Below are positions 1 through 64,000 of a DNA stretch of 64,000 nucleotides, piece by piece (the stretch's first letter is position 1; each line of letters starts with the position of its first letter). The DNA lies in NCBI GenBank assembly GCA_016647705.1, contig CM028326.1, positions 17,113,901 to 17,177,900 of the forward strand, written 5' to 3'. Origin of the DNA: Eucommia ulmoides. Its lineage: Eukaryota; Streptophyta; Magnoliopsida; Garryales; Eucommiaceae. Under the pieces are notes generated by a model. That model was not told the origin of the DNA, searched no databases, and saw nothing but the letters and a program-made list of their open reading frames with translations. The position numbers and the translations under genes are program-made.

Positions 1-499
1 GATTGGATTGAGAAATTTTACCAGGAATATGGAGAGACCCAACCCAGTGTGTGTCCACTGAACATTTTCGGAAGTGATGGCTCTGATAACTATAACCATT
101 CTCAGGTCTTGGCCCCTATAAGGTTCGTTAGTGGGTGGTCCCGAGGTCGCCAATCCCAAGGATTTGTTGATAAACTCAGGACTAAAAGAGATGGGGGCGA
201 GTGCGAACCCTTGTCCAACAATCAACGGCTTCAATGACATTGGCATAAAACTCCTGCACTAGGGCTACCTCACCTTGGAGAGGTGATTTGCGTAACTCTT
301 CCCAACCACTGCTTCGAATGACATCTAATGGTCCAAATCCCCTTTGTCGGATACAAGTTTGCTTTTTCTCGAATCGGTTGAAATGCTCATCCGCTTGCTT
401 GGACACAAAGCGTGTGGAATCGTAGTCCGTCGCGTCACCTCCAGTTCGAGAACTTGACCCTTCACCCCGTGCTCTCTTTGAAGCAACTCTCTTAGTCAT
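1..499 (-). pseudogene. Athila-like element ORF (Transposase_32-type domain), 3' part cut by window edge
   Basis: Reading on the minus strand, an ATG at 499 opens a basic N-terminus (MTKRVASKRARGEG), followed by RFVSKQADEHF, a Gly-Trp pair and ALVQEFYANV. This order fits the family called putative plant transposon protein (Transposase_32), which is carried by gypsy-type plant elements. Its biochemical role is unknown to me. A frameshift near 195-205 moves the reading to ISFSPEFINKSLGLATSG, which aligns with IIFSPDFINHLFGLSA in the sister copy at about 29950-31065. It belongs to a minus-strand element whose primer binding site lies at 1877-1894, so this is the first ORF after a long leader. 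The gene runs off the window. Confidence 0.6.
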
Positions 500-1876
500 G
501 TTTCCTAGAAATAACAATTACAAAAGAGAACAACTAAATCATATATGCACAACACAAAATAATCCCCAAATCAATACTATTAAAATCAAGGCATAAACTC
601 AATAACCAATTGCAACACTTTCAACAAAATACTAACAATATAGCATGAATTTTTGTTTCCCACAATTAAAAAATCCATATCAACTTAGTTTAACATGAAA
701 AATCAAAGCAAAATCCCATAGAACATGAAAATCGCGAAAATGGGGGTTTAAGGGGGGCACATTCCAAAATCAATGAATCTTGAGATAATCTTGCAAATCA
801 ATCAAAGATTTCAACAAATATAAACGATATAGAAGCTTAAACACTTACTTGTTGAGAAATGGAAGCCCAAACGATTAGAGATTAAAGAAAATCTCACCGT
901 CGCTCTTAAACCCTAAAATCCAATTTTTGGAGTGTGATTTGTGGTGGAAATCACAAGTTTTTTAAAAAGAGAAGGACGATTTAGAGGTTTGGAAATAGTT
1001 TGGAGGGATGGGATTAGAGATATTTGGGAGTATTTTGAAAAGATGTGGCGTTTTGGATTTAGCGGGTTGGTTTTAAACAAACAGAGGCCTCACTACCGCG
1101 GCAGTGGGAATCACCGCTGCAGCGGTATGAGCGCATTTTTAAAACTAAATGTTTATGCTGTTTCACCGCCTAGGCAGTGGGAATTATCGCCTCGATAGTG
1201 AAGCGCCTTTTTCAAAACAAAACATTTCGCTGCTTTACCGACGCGGCGGTGAGGCGTTTGTGCTAAAACTTAACTTACAACAGTTTTACTGCCTCGATGT
1301 TCCATCCAGTGTTGCGGCAGTGAGCCAGCAGCTGGATTTTCATTGTTTATTCAAGTTTCACACAAAGGCTCTATACCATGCATTTCCACTTTGCCTTTTT
1401 AACGATTTTAAGTGCGAAATACATCTCTGAATATCCTTACTCCTTAATTTACCTCTAAACACGCTCCGAGACCAATCCAGCCTCCAAAAAAAAAAAAATA
1501 GTAGCAAAAATCAGATAAAAATTGATACCCTTAGTTTCAATTAAAAAAATATTGCGCTTGTTTTACCGTCCCCAGCTGGACATTTGTGTTGCTAAATTTT
1601 TTTCACCAAAACTCCCCATAGACAAGGAATTTTGGCTTAAATTCTCAGTCGAAACACGATCAATGTCTTCAAGTTGGCTTCCCCTCTCTCTACTTATTAT
1701 TTTCAACATAAGCTCAATCTCGAGATTGAGAATCAATAATTTCAAGCTTCTTCTTTGTTGTTCGCACTTCTTGATCACACTAACACACTAAAACAAAAAA
1801 AAACAAAAAACACAACATAAATGTTAGGATTAACATTTGACCACTTAGTCACAATATGAACTTAAAATTCACACAA
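500..1876 (-). other. 5' leader of the first Athila-like element
   Basis: Non-coding leader between the primer binding site and the ORF. It aligns in order with 31070-32550 of the element at 26.7-34.1 kb, for example in the block about TTTTTCACCAAAACTCCCCA near 1600 and 32270. Around 1090-1320 it carries several degenerate copies of a CCGC-palindrome motif (CCGCTGCAGCGGT, CCGCCTAGGCAGTGG). No supported gene. Confidence 0.55.
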
Positions 1877-1894
1877 TCCACGGCAACGAAGCCA
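1877..1894 (-). other. Primer binding site (tRNA-Asp type), degenerate
   Basis: The plus strand reads TCCACGGCAACGAAGCCA. This matches 15 of 18 positions of TCCCCGGCAACGGCGCCA, the 3' end of plant tRNA-Asp and the perfect site at 32552-32569. It lies seven bases from the LTR edge at 1902 and shows that the element reads on the minus strand. Confidence 0.75.
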
Positions 1895-1901
1895 AAAAAC
1901 T

Positions 1902-2987
1902 TGGTAGCGCCTGAATACACGGCTACTTACAATCGCAAGTATACGAGGTCAAAGTTTTAGAATAGTGGATCGATTAAGATTGGGTATCGTGTCCATAGGG
2001 AAAGTGTGAATAATTGAGTACCGCAATTTACGTAATCTCATATTATCCTGACGATTCAATTTAATATTTAAATTAAATTAATTAAAACTACTCCTAAGGA
2101 TTAATTCTAATTACACTAATTAACTAGGGATCGATTTCATTCACTTAGTACCTATTTGACTTAGTTTAGTTATCAATAATGGTGATTATCACATCCAACA
2201 ATCTCGATATCTATAACTCACTCGCTCCCTCTTCCGAGTGAAAAGCGAGCGAATACATGACTTTGCGTTAACGCCGAAGTCCCCCTCGAATGCCTTTCCG
2301 AACACACAGCCACGTGAGTCTTGACCCAACCTCATGGATTACACACTCTCCAACTCTCTCCCGAGTTATTAGATCGTCGCGTTGTGTTTAACCCTAGTCT
2401 GAATCCGGGGTTACCTCTTTCGAGTGTTAAACTCCATATTCTCAGTTTATCGTAACAAACATAATAAACGTGAAATAACTGTAAACATAATTGGAATTGG
2501 ATAACAAACCATTAAAATTAACTTATATTCAACGAAAAAGGTATTTACATGAATTACATCTACCCTAGCTAATATCTAACTACACTAACATGATATTGGT
2601 CATTAAAACATTAAACCAAGAGAAAATCACACTAAAACATTAAGATACAAAGATAGAACAAGGAAAGAAAAATCAAATCTTAAAGTGGAGTGGTCTACTT
2701 TCGCCAGAGATCGATCCACTATTGTTCTTCTTCTTTGGCATGTGAATATTCCTCTTCGATCACTTCCAGATTGGCCAAGGATCACTTCCTAAACTAATCT
2801 ATTCTACTCCTAAATTATCTAAGGTGCAAGGGGTCTCCAAGCATCATCTTTTAAATTGGGTGAGAAAAGGTTATAAGTAAAGGTTTTGAAAATATCTCAT
2901 AAAATATCTAAACAAAAATATATTTCTGTGCAGAGTGTTACCGCCTAGGCGGTGGAATCTCCGCCCAGGTGGAGGTTAAGTTGGTTT
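1902..2987 (-). repeat. Athila-like LTR, minus orientation, left arm of a large palindrome
   Basis: Starts TGGTAGCGCC next to the primer binding site and is homologous to the LTRs at 26709-28177 and 32576-34064. Shared landmarks are ACCGCAATTTACGTA, the Leu-rich-like pyrimidine blocks CACCTCTTCCGAGTG, and the CCGCCTAGGCGG cluster. The outer end of the LTR (the part ending CACCTATCA in full copies) is missing. At about 2987 the sequence turns into the loop of the palindrome. Confidence 0.75.
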
Positions 2988-3062
2988 TCACCTAGGCGGT
3001 GGTTTCACCGCCTAGGCGGGAAACAGTCTGAATGTTTTGTGCCAGCTACCGCCTAGGCGGAA
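2988..3062. other. Loop of the LTR palindrome
   Basis: About 75 bases of non-mirrored spacer between the arms. It holds three copies of CCGCCTAGGCGG or a one-base variant, so even the loop can form small local hairpins. Confidence 0.6.
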
Positions 3063-4140
3063 AGCAAACTGACTTAACCTCCGCTTCGGTGGATATTCCA
3101 CCGCCTAGGCGGTAACACTCTGCACAGAAATATGGTTTTTTAGATATTTTCTGAGATGTTTTCAAAACCTTTACTTATAACCTTTTCTCACCCAATTCAA
3201 AGATGATGCTTGGAGGCCCCTTGCACCTTAGATAATTTAGGAGTAGAATAGATTAGTTTTGGAAGTGATACTTGGCCAATCTTGAAGAGATCGAACAGGA
3301 AGATTCACATGCCGAAGAAGAAGAACAATAGCGGATCGATCTCTGGCGAAAGTGGACCACTCCACTTTAAGATTTGATTTTTCTTTCCTTATTTTATCTT
3401 TGTATCTTAATGTTTTAGTGTGATTTTCTCTTGGTTTAATATTTCAATAGCCAAGATCATGTTAGTTTAGTTAGATATTAGCTAGGGTTAGATGTAATTC
3501 ATGTAAATACATTTTTGGTTAAATATAAGTTAATTTTAATGGTTTGTTATCCAATTCCAATTTTGTTTACCGTTATTTCACGTTTATTATGCTTGTTACA
3601 ATAAATCGAGAATACGGGGTTTGACACTCGAAAGAGGTAACCTCGGATTCGAACTAGGGTTAAACACAATGCGACGATCCAATAACCCGAGAGAGAGTTG
3701 GAGAGTGTGCAATCTATGAGGTTGGGTCAAGACTTACATGGCTATGTGTTCGAAAAGGCGTTCGAGGGGGACTTCGGGGTCAACGTGAAGTCATGTATTC
3801 GCTCGCTTTTCACTCGGAAGAGGGAGCGAGTGAGTTATAGATACCGAGATTGTTGGATGTGATAATCACCATTATTGATAACTAAACTAAGCCAAATAGG
3901 TACTAAGTGAATGAAATCGATCCCTAGTTAATTAGTGTAATTAGAATTAATCCTTAGGAATAATTTTAATTAGTTTAATTTAAATATTAAATTGAATCAT
4001 CAGGATAATATGAGACTACGTAAATTGCGGTACTCAATTATTCACACTTTCCCTGTGGACACGATACCCGATCTTAACTGATCCACTATTCTAAAATTTT
4101 GACCTCGTATACTTATGAGTGTAAGTAGTGGTGTATTCAA
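3063..4140 (+). repeat. Inverted copy of the Athila-like LTR, right arm of the palindrome
   Basis: Reverse complement of 1902-2987, shown by direct comparison. A 60-base block (3891-3950 against 2101-2160) differs at one position, and another of about 110 bases is roughly 93 percent identical by eye. The LTR reads on the plus strand and its U5 end is near 4135, but no plus-strand primer binding site follows. Instead it joins sequence matching the 3' non-coding region of a minus-strand element, so the joint at about 4140 is a rearrangement breakpoint. Confidence 0.75.
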
Positions 4141-5560
4141 GCACTACTAGTAGGCTTGGAAGTTCAAAAAGATTAATAGGACTTGGTTCGGTTTGGAACA
4201 TTTGGCTAAGGGTATATCAGGAATATAAAATAGGTTAACGTTATTAACTTAACGATACCCAAGGCACAATACTTGGCACACAATCACTCTCGAACCCCCA
4301 CGGATTAATTCAAAACAACCCTGAACATATATTTAAGAACTTCATACGCACTTGTCAAAAGAAACGGAAATAGATCGATATTTACATATGTTTTTTTTTT
4401 TTTTTTTTTTTTTTATTTTTTATTTTTTTAACAAACTATAGCCCCAAACGTATTTGATTATTACAATTTCATGATTGTGGTTAAAATGAAAGAAAAATGA
4501 CAAGTGAGTACTCGAATACTGAACTAAGGAAAAGTTCTCCCAAAATCTAACCGCTCAGTTTAAGTAGCATAAACGAATGCTAACTTGATTTCACTTAAAT
4601 TGTGCCTTCGGTTTAGTGACTTAGGTTTGGAAAACATTTTATCAGCCAGGGTATTTGTTACGTGTTCAGAATTGAAACAGCTTATAGGCTTTGACAGGGT
4701 AACGAAGAATAAACATATTACAAGGTAAGCTTCAAAGGCTCAAGTGACAAAATAAATGCCTAAATCATGTCTTCTGAACTACCTCGCCTAGGATTTTGCT
4801 TCAAGTTTCCCCCAATCAGGTTCTAGAATCCCTTAAATTTTCATGAATTTGGCTAATGAATAATCAGCCTCAAATAAATTGGATAGTTATACATTGAGTC
4901 TACGTGCTGGTGTAAATTAGGATCCACAATAACTTTTACAAAACCGACATGCCTAGCACACATAACACATATGAATGGGCATTACCCTTGACCTCGAAAA
5001 ACAACCAAGGGATAATTTGATCATCGGGTAATGGCCCGGATAAACGCAAAACAAAGCACACAATAACACAACAAACATAAACATACTACACTAACAAACA
5101 AACATGCATTATTAAACTAAACTAACACAACTAACAACAATTAAACATACTAAAATACTACACATCACCCCCAAACTTAAAATGATCAGTGTCCACAATG
5201 ACCCAATCATCAATCTCAACATTAGAAATAAAGCACGCCGACAAAGGGGATTTAGAATACGTACCTGGGAGGCAAGACAATCTTACCTCCAAATGAAGTC
5301 AGTGGTGATGGATCTAATTAATTCTGAAAACTTGGGCATCCTTAACCTGACACAGAGAAGGGCTCGTCAAAGAGCAGGTTCTGCCCATAGTAAGTGTCAT
5401 AAAACACCACATATGGGTCTTGATTTTGAACGCCCTCAAGCTTGGATTTGATTGGCTCACACTCTCAATTTGACTCAGCTCTGGATTTTGTGCCTTGTTG
5501 GAATGAATTAACAGAGCAAAAGGCGGTACAAGACAATTGAGCCACATTGGATCTTCATAG
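4141..5560 (-). repeat. 3' non-coding region of an Athila-like element
   Basis: Aligns in the same order with 28565-29940, for example ATCAATAGGGCTTGGTTTC near 28600 against a close copy near 4180, and the later TCATCGGGT...GGCCC block (5025 and 29500). The 370 bases that should follow towards the LTR, including the polypurine tract, are missing at the 4140 junction. A 22-base T run lies at about 4390. CCCCCAAACTTA occurs at 5169. No coding sequence is supported here. Confidence 0.6.
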
Positions 5561-5568
5561 ATGTAATC

Positions 5569-6255
5569 TTAATGGATCGCATACGGCATCAATATTTGGA
5601 TTTCAAGAGGTGAGGAATCACAATTGTTAACATGTGATTCTTCATTACCAATCCACACTTGGGTTTTCTCTTCAGTAGGATAATCATCGTTGAATGCAAC
5701 CAAGTTCCTCCTGCTCGTATTCGGTTCCTTACGGTGGCTTTCATATTTAGATGCGATTTGTGTATCTTTTTGTGCCACCATTTCTACCTCAGCCTCAATG
5801 TAGCAAATACGTTGATCGATTTGTGTCTCAAGAGACTTTATGGTCATGTCGATTTGAGTACAGATCGTCTCAATATTATCAAGTCGATCCTCATGCTCAT
5901 TGAGATGGTTTTGCGTTTCCCTTAAGACAATTTGAGTTTCCTCCATAACTATAGCGAACATTTCTTCCAGGGCAAGGGAAGACTCCATAGGTTGGTCCGA
6001 TGTGTCAATCCATGGTGCCAAAATGTTGGAATTATCACCCAAGTTTTGGTGACTTGTTGAAAAATTCCAAATATGATAGTCCAACTCGGCTATGTCTTCT
6101 AACAACAAATAGGCATCATCCGCGGGTAAGTCGTAGAAATAAGTAGTATCATTTCCTCCTTCCACCCATGTTCTAGTTGCAGCTTGTAACTCGTCAAGAA
6201 AATTCAGTAATTGACACTCCCTTAGGAAACGTTGATTAGGGAACCGAAACAACAA
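5569..6255 (-). pseudogene. Athila-like gag fragment
   Basis: About 228 codons are open on the minus strand, with no ATG at the 5' end, so the N-terminal half is missing. The N-terminal part (FPNQRFLRECQLLNFLDEL, then ATRTWVEGG, DDAYLLLEDIAE) has the pattern of the gypsy capsid (retrotrans_gag) of Athila-type elements, where a short FYNGL-like motif precedes a Gly-rich turn and an A-x-LLE-x-IA helix. Residues about 110-170 have heptad spacing (NHLNEHEDRLDNIE, IKSLETQIDQ), a likely coiled coil corresponding to the NLE-QIGQLA segment common in Athila gag. Neither nucleocapsid zinc knuckles nor pol follow. It lies only about 180 bases from the primer binding site, so the leader and gag start are deleted. 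Capsid assembly is the family role; this copy is unlikely to function. Confidence 0.55.
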
Positions 6256-6438
6256 CTCATTGTATTTATCCCAACCACAATAAAATGGTTCAAAATCTCA
6301 TTGCAAGAAATGCAATAGCACTTGTTGATCTAACATCTTCAAGTACCTTGCAAATCAAAACAAAACTACAAACAAAATAAATGCCTAAATTAAAATCAAA
6401 TTACTTACTCAAAATATCAACAACAATCTAAAAATCAA

Positions 6439-6456
6439 TCCCTGGCAATAGCGCCA
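6439..6456 (-). other. Primer binding site (tRNA-Asp type)
   Basis: Plus strand TCCCTGGCAATAGCGCCA differs at three positions from the 3' end of plant tRNA-Asp. It sits six bases from the LTR edge at 6463, in the same arrangement as at 1877 and 32552. Confidence 0.75.
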
Positions 6457-6462
6457 AAAACT

Positions 6463-7839
6463 TGGTAAAGAAATATTATGTCGCTACTTTCACCACAAGT
6501 GTACGGGTTAAGTTTTATAGAATAGTGAATGAGAAGGATTGTCATATTCACAGGGATTGGATTAAATTATCGCTAAGTACCGCGATTATTATAACCAAAC
6601 TTTATTTAGGCGATAAAAATTGGGTTTTTGTTTTAAACATATAATATACTAAATTAACAATTAATTAAACTATAGTACTAAATATATTATATGGGAATAG
6701 ATTATCTAGGGATTACCTTTGTTTACTTATACATGTTTGATCCAATCTAATTTATATTAACGGTATTCAAACTATCTGACAATCTAGGTATTGAAAACTC
6801 AGTCACTACCTCTCCCGAGTGTAAAGTGAATGAATATGCAACTTCGTGTCAATGTTGAAGCCCCCCTCGAGCATCTATATGACACTTGGTGACATGATTC
6901 TCGCCCCAACCTCACAGATTTCACACTTTTTAATACCCTCCCAAGTCATTAGATCGTCGTGTTGTGTTTAAACCGTAGTCCAAATTTAGGGTTATCTCTC
7001 TCGAGTGTCAAACCCCAATTTTTCAATATATCTTAACAAGTATATAAAGGAAGTGAAAGAATGGTAAACACAATCGAATAGAAAAGAACAACCATTAACG
7101 AAACACGAATTCAAATAAACAACGTATATTAATAAACTACATTAATCCCATAAATAATCAGTGTTTAGCTCTTGGTTATAACCATATATTAAACAATAAT
7201 CTATATATACATGTTAAAACAACCAAAAACAAATTAAAAATAAAGAGAGAAACAAGGAAGTATAGCCATTATCTGAAGGTGGCGTCCGTAAAAATCGCTT
7301 CGATCTTGTTTCCTGTTTTCTAATTGTGTTCCTCCTCTTTCATTGGTTGAAATCTCTCAAAAACACTCCCAAAATGTTCCCAATGTGTTCTCAAAATGGT
7401 TGGAAATGAAAGAAAAATGAATTGGGGCCAAAATATCTAAGAAAATATCTAAAAAGTACTTTACAGCAAGGGCTTCACCGCTGCAGCGATGGGGATGTCG
7501 GTAGGCTCACCGCTACTATGATGGGATTGATCGCTGCAGCAGTGGAAAGTCAGTGGGATTCTGCTTTTTCACTGATGTAGCAGTGGACAGGCAGAATGTT
7601 TTCTACATTTTGACTGCTACAGTGGTGGTTTTCACCATTGTAATGGGGGAAGCAGTGCCCTTTTATGCTTTGTTTAGCCTTTTTGCTTGTTTTCCCATCG
7701 TTTCTCCTACCGATTTGCTCATTTTCGCTCCTAACTCCTGCTTTGAACAAAAACAAATAAAAACGAATTAAAACATAACAAAAATACTAGAAAACTACCA
7801 AATTTGATTTGGAAATAGATAGATAAATTTTACCTATCA
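6463..7839 (-). repeat. 5' LTR of second Athila-like element
   Basis: Runs from TGGTAAAG beside the primer binding site to TACCTATCA, so on the minus strand it begins TGATAGGTA. It is 1377 bp. It shares the layout of the other Athila-like LTRs here (CCGCGATTATT, the CTCGAGTGTCAAACCCCAATTT block), but its palindromic motif cluster at 7465-7640 uses CCGCTGCAGCGA-type copies with a CTGCAG core instead of CCTAGG. It is therefore a distinct subfamily. No second LTR in the same orientation was found below it. Confidence 0.7.
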
Positions 7840-8209
7840 ATGACCTCTTATCAAATATTAAAGATTCGACAATGATGGTCCCGAAGGTCTTTGTGTATTG
7901 TTTTCAAGAGATTTATTTAATTTAAATAGGGAAAATTAAAATAGGTGAATAAGAACAAAAATATGAATCCAAAACTAACATCTATACGAATTCTATTTTT
8001 TATGCAAAAGTGAACTAAAAACCTAAAGGGTTTAATTTAAATATGTCAATGGGAATTGATATGAATACAGGAATTGAATAGGGAACACTACGTGAATTAA
8101 TGTGATTATACGTGCCAATAATTGAATTATTTAATATAAAAAACTGTAAGTGATGCACGTGTCATGACTAGATGTAAGAAAGAAGCATGGATTTATGAGA
8201 TTAAATATC

Positions 8210-8265
<56 letters not shown>

Positions 8266-10204
8266 GGTGTAAGTGGTGAAAGTGTCCTAAACAAACCGTC
8301 CAAATGATACAAGAAATAAATAGGCCATATCAATGCAAAAATGTCTATTTTAAGTTTGCTCGATTAATTCAAAGAAGTCCCGATTTGAAATTCCCTCAAA
8401 TTCTATGGATATGAGAATCAAGGAAGGTTCGTAATAACAGTTTTCATAGAATTAATCTTTTTGAAACTTAAGCGGAATCCTATGAAAAGATTTACAGGGG
8501 AAAGATATTTCCTAAAACCAGTCGTTTCTAGATTCCACTCGAGTCGTTTCTAGATTCCACTCGAGTCGGGGGAATGGAAACGAGATCACGGAAAACCCTC
8601 CCACGATTTATGCAATCGTCAGATTCACCTTACGATTTGTAAGGATTAATTCTTACAAACTAAGATTTTATTATTTTTTGAATTTTTGTCTTTTTAGTGT
8701 TTTGATAACAAGAATAAAAAAAAAAATACAAAAAAATAAAGAATGAAAACATCCTTCACCTAATACCCAGGGATGACATTTAAGCACAAGAAACACACCT
8801 GGACGTTTTCATCGGATCATCGGATGACTTATTTTTTTTAGTTTTTCTTTTGTGAATTTTAAACAAAATAAAAAAGTGCAAAAAAAAAAAAAAAAACGCG
8901 AGATATGAGTGTCCTCTTCTAAACGCTCAAAGGTTCAAATTGAAAATGAAGAACCTCATCTTGGCATTTTTCATCGAGTCATTGGACAATTAAAAGAAAT
9001 AATTTTTTTACAGGAATTTAAACCATGGAGATATTTAAATAAACTAAAAAATAAAAGAAAAACGTACCTGTTCTAGGTCAAGAATCCTGATGCTTGAATA
9101 TTTTTTTCCTCACAGACAACTTTCCGAAAAGGGTTTTGGGAATCACTCTTATAGGGGGTGGCTCCTCTCAATTTTTCAATGTTTCCCAAAGGGTTTCTTT
9201 ATGAGTTTTTTTTTTTTTTTTTTGCCTTAACTATGAGGAGATTGGTCCTATTTATAGGAAGGATGTAGAGTGAAAAATATTAACAACCCTATAAAACCCT
9301 AATCCCAATTCAGCGAGGAAAAGGAAAGAAAACCTAAAAGAAAAGGGAAAAGGAAACATAATCCCATTTCAACAAAGAATAATTTTCTTTTCTATTTTTT
9401 TTTCCATTTTATTTTTTATTTTTTATGCAAATAAAATAAAATAAAAAATAAAGTAAATTATAAAATAAAGCATGAAATGTTTTCGGGATGATCAAAATGT
9501 CTTGTCTATATCAAATTTGCTCTCAAAACTGAGGAGTACATCTTGTAGTTCTTACCAGGTAGTATTGGTACGAGCTTTCAATAAACCCCATAATAGGAAT
9601 ATATTCTGAGTCCAGACCAGATAAGACATTGGTTATGAGTTGAGATTCTACGTTTAATTTGGTTGTGTAATCAGAGAGCATTTCGACGTTGAAGTTTCGG
9701 CTACGAACCCTAGAAAACTCCCGAAACCAAAACTTAAGGCCATAATTGCATGTACTTTTTTGATTTGATTGATTGTGAAAACTTAGGGCTTTTATTCCTC
9801 TTGATTCAATCTTTAATATGATATATTACACATGTTATTTGGTTGTGTAATTAGGAAGTATTTCATGGTTATATTTTCGGCTTCGAAACCCTAGTGAACC
9901 GAGATTCGTTTTTAAAATTGAAGGATATAGACGCATTTTTTATACAATTAAACATCATATAAATATTTTAAATTAATATTAGGTACAAACTCATATAAAA
10001 TTCGGTAGAAATGTGGGTTAAAATAAAGTTTTAGGTTTTTGGCCATGGAGGAGTGAGAAACCTCAAAACCGCTACTTGTTTTTTTTATTTTTGGTGATAT
10101 TTCAGTTTTTGATTTTTGGTGATATTTCTCTTAATTTTTCTTCAATTAATTGTTATAATAGTGTTAGAAATACATAAATATACATAAACCCACAAAATAA
10201 TTGG
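7840..10204. other. Gene-poor AT-rich stretch with small duplications
   Basis: No gene is supported. A TA tract followed by (TG)19 lies at about 8203-8260. A perfect 22-base tandem duplication (GTCGTTTCTAGATTCCACTCGA) lies at 8521-8564. Two diverged units of about 165 bases, each with a TTTTCATCG...TCAT-GGA block, lie at 8750-9060. Two related 57-base segments, GGTTGTGTAAT...CCCTAG, lie at 9657-9713 and 9837-9894. Some of this may be unrecognised retroelement. Confidence 0.5.
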
Positions 10205-10304
10205 AGAAAACGACTCGATTTTTAGGATTTTGAGCAACCGGGTCAAAATCGAGTCTTACGACCCGGTTCAGACTCGGCTGGAGGTTGACGACAACCTCCA
10301 GCCG
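10205..10304. repeat. Cluster of three inverted repeats, GC-rich
   Basis: A perfect 13-base stem CGGCTGGAGGTTG (10275-10287) with a four-base loop and its complement at 10292-10304. Just before it, ACTCGATTTT pairs with AAAATCGAGT (about 10210 and 10246), and AACCGGGTC pairs with GACCCGGTT (about 10236 and 10260). A GC-rich tail (GGGGAGGCGCGTGGGGCCCG) follows. It stands out against its AT-rich surroundings. Function unknown. Confidence 0.6.
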
Positions 10305-10774
10305 CGGTCCCCATATCTCATGTGCGTGGGGAGGCGCGTGGGGCCCGATTCGGGGCCCTTTTTTTTTTCTGTACACTTATTTTCATGCCCTCTAATTTTT
10401 TTGTAAAATTTATTTGATTTTTTGAGAATTAAAAATAATTTTTAGTTAATTACTACTTATTATGTGATTTAATTAGCTTAAATTATTTTCAGCCATGATT
10501 TTCAATTGAAAATTTTATAGATATTATATTAGATGATTTGAGATAGGATTTCAGTACTCACTCTCCTTAAATTAAGATTTATTGATGTGTACTCTCTTAG
10601 TTAGTTTTAAATCACATAAAACTAGTTTAATAATTAGTTTTAAAATATGGTAAAATTATTGTTCAAATCCTTGCAACTATAATTGATTGTTGATTACTAA
10701 AAATACATTTTGTGACGTATTTCATCTTATTTTGATCATATGCATATATGTCGCCAATATGCACTGTTGTGATT

Positions 10775-11150
10775 GGGCAATATAAATTATTTTTTTCAAT
10801 TTAGAACGGATGTTTGTGAATTGTTGATATTAATTTGCCAAAGTGATTTAACCAAAATAATTTGTAAGTTTTCGAGTTCCTATTTTGTTGATGGAAAAAA
10901 TTTAGATTAATTTATACATTCACCTGCCCAAAGGGGGTTATTGTGCAGATTAATTTAATTGTTGGGCAATAAAGTTTAATTTTCCTAATTTGGAACGGTT
11001 GCTTGTGAATTGTTGAGCTTATTTTGTCAATGTGATTTAACCAACATAATTAGCAAGTTTTCGCGTTCTTATTTTCTTGATGGAAAAATTTTAGATTAAT
11101 CTGTACATTCACCTGCCCAAAGGGAGTTATTGTGCAAATTAATTTAATTG
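10775..11150 (+). repeat. Tandem duplication of about 188 bases in a copia leader
   Basis: Two consecutive copies (about 10775-10961 and 10962-11150) share TTGGGCAATA, GTGAATTGTTGA, GTGATTTAACCAA, the TTTTCG-GTTC block and CACCTGCCCAAAGGG. Three more short CCCAAAGG-type motifs follow at about 11200, 11275 and 11355. This motif is common upstream of gag in some plant copia elements. Confidence 0.7.
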
Positions 11151-11486
11151 TATGAGGATATTATGTGAGATAAATAATTTGATAAATTTGTTTGCCCAAA
11201 GGGAATGAATTTTGAAAGGTTATTTGTTTTATTATGTTTTGAATAAAATATATGGATTTGAAGGTCAATCTACCCAAAGGGGATGGATTTTTAAATCTAT
11301 AAATTTTTCTTATTTTGTTAATCCTCATGATTAAAGAATAATTATTTATTGTGGACTCCGTCCAAAGGGGAGTTTATAATAACACAATTAATTTTTATAT
11401 TGTATTGCCTATGCTTAATTGAGCATTTTGCCTATTGCCTATAATTGATCAAATTGCAATTTTTGTGAAAAACAGTTTCTTTTGTT

Positions 11487-14400
11487 GTGAACAACAATGA
11501 CGCCACCATTGAAATTCTAAATGGGTCGAACTATAAGAGATGGAGGTCAGACATAGAATTCACTTTGGGAACTATGGACTTGGACCTAGCCCTGCATGAG
11601 GATAAACCTCCTCAACCTACTAATGAGAGCACTGAAGTCATGATAGCTCATTATGCAATTTGGGAAAGGTCGAACTGTTTGAGCCTCATTTCAATCAAGA
11701 GGTCCATTGCTGTGCATCTCCTTGGAGGAATACCTGAAAGCAAAAAGGCTAAGGAATTTCTCACTGCTGTGGAAAACTTATACGAGACATTGGAAAACAC
11801 CGAGGCTGGGTATTTTATGGATGGATTGATGAATATGAGGTAAGATAATACAAAAGGCGTTCACGAATTCATTTTGAAAATGGTGAATCTTCAAACTAAA
11901 TTGAAGGCACAAAACATTTCACTTCCCGATAAGTTCATTATTCATCACGCTCTCAACTCTCTGCCAGCCTCTTTTAGTTAACTTAAGACTGCCTATAACA
12001 CCCAGAATCAGACTTGGAGTGTAAACGATCTGATCACAAAATGTGCGGCTGAGAAGAAAAGCTAAAAAAAGAAATAAATGAATCTGCTCATTTTGTTACT
12101 CCTTGGAAGCAGAAAAATCATAAGAGGGGTGAAAAGACTAGAAATCCCAACTTCCACGGTCACAAGAAAAGGCAGAATTTTAAGAAAACTGGGAGTGAAA
12201 AGCAGAGAAATGGAAACGTCAAGAACAGAGTCATTAAGTGATTTCACTGTAACAAAAAGAGTCATAAGGGGGTTGATTGCTTTAAGTTTAAGAAATAGTT
12301 AGAGAAGAAGAAAGAACATGGTATGTTATCTGCCTATGTCTGTTTTGAATCTAATTTAGTTAATGTTCCTTTAAATTCTTGGTGGCTTGACAGTGGTGCT
12401 ACCATTCATGTTGCAACTTCCTTACAGGGAATAAGAAACCTAGAGAATCCAAGTGAGAAAGAGTCAAAGCTTAAAGTTGACGGTGATATTGGGATTGGTA
12501 TTGAGCACATCGGGACTACTGTTTTAGATTTAGACTCTGGTTTTCAGCTTGTTTTGGATAATGTTTTCTATGTACCTTCGTTTAGAAGGAATTTAATTTC
12601 CACTTTAATAGTTGATAGAGCTGGATATTATTTTACTTTTTCAAAAAAAAAAAATTGAGATGATTTATGACTCTAAGGTGGTTGGCAATTGTGTTTTATC
12701 TGATAGTCTTTATATATTTTCATTGTTATCTGCATGTTCTTATAATGTTGAAATCACTGTCGCTAAAAGATCTTTACATAAGGAAAGATCTTCGTTATTG
12801 TGGCATAAGCGATTGGGGCACATTTCTAAGGAACGCGTAGATCGCTTGATTGGTTCTGGGATTCTTCCTCCTCTTGATTTTAATAACTCGGAATTTGCGT
12901 TGATTGTGTAAAAGAAAAGTTAACCAAGACTAAGAAGAAGAATACTACTCGTAGTAAGAATTTGTTGGAGATTATTTATACAGACATCAGTAGGCCTTAC
13001 TCGACTACCTTGTGTGTCAACAGCTACTTCATTACATTCATTGATGATTTCGCCCGATATGGCTATGTTTATTTAATCAAAGAAAAGGAAAATGCTCTTG
13101 AAATGCTCAAAATCTTTCGAACTAAAGTTGAAAAACAGTCGGGGAAAGTCATCAAAATTGTGAGATTTGATCGAGGTGGTGAGTATTATGGGAAGCATGG
13201 TGATACAGGACAACAGAAGGGACCTTTTGCAAGGTACTTGCAAGATAACGGTATTGTTGCTTAGTATACTATGCCAGGAAGTCCTGAACAGAATGGCATG
13301 GCAGAGAGGCAAAATCGCACTGTTGTGGAAATAAAGAGAAGCATGATGAGTAGATCGAATTTGCTAGAATATTTGTGGGGTGAAGCCATCAAAGTAGAAA
13401 CCTACATTTTGAAGAACGTCCTTAGCAAAACAGTGCCTAAAACACCATTTGAACTATAGACGAACAGAAAACCCAGTTTGAATCATTTTAAAGTATGGGG
13501 GTGTCCAGTTGAGGTGAAGCTCTGTGATCCTTCTATGAAGAAGTCAAATTCGAGAACTATTAGATGCTACTTTATAGGGTATCCTAGTCACTCAAAATGA
13601 TACATATTTTATTGTTCCACTCGTGGCACTAGAGTTATTGAATCTCAAGTGGCAAAATTTTTGGAGTTGGATGTTGCTGAAGTTATTCCCTCTCAGTTCG
13701 ATGAAAGCGTGGAACCCATTGATATTGTTTATTTGCCTATACCAACCTTAGAAGTCACATCTTATGATGGAGCTATTGATCGAGAGATTGAGCGAGGTGT
13801 GGATATTGTTACTCCTCTTACTGCTGAAGTAATGCTTATTGTCGATGAGATCCCTCTGACTAATGAGGCTGCGAATGAGTCATCTTTTGAAGTATAAGTG
13901 AGAATATCACAAAGAACTAGAAGGGTTGTTATTTCTAACGATTACTATGTTTACCTTGGAGAGGCAGAATATGATATTGGAGAAGAAGTGGACTCAACTA
14001 CTTATCGTGAAGCTCTCAATAGCGATCAGGCAAAGGAATGGCTAATTGTAATGGGAGATGAGATGCAGTCTATATAAGACAATGATGTTTGGGAACTTGT
14101 TGACTTTCCCAACGAATATAAACCCATTGGATGCAAATGGGTATTCAAGACCAAGAAAGACAACAAAGGGAATGTTGAAAGATTCAAGGCCAGATTGGTT
14201 GCCAAAGGATATTCACAGTGAGAAGGCATTGATTTCACAGAGACTTTTTCACCAGTTTCCACCAAAGATTCCTTTAGGCTAATTATGGCTTTGGTAGCTC
14301 ATTTTGACTTAGAGTTTTACAAAATGGATGTCAAGACAGTTTTTCTCAATGGAGATTTGAGTGATGAAGTTTACATGTCACAACCTGAGGGATTTAAGGA

Positions 14401-15573
14401 AAATGGAAAGGAGAACATGATATGCAGATTGAAAAGGTCCATTTATGGTCTCAAGCAAGCTTTTCGACAGTGGTACATAAAATTTGACAAAATTGTGACA
14501 TCTTTCGGTTTTGTAGAAAACAAGTTTGACCAGTGCGTCTATATGAAAATCAGTAGGAGCAAGTTTATTTTTATGATTCTCTATGTTGATGACATCTTGC
14601 TTGCTAGTAGCAATGTGAATCTCCTGAACGATACCAAACATCTCTTTTCTGCTAATTTTGATATGAAGGATCTCGGAGAAACATATTTTGTTCTGGGTAT
14701 TAAGATTCGTCGTGATAGATCTCGAAACCTTCTCGGACTATCTCAGGGAGCCTATATTGATAGTATGCCTAAAAGGTTCAATATACAGACATGCAAGGCA
14801 GGCGATGTACCTGTTGTGAAGGAAGATAAACTCAGCAATGAATAATATCCAAATAATGATTTGGAAAAGGATGTCATAAAGGCTGTTACTTATGTCAGTG
14901 CAATTGGTAGCCTAATGTATGCACAAGTATGCACGAGACCTGATATCACATTCATTGTTAATGTTCTTGATAGATATTTGTCGAACCCTAGGCATGATCA
15001 CTGGGTTGGTGTAAGAAAGTTATGAGATATCTACAAAGAACGAAGGATTTTACACTTGTGTATAGAAGGGTTGATAATCTTGAAATGATTGGGTACTTAG
15101 ATTCTGATTTTGGTGGTTGTTCAAACGATCACAAATCTACTTCAGGATATATTTTTATCCTAGCTGGTGGAGCCATTTCATGGAAAAATGTCAAACAGAG
15201 TCTAATTGCATCCTCGACTATGTATGTTGAATTTGTAGCTTGTTATGGTGCATCATCTCAAGCTGTTTGGTTACGAAATCTGATCTCGAAGCTGCGAGTT
15301 GTTGATTCTATCTCTCAACCCAATGTGATTTATTGTGATAATAATGCAGCTGTGTTCTACTCCAAGAACAATAAGATCAGTACAGGTTCGAAGCATATGG
15401 AAATTAAGTACCTCACAGTCAAGGACTTAGTAAAGAAGGGGGATATCGTGATCGAGCATATAAAAACTGAGTCCATGCTTGTTGATCCTTTAACTAAAGG
15501 TTTAATACCCATAGCGTTCAAGCAATATGTTGTGAATATGGGTGTCATTGAGTCTTTTGATTCGTTGGTTTAG
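11487..15573 (+). pseudogene. Ty1/copia gag-pol polyprotein, decayed
   Basis: Domains follow the copia order. Gag starts near 11487 (EILNGSNYKRW, then LDLAL), with a defective zinc knuckle near 12245 (HCNKKSHKGVDCF, first Cys replaced by a stop). Protease has DSGAT (about 12390). The pre-integrase domain has LLWHKRLGH (about 12800). Integrase has its acidic residues in YTDI, RFDRGGEYYG and NGMAERQN. Reverse transcriptase has KARLVAKGYSQ, MDVKTVFLNGDL and YVDD (about 14583). RNase H has SDFGGCSNDHKSTSGY and SKHMEIKYLTVKDLV, ending at 15573. Integrase before RT marks Ty1/copia. More than ten in-frame stops (for example 11841 and after PFEL at 13457) and frameshifts (a ten-A run at 12646, others near 12900 and 15015) make it inactive. 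No in-frame ATG is clear at the gag start. Confidence 0.92.
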
Positions 15574-15854
15574 TAAGAGCTTTTGTATTCTATTTATTTC
15601 CATTTATTTTGCTGATTCTATTGTGACAACTATTGTTATGCATTTTGCAAAATTGAAATTTATTTGATGATCATCATTAGGGCATATTATATTGTTGCAT
15701 ATCATGTTATTTGAATTGATTATACAATATGGTATCTTAACATATTGTGCCTTAAGAATAACAATTATATACTTTTGGTTGTCACAAATCACTATTTTGA
15801 GATCTCGTGATGTATTGTTAGTGACAGATTATTTGTTAAAGTTAAGCAATTTTA

Positions 15855-15992
15855 TATTGTTGAGAAATTGCAGCAATTGCATTTTGTTGAGAAACTGCAA
15901 TTAGCAATTTCATATTGTTGAGAAATTACAGCAGTTTCATTTTATTGAGAAATTGCAATTACAATTTCATTTTGTTAAGAAATTGTAATGAG
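15855..15992 (+). repeat. Short degenerate tandem repeat upstream of the copia 3' LTR
   Basis: Four to five copies of a TTGTTGAGAAATTGCAG-like unit with spacing of about 30 bases, between the end of pol and the 3' LTR. It lies in the 750-base non-coding stretch (15574-16319) that otherwise shows no gene. Confidence 0.65.
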
Positions 15993-16319
15993 GACCGATA
16001 AGAACAATGCATATTGATAACGATCATATGTTAGCATTGGTTTCTTACTACACTACTGGGCTTACGATCCATGTCGACATGATTATAAGTATTTGTGAGT
16101 ATGAAAGTCTTATATTTGTTGAGATTAACATATAGACTATCATAATCCAATATTAAGATTATGTTGGACTGGATACATTTATCAAGATACTACTTATAGT
16201 ATATCATTTATTTAAACAAAAGGTGTGCCCACACCAAAAATAATTTTTTTCTGTTACTAACCCGAGAGTCTTATTTTCAAAATTAAATTTATTCAATTAA
16301 TGTAGTTCAAGTAGGAGAA

Positions 16320-16781
16320 TGTTGGAATATTTTTATGGGTTAATATCAATTGAATTAATTTTTTTACAAAAACTGGTTAATAGATACTCTATTATTTAAG
16401 CAGCCCAAATAATCAGTGATCATATTTTGAATTGGGCTGTGGCGTCTTTTATGTAGAAACCCAATTAAGTGGTAAGTATAAGTTTAGGGTTTCGTTGAAG
16501 TCCGTTACGAGAGGGCCCAACGAGAAACTCTAGTATATATAACTAGGTTCCCTCCCTAATCTAGATTAAAGGTTATTTCCCATTGAGAGCCGCTACCACG
16601 AAATTTAGATCATAGGAAGGAAGACCTAATTAATAATGCGCTATGACAGATTCAATCTCCTGCGATGGCTAAAATAAATATGCTTTCGATTATTATTCTT
16701 CATTGTTGTGTCCTATAATCCATGTATATTTATGATTATTAATTAATTTTGTTTTATTGTGATTATGAGAAATAATCAACA
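16320..16781 (+). repeat. Copia 3' LTR
   Basis: Starts TGTTGGAATATTT right after the purine tract AGTAGGAGAA (16310-16319) and is taken to end at ATAATCAACA (16781), about 462 bp. A TATATATAA box at about 16533 is followed by a pyrimidine-rich R-like region, as expected of a promoter-bearing LTR. I could not find a matching 5' LTR above the leader, so the element is truncated there or its 5' LTR is too diverged to see. 16782-17107 holds nothing I recognise. Confidence 0.7.
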
Positions 16782-17107
16782 TAAATGACCCTATAAATTT
16801 TAATTTACGGTCATGTTGACTCCTAAAGTTAGGAATTTAATTTTTGGTGTTAAAATTAATATCAATGTATAATTGGGTTAAAATACTTATATAGTTAAAA
16901 TGAATTTGCCATAACAAGTATATATATATATATATTTGCAAAAAAAAAAAAGGTAAAAAAATATTGGGTATCAATTGAAATCACACACAAAAATCTGGAA
17001 AAAAAAAATTATAATGGCGAAATTTATAAATTTAACATATAAGACAGTAGTTAATTTCATGTTTCAAACCTCAAAACTTTAACCTAGTAATTATACGAAT
17101 GATCAGA

Positions 17108-18139
17108 TCAATACATAAATTCATTGCCTCCTGATGGTATAGCAGGATAGAGAAGCCCGTCGTTCACAAACGGTTCCAAACAATTAGTTGGTGTGTTGTA
17201 AATGTAATTATCTGTAAAAAATGGTACTGCCCAAAAATTTCCATAATTTTCTAAAATCGTATATGTGGACAAAATTTCATTTCCAGCAAAACAGTGGGTG
17301 CCATTCCCCACCTCGATGTCCGGTGGTGAAAATGATGAGCTTTGGACGTTTCCAGCAAAACAGTTGGTGCCATTCGCCACCTCAGTGGCTGGGAGCAAAT
17401 ATGGTGAGCTTTGGACAATGATTTGTTGATCAACCGAAGGAGAATCCATAGATTTATCTTCTTTTTCCTCTTGAGTATTGGCTCTGGGTTCACTTGAACC
17501 CGATTGAGGTTTACACGAGATTGAATTATGATTCGAACGTTTCTTGAGGTAGCCCTGTCAATGGTTCTTGATGTCGTTGTCAGTTCTTCCCGGTAAGTGG
17601 GAAGCAATCATTGACCATCTATTGATAATTAAGAAAATCGGAGTCAGACGGTTCTCTTTCATATATAATGCAACCTTTTTTTTGTATCCCAACACTAATT
17701 AATTAGGATTCGGGAGTCTGGAATTAGAGTGCAGTAATTCAGTAAAGTATCTGTTCCCAAGTGATTTATGCAATTTGATGATGATATCTTCTTCCTCTTT
17801 GTTGTAATTCCCTCTTTAGATGTTTGGACGTAGGTAATTCATCCATCTTAATCTGCAACTTTTGCCGCACCTCGATAATCCTTCAAAAATGTTTTGCATA
17901 TTTGTTGATAAATATCTATAATAAACTATAAATTTTACTTTTTATAAATGTGGAAAAACAATGAACTAAAACAGATTGAGAGGTTGTAGAGTGCATGCAT
18001 GTTTACCTCCGTACTTGGGGAGTAGCCGCCAGTTCCAGCAACCATATCTATTAACATAAGCAATTAGCTTTCTGTCTTCCTCCGCTGTCCAAGTTCCCTT
18101 CTTCAATCCCTTTTCATCAATGTGTGGAGTCCTTGCCAT
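17108..18139 (-). pseudogene. R2R3-MYB transcription factor pseudogene
   Basis: Three exons have the classic R2R3-MYB structure. Exon 1 is 18007-18139 (133 bp, starting MARTPHIDEKGLKKGTWTAE, R2 with spaced Trp residues). Exon 2 is 17751-17881 ([20 protein letters not shown], then R3). Exon 3 is 17108-17618 (WSMIASHLPGRTDNDIKNH, then a divergent C-terminus ending GGNEFMY). The family binds DNA in the nucleus as a transcription factor. Three lesions disable it: TAA replaces the Lys after RPNI at the R2/R3 junction, TGA replaces the conserved Trp after IKNH, and the donor of intron 2 reads AG|AT instead of AG|GT. A short internal repeat (ATEVANGTNCFAGN and DIEVGNGTHCFAGN) lies in the C-terminus. 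The N-terminus is closest in my memory to MYB13/14/15-like proteins, but I am not certain. It is the only host gene relic in the window. Confidence 0.9.
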
Positions 18140-18874
18140 CTCTCTCTCTCTTAATTCCGCGTCCCCAATAAAAGTTGTAATTCAGCTACATAAAATATTA
18201 CGAGATCGAAAGGTGTTGCATGCCACATATTATATCTGAAAGGAGTGTTTGTCTTAAGTTCAAATAAATTATTAGTGAGTGGGTAGACCATCCAAAGAAT
18301 TCATGTTTCTTTATGCGTTTTCAGTTGACATTTCTAATTCTACTACTCGGTATCCATCGGGAAATAGATTATCATTATGACTCAAGCTGTTCCTTCGTGT
18401 CCACACCGTGTACACATTTCGTATGTGGGCCTCGGTCGGTATGTTTTTCTGCCAGATGGCAGCTTCTAGTACGTGCTGATGAGAAATATCCCTCGTCATA
18501 ATTGCAACATATGTGAATAATTGAATATGTGCTTCGAATACAATTTTTTTGGAGGAAAAATTAGCCGGTGCACTCATAATTAGCCTTAATCTATCAATAA
18601 AATCAGCTTATGATTTATCGAACAACGTAGTCCCTCGCCGGATTTACTGTGCACAAATCAATCCCAAATTCGCTTACCGTACATTTTTCGGTAATTGATT
18701 TGCCCCTCCGTTATACGCACAAATAATTTCTATTTTTAAATCCGGTTTTTCAGTTGTGAAAACACACTCTAAATACCAAATCATGACGATTTTTTTTTAA
18801 TATACATTGCATTTCGAATTTCAAAATCAAGAAATCATCGTGGACGCAGAGAGAACGATCGAATCAGAGCAGCT
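18140..18874. other. Spacer between the MYB relic and the MULE
   Basis: Contains the region upstream of the MYB relic (a CT run at 18140-18155) and the probable 5' end of the MULE. A minus-strand open frame of 88 codons at 18311-18577 resembles nothing I know and is not called. I could not identify a MULE terminal inverted repeat here. Confidence 0.4.
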
Positions 18875-19212
18875 ATGGAAAGGCAATTGATGTATCATTT
18901 CGAGCCGATCAACAACAGGTAATACACATCCTCATTTGATATATGCCAATCATAGTGATTTTACAGACATCTTAATATCAAGTTAGGGTTTTTCGATCGC
19001 AACGTGTATAAAGACCTAGTTTTTTGTTGATAAAGTTTTTGTTGTCGAACATACGTGTACGAAAATGCTTTACGAATGGATGATACAGTGTTTTTAGTTG
19101 TGGATCGACATATATAGTAATTTTTTGGATGATTCAGGTTGATTCACAAGCACACACGGTATATGCGAAATGAAATGCAGTACATAACGCACATAACGTT
19201 GTACATAGAGCA

Positions 19213-19554
19213 TGTTACATGTAACATAAGCATAATTGTTTGTTGATGTACATAATGTTGTACATATAGCGTGTTACATTCTTAGGGCGTGTTACATTTT
19301 TAACAAGAAAAATGTGCGTGTTACATGTAACATAAGCATAATTGTTTGTTGATGCACATAACGTTTGTACCTATAGCGTGTTACATTCTTAGGGCATGTT
19401 ACATTTTAACAAGGAAAAAAGGGCGTGTTACATGTAACAATAAACATAATTGTGTGTTGATGTTACATTGTAACATCTTTTTTTAAGAACGGAGGCGTGT
19501 TACATGTAACATCGATACATAATGGTGTGTTATATGGTGATATTACATGTAACA
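19213..19554. repeat. TGTTACATGTAACA cluster 1 (intron 1 of the transposase gene)
   Basis: Exact palindrome at 19213-19226, 19319-19332, 19426-19439 and 19498-19511. Near copies lie at 19461-19475 (one base longer) and 19541-19554 (one mismatch), with half sites (GTGTTACATT) in between. The spacing is roughly 70-105 bases, and units share flanks such as ATAAGCATAATTG and TAGGGCGTGTTACAT, so this cluster arose partly by local duplication. Confidence 0.92.
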
Positions 19555-20788
19555 AATTTATTTTTTGCAAAAGAGAGGGGGATCATGTGTTCTGATGGTT
19601 ATTGGTTGGGAGCATTTTTCGATTGCATGCATGTGCAAGTACGAGCGGGTGAATGCAGTTTTGAGGATTGCCAACAACAACAACATTAGTGATTTGTGTA
19701 ACAAGATTGTAAGCAAATAACCAAAATTAGCTAAGTCAAAATTTGACTTGTCATACGCATTGCATGGTCATTCTAACTGCATGCTTGCTGACTAAAGTGA
19801 CTATGAGGAGATGATGTTGCTAACAGATCATTAGAATATTGAGTTGTTGGATATATGCATCCAGAGAAGACTGAACAATTTTAGTGGATCGAATGGTACA
19901 TCAACAAGCGCCACTTCATTGTTAAATAGTAGCGAAGACAGCAAAGATGAACTTGACTACATAGGTAGTTACGGAAACATATTGCACCAGAGTAACGATA
20001 GGGTATTATTGTCATCTCAGTGGGCTAATGGGATCCAAAAGAAGGGTAAAAAATTTAGAGGCAGAACAAGCGAATTCTGGGATGTATTGAAAAGATATGC
20101 AATTGAGATTGGATTTAGTTTCTGTTATTTAAAAAACGACAAAGTGCGTGTGACAGCTGCATGTGCACTTAGAAAGGAAAAGAAATACCCATGATTTGTG
20201 CACGGACATGTAATGCGGGAAAATGGTATATTCTATATCCAAAATTTGGTAAACAAACACACATGTGGGTCTACACTCCGCAAAAACAAAAACAAACGAA
20301 TGAGCTCGGAGATTGTTTCTGGTTGTTTAACTGATGACGTACGGACAAACCCGAAAACGCTCCCTGTTGATGTAGTTGACAATTTCAAGAGGCAATATGG
20401 TATTGAGATCTCGTATAGCAACGCGTGGCTTGGTGTAGAAAAGGCCAGAAACAACGTGTTTGGGGATTATTCAACATCATATAACTAATTATGATGGTAT
20501 GTTGATAAATGTAGACAGACGAACCCTGGGAGTCATGTTACACTCGACTATGATGAGGACACAAGACATTTCAGACGTCTGTTTTTCGCATTCAAAGCAT
20601 GTATTTACGGTTTCTGCTTCTGCCGACCAATGGTGTTCCTTGATGGAACATTTCTTACCGGCCGATATAAAGAAAATTTATTAGCTAAGAAGGCAAAAGA
20701 TGGTAACCAAGGTCCTGTCAGTAAATGTTTTTCATATTTAGTGTATAGTACAACATTTTTTTTCCCTGACACTAAACACTTAAATGTA

Positions 20789-20823
20789 TGTTACATGTAA
20801 CAATATATTTTTTACATGTAACA
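20789..20823. repeat. TGTTACATGTAACA pair (intron 2 of the transposase gene)
   Basis: Exact copy at 20789-20802 and a one-mismatch copy at 20810-20823, inside the short intron (20712-20869) that splits the catalytic domain. Confidence 0.9.
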
Positions 20824-22122
20824 TATGTTTTATTGATTGAGATTTTTGTGATTGGGTTGATTTTCCAAGGATGTTCCCTATCGCTTTTGCAATTGTTGAT
20901 GCAGAAAATGATGAGAATTGGAATTGGTTTATGTCTGAGTTCAGAAAGATTGTTGCGGCAGATCTTGTGATCACGTTTATATCAGATCAGCATAATGGTA
21001 TATTAGAGGGAGTACGGAATATATTCTCACATTGCCACCATGCATACTGCCTATTGCATTTAAAGATAAATCTGAGGGCTGCAACGGCTGGGAGAAACAC
21101 CGCACTCAAGGAATTAATGATTCAAAAACTGAGCGGGTTGGTGTATGCACACACACCAGAAGTTTATAAAATGTTGTATGATAAGATAATGTATGATGGC
21201 GGAGAAAAAGTTCAGCGATTCATGCATGATCTTTCTGCAATGAAATTCAGTAACGTTTTTTTTTGGGAAAAACGCTATGGTGAAATGACATCAAATATGG
21301 AGGAATGTTTTAATTCTTGAATAAGTGAATATCTTCATTTGCCTGCATTATTATTGATTGACAAAATTAGAATACGGTGGATGGACTTAATGTCTGATAG
21401 GAGACAAGAATAAAAAAATATGGACGGTGAGATAACACTGTTTTGGGATAACAAGTTGTCCGATTTGATTAATGAAGGAAGAACATGGAATATCAGCTCG
21501 TTTGGCGATGGATTTTATGAAATTTATTCATCCCCATCAGCGCTAGTTGATACGCTGGGACGATTATGCTCGTGTAGACATTGGCAGATAAAGGGGTTCC
21601 CTTCCATACACGGTTGTGCAGCGATTAACAATGGTGCCTTGCCGACACATGATTAGATAGAAGGATACTTCAACGTCAATTTTTACCGTGAGACCTATTG
21701 GAGAGGAATATATGCAATCCCGACAATTAAACGACCTGTGTGGGTTGAGAGCGAAGCAATTATATTACCACCATTATCAAATAAGCAACCGAGTCGACCA
21801 AAGAAAGTAAGAATACCGTCAAGGGGTGAGATAAAAGAAAGAAAGTGTGGGAGATATGAAAAAATGGGGAGACACAACAGGAAGACATGCAAAGTCCCGT
21901 TGGTGTAAGACTGAGTTATATCGAGAAATTCCGTTTTTGGATTCGAGAGTAGACAGTTGAATTTCATTTTTTTTTTTAACAAAAACAGATTTTGTTATAT
22001 CTAGTCATTGACATTATATTCAAAAATGGAATAATAAATGTTTTGTTTGCATTCTATATTTTTTGTAATTGTGTTTGGTGAAGTCGTTGATGCTATTTTT
22101 TCAACACGACAATAATGTGATT

Positions 22123-22231
22123 TGTTACATGTAACATTATTTGTATTTTTAAACGTTTTTTTTTTTTCATTCAAAATAATGTTACATACAACATCAATGC
22201 AGTACTAAATATTGCATGTAACAATGTTACA
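22123..22231. repeat. TGTTACATGTAACA cluster between the two MULE genes
   Basis: Exact copy at 22123-22136, then degenerate copies at about 22173 (TGTTACATACAACA) and half-site pairs to 22231. The intergenic stretch 21909-22498 holds no gene. Confidence 0.85.
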
Positions 22232-23102
22232 TTTTATATAAGTCACGTAATAAAATGCGTAACATAGGATTACATCCCAAATTAAACCGTCATTTGATAA
22301 CTTGTCAGGGAAAAGATTTTTTTTTTTTTTTTAAATAATGTGTTTTGGTATTCACGTCTTATTAGCATAACCAATCCTCAGTTTGGGAAAGGAGAACCTT
22401 CCATATTCCCTAAACGATCGAAACCCTAACGTTCTGCAATGCTGTCGCCTATCATTGTCGGTCTCTGTAACCTTGATTTTTATATCAATTAGTTCACAAT
22501 GCTGTCTACACGGAGGAAGATGATCACTAAGAACCCCAATCTTGCGGATGATCCTGTCAACCTTTCCGACGCAGGTAAGATTGATGCAATTTTTTACGAC
22601 AATCTCAACTGTTTCGGTGTAGAAATCAGACGATAGGTCTTAGTCTACGCGTTCGGACTTGTAGTTTACATCATGCAACCGTATATTAAACATTTAGAAG
22701 TGGTAATTTTTAGTTGTTGTTGTGCGCGATAGAGTCCTGTTTTGCATATTACGTTTTGTGATTTTTACACATGATATTACGAATTTTTAGTGTAGCTGTA
22801 TATGTCCGGTGATTTCGCCATACAAGTACGTCAACATGATTTGGATCGATTTTTTTCGTGCGCAGTTACGTGATTTCGCGGTACATTATGATTTATCTAT
22901 TGTCGTGACAATACGCCAGTCACAAAGCACATATATTTGGTGCAAATCATTTTTTAGCGGATATTTGAATAACTGATGCTTAGTGTGTCAATGTTTATGT
23001 TATTTTGAATCACGTCTCTTGTTTATCTATGCTATAGTAGTGGGAGAAACAATTAAGTAGTACTTCATCTTTGACAATGTGTTTCAAAATTTTGTGCACA
23101 AA

Positions 23103-23399
23103 TGTTACATGTAACATTTCAGTTTATTATTGGTTTTGTGTACAAAAGTTTGATTATCTGTTGTTGGAAATATAACATCCATGCACGAAATGTAACACCA
23201 GTGTACTTCAAATTTGTCGATGTTTCAAATTTGTTCATAGATGTTACATGTAACATTTTCAGTTATTCTTTTTTTTTTCCTACAAAAGTTTTGATTTAGT
23301 TGTTGTTAGAAATGTAACATCAATACATGAAATGTAACATTAATGTACTTTCATTTTTTTCGATGTTTCAAAATTTGTTCACAGATGTTACATGTAACA
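23103..23399. repeat. TGTTACATGTAACA cluster (intron 1 of the Ulp1-type gene)
   Basis: Exact copies at 23103-23116, 23242-23255 and 23386-23399, about 140 bases apart. They sit in diverged repeat units that also share TACAAAAGTTTGAT and TTGTTGGAAAT-like flanks and single ATGTAACA half sites. Confidence 0.92.
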
Positions 23400-24849
23400 T
23401 TTCAGCTATTCTTGTTTTTGTATACAAAAAGTTTGATTATCTATTGTTGGAAAGAGAATTACAATGTAGGAAATGTAACATTTTTTGTCATGGGGCTTTA
23501 TGCATTAATATACATTGCGCAAATGACACATTACCTACCGTTGATGCTCATGACACACCAATAAGCGCAGCTGACATTGAGGATCGTAAAAAAAAAAAAA
23601 TTTACACAGTTCTTTTTTGCTTTATTTTCAGAAATTGGAACATTTTAGTATCTATTGATTTATGTGTCTTCTATTTCAGGGAAACATGTTCCAGATGTGC
23701 CAATAGCGTCAACAAGCAAAGCAGCAATAGGGACAACAAGCCAAGCCTCATCAGGACCGATCAAAAATCGATGTAACCTTTCACAAGTCTCATCCATCAT
23801 CCATGATTTACACCTATGTGATGAAAATATATTTTATTTACGTCGCACCCCATTTTGGAACACCATGAAAGCACTGATGAACTATCAAGATAATAAGGTT
23901 TCTTTCCATCGCATCGATACTCTGATCGTGAATATTATCTAGTGTTATCATCCATAGAAAAAAGCATTCAAACTGGGGCCACAATTCATGGAGTTCACAA
24001 GCCATGATGTGCAACTTATTTTTAGTTTGCCACACGATGAAGTACAATTGCCCGAAAGGTACACAAAGAAGGAAGACTATGTATTCCAAGCACGATAAGG
24101 TTTAAAGAAGAACAAGGTAAGTGTTGTACAGTTAAAGACCATGATATATGCGGCCATCAAACGCAAAGACGAAGAAAATATGAAAGATGTTGTTTGACTA
24201 TTGTGTATTCTTTTGTTGACAATCTGCTTCTTCAGTAATAAGGAGCAGTATGTTCGAGTATCAGACCTGAACATTGTCGAGGATTTGGATGTTATGGAAA
24301 CTTACAAGTAGGCTAACGCCATTCATTCAAATTTGATGTCATCAATCGAATCTGGGTATTAGAGATCGAGCTCTGTAATTGGATGTGTCATTGCTTTGCA
24401 GGTAATAACAACTGCATTAATTTTTGTAGTAATTCTGTATAATACATAAACTTTTCTACAAAATGTATTTGTTTGTTTTTTTTTCAGTTTTGGTTGTGCG
24501 AACACTCAAGGTTGATCCCGCCAGTGGCATCAAGAATGGTTGTAGTCCCTCGTTTTTTAAAATGGGACATGATGGAATTGACATCGATTGCTTCCAGATT
24601 AGATTTGAAAAATTTAAGTGTTGACCAGGTGTGTTTTGTTTTTCCTAGTTTTTTGAAACGGGATATGGAGACAACGATGTCGGCCGACCCTGGATTGCAC
24701 AATTTAACTACATATCACATGGTTTTTTTTTTATTGATGTACAAAAAATAATGTTAAATGTAATACAAATTGGTATGATGATTTTAACGAAAACGAAATT
24801 TGTTAAATGTAACACAATTTTTGTTACATTTAAAAACAAGGTACAAAAA

Positions 24850-24863
24850 TGTTACATGTAACA
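24850..24863. repeat. TGTTACATGTAACA single copy (intron of the Ulp1-type gene)
   Basis: Exact copy in the intron between the WLCEHSRLIPP exon and the coiled-coil exon. Degenerate half sites (TGTTAAATGTAACA and similar) precede it from about 24750. Confidence 0.9.
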
Positions 24864-26148
24864 CAATCGGGGATGGGGGGGTTGTTTTAGTGTATTTCTA
24901 ATATATAACATTTTTTTTGCACGTTTTTACTGATGAGTTTAGGTTATTCGGCGACTAACGTCAAAGTTAGTGTCAGAGCTCAAGGCAGGTGTCTTACTAC
25001 CTGTGCACGGTGACACAGAGATCAGTTCCTCCAATTCAAGTGCTAAGATTAAGGGAAAATAAGAGGTGTCTGTTGCTGACAATATGCCATCCTTAGATTT
25101 GTTAATATCGCAGCCATTTGATCAGGACGTTGTTAAATTTTCTGGAGGTTCATAAAATTTATCAGATCTTGTTAAAAGTAATCAGAAACTATTACAGAAG
25201 GTTGATAAGGTAAGGGCAAAGCGCAAGAAAATGAAGAGAAGAATGACAAAAGAGATTCAGCATCTGGAAGGTGAGATAGAGCGTATTGGTGATGAGAAAA
25301 ACCAATTGCTGACTGAGATAAAGAGGTTGATGGAAGAGAAAAAGAAAATAAATGAGAAGTTAGTAGAAGCCGAAGTTCACAATATTACGCAATAAGAGAG
25401 GATGGTGGAAAAGCTTGAAGAAGTTGTTGTGCATTCGGTAACATAGTCAGTAGAGAAAGAGAGGGAACATACTGAAAAAATGACTGGTCTGATAAAGTTT
25501 TACCAGTATGAGCTCGAAGACAAAGACAACATGATTGTCAAGTAAGCATCAATCATTGTTGCCTATAATTCACTGCCAAGGACGTCAATTCTAGCAAAAC
25601 TGAAGCTTAGGCGTGGTACGCATACAAAGGCTGAAACCAAGACACCAACTTCACTTGTAAAAAACATCAAGAGTCGCATTAGGACACAGAAGACTGATGA
25701 TGACTCAGTCCACAAAAATAATGTACTTGTCGAGAAACCGTGACCATTGAAGAAAAAGTATGATGTACCAATCCCTGATAAGCAAGGAACAGATGATGTT
25801 ATCAAGAGCAATGAGCAAAGTACATTGGTCTACAATGGCGATGAACCTCAAGAATTACCCCCACGCAACAGTGCAGTTGCAAGAATGATTGCAGACGATG
25901 ACTGGGACAAACTCAATATGGTTATATGGAAGGATGGACGTGGGTAAGTTTAAGTGTCAAATATGTTATTTAGAATGACGCACATGAGATGTACATCATT
26001 TTATTTTATTTTTCATTTTATTGCAGAGCATTTGTCTGGGGACCAGAATGGGTGTTCGCTCAAGTATCCATTCTTGATTTGATCAGGTTGTTATGGGAGA
26101 CTCAACTCCCAAATATTGTGAGTCACTATTTGTTATAACAAGCGAAAT

Positions 26149-26185
26149 GTTACATGTAAGATTTCATCTGTGATGTTACATGTAA
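26149..26185. repeat. TGTTACATGTAACA pair disrupted by the solo LTR
   Basis: A near copy at 26149-26162 and the first twelve bases of an exact copy at 26174-26185. The LTR begins at 26186. The missing CA and the usual downstream CATT-CAG flank reappear at 35900 after the duplicated target (TGTAA at 26181-26185, TATAA at 35895-35899). Confidence 0.88.
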
Positions 26186-26708
26186 TGTAAGACCCTAATT
26201 TTCGTAGGTGCATATTCATTAGCCGCATTTTAGAACATTTAGAAAATAACGGGGTGGAATATGTCATTTCTAATTTAAATTAAAAGTTTAGGGGTCAATT
26301 AGCAATTTTAAAAATGTTCATTTTAAATTTTGGGATTGAAATAATAACCTAAAGAAAATTGAGGGGAGGTTAATGTAATTTGGGAAAAATTAATTTATAT
26401 ATATATGCATACACACTAATGGGATCAAAAACCAAAAACAAAAAGGAAGAAGGAGGGACGATGTGGCTTCACAAGGGATCAATGAATACCACTATTATCA
26501 TGCATATATATAGATTCATGCATGTTTTTCACAATCCCAACATCTAAAAAGAAGAAGAAGAAACCAGAAAAATAGAAAGAAAGAGATGTGGGTCAGAGGC
26601 GGTGGTGTGTTCGGTTCTGTCGTCCGGCGGCCGGTGAGAATGTATGAGGGTGTGTGTATCGTATGTGTGTATGTGACCATCGGGGGGGGGGTAGCATCAC
26701 CGTTCGGG

Positions 26709-28177
26709 GTGAGACAAGTCGCTACTTACTCTCGCAAGTATACGAGATCTAAGTTTTAATATAGTGGATCTTGAAGATCGGATATCGTTCCCACAGAGAA
26801 AAGTGTGAATAATTGAATACCGCAATTTACGTAGTCTCATGTTATCCTGACGATGGAAGACATGATTTAAAACTAAACTAAACTAAACTACAATTAGTGG
26901 GTTAATCCAAACTAAGTTCATTAATTAGGGATTGATTTCGTTCACTTAATACATGTTTGATTTCGTTCAGTTAACAATAACGGAGTTTAGGTATCGGATA
27001 ATCTCGTTTCGTAAAATCCTCCGCCACCTCTTCCGAGTGTAAGACGGGAGAATACGTGACTTCATGTCGACGAAGAGGTCCTCCTCAATGTCTTAACGAC
27101 TTTAGGATGCGTGAGGCTTGACCTAACGTCATCGATTGCACACTAACTAACGCCCTCCAGAGTCGTTAGGTCGTAACGATGTGTTTATCCTATTCTGAAT
27201 CCAGAGTTACCTCTCCCGAGTGTCAAACCCTAGATTCTCAAATCCAAACCTAATACCATTACAAGCATACTAAGATTGTCATCAAATTATAAACACAATC
27301 GGACTTAAAAGCAACAACCGTTAAAGAAACGTATATTAAACTAAACGAGTATTTACACAACTACATCTTTCCCTGACTAATCTCTAATTACACTAACATG
27401 TTCTTAGCCAATACAACATTAAATTAAGAGGAGATCATCAATATCAACAATAAACATTAAATACAAAGATGGAAACAAGGGAAGAAAAGCCAAATCTCAA
27501 AGTGGAGTAGTCCACTTTCGCCAAAGAACAATCCTCCCGAGCTTCCTCTTCTCTATTGATGAACTTCCTCTTCTAGCTCTTCAAGGATTGGCCAATAACA
27601 CCTCCTAAACTAATCTAATCTACTTCCTAAATTTTCTAAACCTAACTAAGGTGGAAGGAGCTCTCAAAATGTCAACCAAGCCTCCTTTCACGTCTAAGGG
27701 TTTTTTTTAGGTTTGGTGGAGAAAGGGGTTAAAAAGTGGGATTTGGAAAATATCTTCAAAATATCTAAAAATAGATATTTCTGTGCAGAGTATCACCGCC
27801 TAAGCGGTGGTTCACTGCTTAGGCGGTGGCTTAAGTCGGTTAATCTTCTGTCGGATCTTCGCCTAGGCGGTGGTTTCTCTGCCTAGGCGGTGGCTGCTGG
27901 CATAACATTCTGTCATTTTCTCACCTAGACGATGGTTCAACCCTTCAGCACTCCAACATTCTGCCACTTTTCTGCCTAGGCGGTGGTCTTCATTCACCGA
28001 GACTCTGTTTTTCACATTTTGTTCACCGTTTCTCCACCATTTTCACTTGTTTATCGCCCTTTAACGTCCCTTCACCTGTTTTACACTAAAACAAACTAAA
28101 ACACAATTAAATATAACTAAAATGCTTGAAAACTAACAAATTCAGTTTAGAAATAGATAGGTTTTTCACACCTATCA
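26709..28177 (-). repeat. 3' LTR of the Athila-like element
   Basis: From GTGAGACAAGTCGCTACTTA to CACACCTATCA. The terminal TGATAAGGAC of the partner LTR (32576) is replaced here by CCGTTCGGGG-like flank sequence. The CCGCCTAGGCGG cluster lies at 27790-27990. Confidence 0.85.
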
Positions 28178-28193
28178 ATACCCCCAAACTTAG
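28178..28193 (-). other. Polypurine tract
   Basis: The minus strand reads CTAAGTTTGGGGGTAT directly before the 3' LTR start TGATAGG. This is the usual plus-strand priming tract of Athila-type elements. Confidence 0.85.
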
Positions 28194-29949
28194 AATTTTG
28201 CTAGTCCTCGAGCAAAACACTAACACTAAACTAAACTAACTAACGAACTAACCAACTAAAAATGAAAAATTAAACTAACACGAAAGAAGTATATGCATGT
28301 AAATATAAAGTTCAATCGAAATGACCAATTTGTTCCTCTCTCAGCATCCATAAATCAGATCAAGTTCGGGAGGTAACCCATACCAAGTGGTGTTCTAGAA
28401 TTTCAACAATCAATAACAATAAAAACCATTCTAGATCCATTTGAAGTGTGTGTGACAACTCAAATGTGTAACTAGTCAAATACCAGATTCAATTATTCAA
28501 TTGTTAAGCTCATAACTTAAACCGTTGAAGGATTCAGGAAAACCATACTTTTGATTGGAGTCTACTATCCACTAATGTAGGCCCGGATATTCATAGAGAT
28601 CAATAGGGCTTGGTTTCACTTTGGAGAACGACCATGGGTATCATTGGAATTGAAAAAAGCAAATCGTTTTAATTGAATGATACCCAAGGTAAAATCGCTT
28701 ATCGCTATCCTCTCTCATGACCCCACATTCTTAGGATACAATTATGAATAAGAAATGAAGATCGTGTGTATTCACTTGTCGAAAGAAAAGAAAATGAAAA
28801 CTATATTCACCTTCTTTTTTTTTTTTAACAACATATTCCTAAATTAATTCGAATTATTACAGTTTTAGGAGAGTGCAAAAAGAAGTTAGAGAAACACACC
28901 CCCAAACTTATTTGAATTTATAAAATTTTAGGAATATGTAAAAAGAAATGATAGAAACACACCCCAAAACTTATTTTAGGAGCGTGCAAAAAGAAATACG
29001 AAAGTGACAAGTGAATACACTAATACCGAATCAATAAAAATTTATCAGAAACCCGACCGCTCACTTGATTTCTCTCAATTTTGAAAATTAGGCTTAGCGA
29101 CTTTGGTTTAGGAAAAATTTAAATGAAAAGAGTATTTGAACGTTTTCCAAATTGATTACATTATCGGTTTCCACAGGGAAAATAAGGAATGAAAATTTTC
29201 AGGTTAGCTTCAACGGTTCAAGCGAAAAATTGACGGCCTAAATCACGTCTCCGAAATTACCTTACCTAGGATTCCGCCTCAAGTTTTCCCCAAATCAAGT
29301 TCTAGTCTCCTCATTTTCTATCATGAGCTTAATATGGAATAATCAGCGTCTAATTGTTCAGATAATTATACATTGAGTTCAAATGTCGTGCGATTTTAGG
29401 ATCGAGATTATTTTTACCCAATCGACATGTTAAGCACACAAAACACACAAGGAAGGTATTACCCCCGACCTCAATATGCAATTAGGGGATAATTCTCATC
29501 ATCGGGTCTTGGCCCAAATGAACTCAACATCTAATCATGCAAACACATCTTCATACATACACAATTCCAAACTAAATCTAATACTAACATACATAGTTTA
29601 ATCTAACACTAAACATGCAAAAACAAAAATTAAGCTAAACTAAACTAACAATTTAAAAACTAAAACATTTATAACAAAATACATACATAAACATAGATTT
29701 GTACATAAACAAATTTGCATTCTGTTCAAAAAAAATAATAATGGTTCATCATTTTCTATAAAAAATTAAAATGGATGAACATCCACTAAACTATCATCCA
29801 TTCCATACCATCCAGGCCTGAACATGGCAGTGTTCCAACATCAGCGAACCCAATAAACATATAGCATACATGCAAACAAAACAGGTTGAACACATACCTA
29901 GAGAATAAGACTTATTCCCTACTATTCACCTGAAGAGGAATCATCACCG
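28194..29949 (-). other. 3' non-coding region of the Athila-like element
   Basis: No coding sequence. It contains repeated AACACACCCCCAAACTTATTT-like segments (28890-28990), each resembling a degenerate polypurine tract, and is the counterpart of 4141-5560. Confidence 0.6.
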
Positions 29950-31065
29950 TCATCACGTTGGAAAGGAGAGTGTGGTCTCTAGAGCAGATGTGGCGGCACA
30001 GATGGCATCGAAGGGTAATCGTCCATCTCAAGGCCAAGGCCATCCCAAATCTTCCATTGGACTCAATCTTGCTTCCTCAAAAATTGGTCCAGGAAAGAAG
30101 CGATCTCATATTGATTTTGGAGGACGATCTGAAGCTTATTATTTATCCTCTCCGGGGAGTTTTCATCTCAGGCTCCAAAAGGTCCCGCTGTCTCATCTAT
30201 TGACTCTTACCCTTCTCCAGACTCGGGCTCGGCTGCCTCTTGAGCCCCAGTCTTCCACAAGCGGTTTATCTTTGACAGATCAAGTGGAATGATAGGGTCG
30301 CATAGGCTTCCCTTAGATACCGTCACTCCAGAAAGTTGGAAAATATGGGTCAATAGTGATAGAAATGGGAGCCCACCCTTTACCGTTTTCCTAGCATGTA
30401 TGATCGATGAATAGATTAGAAATCCAACATTGATTGGTTCTCCGATTTGAATTTTTGTAGATCAGATAGGTCCTGTCCTTTGAGACGTCTGAAAGATGCG
30501 ACATCGATAGGAGGCTTCCACAAATGAAGTGGTGCCAGATTTTTGGAATTGGCTTTAGGCATTTCATCAAGAAGGTAGTGACATTTGGCCCTTGGTGTTT
30601 CCACTTTACTTGGCCAGATGTGATCTTTTGAATGACCCTATGCAAAGTAGGTTCTTGGCTTTCAAGGGACTCCGGTGCCGAAAGTCCAAAGAGATGATTG
30701 ATAAAGTCTGGGCTGAAGATAATAGGCTGATTTTGAACCCTTGTTTGGTCGTCTACGGCCTCCGTAGAATTAGCATAGAATTCTTTGACTAAAGCAACCT
30801 CGCCTGGGTGTGGCGATATACAAAATTGCTCCCAATGGTGGCTTTGGATTTCTTGTTGAAATTCCGCCGGGAGATCCTCAATCGGACCGAAACCCCATTG
30901 ACGTATGCAGGCACAATATTTTTTATGTTCTTTGAAGTGCTCATCTACTTGTTTTGACACAAAACAGGTGGCATCATAGTCAACGTCGGTCGGCACCCCG
31001 GGGTGTGAACTCGACCCTTCTCCTCTCGCCCTCTTCTTTGCTACCCTCTTTGGAATTTCCTAATA
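29950..31065 (-). pseudogene. Transposase_32-type ORF of the non-autonomous Athila-like element
   Basis: Aligned to the copy at 1-499, the start codon ATG has become ATT (about 31055). The frame then gives KRVAKKRARGEGSS, ATCFVSKQVDEHF, IRQWGFGPIEDLP, EVALVKEFYANS and FSPDFINHLFGLSAPESL. A frameshift in an A run near 30435 switches frame to KIQIGEPINVGFLIYSSIIH and LPFLSLLTHIFQLSGVTVSK, followed by a charged tail with several stops down to about 29950. This fits the putative plant transposon protein family, whose function is unknown to me. Finding the same domain in two copies with the same downstream order shows it is the sole gene of this element family. Confidence 0.65.
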
Positions 31066-32551
31066 ATCACAATCACAAAAAAACCAATACAATCTCATCA
31101 TATATGCACAATTGAAAACCATAAACCTCCCTAATTACTTTGTCAAGAACACATACATCCCAAAACGAACACCCATTTGATTTTTTCAAACAAATTTCAC
31201 AAATGTGACATCCTATCTTAGTTCACATACTCAACCAATGCAATTAAACATGCTCATTACCAAGAATCAAACCAAAAACCCATGGAACTTCGGAATCGCA
31301 AAAATAGGGTTAAGGGGTTTTGGGCAAAATTTCAAAATTCAATGATTTCTTTGATATAATCATGCAAACCAACTAATAATTTCAAAAACTAGACTAAATG
31401 TAAAGTAAAATAAAGTTACTTGTTGAGAATTAATGGTCCAATCGAAAGAGAATGAAGAAATCGCACCGTTCACGGAAAACCCTAAATTTTCGAAAATAGG
31501 GGTGGAGATCCAATTCTTGGAGGTTGAATCGTGATAGAAATTACTACTTTTCATAATGGAAGGATGATTTTGGAGTATTAGAACGGTTTGGAAGTGAGGT
31601 TTTAGAGAGAATGTGGAGGATTTTTGGGGAGGGAACCTTGCGATTTCAATTTTGAACGAATGGGTTCTTTTTAACTGCAGAAGGTCCACTGCTTAGGTGG
31701 TGGAGCCCTTTTCTTTAAAATCAAACCTTCGAACGAAATTCCGCCTAGGCAGTGGTTTTTCCGCCTAAGAGAAATTACACCAGTGTGAAAACATTTTATT
31801 CTGCTACTAATCCTCCTAGGCGGTGGTTTCTCCGCCTAAGCAGTGGAGCGTATTTTCAAAATTTGTTGCATCCTGTATTTTTACCGCCTCACCGCTTAGG
31901 CGGTGGGCCGTTTTTTCTAAAAAACACACAACCTGTATTTTTATCGCCTAAGCTGTGGTTCACCGCTTAGGCGGTGGGCCTGCATCTCCTACTTTTTTGT
32001 TTTTCTCAAATTTTCAAAATACGGCTCCACCCCGTACGTTTTCACTTCGCTTGTTCAACGTGTTTAAACTTAAAATACTTCCCCAAGCGTCCATACTCCT
32101 AAATTCAATTCTGAATGCGTTTCGAAGCCATACTGGCTTCCAAAAAGAATAAATAATCAAATAAACAGTGACAAAAATCGGGTAATTTGATACCCTAAGT
32201 TTCATTTCAAAAAACCAAATGTAGCGCTTGAGTTACCGTCCCTAGCTAGCCTTTCGTGTTACTAAGTATTTTTCACCAAAATTCCCCATAGACAAGGAAT
32301 TTGGGCTCAAATGCTCAGTAGGATCAAGATCATGGCTTAAAGTCGGCTTCTCCTCTCAGTCCTTATCATTTGCAATAAGTTCAATCTCGGGATTGAGAAT
32401 TAAGAATTCCAATCTTCTTCATCGTTTCTTACACTGCTTGATCTCATTAACACAATGAAACAAAAATTAAAATTAAAAACAAAACAAAAATAAATGTCAA
32501 AATTAACACTCGACCACTTAGTCGCAATATCAACTTAAAATTCACACTAAT
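31066..32551 (-). other. Leader of the Athila-like element with CCGCCTAGGCGG-type motifs
   Basis: Non-coding. Eight or so copies of the motif (CCGCCTAGGCAGTGG, CCGCTTAGGCGGTGG and variants) cluster at 31685-31985, so the motif occurs in both the LTRs and the leader of one element. Confidence 0.7.
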
Positions 32552-32569
32552 TCCCCGGCAACGGCGCCA
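32552..32569 (-). other. Primer binding site, perfect tRNA-Asp match
   Basis: The plus strand reads TCCCCGGCAACGGCGCCA, identical to the 3' end of plant tRNA-Asp as I know it. The LTR edge is at 32576. Confidence 0.88.
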
Positions 32570-32575
32570 AAAACT

Positions 32576-34064
32576 TGATAAGGACGTGAAACACGCCGCT
32601 ACTTACTCTCGCAAGCATACAAGGTCTAAGTTTTAATATAGTGGATCTTGAATATCGGATATCGTTCCCACAGAGAAAAGTGTGAATAATTGAATACCGC
32701 AATTTACGTAGTCTCATGTTATCCTGACGATGGAAGACATGATTTAAAATTAAACTAAGCTAAACTATAATTAGTGGGTTAATCCTAACTAAGTTTATTA
32801 ATTAGGTATTGATTTCGTTCACTTAATACATGTTTGATTTCGTTTAGTTAACAATAACGGAGTTTAGGTATCCGACAATCTCGGTTCGTAAACTCCTCCG
32901 CCACCTCTTCCGAGTGTAAGACGGGGGAATACACGACTTCGTGTCGACGAAGAGGTCCCCCTCAATGTCTTAAAAACTCTAGGATGCGTGAGTCTTGACC
33001 CAACATCATCGATTGCACACTAACTAACGCCCTCCAGGATCGTTAGGTCGTAACGATGTGTTTACCCTATTCTGAATCCAGTGTTACCTCTCCCAAGTGT
33101 CAAACCCTAGATTCTCAAATCCAACCCTAATACCATTAAAAGCATACTAAGATCGTCATCAAATGATAAACACAATCGGACTTCAAAGCAACAACTGTTA
33201 AAGAAACGTATATTAAACTAAACGAGTATTTACACAACTACATCTTTCCCTGACTAATCTCTAATTACACTAACATGTTCTTATCCAATACAACATTAAA
33301 TCAAGAGGATATCATCAATATCAACAATAAACATTAAATACAAAGATGAAAACAAGGGAAGAAAAGCCAAATCTCAAAGTGGAGTAGTCCACTTTCGCCA
33401 AAGAACAATCCTCCCGAGCTTCCTCTTCTCTATTGATGAACTTCCTCTTCTATATCTTCAAGGATTGTCCAAGAACACCTCCTAAACTAATCCAATCTAC
33501 TTCCTAAATTTTCTAAACCTAACTAAGGTGGAAGGAGCTCTCAAAATGTCAACCAAGCCTCTTCTCACTTCTAAAGGTTTTTATTGAGGTTTAGTGGAGA
33601 AAAGGTTTAAAAAGTGGGATTTGGAAAATATCTTCAAAATATCTAAAAATAGATATTTCTATTTAGAGTATCGTCGCTTAAGCGGTGGTTTACCGCTTAG
33701 GCTGTGGCTTAAGTCGGTTAAGCTTCTGTCGGATCTTCACCTAGGTGGTGGTTTCTCTGCCTAAACGGTGGCTGCTAGCATAACATTCTGTGATTTTCTC
33801 GCCTAGGCGGTGGTTCAGCCCTTCTGCACTCCAGCATTCTGCTTCTTTTCCGCCTAGGCAATGGAACTTCCGCCTAGGCAGTAGTCTTCATTCACCGAAA
33901 CCCTGTTTTTCATATTTTATTCACTGTTTTCACTTGTTTATCGTCTTTTAACATCCCTTCACCTGTTTTACACTAAGACAAGCTAAAACACAATTAAATA
34001 TAACTAAAACGCTTGAAAACTAACAAATTCGGTTTAGAAATAGATAGGTTTTTCACACCTATCA
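32576..34064 (-). repeat. 5' LTR of the Athila-like element
   Basis: 1489 bp from TGATAAGGACGTG to CACACCTATCA, giving near-inverted ends TGATAGG and CCTTATCA. The motif cluster lies at 33665-33880. Confidence 0.88.
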
Positions 34065-35160
34065 GTGGCCATCATTGGAGGGGGGCTTACATCGCCATTC
34101 GAGGTGTGTTTCATCATGTATGTATGATCGTTGTGTGCGGGTATGTGTGTTCTGTTCCGTTTCGTCACCGGTGTGAGTATGTGTGGGTGGGTTCTATTTA
34201 CCGGCGGAGTGTGGAGGTGATCGGTAGGTGCATATGTGTGGTTAGTTGAGTGTGTTATGTTCTATTTCCTTATTTGTGCATGTGTGTGTGCTGTTCATCG
34301 TCGATTGCGTGGGTGTGTGTGTGATCAATCGTCGTTCGCCGACGTCCATGTGGGTGTTTAATCGTCGTTGGTAGTCCGGCGATGTGTGTGTGTCTTCTGT
34401 GATAGTGTATGTGTATGTTTCAACATGTATGTGTGAGTGTGTGCTCTGATCGTGAGGAATGGACGGCGAGTGAGATCGTTGGAGCTGGTGAGGATAAAGA
34501 GAGAGAGGCGGCCGGCTGCTAAAACTAGGAAACAGAACAGAAAAAGGGGAGCGTTCACTGCAGCGGTGAGGTTCAGCAAAGCAGGAAAACAAAAATCCAA
34601 AAATCCAATTTCTCGGCCTGCAAGCGATTCGAAACAGGTAAACTTTTAATCGGGTATTATTATCAATTAAATTAAATTGTTAAGTATTAAATTTTTTGCA
34701 ATCGTAATAGTAATTCTCGTAATCGTGATAGTATATTTATAATCGTTAATCTTAATAAATTGGTACAGTAAATATTAACATAATGGAATGATGTAAATAG
34801 TAATTTTGGCATAATTAAATTTAGGGAAGGGGAAATAATACCACTTAGGGCCATGCATTGCATATTAGGTTATTTTAAATAAAATATTAATTTAGGCCTA
34901 TCATTATTAGGTTCACAGGCGCTAGCGTCCCGGTAGGTTTTGGACGGTGATATTTTTGTAGTGCGAAAATCGAGGTGAGTGTACAGTCTTCTATGTAAAT
35001 TTACAAATCTTATTTTTGTATAAATTGTGGGAAATGCGTTTATTTAAAATAGACAATTTTGTAACTTATATGGATCAAGTTGACTTTGGTTTTAAAAGGT
35101 GGAAAATGATTTTTTGATCAAGTGGGTTTTAAATGTGATTTTTGTCCAACTATGCCATAG

Positions 35161-35322
35161 TTTTTCTTCTCATTAGATGGGTATGACCTACGAGATGTGG
35201 ATTTTCTTCTCGTTAGGTGGGTATGACCTACGAGATGTGAATTTTGTTCTCATTAGGCAGATATGACCTACGAGATGTGGATTTTCTTCTCGTTAGGCAG
35301 ATATGTCCTGCGAGATGTAGAT
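35161..35322 (+). repeat. Four 40-base tandem repeats in the solo LTR
   Basis: The unit is TTCTCGTTAGGTGGGTATGA plus CCTACGAGATGTGGATTT, repeated four times at exactly 40-base spacing with a few substitutions. A diverged set occurs in reverse orientation at 63410-63570. Confidence 0.85.
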
Positions 35323-35912
35323 TACCTGTTAAGCAAGTCTTGGAGGGTGGATTGACCTATCAGGAGTGCAAATCCTGCAGGTAGTACCCCTACTATGGAG
35401 GATAATTAATGGCCTTGGCACTGATAGTCACTTTAGAAGGCACATTTGTACAGGTTATAGTACCGTTGCAACTCCCGATCGTAAGGTAAAAACGATCATA
35501 TGGCTAGTAGGAAAGTGGTGTGGAGTATTTTATTATACGATGAACTGCCTGAATTGATTTGACCTAGATATATTATTTTAAAATGGATTAGCATCAATAT
35601 ATTATTTTATTGCACTAGTTGATTTAAAATATTTGAATTGAGTGTTTTAAATATATGAGTTATTTAAGTGGTGACAAGAAAACTGGATTTTCGTACGGTA
35701 TTTGATTATATAATATTATATTTTTGGAAATAAGTAAAAGGTATTATTTTTTTGAGAAAAAAATATTGACAGCGATACGCGTGCGTCTGAGTTTGTATGT
35801 ATATATATGTATGTGTTTGGTTAGTTGGTCAGGAAGTGTCATGCCGACATCAAGCCCTGTCTCGGGTGACAGGTGCCCGGTGTAGGGTGTGACATATAAC
35901 ATTCAGGTGTAA

Positions 35913-36012
35913 TGTTACATGTAACATTTGATAGTTTACTTACAGCCCGCGATATTTTTTGCAATGTCACATGTAGCGTAACAAAGCCTAAAAATGTATG
36001 TTACATGTAACA
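35913..36012. repeat. TGTTACATGTAACA pair after the solo LTR
   Basis: Exact copies at 35913-35926 and 35999-36012, with a degenerate one between (about 35966). They belong to the same intron as 26149-26185 before the LTR inserted. Confidence 0.9.
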
Positions 36013-36110
36013 TGCAACACGATTGTCATGTTACTTACACGTTCTGTGTTTATTTAGAAATATGCAGATGATTATAACATTATGTAGGTGATTAATAAAA
36101 CATTTTTTAG

Positions 36111-37020
36111 GTTATCAACGGATGTATGGATATGATATGTCTTGATCAAGCAAGGGTTGCAAGTGATTTAAAAGGGATTGGTCATGATTTGCCAAATCGA
36201 TCATATTTTATCAATAATTGTTGCTGGGTAATCAAACTGTTACATTGTTTTTTATATTTTTTTAGTGTGTTTTTATGTTTTTTGTTTGATTTGCATGCAC
36301 ACATTGCATGTTACTAATTTTTTGAAAAGTTTTACAATATATACAGTTTTAGATTACACAGGGGGGCAAGAAAGTATTGGCTGACAATCTTAACCCAAAA
36401 ATTATAGAAGCATTTTCCGACAACTATTGATTCGTGTATTTTCCAATAAATACTGTAGGATTGACATCATCAATGGGACATTGGACACTACTTGTTTGTG
36501 ATAAGCAGGAGCAAAAGTGGACACACTACAATTCGATCAACCTACGACGTCCCGGAGATGTTGATAGATTTTATGAGAATGCAAAAAGACTTGTGAGTTT
36601 CAATACATAGTTTTGAAGCTTTTGTTGCCAGTGCAATGTCGAATGAATAATCCTCACTATTTTTTTCCATGTTCAAATGTAGGTTCGTTATGTTGATGCA
36701 TTATTGTCAAAGGAAGCTAGTGAATATCAACTGTTGGATGCTAAAATTTCAAACTCAAATAATGTGCAAGATTAGGGATCATCTGTGTAGGTGCACTTCA
36801 TTTATTACTAATTAATTATGTTACCTAAACACAACCAGTTATTGATGAATTCTCTTAACATATTATATTTCGCAGCGTTGATTGCGGTGTTACTATAATC
36901 CATGTTATGAAGAGCATATTCAACAATGTACAAATCAACCTTAATTACGGCATTGAAGGTTTTAGAAGAGAAAGAGCAGCACTCGTGCATGAATTCTTCA
37001 ATGATCCACCAAGATCTTAG
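36111..37020 (+). pseudogene. KAONASHI-type gene, 3' part: Ulp1 (C48) cysteine protease domain
   Basis: Exons 36111-36227 (MDMICLDQARVASDLKGIGH), 36362-36592, 36683-36786 and 36876-37020 join in one frame with GT-AG introns. GHWTLLVCDKQEQKWTHYNS carries the catalytic His; the Asp of the usual YDS is Asn here. GSS followed by VDCGVTIIHVMKSIF carries the catalytic Cys after a Gln-Asp pair (VQD) that fits the oxyanion Gln. The family cleaves SUMO or related modifiers. The protein ends LVHEFFNDPPRS. Two stops, TGA in DNY*FVYF and TAG after VQD, plus the Asp-to-Asn change, predict no activity. It is separated from its 5' half only by the nested LTR in the intron 26118-36110. Confidence 0.85.
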
Positions 37021-37354
37021 ATTTTAGATGACTTCCAAACAAGAAAAAATAACGAAACACGTCGTGTTGAAGAAGCATAGAACAACTGGAAAATTAGAGT
37101 TTTGATGTGTCTAGATTAGAACAAATTGCTTTTCAATCTATCTTTGTTTGATTTAAACATCATACATAGCTATATTTCATTTTTTATGAAAGGTATAATT
37201 GGTATGGTTGTTTGTGTTGTGTAAAATGCAACACAACTATTTTTGGATGCACGAACTATTATTTTGGTGGGTTGACACTTCTTTGCAACATTTGGGTTGC
37301 ATCTCAGAGACACGAACCGGAAAAAACTGACAAATTTAAGAACTACCGATTGAA

Positions 37355-37745
37355 TGTAACATGTAACATTTTCCAAATACAATCACATTCTTAGTTTCAA
37401 AATGTATGTTACATGTATCATTGTCATGGACACACATACTCAGTAATATTTACATGGATGTTACATGTAACATTTTATAATTCCACACACCCTGGATATG
37501 GAATTATTGGCATGAACACAACGTGCAAATGTTACATGTAACATGAATGAAATCATTGTCATGGACACATACTCAGTAATGTTACATGGATGTTACATGT
37601 AACATTATTTTTTTGCACACCATGGATATGTATGCAACATTTTAACAGATATTACATGTAACATTGAAAATGTTACATGCAACATGATTATAAAATGGAT
37701 GGCATGAATTTTTTACACAAGTATTTTTAAATGTTACATGTAACA
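37355..37745. repeat. TGTTACATGTAACA cluster downstream of the Ulp1-type gene
   Basis: Exact copies at 37459-37472, 37530-37543, 37591-37604 and 37732-37745. Near copies lie at 37355-37368, 37407-37420, 37650-37663 and 37671-37684. This is the densest group in the window. Some units share CATGGACACACATACTCAGT flanks and so are local duplicates. Confidence 0.92.
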
Positions 37746-37760
37746 TCAGTTACATCAAGT

Positions 37761-38978
37761 AAAAAATCTCCAAAAAATGCGATTAGCACCTCATTTCGAA
37801 GAGAATCAAACGCACATAATTTAGTGTTTCAATATTTATGTTTTTTCATATGGAAATATGAGATAAAAATGATACAAAGTGTCCACCATATATTGAAATC
37901 GTTACCATATTTAGATCCCCGAAAAACAAGGGAGGTTAAGCGAGATTTCGGGGATGTTCAGCGTGAGGCGCGACAGTAGGGGCATTCTCGTCACTGAAAT
38001 GGCAAAAAGATTAGGCAGTTCAAGAAAATGTGAGAAGGTTTAATTGGTAGTTTCTTGCGCCTTTTAGGACTGTTCGGTCACCGCCCCGTTTTCTTGTTCA
38101 GAAAATTAGCCGACAAACACATATCAAGGTTTAAATTACCAATTAATATCAACTATTCTAAATTAAATCATCTAATCTCATTAACTTGACTTTTTGAACT
38201 GTTTAGTCCCAAATTCGAAAATTCTGAAATTTTCATGACTAAAATAACCTTGCAAGATTTACGGGAATTAGAATTTCCCTTATTAAACAGTTTTATCAAT
38301 AAAAAATAATTTCCACAAATAACAAGAGTTTTTTCATTTTTCAATTCCTTTCAAAATTAAAAAATAAAAATTGTTTCCACAAATAACAACAAAGGAGAAT
38401 TTCTTTTTCATTTTCACTTTTTCTATATTCAGTTAATGTTATATTCAATACCTGGTAAAAAAATTGAAAGATTTTGATAGTGTGAGACACGGAACATGTG
38501 TATCATCATAGAGAACAAATGATATATTCAACATACACACAAATATGTCAAATATGATTTGGTATTTTGCGAAAGAGATATACCACATTTTTAACAAACG
38601 ATCATGTTGTATGTAACACCAATATTCAAACATAACACTGTATTTTCTCGCATTTGTAATGTATACCAATGTTGATTATAACACCAACACAAAATATGGG
38701 AGATTTTAATCAAGTGGGATAGCGGAACATGTGAAATGATTTCAAATAGTAAATGTTATATTCAACACTCACGCAACTAAAAAGGGTACGATCTAATGCA
38801 TCGTGGAATAAATATATACAGTTAACTAGCACATATTGTAGCGATGTTATATATAACATTAATATCACAGTTAATTTTATATATAACATTCACAGTTAAT
38901 TCATGTTGAATGTAAAATGGATTTTAATCTAGAATTCTAAAAAAATTATTACTATCTCATTTAATGAGCATGATTTAT
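37761..38978. other. Region after the MULE, with degenerate TGTTA...TAACA dyads
   Basis: No gene supported. From 38430 to 38900 several loose dyads occur (TGTTGTATGTAACA near 38604, TGTTATATTCAACA near 38755, TGTTATATATAACA near 38845). They may be an eroded outer part of the MULE or of a related one. Confidence 0.4.
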
Positions 38979-38983
38979 AGATC

Positions 38984-39364
38984 TGTTGGGGGAAATTACT
39001 TATAATTGTATAAATACAAATTAAATAATAAATAAATCTCAAAGTAAATTTCAATATTTTTAAATAACTAAAAACATCAAGAATTAAATAAATAAAATAA
39101 AATTATAGAATAGAGAGAAAATACATATCTAGCAGATCAAGACGTGTAAACATTGTCCTAAAAAGAGATACGCCTCATCTATGCATAGGGTTGAATGGAG
39201 AGCCCTTCCCAAAATACAACAATCTAGGGAGTCAAGGTGCAAGTAGGACATCCCTATATTGAACCGATAGCTAACCCTATTGTCCGTAAATCATCAAGTA
39301 ACTAATATATGAAAATATAATATAATATTATTTCTCTATCTCAATAGTATCATACTCACAATAT

Positions 39365-39428
<64 letters not shown>

Positions 39429-39824
39429 CAAGCTCTTTCTTTATTATTCTCTATATCTCTCTATACTATTCTCTACATCACTCTATATCTCTATGTCACT
39501 CTTATATATTTTCTATCATCTTCACAAACCTATATAGTGCATGAATTATATAACCCTTAGTATAATAATAAGTTCTCATAATATTATAATTAATAAAATT
39601 ACTAATTATACACATAAATACTATTGTAACATATATATTTATAATAGAATTCATAAAGACATTTTAATAAATTTATAAGGTATTCACAATAATAATGTAT
39701 CATAAACATGTAATTTAAACACATAATCATAACTATTATAAATATAGATTAATAATAAATTTATTGAATAAAATAATATAATTTATATATAATAAAATAT
39801 TTAATTTTAAATTATTTTCTAACA
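38984..39824 (-). repeat. 3' LTR of the non-coding LTR element
   Basis: From TGTTGGGGGAAATTAC to TTTTCTAACA, 841 bp. It contains about 58 bases of pure TA repeat (39366-39424) absent from the partner LTR, which explains the length difference. Confidence 0.82.
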
Positions 39825-39835
39825 ATCCCCCATAT

Positions 39836-42060
39836 AATTTTAAATTAGAAAATAAAATAATAAAATAGAAATAAAATAATAGAATAAAAATAATGGGCAA
39901 TATAATATCGTGGAATAGGTATGTGTCTTCAGAATTTGAACCTCACTTACTATAACAAACATTCATCCGAAGGAACCATAGTGAACTATGTCTTGAACTA
40001 GATCATTTTATTCGAACTTTAGTAAGAACATACACAGTATGGGTATTAGATCATGCGGTTTTGTGCTTTTATGGCCACGCGCGTGTATCTTGATTCTCAT
40101 GAGAGTTACTAGGAAAAGCCTAATCACATAGTCGCGACCTCACGGCAACTCTCACTTAGATGAGTACTCCAAGGGTATATGTGATCTATACCCTGGAAAA
40201 ATTTTCTTGCCTTGGTCTCATTAAGGGTTAAAACCCATCCTTAACATCACAGTATTATACAACACTAGCGTATTAGGGATGATCAAGAGAATCTTTTAAA
40301 TGATTTCTCTTAATTATAGTGTTGCTTTATAAGTCACGCAATATGGATTGTTGCTACCCATTGAACCTTCTTCATAGGATTCCCAATCTCAAAGGTTGGG
40401 TTACCTCCCTAAGATTATAGGCTAACACTCATCCCCCTCGACAATTCTAAGACCTAGCCACTGCTAGTTTTTTAGACAAATTGTTCCATCTCGTGGGAAT
40501 ATATCGTATGATTGCCCCACCTTGTGGGAATATAATGCATGATTATTAAGCTTCAATTTTTTTTAATCATTTATTCCATCAATTCTCATTTTGGTACCAA
40601 TAAATATATTGGCACTTGGAACATCATTCTTTTTTTGGCAACGCTTGAAAGTTTTCAGTTCTAATAATACTATCAAATAAATTTATTTGGGACATATTAA
40701 ACGCAACTTTTTATCGAACCAATATTATGTATAGTCTCTTATTTCATCATGTAAACTGATATGGCACATGTACCAAAATAACAATTTTCGAGACAATGTT
40801 TATATTCTCGATTTCAAAATTATATTAATAATTTGGGAATTCTCAAAGTAATCAATTATAGACTTTATATTGAGACAATATATTTATCAATACAACATAT
40901 TTTCTAGTTTACCATCATATAAACCTTCTAGGAATATAAGTCAAAGCAACCAACAAATATTTTCTTCCAACACAATAGGTAACTATAAAAATAATTCCAT
41001 GAAAATGAAATTTAATTTCACATCATTTTCCATCAATTTTTGAAACATATATATCTAGGAAACATATTTGAACACCTATATTTTGGGACAATCGAATAAT
41101 GAAAATTATCTAGGCACCATTATACTTAAACACAATAGGAATGCCAATTTATCGATGTGAAATATTATTTTATTTAGAGAATTTTCTACTTTCTTGAAAC
41201 TATATGATAATTCCAATAATTAAAATTTAATTTTTCAATAATTCAATTTTCCCTTTCAAAACAACTTAATAATTTTATACAATGAAAATAAAATTATCAA
41301 TATGTTATTGGGTAATTAAAATTTAATGATATTAGGAACTATTTTTAAAATAAAAAATTGGTCAATAGTCTAATACCTACTAGGAATCAATTTTCAAGCG
41401 AAAAACTTATCACTATTAATAAAATATAATGATATTTTCTTTTACAAAGAATAAAAGCCTTTCATGTTATTTTTTTATTCTGTTTCACAAATAATAAAAT
41501 ATTTCATGTTTTCATTTTTTTTAAATCAAGAACATATAATAATTTTGTATGTCTTCACAAAATAAAAATATTTAGGTTTTCGAAACTAAATATTGAAAAA
41601 CAATACTTTATAAATTTTATTAAAAGGATAAAAATACTTTATTCTCAATACTTGAATTCTCAATATTCAATATATATAAATATCCAAATTTAAAATCTTG
41701 ATCAATTTATTTATGTATAGTAAAGAACTAAAATAAAATTTAAGAATATCTAGCATTTTATTCTATAACCAATTATATTACATTTCAAAAATAGAAACCC
41801 TTGATTTTTATCATATAAATAAAATATAAAAATACATTTATTTTTTAAATGAAAATAAATTATTATTTTTTTCTCTAAATATATATCCATTTATAACCCC
41901 CACATTTTCAAAGTGTCTCATTTCAAGACAAACAATAATATTAATGCCATTAGCAACAAACACACTTAGAATAAGAACTAATAAAATAAACTTCCATATA
42001 AAATATCACAATCAAATATAGATCAATTTATGAAAATTAATAGATATATATATATATATA
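39836..42060 (-). other. Internal region of the non-coding LTR element
   Basis: The part at 39890-40520 is less AT-rich and has phrases typical of copia-type internal non-coding DNA (TTAAGGGTTAAAACCCATCC). The rest is strongly AT-rich. No open frame of note. Confidence 0.5.
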
Positions 42061-42065
42061 TATAT

Positions 42066-45000
42066 ACTAGCATATACCCCGTGCCTAAAGGCACGGGTGT
42101 AATTTGTTAGTGTCTAAATTTAATTTTGTATTACAAATCTTAAATAACTATCTGCTTTGAACTGCATTAAAAATCGCACACCAAACAAACATTAATATAC
42201 AATACTAAAATCAATTTAATTGTCACATCAGGGCCAAAGTCTATAAAAACATTAAATGAAATTTATTACACTAACATTACATTCATATATTTTTAAGTAA
42301 CTAAATACTTAATCCATCTTCTATAAATTTTCCTGACCACATTAATGAATGTTTGAAGAGATACACAAACATGAGTCAGTCAATGAGAAAGCGCCACAAT
42401 AATCTGAATTATCAAAGTAAATATATTACCAAAAAAAGACTACAATATAAAATCTATTAAATACATTAAGATAAAAAAAAAATAAAAAAAAATTACTTGT
42501 GTATGTGAACATAAAGAAGTTATTGTACTAACATTGGGATGCTCAATAATTCTACGTTTTGGTGCAAGCGTAGATGACTCTCCAACAAATTGTCGTGCAA
42601 TTTCATGGTTATATCTTTCTCTTTCCCTACGTGCTCGTTGGGCTTGTGCTGCTTTGGAAAAGTTGTTTTCGGTGGTTAACTAAGGCCCCGTTTGGTAACC
42701 GTTTCCATCCTAGAAATTTTCATCTCACTCCTAGATTTTTGGGATTTCTATTTGGGAATAGCGTTTGGTAATTTTTGTTCCCGTTCCCATTCCATTCTCA
42801 TTTGAGTATTGTGCCCATTTTTTTCTTAAGAAATGAAAAACAAAAAAAAGTTGTTTCTCATTAATCCCATCTCATTCCCAAAACCATTGCCACTGTTCAT
42901 CCGCCGGCCGACCGCCGTCCATCGCCACCGTCGGTCACCTTAGGCATCGCCGTCCGACAACTTCCGGCCGTTCGATCACCGTCCAACCGTCGCCGTTTGG
43001 CCAAAAAAAAAAAAAATTGGTTTTAGGATAAAATCATTACTAAACGCGATTCTGTTCCCATAAAATAAATAAAAAAAATACAAAATTATTGTTACCAAAC
43101 TCGATTCTACTCCCAAGAAAAAAACAAAATTCTCATCCCATCCCATCCCATTTCTATCCTACTGCTGGGATGGGAACAAAAACGGTTATCAAACGTCACC
43201 TCATATTTTAATATAAACCATAAAGGAAAAATATCATCTGGCAATTTGCCAATCTTAATTTAAATTTATGAATTAAAACGATTTAATATTGAATTAGAAG
43301 ATTGTCGAATTTTTTTTTCAAAAGTTATTGACTTGATTTTAAAAAATTCAAATATCTTATAACATTAACCGAAAAACATTGAAGTTCATTTTTTTTAAAA
43401 ATTTAATGCAGGAAAATCAATTTAGACTTTCAATGCACATCATCACATAATAAGTTACACTTTCATAACGAATAGAATGTCTAAAGAAATTAAACTTTGT
43501 CATTTCAATATATCACATAACTTTGAAGAATATGCACATACGTAAAACAATAAAGCAAATAATTACTTCTTTCTATTGTTATTGATCTTCAATTCACATC
43601 TCATAAATCGTAATTATAGATTTCACAATATGAAGTACAAATTTATTAGAATTTACTTTTTATTAAAATAACATACAATTCCATGTTGACAAAAAAAAAA
43701 TGTTATAAACGACATACCACATTAGTAGTTTCTTTTGTCTTTTACTTTCTCTTTGCACTTGCATTTTGATTCTCTTTTTCCATTTGCTTTCATTGGTTTA
43801 TATAATAGATAGTAGATATGTTAGTTATAATGAATATGTAAACAAAAATTGTGCATTAATGAACATAATATTTTGCATAGAAATTATCCTGGAAACTTGT
43901 ATTGCATTGTTCTCTCGCTTATCACGAGTAACAATCCCCATGTTTCTTTCCCAAAGAAATCATAGCTAATTTTAAAGAGTTATGAAAATATAAGCAATCT
44001 ATATTATATTAGATTAATCTAAACACGGTAAAAAAAAATTGTATGTACCGTTTCTTCTAAATCTCCATTTACCTACGAATTGAAAATCAAACAATATAAA
44101 TATGAATTTCCGTTATATTAAAAGAGGCAAAAGAATCAATGTAATTGATCTAAAAAACTTATATTTTCATAATCGGTGATATTATCCATTTAAAAAAAAA
44201 AAAAAAAAAAAAACACTTGATCAAAGAAATTAAGGAATTAATATCATGATTTGTAATAGGAAAGTTTAAAAGTTGAATTTGAGCAAAACTAAAAAATTAA
44301 TGAATTTGACTCTTAAATTTCGTAACAGTTCACAAAAAACAAATATCTAGGAATAGGATAAGTTCTATTTCTATTCAACGAAATAGGAAATTAGGAACAA
44401 AAAAAAAAAAAAAAAAAAAAAAACTCCTTCACATTATATATAGCAAGAACAAAATTGTATCGACAAACCTAAAAACGAAATTGAAACACTCAAGTTTCAA
44501 CCCCTCTGCCACCCTTAAACCTTGGCCATTGACAAAACTCTGCAACAAAAAACACTTCCGCATCAATTTATGAACCATTTGTTTTTGGGAACAAAAACAG
44601 TTTGCCTTTGAGTACAAAAAAACAGAAACAGAAACAGAAACAGAAACATTTTTTTTTTGATGGAGCCGGCAAACAACCTAAAACATTATGTCACTGAGTT
44701 AAGGAGGAAGATAGGTGATTTCTATTTTTAAAAAATAAGAACATTGTGTTTTATCACCATTGGAACATAAACAAACAATTGAGAACATTTCAATCTTAGA
44801 AAAGAGAGAAGAAATTTGAGTTCTTAGAAAAAAAGAGAAAAAACTTACAGTCGATGAAAATGATTTGAAAGACTCAAACCTTTGGACTTCAATCAAGCAA
44901 TAATCCCAATATAATCATCAAATCAATAGAAACTCAAATCAATGGAGAGTAATTTGTTCATCCTGTAAAATTTTAAAAAAAAATAGTCATACATTAGATA

Positions 45001-46145
45001 TACATATAATCAAATGCATTTCGGAACATAAACTGTTCTTTAAACTGTGCTTCAAATGAAGAAGAAGAATGCAATCAAATAAGGTTGTTCACCATTTCTG
45101 TTTCTATTTCTCGCGTATAAGTGTTTCTGCTTCACTAAACACATTATGCTTCACTAAAACACACAAAAATAAAACAAACGCTAAGCAGAAGCATTAAACA
45201 AAAACACAGACAATAAACAAAGGCCATCATTATTGAATTGTCTTTCAAAAATTAACACTAAACAAACCACTGCAAAATCAGTATTCATTACTGTAAAAAC
45301 TCAATAGCAAATGAGAACACTATACAAATTACCGATGAACAATATATAAATTACTGGAATCCTTCAATGAACATACAATGAATGAAGTAAATGAGTGTAA
45401 TTTTTTTTTCACAATTTTGTTCAATATTTTTTTACAACATTGTGTTTAGATGAGTCGAATCAGAAACACATAGATCAAGGGAACAGAAAATCGGGTGTAA
45501 ATGAAAGAAAAAAAATGTACCTGATCGAGATAGTGATTGATTGATAGAGAAAGAATAATGGCAAGGACGATATGGTAACGGGGTTAGCGACTGGCGATGA
45601 AGAATCCATTGATGGCAATGGAGATGGTGAGGCGAAGGCATTAGCAGCTGGCGATGGAAGATCTGTCGGTGGCGATGGAGATTTTGTATCTATCGACTAG
45701 TGATGAAGATGATTTCTTGAGATTGAGATTTAAGAGGAGAATCATAAAAATTATGGTTAAGAAGAGAGGGATAAAAACTGAATCAATCACCGTGGAGTAG
45801 GGATTGAACATGGGAGATGAATATGGAGAAAGTGATGAACTTGTGAAGGGAAGGGAGGTGTATCGACGAACGTGGGGCAGAGGAAAATGGATGGTGGGTG
45901 GCTGTGAAATCCTATTAGCTGTCATGTTAGGGTTTGAAACAAAAAAAATATAAAAAGTGTAGGGATGACGGAATGAACCCAGGTCGCTTCCCATATAAAA
46001 CACCTGAAATACCACTTGAGCATCCCTCAATTTACATTCTAAGACTATGGTGGTTAATTATAAATTCCAAGTTAATCCTAGCCATCCATTTTGTGAAAAT
46101 CAATCCTACCCCTTAAAATGTCCTAGTCAGCAAACACTATTCTGA
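42066..46145 (+). mobile_element. Helitron-like insert, probably non-autonomous
   Basis: Its left side starts TACTAGCATATACCCC and holds the hairpin CCCGTGCCTAAAGGCACGGG (about 42078-42100), a style seen at plant Helitron 5' ends. TTAATAGATATA occurs just before (42038) and just after (46151), which suggests the edges of an insert. No Rep/helicase gene is present, and I could not confirm a 3' CTRR with hairpin. Apart from the MITE at 42684-43200, only AT-rich non-coding DNA and short chance frames are visible. It could also be another kind of insertion. Confidence 0.38.
42684..43200. mobile_element. MITE, Tourist/PIF-like
   Basis: The ends are inverted: GGCCCCGTTTGGTAACCGTT on the left and, as reverse complement of the right, GGTGACGTTTGATAACCGTT. 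Beyond that, both sides share a CCCATCC-rich segment. The flanking triplets TAA (42681-42683) and TCA (43201-43203) fit a decayed 3-bp target duplication. It is 517 bp without coding sequence, inside the Helitron-like insert. Confidence 0.7.
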
Positions 46146-46383
46146 TTTATTAATAGATATAATAACTTTTTCAAAAATATTTCAATAGGAAAAATTAAAT
46201 TAAATTAAATGCAATATATAATATAGAATATTGATCATAACAAAACACAAATTTCATTTTTCTTACAACTTTCATAATTTAAGATTTAAAGAAAAATGTA
46301 TCGATTATCAAATACATTAAATTTATATTAGAAACAAATTCAAGCAATATTGAACTTTCACAAAATTATATATCTTCTTAGAT

Positions 46384-46734
46384 TGTCGGGTAAACTACAT
46401 ATAATTATATAAATACAAATCAAATAATAAATAAATCTAACATGCAATTTCAATATTTTTAAATAACTAAGAACATCAGCAAATAAATAATTAAAATAAA
46501 TAATAAAATAGAGAGAAAATACTTATCTGGTGGATCGAGATGTGTAAACATTGTCCTAAGAAAAGATACGCCCTCTCTATGCACAGGCTTGAATGGTGAG
46601 CCGCCCAAGATACAACGATCCAAGAAGTCAAGGTGCAAACAAGAAATCTTCAAGTAACTAATATATGAAAATATAATATAATGTTATTTCTCTATCTCAA
46701 TAATATCATACTCACAATATCTTATATATATAAT
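46384..46734 (-). repeat. 5' LTR of the non-coding LTR element, first fragment
   Basis: Begins TGTCGGGTAAACTAC and matches 38984-39370 closely. It is broken at the MULE insertion after ATATATAAT (46726-46734). The LTR continues at 51430-51464 and 52205-52567. Confidence 0.82.
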
Positions 46735-47479
46735 AGGGTTTATACTACTTACCTCTCCTGTCTTTTTGTCCTAAACCAAATACCTCCCCTATCATTTTAC
46801 AAATACCAGTCAACCCCCTGTAGTTTTGCATTTAGGTAGTCAACCACCCCTGTTAATATAGAATTGCTAACACAATATTTTTAATGACGAAAATGCCCTC
46901 AAATTAATTTGGCCTCAATTAAATGAGACAAATGCTTTTTTTTATTTTAATATATTGGATAATTATACCCCTCTTGTACAATTTAATATGTCATTTTCCC
47001 CATAATTTCTTGATTTTTTATTGTTTTCTTCTATTTTTTAATTTTTTCTCCTGCTGGTTCGTTTTTGGGCTGTAATGTTTTTCTTACTTTCTACACTGCT
47101 TATTCAGTTTTTATTCAATGTTTGATCTATTTATTTTACTGCAAATTCGTTTTACACTTTTGTGGTTTTTTGTTTTTGGTTAATTTTAATTTATACTCTT
47201 TAATTTCAACTCATCATAAACACAAAAAAAAACACAAAAACAACCAATCTAAAATCAACATATACCTGTTGCAAAAATCAGTCTAAAATACACAAAAAAA
47301 ATCGCTAAATGCAACAAAAACAAACCACAAATCAACCAAGCTTAATAACATATAGTTGTTGCAAAAAAATACATCATTCCTCAAAAAATTACAACTTGTT
47401 CAACAAATTGTAGTTTGTTAAAAAACTACATCATTAGTAAAAAAATTACGGTTTTTTCAAAAAAAAAAATTCAACTTCT

Positions 47480-50141
47480 TCATACATCATCATTTCCAAT
47501 AACTGCCGAGGCTTGACTTTCTTGCTGTGGGGCAACAACTGGATGTGGTGGTGGTGGTCTAAGAGGACAAGTCCTCTTCTTGTGACCAAATTGAGTGAAA
47601 ATTTTGCACCTTATCGTCTGCCTAATCTTCCTACCGACTTCTTGAGGTACAATCCTCTTGCCCTTCTTCCTTGGGGGTTCTTCGTCTGCTCTTCTCCTTC
47701 TACTTAGCTTTAGTCGTCCAGCTCCTCTTTTATATAAGGGTGGTTGGAGCATTTCGGAAGGATTGTACTTCCAAAGCTTGTGATGAAGAATTGGGCGGAT
47801 CATCTCTTTATGCACAGCTAAGTAGGTATCCTTCGAGAAGGCTTCATCACAATAATCTTCTACCTTTCCTCTCTTATAATTGATGGCCCAGGAAACATGC
47901 TTACAAGGCACTCCACTAATCTTCCATTCTCTACAAACGCACGTCTTCTTCCCCAAATCCACCACATGACCAACCCCCATCTCATCAACCACTTCAAACT
48001 CTTGCCCACCGGCAAACAACGCAGTACATTTTTTCCCTTCATCAACATTCTTCTTCAGTTTTTCCCTTATGTTACTAGTAATATTTTCCTCCCAACCAAC
48101 CGTTTTTTCATACCTTTTTTGCAATCTCAACATTAGCTTAGTCCTAATGCCTTCCAATAGTGACAACACAGGTTTTGTTCTCAAGTTCCCTAACCCACTA
48201 TTGAATGATTCTACAAGATTATTTGTAACGTGATCACATTTCACAGTCTCATCAAATTTATACCTTGCCCAAGTCTCCAGTGGATGATCGATTAACCAAT
48301 TGTATGCATTCTTATCCAATACCTTCATCTTCTCCATTGCATCAAGAAACACTTTTTCATTGTAGCTTCGAGCTGCTTTCCAAAACTTATTCCTCATCAA
48401 CACACCAGGGAATTTTTTTTAAATTAGCTAGCAAGTGATGGCAGCACCTTCTGTGACTAGCTTGAGGAAATACTTTTACCACAGAAGTCTCAATAGCCTG
48501 TGAAAGCATTGAAATCCGAATGATAATTATGCAATACATAGTTAATGAAAACCAAAATAAATATAACTCAATTAAAATAAAATAAATGTAATACAATTTA
48601 CCTTGTGCCAGTCTGACATAATAGTGAATGGAGCAGCACACCTTGCCCCCCCATATTGCCTCCTTCAAATGCTGCAAAAATCAACTCCACGTCTCAATTG
48701 ATTCACTGTCAGTAATCCCAAAAGCTAATGGAAACAACCCATTATTCTCATCAAGTGCCACTGCAGATATCAAGACTCCACCATGTGGTGTCTTCAAGTG
48801 ACATACACCTACTCCAACAAATGGCCTGCAACCTCCCAAAAAGCCATTCTTCAAAGCATTAAAACACAAGAAAAGTTGGCAAAAAACTGGGGATGCACTC
48901 ACATTGGCCTTGAAGTACTTGATTCTAATCAAACTCCCTGGATTGCTTTTGTTCACTTCGACCTCATATCTAGGTAGCAAACTGAAGGACTTCCCATGAT
49001 GTCCCTCTATCATCTCATTAGCTTTTGTCTTAGCTCTATATAGTTGCCTTCGTGTAGCCTCCACACCCCAACTTTTTTTCAATTTCTCTTGCATTCCATC
49101 AATATCAATGTTTGGGGTAATTCTTTTTTCTTCAAGTAATTTTTTGGCAATCCATCTGGAATTAGCATCAGGAATGTGATGGGTTGACCTAATGCATGTA
49201 TGAGTCCGATTATAGGACTTTACCATATAAGTAATCTGTCCAAGCAATGGACTAGCATGAATCCTCCAATTACAACCCACTTCCGCATACTCAATTGTCA
49301 CCCTTCGTTTCTCATTTCTAATCCTATTCACTTTAATTCCTTTTGCCACAATGTAATCTTGAATCGCATCCCTAAATTGATAAACATGCTTGAAGATCAT
49401 TTTCTCACAAAATTCTACATCCCTTGCATCTTGAGGTTTTTGATATACCACAAACCCAGAAATAGGATATTGCGTGCGTGTCTTGTATCTCTTACTAATA
49501 GTCCCATCACCGTTACTCTCTTCAGAAAATTCCACCCCAACTTCTTCATCATCATTGTTTGAAAGTGCATCTTCATCTCCACCATCTTCCTCTTCAATCT
49601 CTTCCTCAAGTCCCTCCAGCTCTCCATCATCATCATTCTCTATTTTATATCCCTCGTCTCTCCAATCCTCATCTTCAGAACTAAGCCTATACACATCTTC
49701 TACCCTTTCTTCCTCCTCCTCACTCACATTAGTTTTTTCCTCATCCTCACTCACAAACCCTTCTTCATTGTCATCCTCGCTCTCAACAATGACTTCACTA
49801 GGCACTTCTTTGTCTCTCAATAAATTTTCAGAAGACGTGATTGGTGCAACATTGAGATCTAAGTCCATCAATAACAAAATCTCATGCATTCCATGTTGTT
49901 GATGCAAATCAAACATCAATAAAACTTCTTTATCACTCATAATACACATTTTCTCTCTATTACTTCCAGGAAATTCAATCGAAAATTTTAAATCCACCCC
50001 GTTCCCATATGGGATTTTACCTCCAAATATCATTCTTACATCATCCAATAACATTAGTATCCCATATCTATCACGATCAACCCACCCTATCTCAACAACT
50101 TCACGCATGAACATACATTTGAGCAGAAAATAAGACTTCAT
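47480..50141 (-). pseudogene. mudrA: mudrA-type transposase of the TIR-MULE
   Basis: The ATG is at 50141. Order: PB1-like N-terminus (MKSYFLLKCMF, FGGKIPYGNG), a long acidic stretch (EEDGGDEDALSNNDDEE), MuDR DNA-binding domain (FCEKMIFKHVYQFRDAI, CNWRIHAS), MULE catalytic domain (GVGVCHLKTPHGGVLISAVA, then IMSDWHK after an indel), a carboxy-side VTNNLVESFNSGL with the catalytic Glu, SWIM finger (CVCREWKISGVPCKHVSWAI, intact CxC...CxH), and a CCHC knuckle whose second Cys is Phe (CKIFTQFGHKKRTC). An intron lies at about 48498-48602. Lesions: TGA for the Trp after ETWS (48681), a frameshift at a seven-C run (about 48650) and one at an eight-A run (about 48417). Few lesions compared with the larger MULE suggest a younger insertion. 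Confidence 0.88.
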
Positions 50142-50239
50142 GCCTGTGAAAACAACACATTACAAGAATGAACAAATAACCAACAACAAATAGATTTCAG
50201 CCTGCAAAAAAAAAAAACCCAACAATAAACAAGTTTTAA

Positions 50240-50550
50240 ACAGATGCAAACTACCCTAATAGTCTGGTGTAAACTACACTAAACAACCATTGATTTTGAA
50301 AAAACTACGCCAAACAACCTGAAGAAAAAAAAAAAAAAAAAAACAACAAATAGATGCAAACTACACTAACCACCCTGGTGTAAACTACACTATAACAGCC
50401 ATTGATTTTGAACAAACTACACTAAATAGCCTGAAAAAAAAAATAACCAACAACTAACAGATGCAAACTACACTAACACATCCTAGTGTAAACTAGGCTA
50501 AACAACCATTGATTTTGAACAAACTACACTAAACAGCCTGAAAAAAAAAT
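50240..50550. repeat. Three tandem units of about 105 bases upstream of the transposase gene
   Basis: Each unit reads AGATGCAAACTACACTAAC, GTGTAAACTACACTA, ACCATTGATTTTGAACAAAC, CCTGAA and an A run. The A runs end each unit, and their differing length makes the unit length vary. They lie between the start codon (50141) and the right TIR. Confidence 0.82.
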
Positions 50551-50599
50551 AAAAAAAAATAATGATTTTTCAGATTTTTGTAGAACTTACCTGGGTTTA

Positions 50600-51060
50600 C
50601 CGTCGGACGACCACCTTCGCAACCTTCAATGACAACCTTCCGACGACGACCAGCGCAACCTTCAACGAAATGGACAAGCTACAGACGACGATTAGATTTT
50701 GACGACGAACGAAAGAGCCTTCGACGACGAGCTTCCGACAACGAACGAACGAGCCTTTGACGACAGCCTTTAACGAAATAGACGAGCTTCAGATGACGAC
50801 GAGCGAACGAAGTCTTCAACGAAATGGATGAGCTTCATACGACGATGAGCTTCCGACGATGAATGAACAAGCCTTTAACGACGAGCTGCTGACGATGAAC
50901 GGACGAGCCTTCGACGATGAGCTTCTAACGACAAACGGACGAGCTTTCAAAGGCGAGCTTCAGACGACGAGCAGCCTAGCTTTCAACAATGAGCTTCCAA
51001 TGACAAGCAGCCTTCAACGAACGGACAAACCTCCAGCTCCGACGTGGAAATGAAACTGCG
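50600..51060. repeat. GACGACGAGCTTC minisatellite in the MULE promoter region
   Basis: About fifteen degenerate units of roughly 30 bases built from GACGACGAGC, TTCCGACGA, AACGAACGAGCCTT and CAACGAAATGGA. It is GC-richer than its surroundings and follows the 105-base repeats towards the right TIR. Open frames over it, such as 50859-51053, are a by-product of the 3-base periodicity. Confidence 0.75.
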
Positions 51061-51464
51061 AATGGAAGAGCCTTCGACGAACAACCTTCTCTCACTCTCT
51101 CGAACGGCTACTGAAATGACTTGATGGAGTGATGGAGTAGGTATGCAAGAAAGGACAAAGGACGTGGAGGGAAAGGATGTCTACTTTTTGATGTTGCAAA
51201 AAATCAAATATCCGATCCATCTTGGAATTAGAAAGGGGAAGGATTTAATTGTCATTTTACTTAATTCTTTTTTTATTGTAAAAAGTCACATAAAAATTAG
51301 GGGTATTAAGGTCTTTTCATACAAAAAATCAGTCAAATGGAGTTGACTGGTATTTGTAAAATGACAGGGGAGGTATTTGGTTTAGAGCAAAAAGATAGGA
51401 GAGGTAAATGGTATAACCCCATATATAATATCAAACTCTTTCTTTACTTTTCTCTATTATTCTT

Positions 51465-52204
51465 TGTTAGCCTAGTGAGCTACCCAAGAGGGGGTGAATT
51501 GGGTAGTTCTAAAAATTTAAACAAATTTTAATCTTTTCAATACTTAAATTTTATCCGATCGATATAGGATGTTTCCTCAGGCCTATTTCCGACCTTGGTC
51601 GGTTGACCAATCACCGATGGTCAGTCGATGTCAACCGATCGATACAGAGAGTTTTCATTTCGATCATTAGTTGACCAGTCTTTCCTGGTCAGTTGACCGA
51701 TCGATTTAAAGACTCCACATTTTCCAGCCCTTGCCCATCGGTTGACCAATCACTATTGGAACACCCACTACTCAATTTATTGCAACTCCAAACTTCGACA
51801 TTTTAAACCATTTAACCGATTTCTTTTCTCGGTTAATTTAATTGATACTAATATTCATTTTTAAACACTAATCTTACTTAGGTCAATTTTCTTTTTTCAA
51901 TTTCACATTGGAGAAAATATTTGAACAATAATTAAGACCTTAATTAAAACACACATAAATATAAATCATTTTTGTGTCGAGTGTAATCTTAATGGGGATA
52001 CATTAAGAGTAAAATAGATTTAAGTTATTTCCACCTAGTATCTTCAGAATCTTCGATACGCTTTAATTTTCGTCTCTGTATCCTTCATAATTACTTCATG
52101 ATATAGTCTTGAATGAAACTCTTTAAACTGAAACACTCAATAAATACGTTAGTTCCTCCAAAAACAGCAACCCTTAATTGTTCATCAAAACCTTGAGATC
52201 AACA
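51465..52204. mobile_element. Solo LTR, copia-type
   Basis: TGTTAGCCTAGTGAGC to GAGATCAACA, 740 bp, with flanks TTCTT and TTCTC as a one-mismatch target duplication. It carries the phrase AAGAGGGGGTGAATTGGGT, familiar from plant solo LTRs. Comparison with 39440 shows that the host LTR reads through ATTATTCTCTATATC without it, so the boundaries are well fixed. Confidence 0.75.
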
Positions 52205-52567
52205 TTCTCTATATCTCTCTATACTCTTTCTCTATATCACTCTTATATTTTTTCTATCATCTTCACACACCTATATATAGTGCATGAATTATGTAACTCT
52301 TAATATAATAATAAGTACTCATAATATTATAATTAATAAAATCACTAATTATACACATAAATACTATTGTAACATATATATTTATAATAGAATTCATAAA
52401 GACATTTCAATAAATTTATAAGTTATTCACAATAATAATGTGTCATACGCATGTAATTTAAACACATAATTATAACTATTATAAATATATATTAATAATA
52501 AATTTATTAAATAAAATAATATAATTTATATATAATAAAATATTTAATTTTAAATTATTTTTTAACA
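52205..52567 (-). repeat. 5' LTR of the non-coding LTR element, last fragment
   Basis: Matches 39455-39824 almost base for base and ends TTTTTTAACA. The direct repeat AGATC follows at 52568. Confidence 0.85.
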
Positions 52568-52572
52568 AGATC

Positions 52573-54127
52573 ATTATTGTTTAAACAAATTATTGATCAA
52601 ACATTACAATTGGAAGAAATTATATAAGTTTCATTTTAAGTTTGTTTGATCGCATCTTACTATAGTTGTTCCGTATTTTAGGGTGAGAAAAAACGAAAAA
52701 GATTAATTACACATATGAAAGGTAAAGTTTCATTAATTGGGGTAAATTAGTTCACGAATTGTCAATAAGACTATTCGGTTGAAAAAAAAAAAATAAAAAA
52801 AAATGAGTCTATTTGTTAGTTTCAACACTCGTTTAGGATTAGGTGCTAATCACCACTATTTTTTTTTCTTTTTTTATTGGTTAAATCGAATAAAAATAGA
52901 GGACAAAACCATTACCAGAGAGGACACGACTCCTGCATGCTTCTATTACTAACATATACTTTAGTTATACTAGTCTCTAATAGGGATTAAAGAATATAAT
53001 CTTAATTAAAAATAATTAAAATATTTAAATGATAAAATAAAAATGATCAAGTTTGATATTCAACCAAGTATTGTATATAAAAATATCTTTTGAAGATATA
53101 GTTTCAGTTTATATTCTTTCATATTTTACTATATAGATATGTAAAAAACTACTTTTGTTACTTGTTAAAAATATTTAATAACTATGGATAAACTATTTTT
53201 ATAATTTTTTAAAAGAAAAATAATAATTATACACCAACACATGTCAATAAGCATTCAAAATATAAATATAATGTAGATACAATATTTTGTCCACCAAACA
53301 AAACCTAAAATAATATTAGTGATCATATTATGAATTTCTCTATCTAATTTTTTTTTCTATTTAGAGAAATTTATTTTTTAGTTCTTTTAAACATATTTCT
53401 TTAGTCCTAGTTGATATTAACCATATGAATTTAATATTTAATTAATATTATTGAAAATTTAAATAGGCAGTTAATATTAACTTAAAAATTAAAAAATAAA
53501 GAAGAAAACATAATATGAATAAATATTTATAAGTGACTTATTTTGTGGATAATACATTAATTTCTCCAATACTATTCTTAATTTTATTTTAAAAAATAAT
53601 ATTAAAATAGAAAGATAGGAAAAAAAAAAAAAAAAAAAAAAAAAGAAGAAGAAGAAGAAGAAGAGAATGAGAGAATTTTCATACTTGTCCGATAAAGTTA
53701 GATGGATAGAGAAGGAGGACATGAACCTTATTTTTGTTTGGGTGAGAAACTAATTTTTTCATCTATTTCACTTTTGACCTTTGCCATTTAATTTTAAATA
53801 TTAGGGCTAAAAATTCCACTTAAAAATATTACTCTTTCCTATTTTATTATATAAATCTGTAAAAAAAAATGGGATTATGGAATTTTGGCTAATTTGAGTT
53901 AAAAATGAGAAGCTGAGTTTGAAAACTAAATAAGAGAGTGGGAGATGATTTGGACACTTAACCATTGAAGATGAAAAGAATGACAAGGATACGGCCCACG
54001 TGTTTATAAAATGTCTCTTAAAAATATATTTCGAAAATATCTCTAAGAATGTATATTGAATTGTTCATATATATCTCTTCAAAAATATATTTTGAAAAAA
54101 TATTATTTTTAAATTATTATATAGATC

Positions 54128-54168
<41 letters not shown>
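52573..54168. other. AT-rich intergenic DNA
   Basis: No gene seen. A run of about 25 A followed by (GAA)6 lies at 53618-53664, a TA microsatellite at 54131-54173, and repeated AAAATATATTTTGAAAA-like segments at 54020-54100. Confidence 0.6.
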
Positions 54169-54173
<5 letters not shown>

Positions 54174-54178
<5 letters not shown>

Positions 54179-54968
54179 GTGTATAAAACTGGTACACCCT
54201 TGAGTATGGTCCAGTCGGATGACGGGTGAGTCCTCTTGCTGAGGTGGAGTTGTCAGTTGGAAATTCTTCAGGTGAGATGCGTTGGGTCCTAGAGGGACTA
54301 ACCTGCTATGTCCAGAGTTTTGTTCCTCAGGGAGTGTACCTGTAGAAGGCTTAGACCAGGATTTGTCCTGGTAAAGCCCCTCTGGCGTGGTAATTAGTAC
54401 TTAGAGAGAAAAGGTACAGTAATATGGTAAGTAAACAAATGAACTTGCATGTAATCTAAGTGTATTCAAGTGTACCTCGGGCTTACATAACCTCTGATAT
54501 ATACAAGCGTTGGAGATGATTAATCGGGTCTAAACACGATTAATTAGTCGAAACCCTATGTTTAGCCAATAAACCGGGGCGTTTAGGAGATAATCGTTGG
54601 ACTTCAGCTTTCAGGCCCATTTGGTGAAGCCCGTGGGCCTTTTTTCGGCCAGCGACGGTAAGTTGGTGGAGGAGCGCAGAGATCCGTGGAGTTCTAGAGA
54701 GGAAACAAGGTAAAAAGGGGAGTCGGTCGAGGTGAACGGCTAAATCCCTAAAATTGATCGCCGAGGGCGCGGTGCAAAGCTCAGAGTGGCACGTCCTTAC
54801 GGGGCTCCTCGCTTTTCCTTGGGAGAAAATGAGATTCCAAGGAGAAGCCGTAGTCGGCGCATGCTCCAGCGTGGCGTTGTGGATTTTGGAATGAGTTCCT
54901 ATCATTATGAGGGTTAACACGTGGCTGGGTCCCAAGTGCTGACTCAGAGGTGTCCAAAAATACTATCA
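54174..54968 (-). repeat. 3' LTR of the Retand-like element
   Basis: 795 bp. Its partner at 58588 is 792 bp, with roughly one difference per ten bases by eye, so the insertion is old. Many differences are C/T or G/A. Confidence 0.82.
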
Positions 54969-55073
54969 TTAGTCCCTAACCCTGTGCGACGAGAGAAGTG
55001 ATGCGGTCGGGGATATCAATTCCTGACTGAAACGAGTGTCCTAGAGACTTCGAAGCGCGAGAAATACCTCTAA

Positions 55074-55440
55074 TCGACATTTTTTCAAGAGTTAGTTTTT
55101 TCTTGAGGAGCTTATTCGAAATAGACCTCCATACGGTTAGGGTCTGGGGTCAAGTAGCACGACCGGGCGGTCCTGAATTTCTTCGATTTTCAATACGACA
55201 ATTTTTCAAGAGTTAAACTTTTTTAGAGGAGCTAATTTGAGATACGCTACCATACGGTCAAGGTTCGGGGTCAGGTAGTACAGCAGGACGGCCCAGAAAT
55301 TTTTCGATTTTAAGGCAACAACTTTTTAAGGGTTAGTTTTTCGGGGGGAGCTAATTTAAAATAGGCTCCCATATTGTGGGGGTTCGGGGTCAGGTAGCAC
55401 GGCAGGGTGGCCCCAAATTTTTTTGATATTCAGGGCGACA
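55074..55440. repeat. Three tandem units of about 120 bases in the Retand-like element
   Basis: Each unit runs from CGACAATTTTTCAAGAGTTA through GAGGAGCTAATTTGA, CATACGGTCAAGG, GGGGTCAGGTAGCACG to TTTCGATTTT. Confidence 0.82.
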
Positions 55441-56139
55441 CACATTCACTGTGAACAAGCCATGCGCATGAACTGACCTTCACTGCGGAGAAAATTGAGA
55501 CGAGCCCTAGGAGAGTGCGCGCCACAGATGGGTAGGAAGGTGAGGGGTTGTGCCCCCCCATTTAAAGTTTAAGGGGGGTAAAGTTTCCCCCTAAATAAAA
55601 ACAAAAGAAAAAATGGGGGGAGGGGGCAGCCTCCTCCCCCTTCTCCCCCTCACGCTGGCCAAAGGAGGCCAGCACAAGTTGGCCCCCTTGGCTAGTACAA
55701 GGGGGGAGGGCAGCACAAGTTAGCCCCCTAACTATGTTTTGAGGAGCGAATTTGCGATAGACCCCCATCTGAGCCTAGCCAGCCTAAGGCAGCACGGCAG
55801 GATGGAAGGGCAGGATAAAACGACGTTGGCCCAAGAAGATGTGGTGAAATTTATGGACGACACTCCTAGACAACGTTCTTGGAGAAGGTTTTCACTGGAC
55901 TCTGCCAACTAGGAGTAGCACGGTAGGACGTTGCCCGTCGCCCTTGACAGTTCCGATTACGGGGCGCGGAGGCCGAACCCCTAGACATTGCTTTACTATA
56001 GGCCCTCAAACCCGATCAGTGCCCCACCCTCGGTGGATGACCTCGGTCTTTTCTCGGGTATAGACTATTGACCTTTGGAGAAGGTCTGGTTGTCACTCTA
56101 AACTCTGAGCATTAAGATGAGGCTTATGGAAAGTTACTC

Positions 56140-56510
56140 ACGACACCGAGAGTCGGGATGTTGGGTGGAGAAATATCCGTGACTCAGGGGATCAGAAGGC
56201 AACCGTGGAGAATTATTTCCGACGTCGAGAGCCAAGATATGACTCAGGGGGTCAGAATGCAGCCATGGAGAATCAGTCATGACTCCAAGAGTTGGGATGC
56301 AACTCAAGGGGTCGGAATGTAACCACAGAAAATTACTTGCAACGCCAAAAGCCGAGATACGGATCAGGGGGTCAAAATGCAGCTGTGGAGAATCACTCAC
56401 GAGACCGAGAGTCGAGATGTGACTCAGAGGGTTGGAATGTAACCATGGAGAATCACTTGTGACACCGAGAGCCAAGATACGACTTAGGGGGTCAGAATAC
56501 CGTTGACCGG
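56140..56510. repeat. Six tandem units of about 59 bases in the Retand-like element
   Basis: The unit contains GACTCAGGGGGTCAGAATG, CAACCATGGAGAATCA and CGACACCGAGAGTCGGGAT. Its period, with few stops, yields a long minus-strand open frame with a repeated DPLSHI-LGV pattern, which I consider a by-product rather than a gene. Confidence 0.82.
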
Positions 56511-56929
56511 AGAAAACACAAGGCATATTGCACAAAACGCATTCTTTATTTTGATAAGACAAACTACAACACTTTGTACAAACTAGAAGTTGATCACAAA
56601 AGTGGATCATCCCTATAGAAGTTGCACTTCAGCTAGTCAACATTTCGTGGGTGCCTAATCGGCACATTCTCTTCTGTTTCAAGATCGTATGTGCCCGGAC
56701 GTATGACCTTATTGGATCTGTATGTCTCTAGAGTTGAATCCATCGTGGATGTGGTTGATTTCACCATCCACGCGTTGGTGATCCTCTCTAGCCTCAACCC
56801 CCTCGGGGTGGTAGACAATTGCGATTTTCTCATTTTTTCTAGGCCCGGGGCTCTCCCTGTGGTTTATCCCTGTTAGATTGCTCCTGATTTTCTCTCCGGA
56901 CGTAGTTCCAGATATAGCCTTTTTGGACA

Positions 56930-58100
56930 AGAGTATCAATCTCCTGCTAGAGTTGGAAATAGTTCTCTATAGAGTGAGCTCGATCTTGGTAGAACTCACA
57001 GTATTGGGTCATCGATCTCCCTATTGGCCTTCTCCTCAAGGGCGGCAGAGGAGGAAAGAAGTCTTGCCCAGAGTTTTCTATGAAGACGGTGGCTACTGAG
57101 GCCATGAGCGGGGTAAACTCTGGTTGATGATGCCCTAGAGGAGAAAGTGACCTCTTATCTCTAGGCAAGGGTCTAAACCTTCCTTCAGCTCGTAATCTTC
57201 TCGAGACTTTAGCTTGATTCAAACCTCTATTCCTTGGTTCCCTCAGCTTGTTTGATCCTTCCTGCCCTCTCTTGGTTGTAGCACGGAGGTCAGCACCATG
57301 GAATCTAGTCCCACGATTTAGAGCTTGTGTGAGAGCACGGTTGGAGCAGAGATCGTAGGATAATATTTTATGCCAGAGCCCGTAAACAAAGGCATTTAGC
57401 GCAACAATGTCAGGAAGGTCATCGTATAAATTTGCTTCTCAGTTAAAACGCTCAACGTAATCACCCGAAGATTCAGTGGGCTCTTGCCGAATAGTGGGGA
57501 TATGAGACACAGTCCTTGGCCTTCGTCGGGAACAACTGAAATGAGCCAAGAACAACTGCTCGAGTTCCCTAAAGGTAGAGATGGATGCCGACCTCAAACT
57601 CTGGAACCACAATCTTGCAGCATCTATAAGGGTGATAGGAAGGCTCTACACCGCAAAGCTACAATGGACACCTGCATGTCTATATGAGACTTGAACATAG
57701 ACAGGTGGTCAACGGGATCTGAAGTCCCATCATACGGACTCATTTGAGGTCGGGTGAAGTGCTTCGATACTACTTCTTCTAGAACCTCATCCATAAAAGG
57801 ATAATTCACCTCCGAAATTACACCTGGTCCTACCCGACCTCCTTACACCTCCTGGAGACGAGCTTCCATGTTGGCCAAGTTGTGCTCTACAACCTCCCAT
57901 ACTCGAGGCTCTCCCTGGATCCGATTGTCCACAGCTCGGGCCGCAGGGTGATGGGAGAGAGGTGAGTAGAAGTCAACCTCATATTCACGCCAACCTCTGT
58001 GATCGGACCTGGCAGGCCGATGAAGAGCTCGACCATTAGGGGACACCGATATATCTCTTGGCACAAATTTACGTGGTGGTAGAGGTGGGGATCTCGACAT
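56930..58100 (-). pseudogene. Retand-like gag, broken
   Basis: From 58100: MSRSPPLPPRKFVPRDISVS, then after a TAA (57843) in the same frame GVISEVNYPFMDEVLEEVVS, SPYDGTSDPVDHLSMFKSHI and RCRAFL. A frameshift near 57635 leads to ITLIDAARLWFQSLRSASIS and IREEPTESS-like sequence, and finally QYCEFYQDRAHSIENYFQL (about 56950). The PYDGTSDPxDHL and RCRAF motifs followed by A-R-W-F mark the Tat/Retand retrotrans_gag domain. The last motif corresponds to KYCxFHxDxGHxTxxCxxL, with its zinc ligands partly lost. This was capsid and nucleocapsid. At least two stops and one frameshift. Confidence 0.8.
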
Positions 58101-58587
58101 TACATGGGGGACCTCTCTTAGCCTACAACCTCAAGATTGCGAGGCGAAGGGCGGTCCTCGGGCTCCTCCCCATTCAGAGTGTCCATGAAAACATCAAGGT
58201 CTTAAGGTGGCCCCTCGGGCATTGCGAGCTGAAGGGCTGGTCCACCCTGAGCAGGGGGCCGTGGCAAGTGCGCAAGGATAAGTTGTATATTCGACTTGTA
58301 CTCTGGCATTTGGCATTCAAGGAAATCAACCCAAGATGCCTCTACAGCTCCTTAGGTCTGTCCCACAGCCCCAGGTGGTAGAGTGGATGGTTCTACCCGA
58401 CCATGGGGGGTGCAGTTATCCTCGTTGGTGAGAGCTAGGGGGTATGCACTTGCATTTTTCAATAGGTATTCTCGTTCTTCTGTTTTGTGTCTATGTAACT
58501 AAACCTTGTGATCACTCAAGCTCAGTTGAGTAGAAAGTAGTGATTAGGGGAAAGCTTATTACACGGTTCCCAAAGACATTGCCAAAT

Positions 58588-59379
58588 TGTTGGTGTATAA
58601 AATTGGTACACATCTCGAGTATGGTCCAGTCGGATGACCGGTGGATCCTCCTACTGAAATGGAGTCGTCGGTTGGAAATTATTCAGGTGAGATGCGTTGG
58701 GTCCTGGAGGGACTGACCTACTATGTCTAGAGTCATATTTCTCAGGGAGTGTACCTATAGAAGGCTCAAACCAGGATTTGTCTCGGTGAAGCCCCTCCGG
58801 CATGGAAATTAGTGCTCAGAGAGAAAAGGTACAGTAATGCGGTAAGTAAACAAATAAACTTGCGTGTAATCTAAGAGTATTCAAGCGTACCTCGGGCTTA
58901 CATAGCCCTCGATATATATAGGAGTTGGAGATGATTAGTCGGACCTAAACACGATTAATTAGTCGAAACCCTATGTTTAGTCGATAAACCGGGGCGTTTA
59001 GGAGATAATCGTTGGGCTTGGGCTTTCGGGGCCCATTTGGTGAAGCCCGCAGGCCTTTGTCAAGCCTGCAACGATGAGCTAGTGGAGGAGCGTAGAGATC
59101 CGTAGAGTTTTGGAAAAGAAACATGGTGAAAAGGGATGTTGGTCGAGGTGAACGGTTGAGTCCCTAAAACTGATCGTCGAGCGCATGGCGCAGAGCTCAG
59201 AGCAGCACGTCCCTGCGGGGCTCTTCACTCCTCCTTGGGTACAAATGAGATTCCAGGGTGGAGTCGTAGTCGACGCATGCTCCAACGTGGATTCCATAAT
59301 GCATCCCTGTCATTGCGAGGGTTGACACATGGATGGATCCCAAATACTGACTCAAAGGTGCCAAAAAATACCCTCATCA
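58588..59379 (-). repeat. 5' LTR of the Retand-like element
   Basis: 792 bp from TGTTGGTGTATAAAATTGGT to CCCTCATCA, followed by the TA tract continued from before 54174. Confidence 0.82.
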
Positions 59380-59788
59380 ATATATATATATATATACATG
59401 TACTATCATATAAATCGTGCCTCAAGGCGCAGGTGTAAAACAACAAAAACAAAATAAAGAATTGACCTATTTCAATTAAACATCAACAATAATTAACAAT
59501 CGAGATTAACAATATGCACCTATTTAATTTGAATATCAATAATAACTAACAATTGAACATCACTAATAATTAACAATAAAGACTAAAACTTGTATCGCTA
59601 TAAAATAAGAAGATTATACATTATTTACAAATACATATTATTTATATACTACAAAGAGTTTTTTCATAAATTCTCTTTTTTATTCAGGATAATGACACTT
59701 TTGATCCCTCACAAATGCAGTCAGTGCTCAACTGGACTCCCAAATTTGAAAATAGACACATTGGCTCCTTGAAATTAAGCAGTATATG
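59380..59788. other. AT-rich spacer with a Helitron-like start
   Basis: TGTACTATCATATAAATCGTGCCTCAAGG-type sequence at 59398-59430 resembles the start of the Helitron-like insert at 42066 (hairpin CGTGCCTCAAGGCGC). No gene. Confidence 0.35.
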
Positions 59789-61841
59789 TAACGATCCGAT
59801 TTCCCAAGACCGCTACTACGGTTTCTCCTATAGAGAATTTCTACCCAAAACCAACTCACCAAATTTTCAATCTACAAAATTCGATAAATTTTATAATAAT
59901 GGCAATAACACTAGTTTCCAATTTTACAAAGGAAATTAATAAATCTAATAATCACTATTTAAAGTATCACCAATTAATCTCATACTGCATTTTGAGTAAA
60001 TCCACGGATTGTTCATACAACGGCGACTCAATTCGTTTTATAAAAACAATCTTTCAATTTGCAATACAGCGGTAACACTTACAATTTAATAATTTATTAC
60101 TTAAAACCGGATATTTAATAATTCCCAAATTTAGAGATTTCGAATAAGCAATCCACCGATTTTTAATAGCTATAAAATCCAATAGATTCTTGAATATGTC
60201 GGCGACAAATAATTAATAATCCAATATATGAAAATATTTCCCATTTAAAATCCGGTAGTAACTAGTAATTTCCGAACTCATAATTTAAAATCGAATTTCC
60301 AACATTTTATCAAATCGATTATATTCAAACAATTATATTAACCGAATATTCAATACATTAAAATTGAGAGAAATATTTTACAACAACTACGATAAGTAAA
60401 ATTTCCGTTTTCTCCGATTACAATAATAAATCATAATTACAATTTTTATTTTTTACAACTAGAAATTTCAAATAAAATTCTTCTTTCGTTTTATTTCAGT
60501 CGACCCTGCAACCAAAAACTATGGGGTTGTGAGCCAACGCTCAGTAGAACTCTAACCCCTCTAATACGGGCATTTAATTAATATAACACATAAATCACAG
60601 AAGCATGCTTTTCATATAAATTTTCATATTGTCCAAATTATTTCATGTAATATAGCAGGTAAAATATCCACAATCATTTATCACCAATATCACATCACGA
60701 GACAATAAAATACATATATTAGGAGAGTTTAGAATTCTACCTTTCCCAAATTTTCTACCGGCTGCTAGATGAGATTTTGATTTTCATTGGGGTAGTTTGT
60801 GTATTTTTCCTCTTTTTTTTTTTTTTTTTTTTTTCCTTTTTCTCTTCTTCTTCCTTTCTTTTTCTTTCTCTGTTTTGTGTTTCTGTCTCTCGCCAATCAC
60901 CGCTATAGCAAAGGATCCACCACCGCGGTAAACATGCTTCTTCTCTCTTTTATTTACTCACTAACGTCTCACCGCCGTGGTGACGGATCACACCGCCACG
61001 GCGCTGGTCCTTATTTTTATGCTATGTTTTCTGGTTTGGAAATGGCCACCGACTCTCTCTCTCCTCACCAACTCCAACGACCACCAACTAAACACACAAA
61101 GAACGCTCTCACATGCACAGAAAGAACGCACCCACATACACACCATCGGCTTCACCCAACTCCACCACTGTCACTATCGTCGGACCAAACTTACGCCACG
61201 ACCACCCCTGTCGATCACCTACTGACCACACTTATCACACACGCATACACAACGAAACAAACAGAGAAATAGACCCACACACATGCCCATAGACCTCACA
61301 AACACACACATCATATACGCTGGAGCACCACCGAACGAACAACCATCGACTGCGGGAGTTGCAACACCCATGAACGATACACACACAACAGCGCACACAA
61401 CACACAGTCAGGCAACAGAACAGCACACACACATACAAACGATCAGAAACAGAGCATACACACACTCACTGGAGTGACGACTACACTGTCGAACGGACGG
61501 ACAACACCTACATGCATACTTCGATCACATACGCACAATGAAACACACACACACACACACACACACATACAGCGCCAGGCATACACAACTACTGCTCTCT
61601 CTCTCTAATTTTCACTTACCGCTGGCCAAACTAACCGACAACAACACACCCACACCCACTTCACCGGCGACAGAATGACACCCACCGGCTGCTAGATTCG
61701 TCTTCTTTCTTTCTCTGTTTTCCTCCGTGTATATATATATAAATGTGTGTGTGTGTTTGTATGTGTATGTGTGTGTGACAAAAGGGCCAGCTCTAAAATA
61801 CAACTTCAATTATGTGTGTGTATAAAAATTAGGGTCTTACA
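59789..61841 (-). repeat. Gypsy LTR (Tekay/Del-like), minus orientation
   Basis: On the minus strand it begins TGTAAGACCCTAATTTTTAT at 61841 and is taken to end GGATCGTTACA at 59789, 2053 bp. Its first half matches the architecture of the solo LTR at 26186: GT-rich stretch, GCCGGTG block, and SLLTNSND-like frames shared between 60977-61225 and 34358-34600. GAGCGTTGGCTCACAACCCC at about 60510-60530 is a phrase typical of chromovirus LTRs. A T run lies at 60815-60837 and an AC microsatellite at 61548-61568. Confidence 0.6.
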
Positions 61842-61880
61842 ACCCTTTCTCCCTAAAAGAAATTTCGTCCCAAAATTTTT
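61842..61880 (-). other. Polypurine-type tract upstream of the LTR
   Basis: The minus strand reads GGGACGAAATTTCTTTTAGG then GAGAAAGGGT directly before TGTAAGACCC. This is the conserved end of the internal region of Del/Tekay elements, so 59789-61841 is a 3' LTR of a minus-strand element. No polyprotein remains upstream in the next 2 kb. Confidence 0.65.
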
Positions 61881-62112
61881 ATTCAAATCAAATTGAATTA
61901 AAATTTTAGTCAAAACAATAATATTTCAGATTCGGACCGCATGGTCATGTTAGTCACACTTGATTCTAGGACAATTGTTTCTTATGTAGGATCCCATAAC
62001 CGAAAGTCACCCATAATTCGTAACCGTCAATTTATTTCCATACATCATAACATTTCCATTCGCAGTGGCCCATATCATATCCAATAACCGTCAAATAGGG
62101 TGTACTTTGGTT

Positions 62113-64000
62113 TGTAACACCTAACACAGACAACCAACTGTCAAGAATCTCATGTTTTTAAATGTTTTCATTGCGCTACTCTGTTAAATATAACAATCAA
62201 TAACAATATAAATACAATATATTCTTAAAATATCATGGTAGTCTCAATGGATTAGGTTTATCTCATTCCAACGGTAATTTTTCTCATAACCAACATTTAT
62301 CCATTTCATCCCACTTTTCCAGTCAACCAGTTTGCAACAATATTTCCTTTCAACATTTAAACCAACAATGCTCGCAACCAATATCGTAGCAACCGATAAC
62401 CCAAACTCCACGTGAGCTGGCCCGTGAGACAAAAAATAATCAATATATATATTCATATCAAAATTTTCAATAATCTCGTAAACGTTTTATAAAAATTACC
62501 ACAATCTAACTTTAAATAATATTTTTTTTTCGAAATACGCCAAAACACAAAAATACGTTTTAAATCACCTAAACACATCAAAATCATATAAATGTCCCTC
62601 AAAACACATAAATATCACTGAATCACATAAATACGTATCAAATTACGTAAAACAGATCATCTATAAGAATTTTCTTCATGCCTCCACATTTAATCAAGTC
62701 CTTGACAAGGCCAAGCGATTCAAATACGTCTCAATTCACATATAAATATGTATCGAAATATGTAAATACGTCCCAACTACAAAAATTCAATATGTCATAA
62801 AAAGTCAATAGTCTCTGTAAAAGGTATATAAAAATATTGTATAAAACGCCAATACATTTCTAAAATAACCATCAACTCAAGGACAATTCCAATTATCCTT
62901 TTCCCATGAAATCCCAATAACCCCCACATTCCGACTCCGCCTAATGTTAGTAGTGGACCAATACATATAGTTGAGTTATTTTTATCGGTGTACTATCTTC
63001 GTAGTATAAAACCATTTTGTAGATCAAGTTTTTATCAAAATCCCCTTTCCAATAACATATAGCCACACCAGCTGTATCCAAATCTCAACAAAATATAACC
63101 ACCTCACTGTCAATATCAACATCTCAACTAAATATTTTCAACATAGCACCGGTTTTTCAAATCGACAAATCAACTCACGTATATATCATAAAATAACATA
63201 TTTCCCTATTAGCCGTAGGATTGTTTACCTCACGATCGGGAGTTACGACAGTACTGCAACCTATACAACTGCGCCAACTACAGTGACTAGCAGTCGTAAC
63301 TTGTACGACTGGTGCCAACTACAGCGACTAACAGTGCAAGGGCCATTATATATCCCCAATGGTAAGGACAGCCACCCACAAGATTTGCACTCTTGATGGG
63401 TCCACGTTCTACCGGACTTTGTCTAGCAGATAATCAACACTCTGTAGGACTATACCTAGCAAATAAACAACACTCTGCAGGATTATGCCTAGCAAATAAA
63501 CAACACTCTGCAGGACTATGCTTAATAGATAATCTACATCTCGTAGGTCATATCGGCCTAACGAGAATAAAACTATCGCATAGTATAAAACCATATTCCA
63601 TATTTAAGACCCACTTGATCCACATGAGTCATAAAATTGTCCATTTTGTTTATTTTTTTTTTAATAATCACATTTTTCCACAGTTTATATGAAAATATGA
63701 TTTTGAAATTTACATAGAAGACAATGTACAAGCTTCTTTCATAATATAAAAGAATTTATGGATCAAGTATTTTTTTTTTTCAAACACCACTTTTTCAAAA
63801 GATACTATCATATATCGCATTCCATATTGAAAACCAATTTTCTACAGCTACCAATGTAATAAATAATATATTTAAAACACCAAATTCAAATAATTTAAGT
63901 CAACCCATTCCAAACATTTTAAATTCACCAATCCAAACATTTACATCATATAATAAAATACCGCACACCATTTTCTACTAGCCATAGGATCATTTAACCT
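62113..64000 (-). repeat. Part of a related gypsy LTR, running off the window
   Basis: On the minus strand, 63970-63940 (GATCCTATGGCTAGTAGAAA) and 63250-63200 (ACTCCCGATCGTGAGGTAAA) match 35470-35560 of the solo LTR. Four tandem units of about 33 bases (63410-63545, CCTAGCAAATAAACAACACT plus CTGCAGGATTATG) correspond to its 40-base repeats. The GGCTAGTAG block occurs twice about 765 bases apart (63990 and 63225), so this LTR has an internal duplication. The end at TGTAACACC (62113) is tentative. Nothing coding is recognisable. Confidence 0.45.

Follow-up and report, generated by a model that had tools for sequence, protein, structure and literature searches.

In Eucommia ulmoides, the non-coding DNA of a MULE carries an array of a short palindromic word. 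We consider it probable that this array serves as a recognition code, within an anti-silencing system that is VANC-like and sequence-specific and has a palindromic site of the dimer type; binding and demethylation are predictions of this reading. The word is arrayed in the non-coding DNA of a whole MULE group and is rare elsewhere, a judgment based on this element and on the 22 motif loci that come first on contig C1. The window, by which we mean the entire stretch analyzed, comprises 64,000 nt (assembly GCA_016647705.1, contig CM028326.1, positions 17,113,901 to 17,177,900, forward strand).

An initial annotation had described a 14-bp palindrome in 16 exact copies. All 16 are present where it had placed them, compared to none in 100 dinucleotide shuffles, and chance is excluded as the origin of the array. 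Allowing up to two mismatches, the window holds 34 sites against 0.52 expected, 31 of which lie within 19213-37745. The statement that no copy occurs elsewhere in the window holds for exact copies but not for near copies (≤2 mismatches): two of these, at 38605 and 38845, sit inside an apparent second, truncated element of the same MULE group, whose 5’ end is matched by the end profile at 38101-38264, and a third, at 62182, is isolated in the window at this threshold. The palindrome itself was confirmed, but the full word is longer than 14 bp. Among 64 exact sites an outer A and an outer T are each present in 91%, giving a 16-bp word, ATGTTACATGTAACAT, composed of two TGTTACA half-sites. Single half-sites are also present inside the element.

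The absence of the word from recognizable exons was borne out, with zero overlap between the coding stretches, drawn by eye and covering 44% of the element, and the 16, 24 or 30 sites inside it (0, 1 and 2 mismatches). Under independence this has P = 9e-5, 8e-7 and 2e-8, respectively, values that are overstated because motif copies cluster. The 16 exact copies fall into only 11 flank groups, with eight of the 16 in three tandem-type groups; local tandem duplication therefore made part of the array. One further copy is split by an LTR-type insertion, as the annotation had proposed, and the insertion contains an inner element with direct repeats 91.4% identical over 1,488 bp.

Table 1. Features of the MULE element in the window (positions are those of the window).
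Feature	Position	Strand	Basis or remark
Left 9-bp target-site duplication, ATTTTTTTG	18543..18551	+	7/9 match with right copy
MULE element, ~9.8 kb plus 9.7-kb LTR-type insertion	18552..38087	+	End-profile matches
5’ terminal region common to group, degenerate terminal inverted repeat	18552..18718	+	End profile
Four exact copies (19213, 19319, 19426, 19498) upstream of transposase, three in ~107-bp tandem units	19213..19511	.	Exact search
Transposase gene containing stops; pieces of DBD_Tnp_Mut, MULE and SWIM	19895..21905	+	Domain matches
Non-coding gap read as transposase intron, motif copies 20789 and 20810	~20741-20840		
Intergenic copies: 22123 exact; 22180 and 22210 with 2 mismatches	22123..22223	.	
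Three exact copies in 139-144-bp tandem units	23103..23399	.	
Second gene, DUF1985-like part, broken frames	23679..24640	+	Similarity to relative R1
Motif cluster: 24850 exact; variants 24801, 24752, 24822	24752..24863	.	
Second gene, coiled-coil and basic part	25072..25945	+	Similar part in R1, R2 and GA-type relatives
One-mismatch copy 26148; left portion of split copy 26174	26148..26185	.	
LTR-type insertion, TG..CA, 5-bp duplication TGTAA/TATAA	26186..35894 (approximate)	+	
Right part of split copy; 35913 and 35999 exact; 36006 with 2 mismatches	35895..36019	.	
Ulp1 (Peptidase_C48) domain of second gene, containing stops, in pieces taken as exons	36353..37080	+	Pfam
3’ array: 37459, 37530, 37591, 37732 exact; 37355, 37407, 37650, 37671 with one mismatch	37355..37745	.	
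3’ terminal region common to group, ending CGGTCACCGCCCC	37975..38087	+	End profile
Right 9-bp target-site duplication, GTTTTCTTG	38088..38096	+	

The element ends were recognized by profile matches at 18554-18718 (E 3.5e-34) and 37975-38087 (E 3.8e-27), with the window’s own ends among the profile input, and the bounds of the target-site duplications were set by comparison with relatives having perfect 9-bp duplications. Matches to the 5’ profile were also obtained at the 3’ end, on the opposite strand (window 38078-37997, E 8e-10; locus L019, E 7.7e-12), and the ends are thus degenerate inverted repeats, to be set beside the non-TIR ends that characterize KIU/KAONASHI-type MULEs. An unrelated MULE family is also found in the window, and this one family is without the word.

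The window’s transposase has a MULE domain above the Pfam cut-off (E 6.4e-11), together with DBD_Tnp_Mut (E 2.3e-5, 24.4 bits against a cut-off of 25) and SWIM (E 0.018) matches below it; in R1, a full-length relative that has 24 motif copies and whose 9-bp duplication is perfect, both the MULE domain (E 3e-9) and DBD_Tnp_Mut (E 3.2e-9, passing its cut-off) are found. The second gene had been read as encoding a DUF1985/Ulp1-type protein. Its Ulp1 part stands, above cut-off in translations joined over pieces from the window (E 8e-6, 26.3 bits, cut-off 20.7) and from R1 (E 1.1e-6), but DUF1985 was seen only below threshold and only in relatives: it is the best family in R1 (E 9e-4 and 0.0016) and is also found in L034 (E 0.027), and the Pfam search of the window copy gave no DUF1985 match. 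The window’s DUF1985-like part is 74% identical to that of R1 over 219 aa, and that of L034 is 42% identical to its R1 counterpart. Stops or a frame shift interrupt the second gene in the window copy and in R1, the two in which intactness was assessed, and the gene is inverted in both GA-class coding copies read (L016 and L034; this class is described below). A search of a protein collection for relatives returned nine candidates, none at E 1e-3. KIU/KAONASHI-type VANDALs with an Ulp1-bearing VANC protein were reportedly described by Sasaki and colleagues in EMBO J in 2022. The KAONASHI label given to this MULE rests on the Ulp1 domain and the literature rather than on phylogeny.

The array had been thought to belong to one MULE, a view that the genome rejects. 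The 14-mer occurs 6,566 times in 947 Mb, roughly 570-fold more than the 11.5 copies expected from base composition, while the reversed-word control occurs twice. Nor is the word equally frequent outside these MULEs in the part sampled, which is the first part of C1 (C1 and C2 for one listing) and not a random draw from the genome: of the 22 C1 loci introduced above, 20 are members of this group, 19 with group ends and one, L016, as a coding relative. In the first 20 of these loci, group ends lie beside the motif at E < 1e-7 in 18 and at both ends in 14, one 3’ match (L018) being weak at E 0.0022, and L033 adds one more. The 14 two-ended elements (17,760 bp) contain 41 of the 48 exact copies, and the remaining 182,240 bp of these 20 loci hold seven, in L010, L011, L012, L015, L016 and L021. 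Relatives of the element have 9-bp target duplications, some of them perfect. Two observations concern other sources. A motif pair is present in two viral contigs, which carry an identical tandem duplication and no additional copies in the stretches examined. The 14-mer is also contained in a tobacco small RNA with different flanks, a match that is probably coincidental.

Non-autonomous copies retain only the ends and the motif arrays. This arrangement could mean that the word is a binding site for the transposase or an accessory protein in transposition, akin to the subterminal repeats of other DNA transposons, and that it may aid the movement of these reduced copies. Subterminal 12-bp tandem repeats are described for the Aedes MULE Muta1 (PMC5225508). 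The positions of the copies argue otherwise, and we regard this explanation as unlikely. In the 14 two-ended elements the terminal repeats contain no motif copies (≤1 mismatch); the distance to the nearest copy is 329-748 bp at the 5’ end and 170-527 bp at the 3’ end, some ends being hand-set. Moreover, in the window element and R1 the copies are scattered over non-coding DNA across ~10 kb.

A sister class of elements with similar ends carries a second word, TGTTGAATGTAACA (the GA word), a composite of one TGTTACA and one TGTTGAA half-site that is present in 16,912 copies genome-wide against 15 for its control. The GA/GA site occurs 1,634 times against 1, so that the two half-sites are found in all three combinations (AC/AC 6,566; AC/GA 16,912; GA/GA 1,634). 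Because the sites are built of two half-sites in all three combinations, the idea of a dimer, which the initial annotation had drawn from the palindrome, gains support. The one-step intermediate TGTTGCATGTAACA has 390 copies against 2 for its control. Simple decay is an unlikely source of the second word, TGTTGCATGTAACA being ~40 times rarer than the two-step word, in a genome-wide count that covered TGTTGCATGTAACA of the two one-step neighbors, TGTTGCATGTAACA and TGTTAAATGTAACA.

Word class follows lineage: on a tree of the ends of 22 elements it changes three times, compared to 6.7 times in shuffles (0.35% of which have as few), when two-ended elements are labeled by their commoner word and a tie (L008, one of each) is counted as GA. 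Against our favored reading, three of 39 clusters mix the two classes. Seven GA loci, five clusters and two longer stretches picked for their many copies, were read. A palindrome has no orientation, but the GA word does. In those elements that could be oriented, 50 of its 57 copies point one way; some of the elements were oriented by weak ends, and four (L010, L011, L015 and L021, which are one-ended) had the other bound set by hand. L030 and L032, which were given no orientation, do not enter this count. No group end was found at L030, or in the 2.4 kb read at L032, which has one palindrome and five GA words. Neighboring GA words are alike in orientation in 57 of 70 cases. We tentatively propose a half-site code in which TGTTACA and TGTTGAA, combined head to head in three kinds of site, address sister MULE lineages by their combination and are read by homodimeric or mixed-dimeric proteins. 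Specificity could then shift by the swapping of one half-site, with the shared half-site bridging the old and the new system.

The word might instead be the site of a host transcription factor, acquired as a promoter or enhancer. Its size would be ordinary for a dimeric factor, and the single half-sites inside the element fit such a reading. The word is nevertheless concentrated in one MULE group in our sample, and a second word in a sister class with a rare one-step intermediate is consistent with a factor changing along with the element. Four exact copies in the window precede the first gene and four follow the second, a distribution that argues against a promoter or enhancer, and we find this explanation improbable, more so than a role in transposition.

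The full-length relative R1 retains the word, and its 5’ motif group has eight exact copies where the window has four; the motif tandem repeats therefore expand and contract. Conservation of the word above its flanks is seen when the window is compared with R1, where 10 of 15 exact window sites are kept against 14% of 3,306 control 14-mers, and with a further relative, R2, where eight of 10 are kept against 18.7% of 1,662. It is not clear between the closer pair R1 and R2, in which exact-site retention (seven of nine one way, seven of 12 the other) shows a small excess over the control (45.8%) and identity is 93.1% in motif columns and 93.2% in other non-coding columns. Across five elements identity is 88.4% in motif columns compared to 72.1%, a difference biased upward by the picking of columns for matching the word. 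A neutral origin of the array through tandem duplication, as the tandem-type flank groups and the larger R1 5’ group might suggest, is very improbable given eleven flank groups in the window, a word kept where flanks are not (window against R1 and R2), and its recurrence throughout the genome.

Helical spacing of the motif sites is not clearly supported. For palindromes, R was 0.276-0.285 at a period of 10.5-10.75 bp (n=75), where 0.10 is expected, and a second test gave p values of 0.068 for GA (n=56), 0.96 for GA/GA (n=10), 0.17 for palindromes (n=22) and 0.017 pooled (n=88); several periods were tried, related copies are not independent, and the palindrome sets of the two tests overlap.

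The reading of the array as a recognition system is thus partly supported, by the distribution of the word, its above-flank conservation in R1 and R2 relative to the window element and its half-sites, while the binder and the effect of binding are what we infer. In the anti-silencing system that we favor, the second-gene protein, with its DUF1985-like, coiled-coil and Ulp1 parts, would bind ATGTTACATGTAACAT as a dimer, one subunit for each TGTTACA half-site. With many sites in introns, intergenic DNA and leaders, the element and its non-autonomous copies would reach a high local occupancy, and the bound protein would keep DNA methylation off, leaving the MULE group expressed and mobile. If this is right, VANC-type self-protection would extend past the Arabidopsis motifs into a large genome that holds sites by the thousand, and half-sites would offer a concrete route by which a transposon could change its recognition word. 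Protein-target co-evolution would become testable with two discrete words, two sister classes and one rare intermediate. Targeted removal of DNA methylation in plants is a further prospect, for which a palindromic address word confined largely to a single transposon group offers a candidate handle.

A system of the kind proposed is already known from VANDAL elements, and what may be new is the architecture of the site. Motif arrays in non-coding DNA, their evolution by tandem repeats and their divergence between related elements have been described in Arabidopsis (Hosaka 2017, PMC5735166). Like VANDAL21 (Hiun), which encodes VANC21, the MULE group described here combines a transposase with a DUF1985 protein (sub-threshold in our case) and shows short non-coding motif arrays, tandem-repeat expansion, concentration in an element group and different motifs in related elements. 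The VANC21 motif, YAGTATTAY, is 9 bp long, non-palindromic and in one orientation (PMC5735166), unlike the 16-bp palindrome of two half-sites found here or the asymmetric composite of the sister class; a further difference is that thousands of sites occur here. The Ulp1 domain in the second gene is shared with KIU/KAONASHI-type VANDALs, whose VANC protein has such a domain and which recognize motifs in their own group’s elements according to a 2026 review in Genome Biol (PMC13317346). Muta1 (PMC5225508) resembles our group in that short words are repeated both in the MULE and in the non-autonomous copies derived from it, and differs in that its repeats lie within the terminal repeats, whereas ours are internal and occur throughout the non-coding DNA of coding elements. 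The palindrome and GA classes parallel VANC6 and VANDAL6 (PMC5735166) as a second specificity within a related group. No common half-site is described for the VANC6 words, AGTTGTCC and AGTTGTAC, and the VANC21 word, whereas both classes here share TGTTACA.

The 14-mer TGTTACATGTAACA occurs in the window in 16 exact copies where none is expected, every one lying where the initial annotation had placed it, and 34 sites are found at up to two mismatches, against 0.52 expected. By flanking sequence the exact copies form 11 groups, three with more than one member (table) and the remaining eight copies each standing alone. When the window is taken together with 20 loci, the bases adjoining 64 exact sites are A in 91% and T in 91% of cases, so that the full word is the 16-bp ATGTTACATGTAACAT, a perfect palindrome like its 14-mer core. 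Copies lie 5' of the transposase gene, within a gap in that gene that we read as an intron, between it and the second gene (with DUF1985-like, coiled-coil, basic and Ulp1 parts), between the pieces of the second gene and 3' of it. As had been claimed, no copy extends into the coding stretches that we drew, and one is interrupted by an LTR-type insertion (9.7 kb; nested inner element, repeats 91.4% identical). The transposase gene matches MULE (E 6.4e-11) and, slightly below the cut-off, DBD_Tnp_Mut (E 2.3e-5), while the C-terminal part of the second gene exceeds the curated cut-off for the Ulp1 protease domain (E 8e-6). Stops disrupt both genes, and the 9-bp duplications flanking the element match at 7 of 9 bases.

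Features of the window (contig C2, 17113901-17177900) and of related loci; window positions unless a contig is named
Feature	Position	Strand	Remarks
MULE element	18552-38087		bounds guided by relatives with perfect duplications
5' end profile match	18554-18718		E 3.5e-34; profile made from this element and five relatives, so own end included
3' end profile match	37975-38087		E 3.8e-27; own end likewise included
Flank group 1	19213, 19319, 19426		exact copies
Flank group 2	23103, 23242, 23386		exact copies
Flank group 3	37459, 37591		exact copies
Open frame, 222 aa	30391-31059	-	within the LTR-type insertion
Second group 5' end	38101-38264		E 1.9e-11
Distinct MULE-like gene	47480-50159	-	SWIM E 4.2e-8; open frames 312 and 492 aa
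Solitary group 3' end	52739-52854		E 6.4e-9
R1, full-length relative	C1:32181664-32192156		perfect duplication ATGATATTA
Pairs with TTCAAAAAGGTTATGATGAATTTCGTATCATTAATG-type spacer	C1: 24323256, 29963435, 37120834		
Pairs with TTCAAAAAGGTTATGATGAATTTCGTATCATTAATG-type spacer	C2: 417898, 755736, 5246762, 11282000, 13002960		

The second 5' end starts 13 bp past the 3' end of the first element. By eye, the element that it opens seems to be broken near 38985 by an insertion that came later; this element would explain the two-mismatch copies at 38605 and 38845. No neighbouring 5' end was found for the solitary 3' end. The distinct MULE-like gene holds no motif copy at up to two mismatches, and is 25-29% identical over ~110-aa stretches to the transposases of R1 and of L016, a coding copy of the sister class treated below.

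Initially ascribed to one MULE, the motif is more widespread than that: across a genome of 946.67 Mb in 391 contigs, whose transposons resemble those of plants, there are 6,566 copies, each counted once since the word is palindromic, against 2 of the reversed word and 11.5 expected from the base composition of the window. The first 50 places listed, all on contig C1 and thus not a random sample of the genome, represent 22 loci, 20 of which were examined as 10-kb pieces and two as 2.4-kb pieces. Ends like those of the window element (E <1e-7) adjoin the word in 18 of the 20, with both ends present in 14 of these 18 (the 3' match of L018 is weak, E 0.0022). At L012 the ends are weaker and kilobases off, and L016 has a transposase of the group (62% identical) and Ulp1 parts in place of ends. 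One shorter piece (L033) has both group ends; no group end lies within the 2.4 kb of the other (L032). The two-ended elements measure 1.06-1.71 kb, and neither the transposase pieces nor those of the coiled coil or the C-terminal Ulp1 part have a match in them. Six of the 14 are flanked by perfect 9-bp duplications (L005, L006, L008, L019, L020 and L023, the last once its end is shifted by one base). Their arrays are central: 329-748 bp separate the 5' end, and 170-527 bp the 3' end, from the nearest copy at up to one mismatch. The motif array is real, strong and larger in extent than first described. In 14 of 50 listed pairs the two palindromes are set apart by similar spacers (TTCAAAAAGGTTATGATGAATTTCGTATCATTAATG and variants), marking a tandem-type subfamily among the motif carriers.

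L016 carries five TGTTGAATGTAACA, two TGTTAAATGTAACA and one palindrome, and a second element at L013 six copies of the GA word (one TGTTACA and one TGTTGAA half-site) and no palindrome. These suggested a second class, so we counted the GA word genome-wide and found 8,425 + 8,487 copies against 15 reversed. The remaining half-site combination, TGTTGAATTCAACA, has 1,634 copies (1 reversed), and the one-step intermediate TGTTGCATGTAACA only 390 (2 reversed). Given this scarcity, the GA word forms a class of its own and is unlikely to be a decayed palindrome. None of the seven GA loci examined (L027-L031, L034, L035) contains a palindrome; both group ends are clear at L027 and L028 and weaker at L031 and L029, at least one is present at L034 and L035 (E 1e-6 to 2e-8), and none was found at L030. 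Among 39 clusters on C1 up to 15.31 Mb, 27 are GA-only, 7 palindrome-only, 3 mixed and 2 GA/GA-only. An end-sequence tree of 22 elements requires 3 class changes, against 6.7 in shuffles, 0.35% of which were as low. Being asymmetric, the GA word has a direction, and in the elements to which an orientation was assigned it mostly points one way, 50 of 57 copies reading TGTTACATTCAACA in the direction of the element.

GA-class elements also possess a relative of the second gene. In R1 this gene matches Ulp1 (E 1.1e-6), and its central part gives sub-cut-off matches to DUF1985 (E 9e-4) and PMD (E 0.019). Identity to R1 in the GA-class copy L034 is 42% for the DUF1985-like part and 39-40% for the coiled-coil and the basic part; in L016 the coiled coil is 43% and the Ulp1 pieces 31-62% identical, and its transposase 63% in the core and 36% in the N-terminal part. 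The second gene runs against the element in L034 and L016 and with it in the window copy and R1. Given this reversal and divergence, the word class is associated, in the few copies compared, with both the order of the genes and the divergence of the second one.

The motif was also compared with its surroundings in relatives. R1, with non-coding DNA ~84% identical to that of the window element, has 24 exact palindromes, and R2, a second coding relative on C2 (10 kb examined, 5' end outside), has 12; neither has the second word. Where an exact window site has a gap-free alignment, R1 retains the exact word at 10 of 15 places and R2 at 8 of 10; the corresponding rates for non-coding control 14-mers are 14% (of 3,306) and 18.7% (of 1,662). 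Conservation above the flanks, proposed initially as a check, is thus seen between the window element and both relatives, but there is little excess within the closer pair, R1-R2, where 7/9 sites are kept in one direction and 7/12 in the other (45.8% for comparison) and identity is no higher in motif columns (93.1%) than in other non-coding columns (93.2%). In five aligned non-autonomous elements, motif columns are 88.4% identical against 72.1% elsewhere, a figure favoured by design, as columns were picked for matching the word. Because of this bias and the small R1-R2 excess, we hold with moderate confidence that the array is a VANC-like anti-silencing recognition system, and leave a slight chance that it is a by-product of tandem duplication. 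The initial interpretation as a recognition system is kept as the most likely reading; the pattern of the array matches VANC systems, and the putative binding and anti-silencing are argued by analogy.

By title or abstract, we found no report of the motif among the papers listed for VANC, VANDAL, DUF1985, Ulp1, KAONASHI or palindromic motifs, though a palindromic VANC site may have been published. A text search for the 14-mer matched solely two tobacco small-RNA papers, in excerpts of which (PMC3237444, PMC3306195) a small RNA, ATTGTTACATGTAACACTGGC, includes it. Its near-identical sisters have TGTAGCAC, so the match is probably a coincidence.

Hosaka 2017 (PMC5735166) and Sasaki 2023 (PMC10398659) describe VANC systems of Arabidopsis VANDALs in which a protein encoded by the MULE binds to arrays of short words in its non-coding DNA, with specificity from copy density, fast word turnover via tandem repeats, and different words in related elements. 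A 2026 review (PMC13317346) describes KIU, VANDALs with an Ulp1-bearing VANC that recognise motifs of their own kind. The overall pattern is the same in the MULE group studied here. The site itself differs: it is a word with two-fold symmetry built from two half-sites, a symmetry that points to binding by a dimer, and in the sister class one half-site is replaced.
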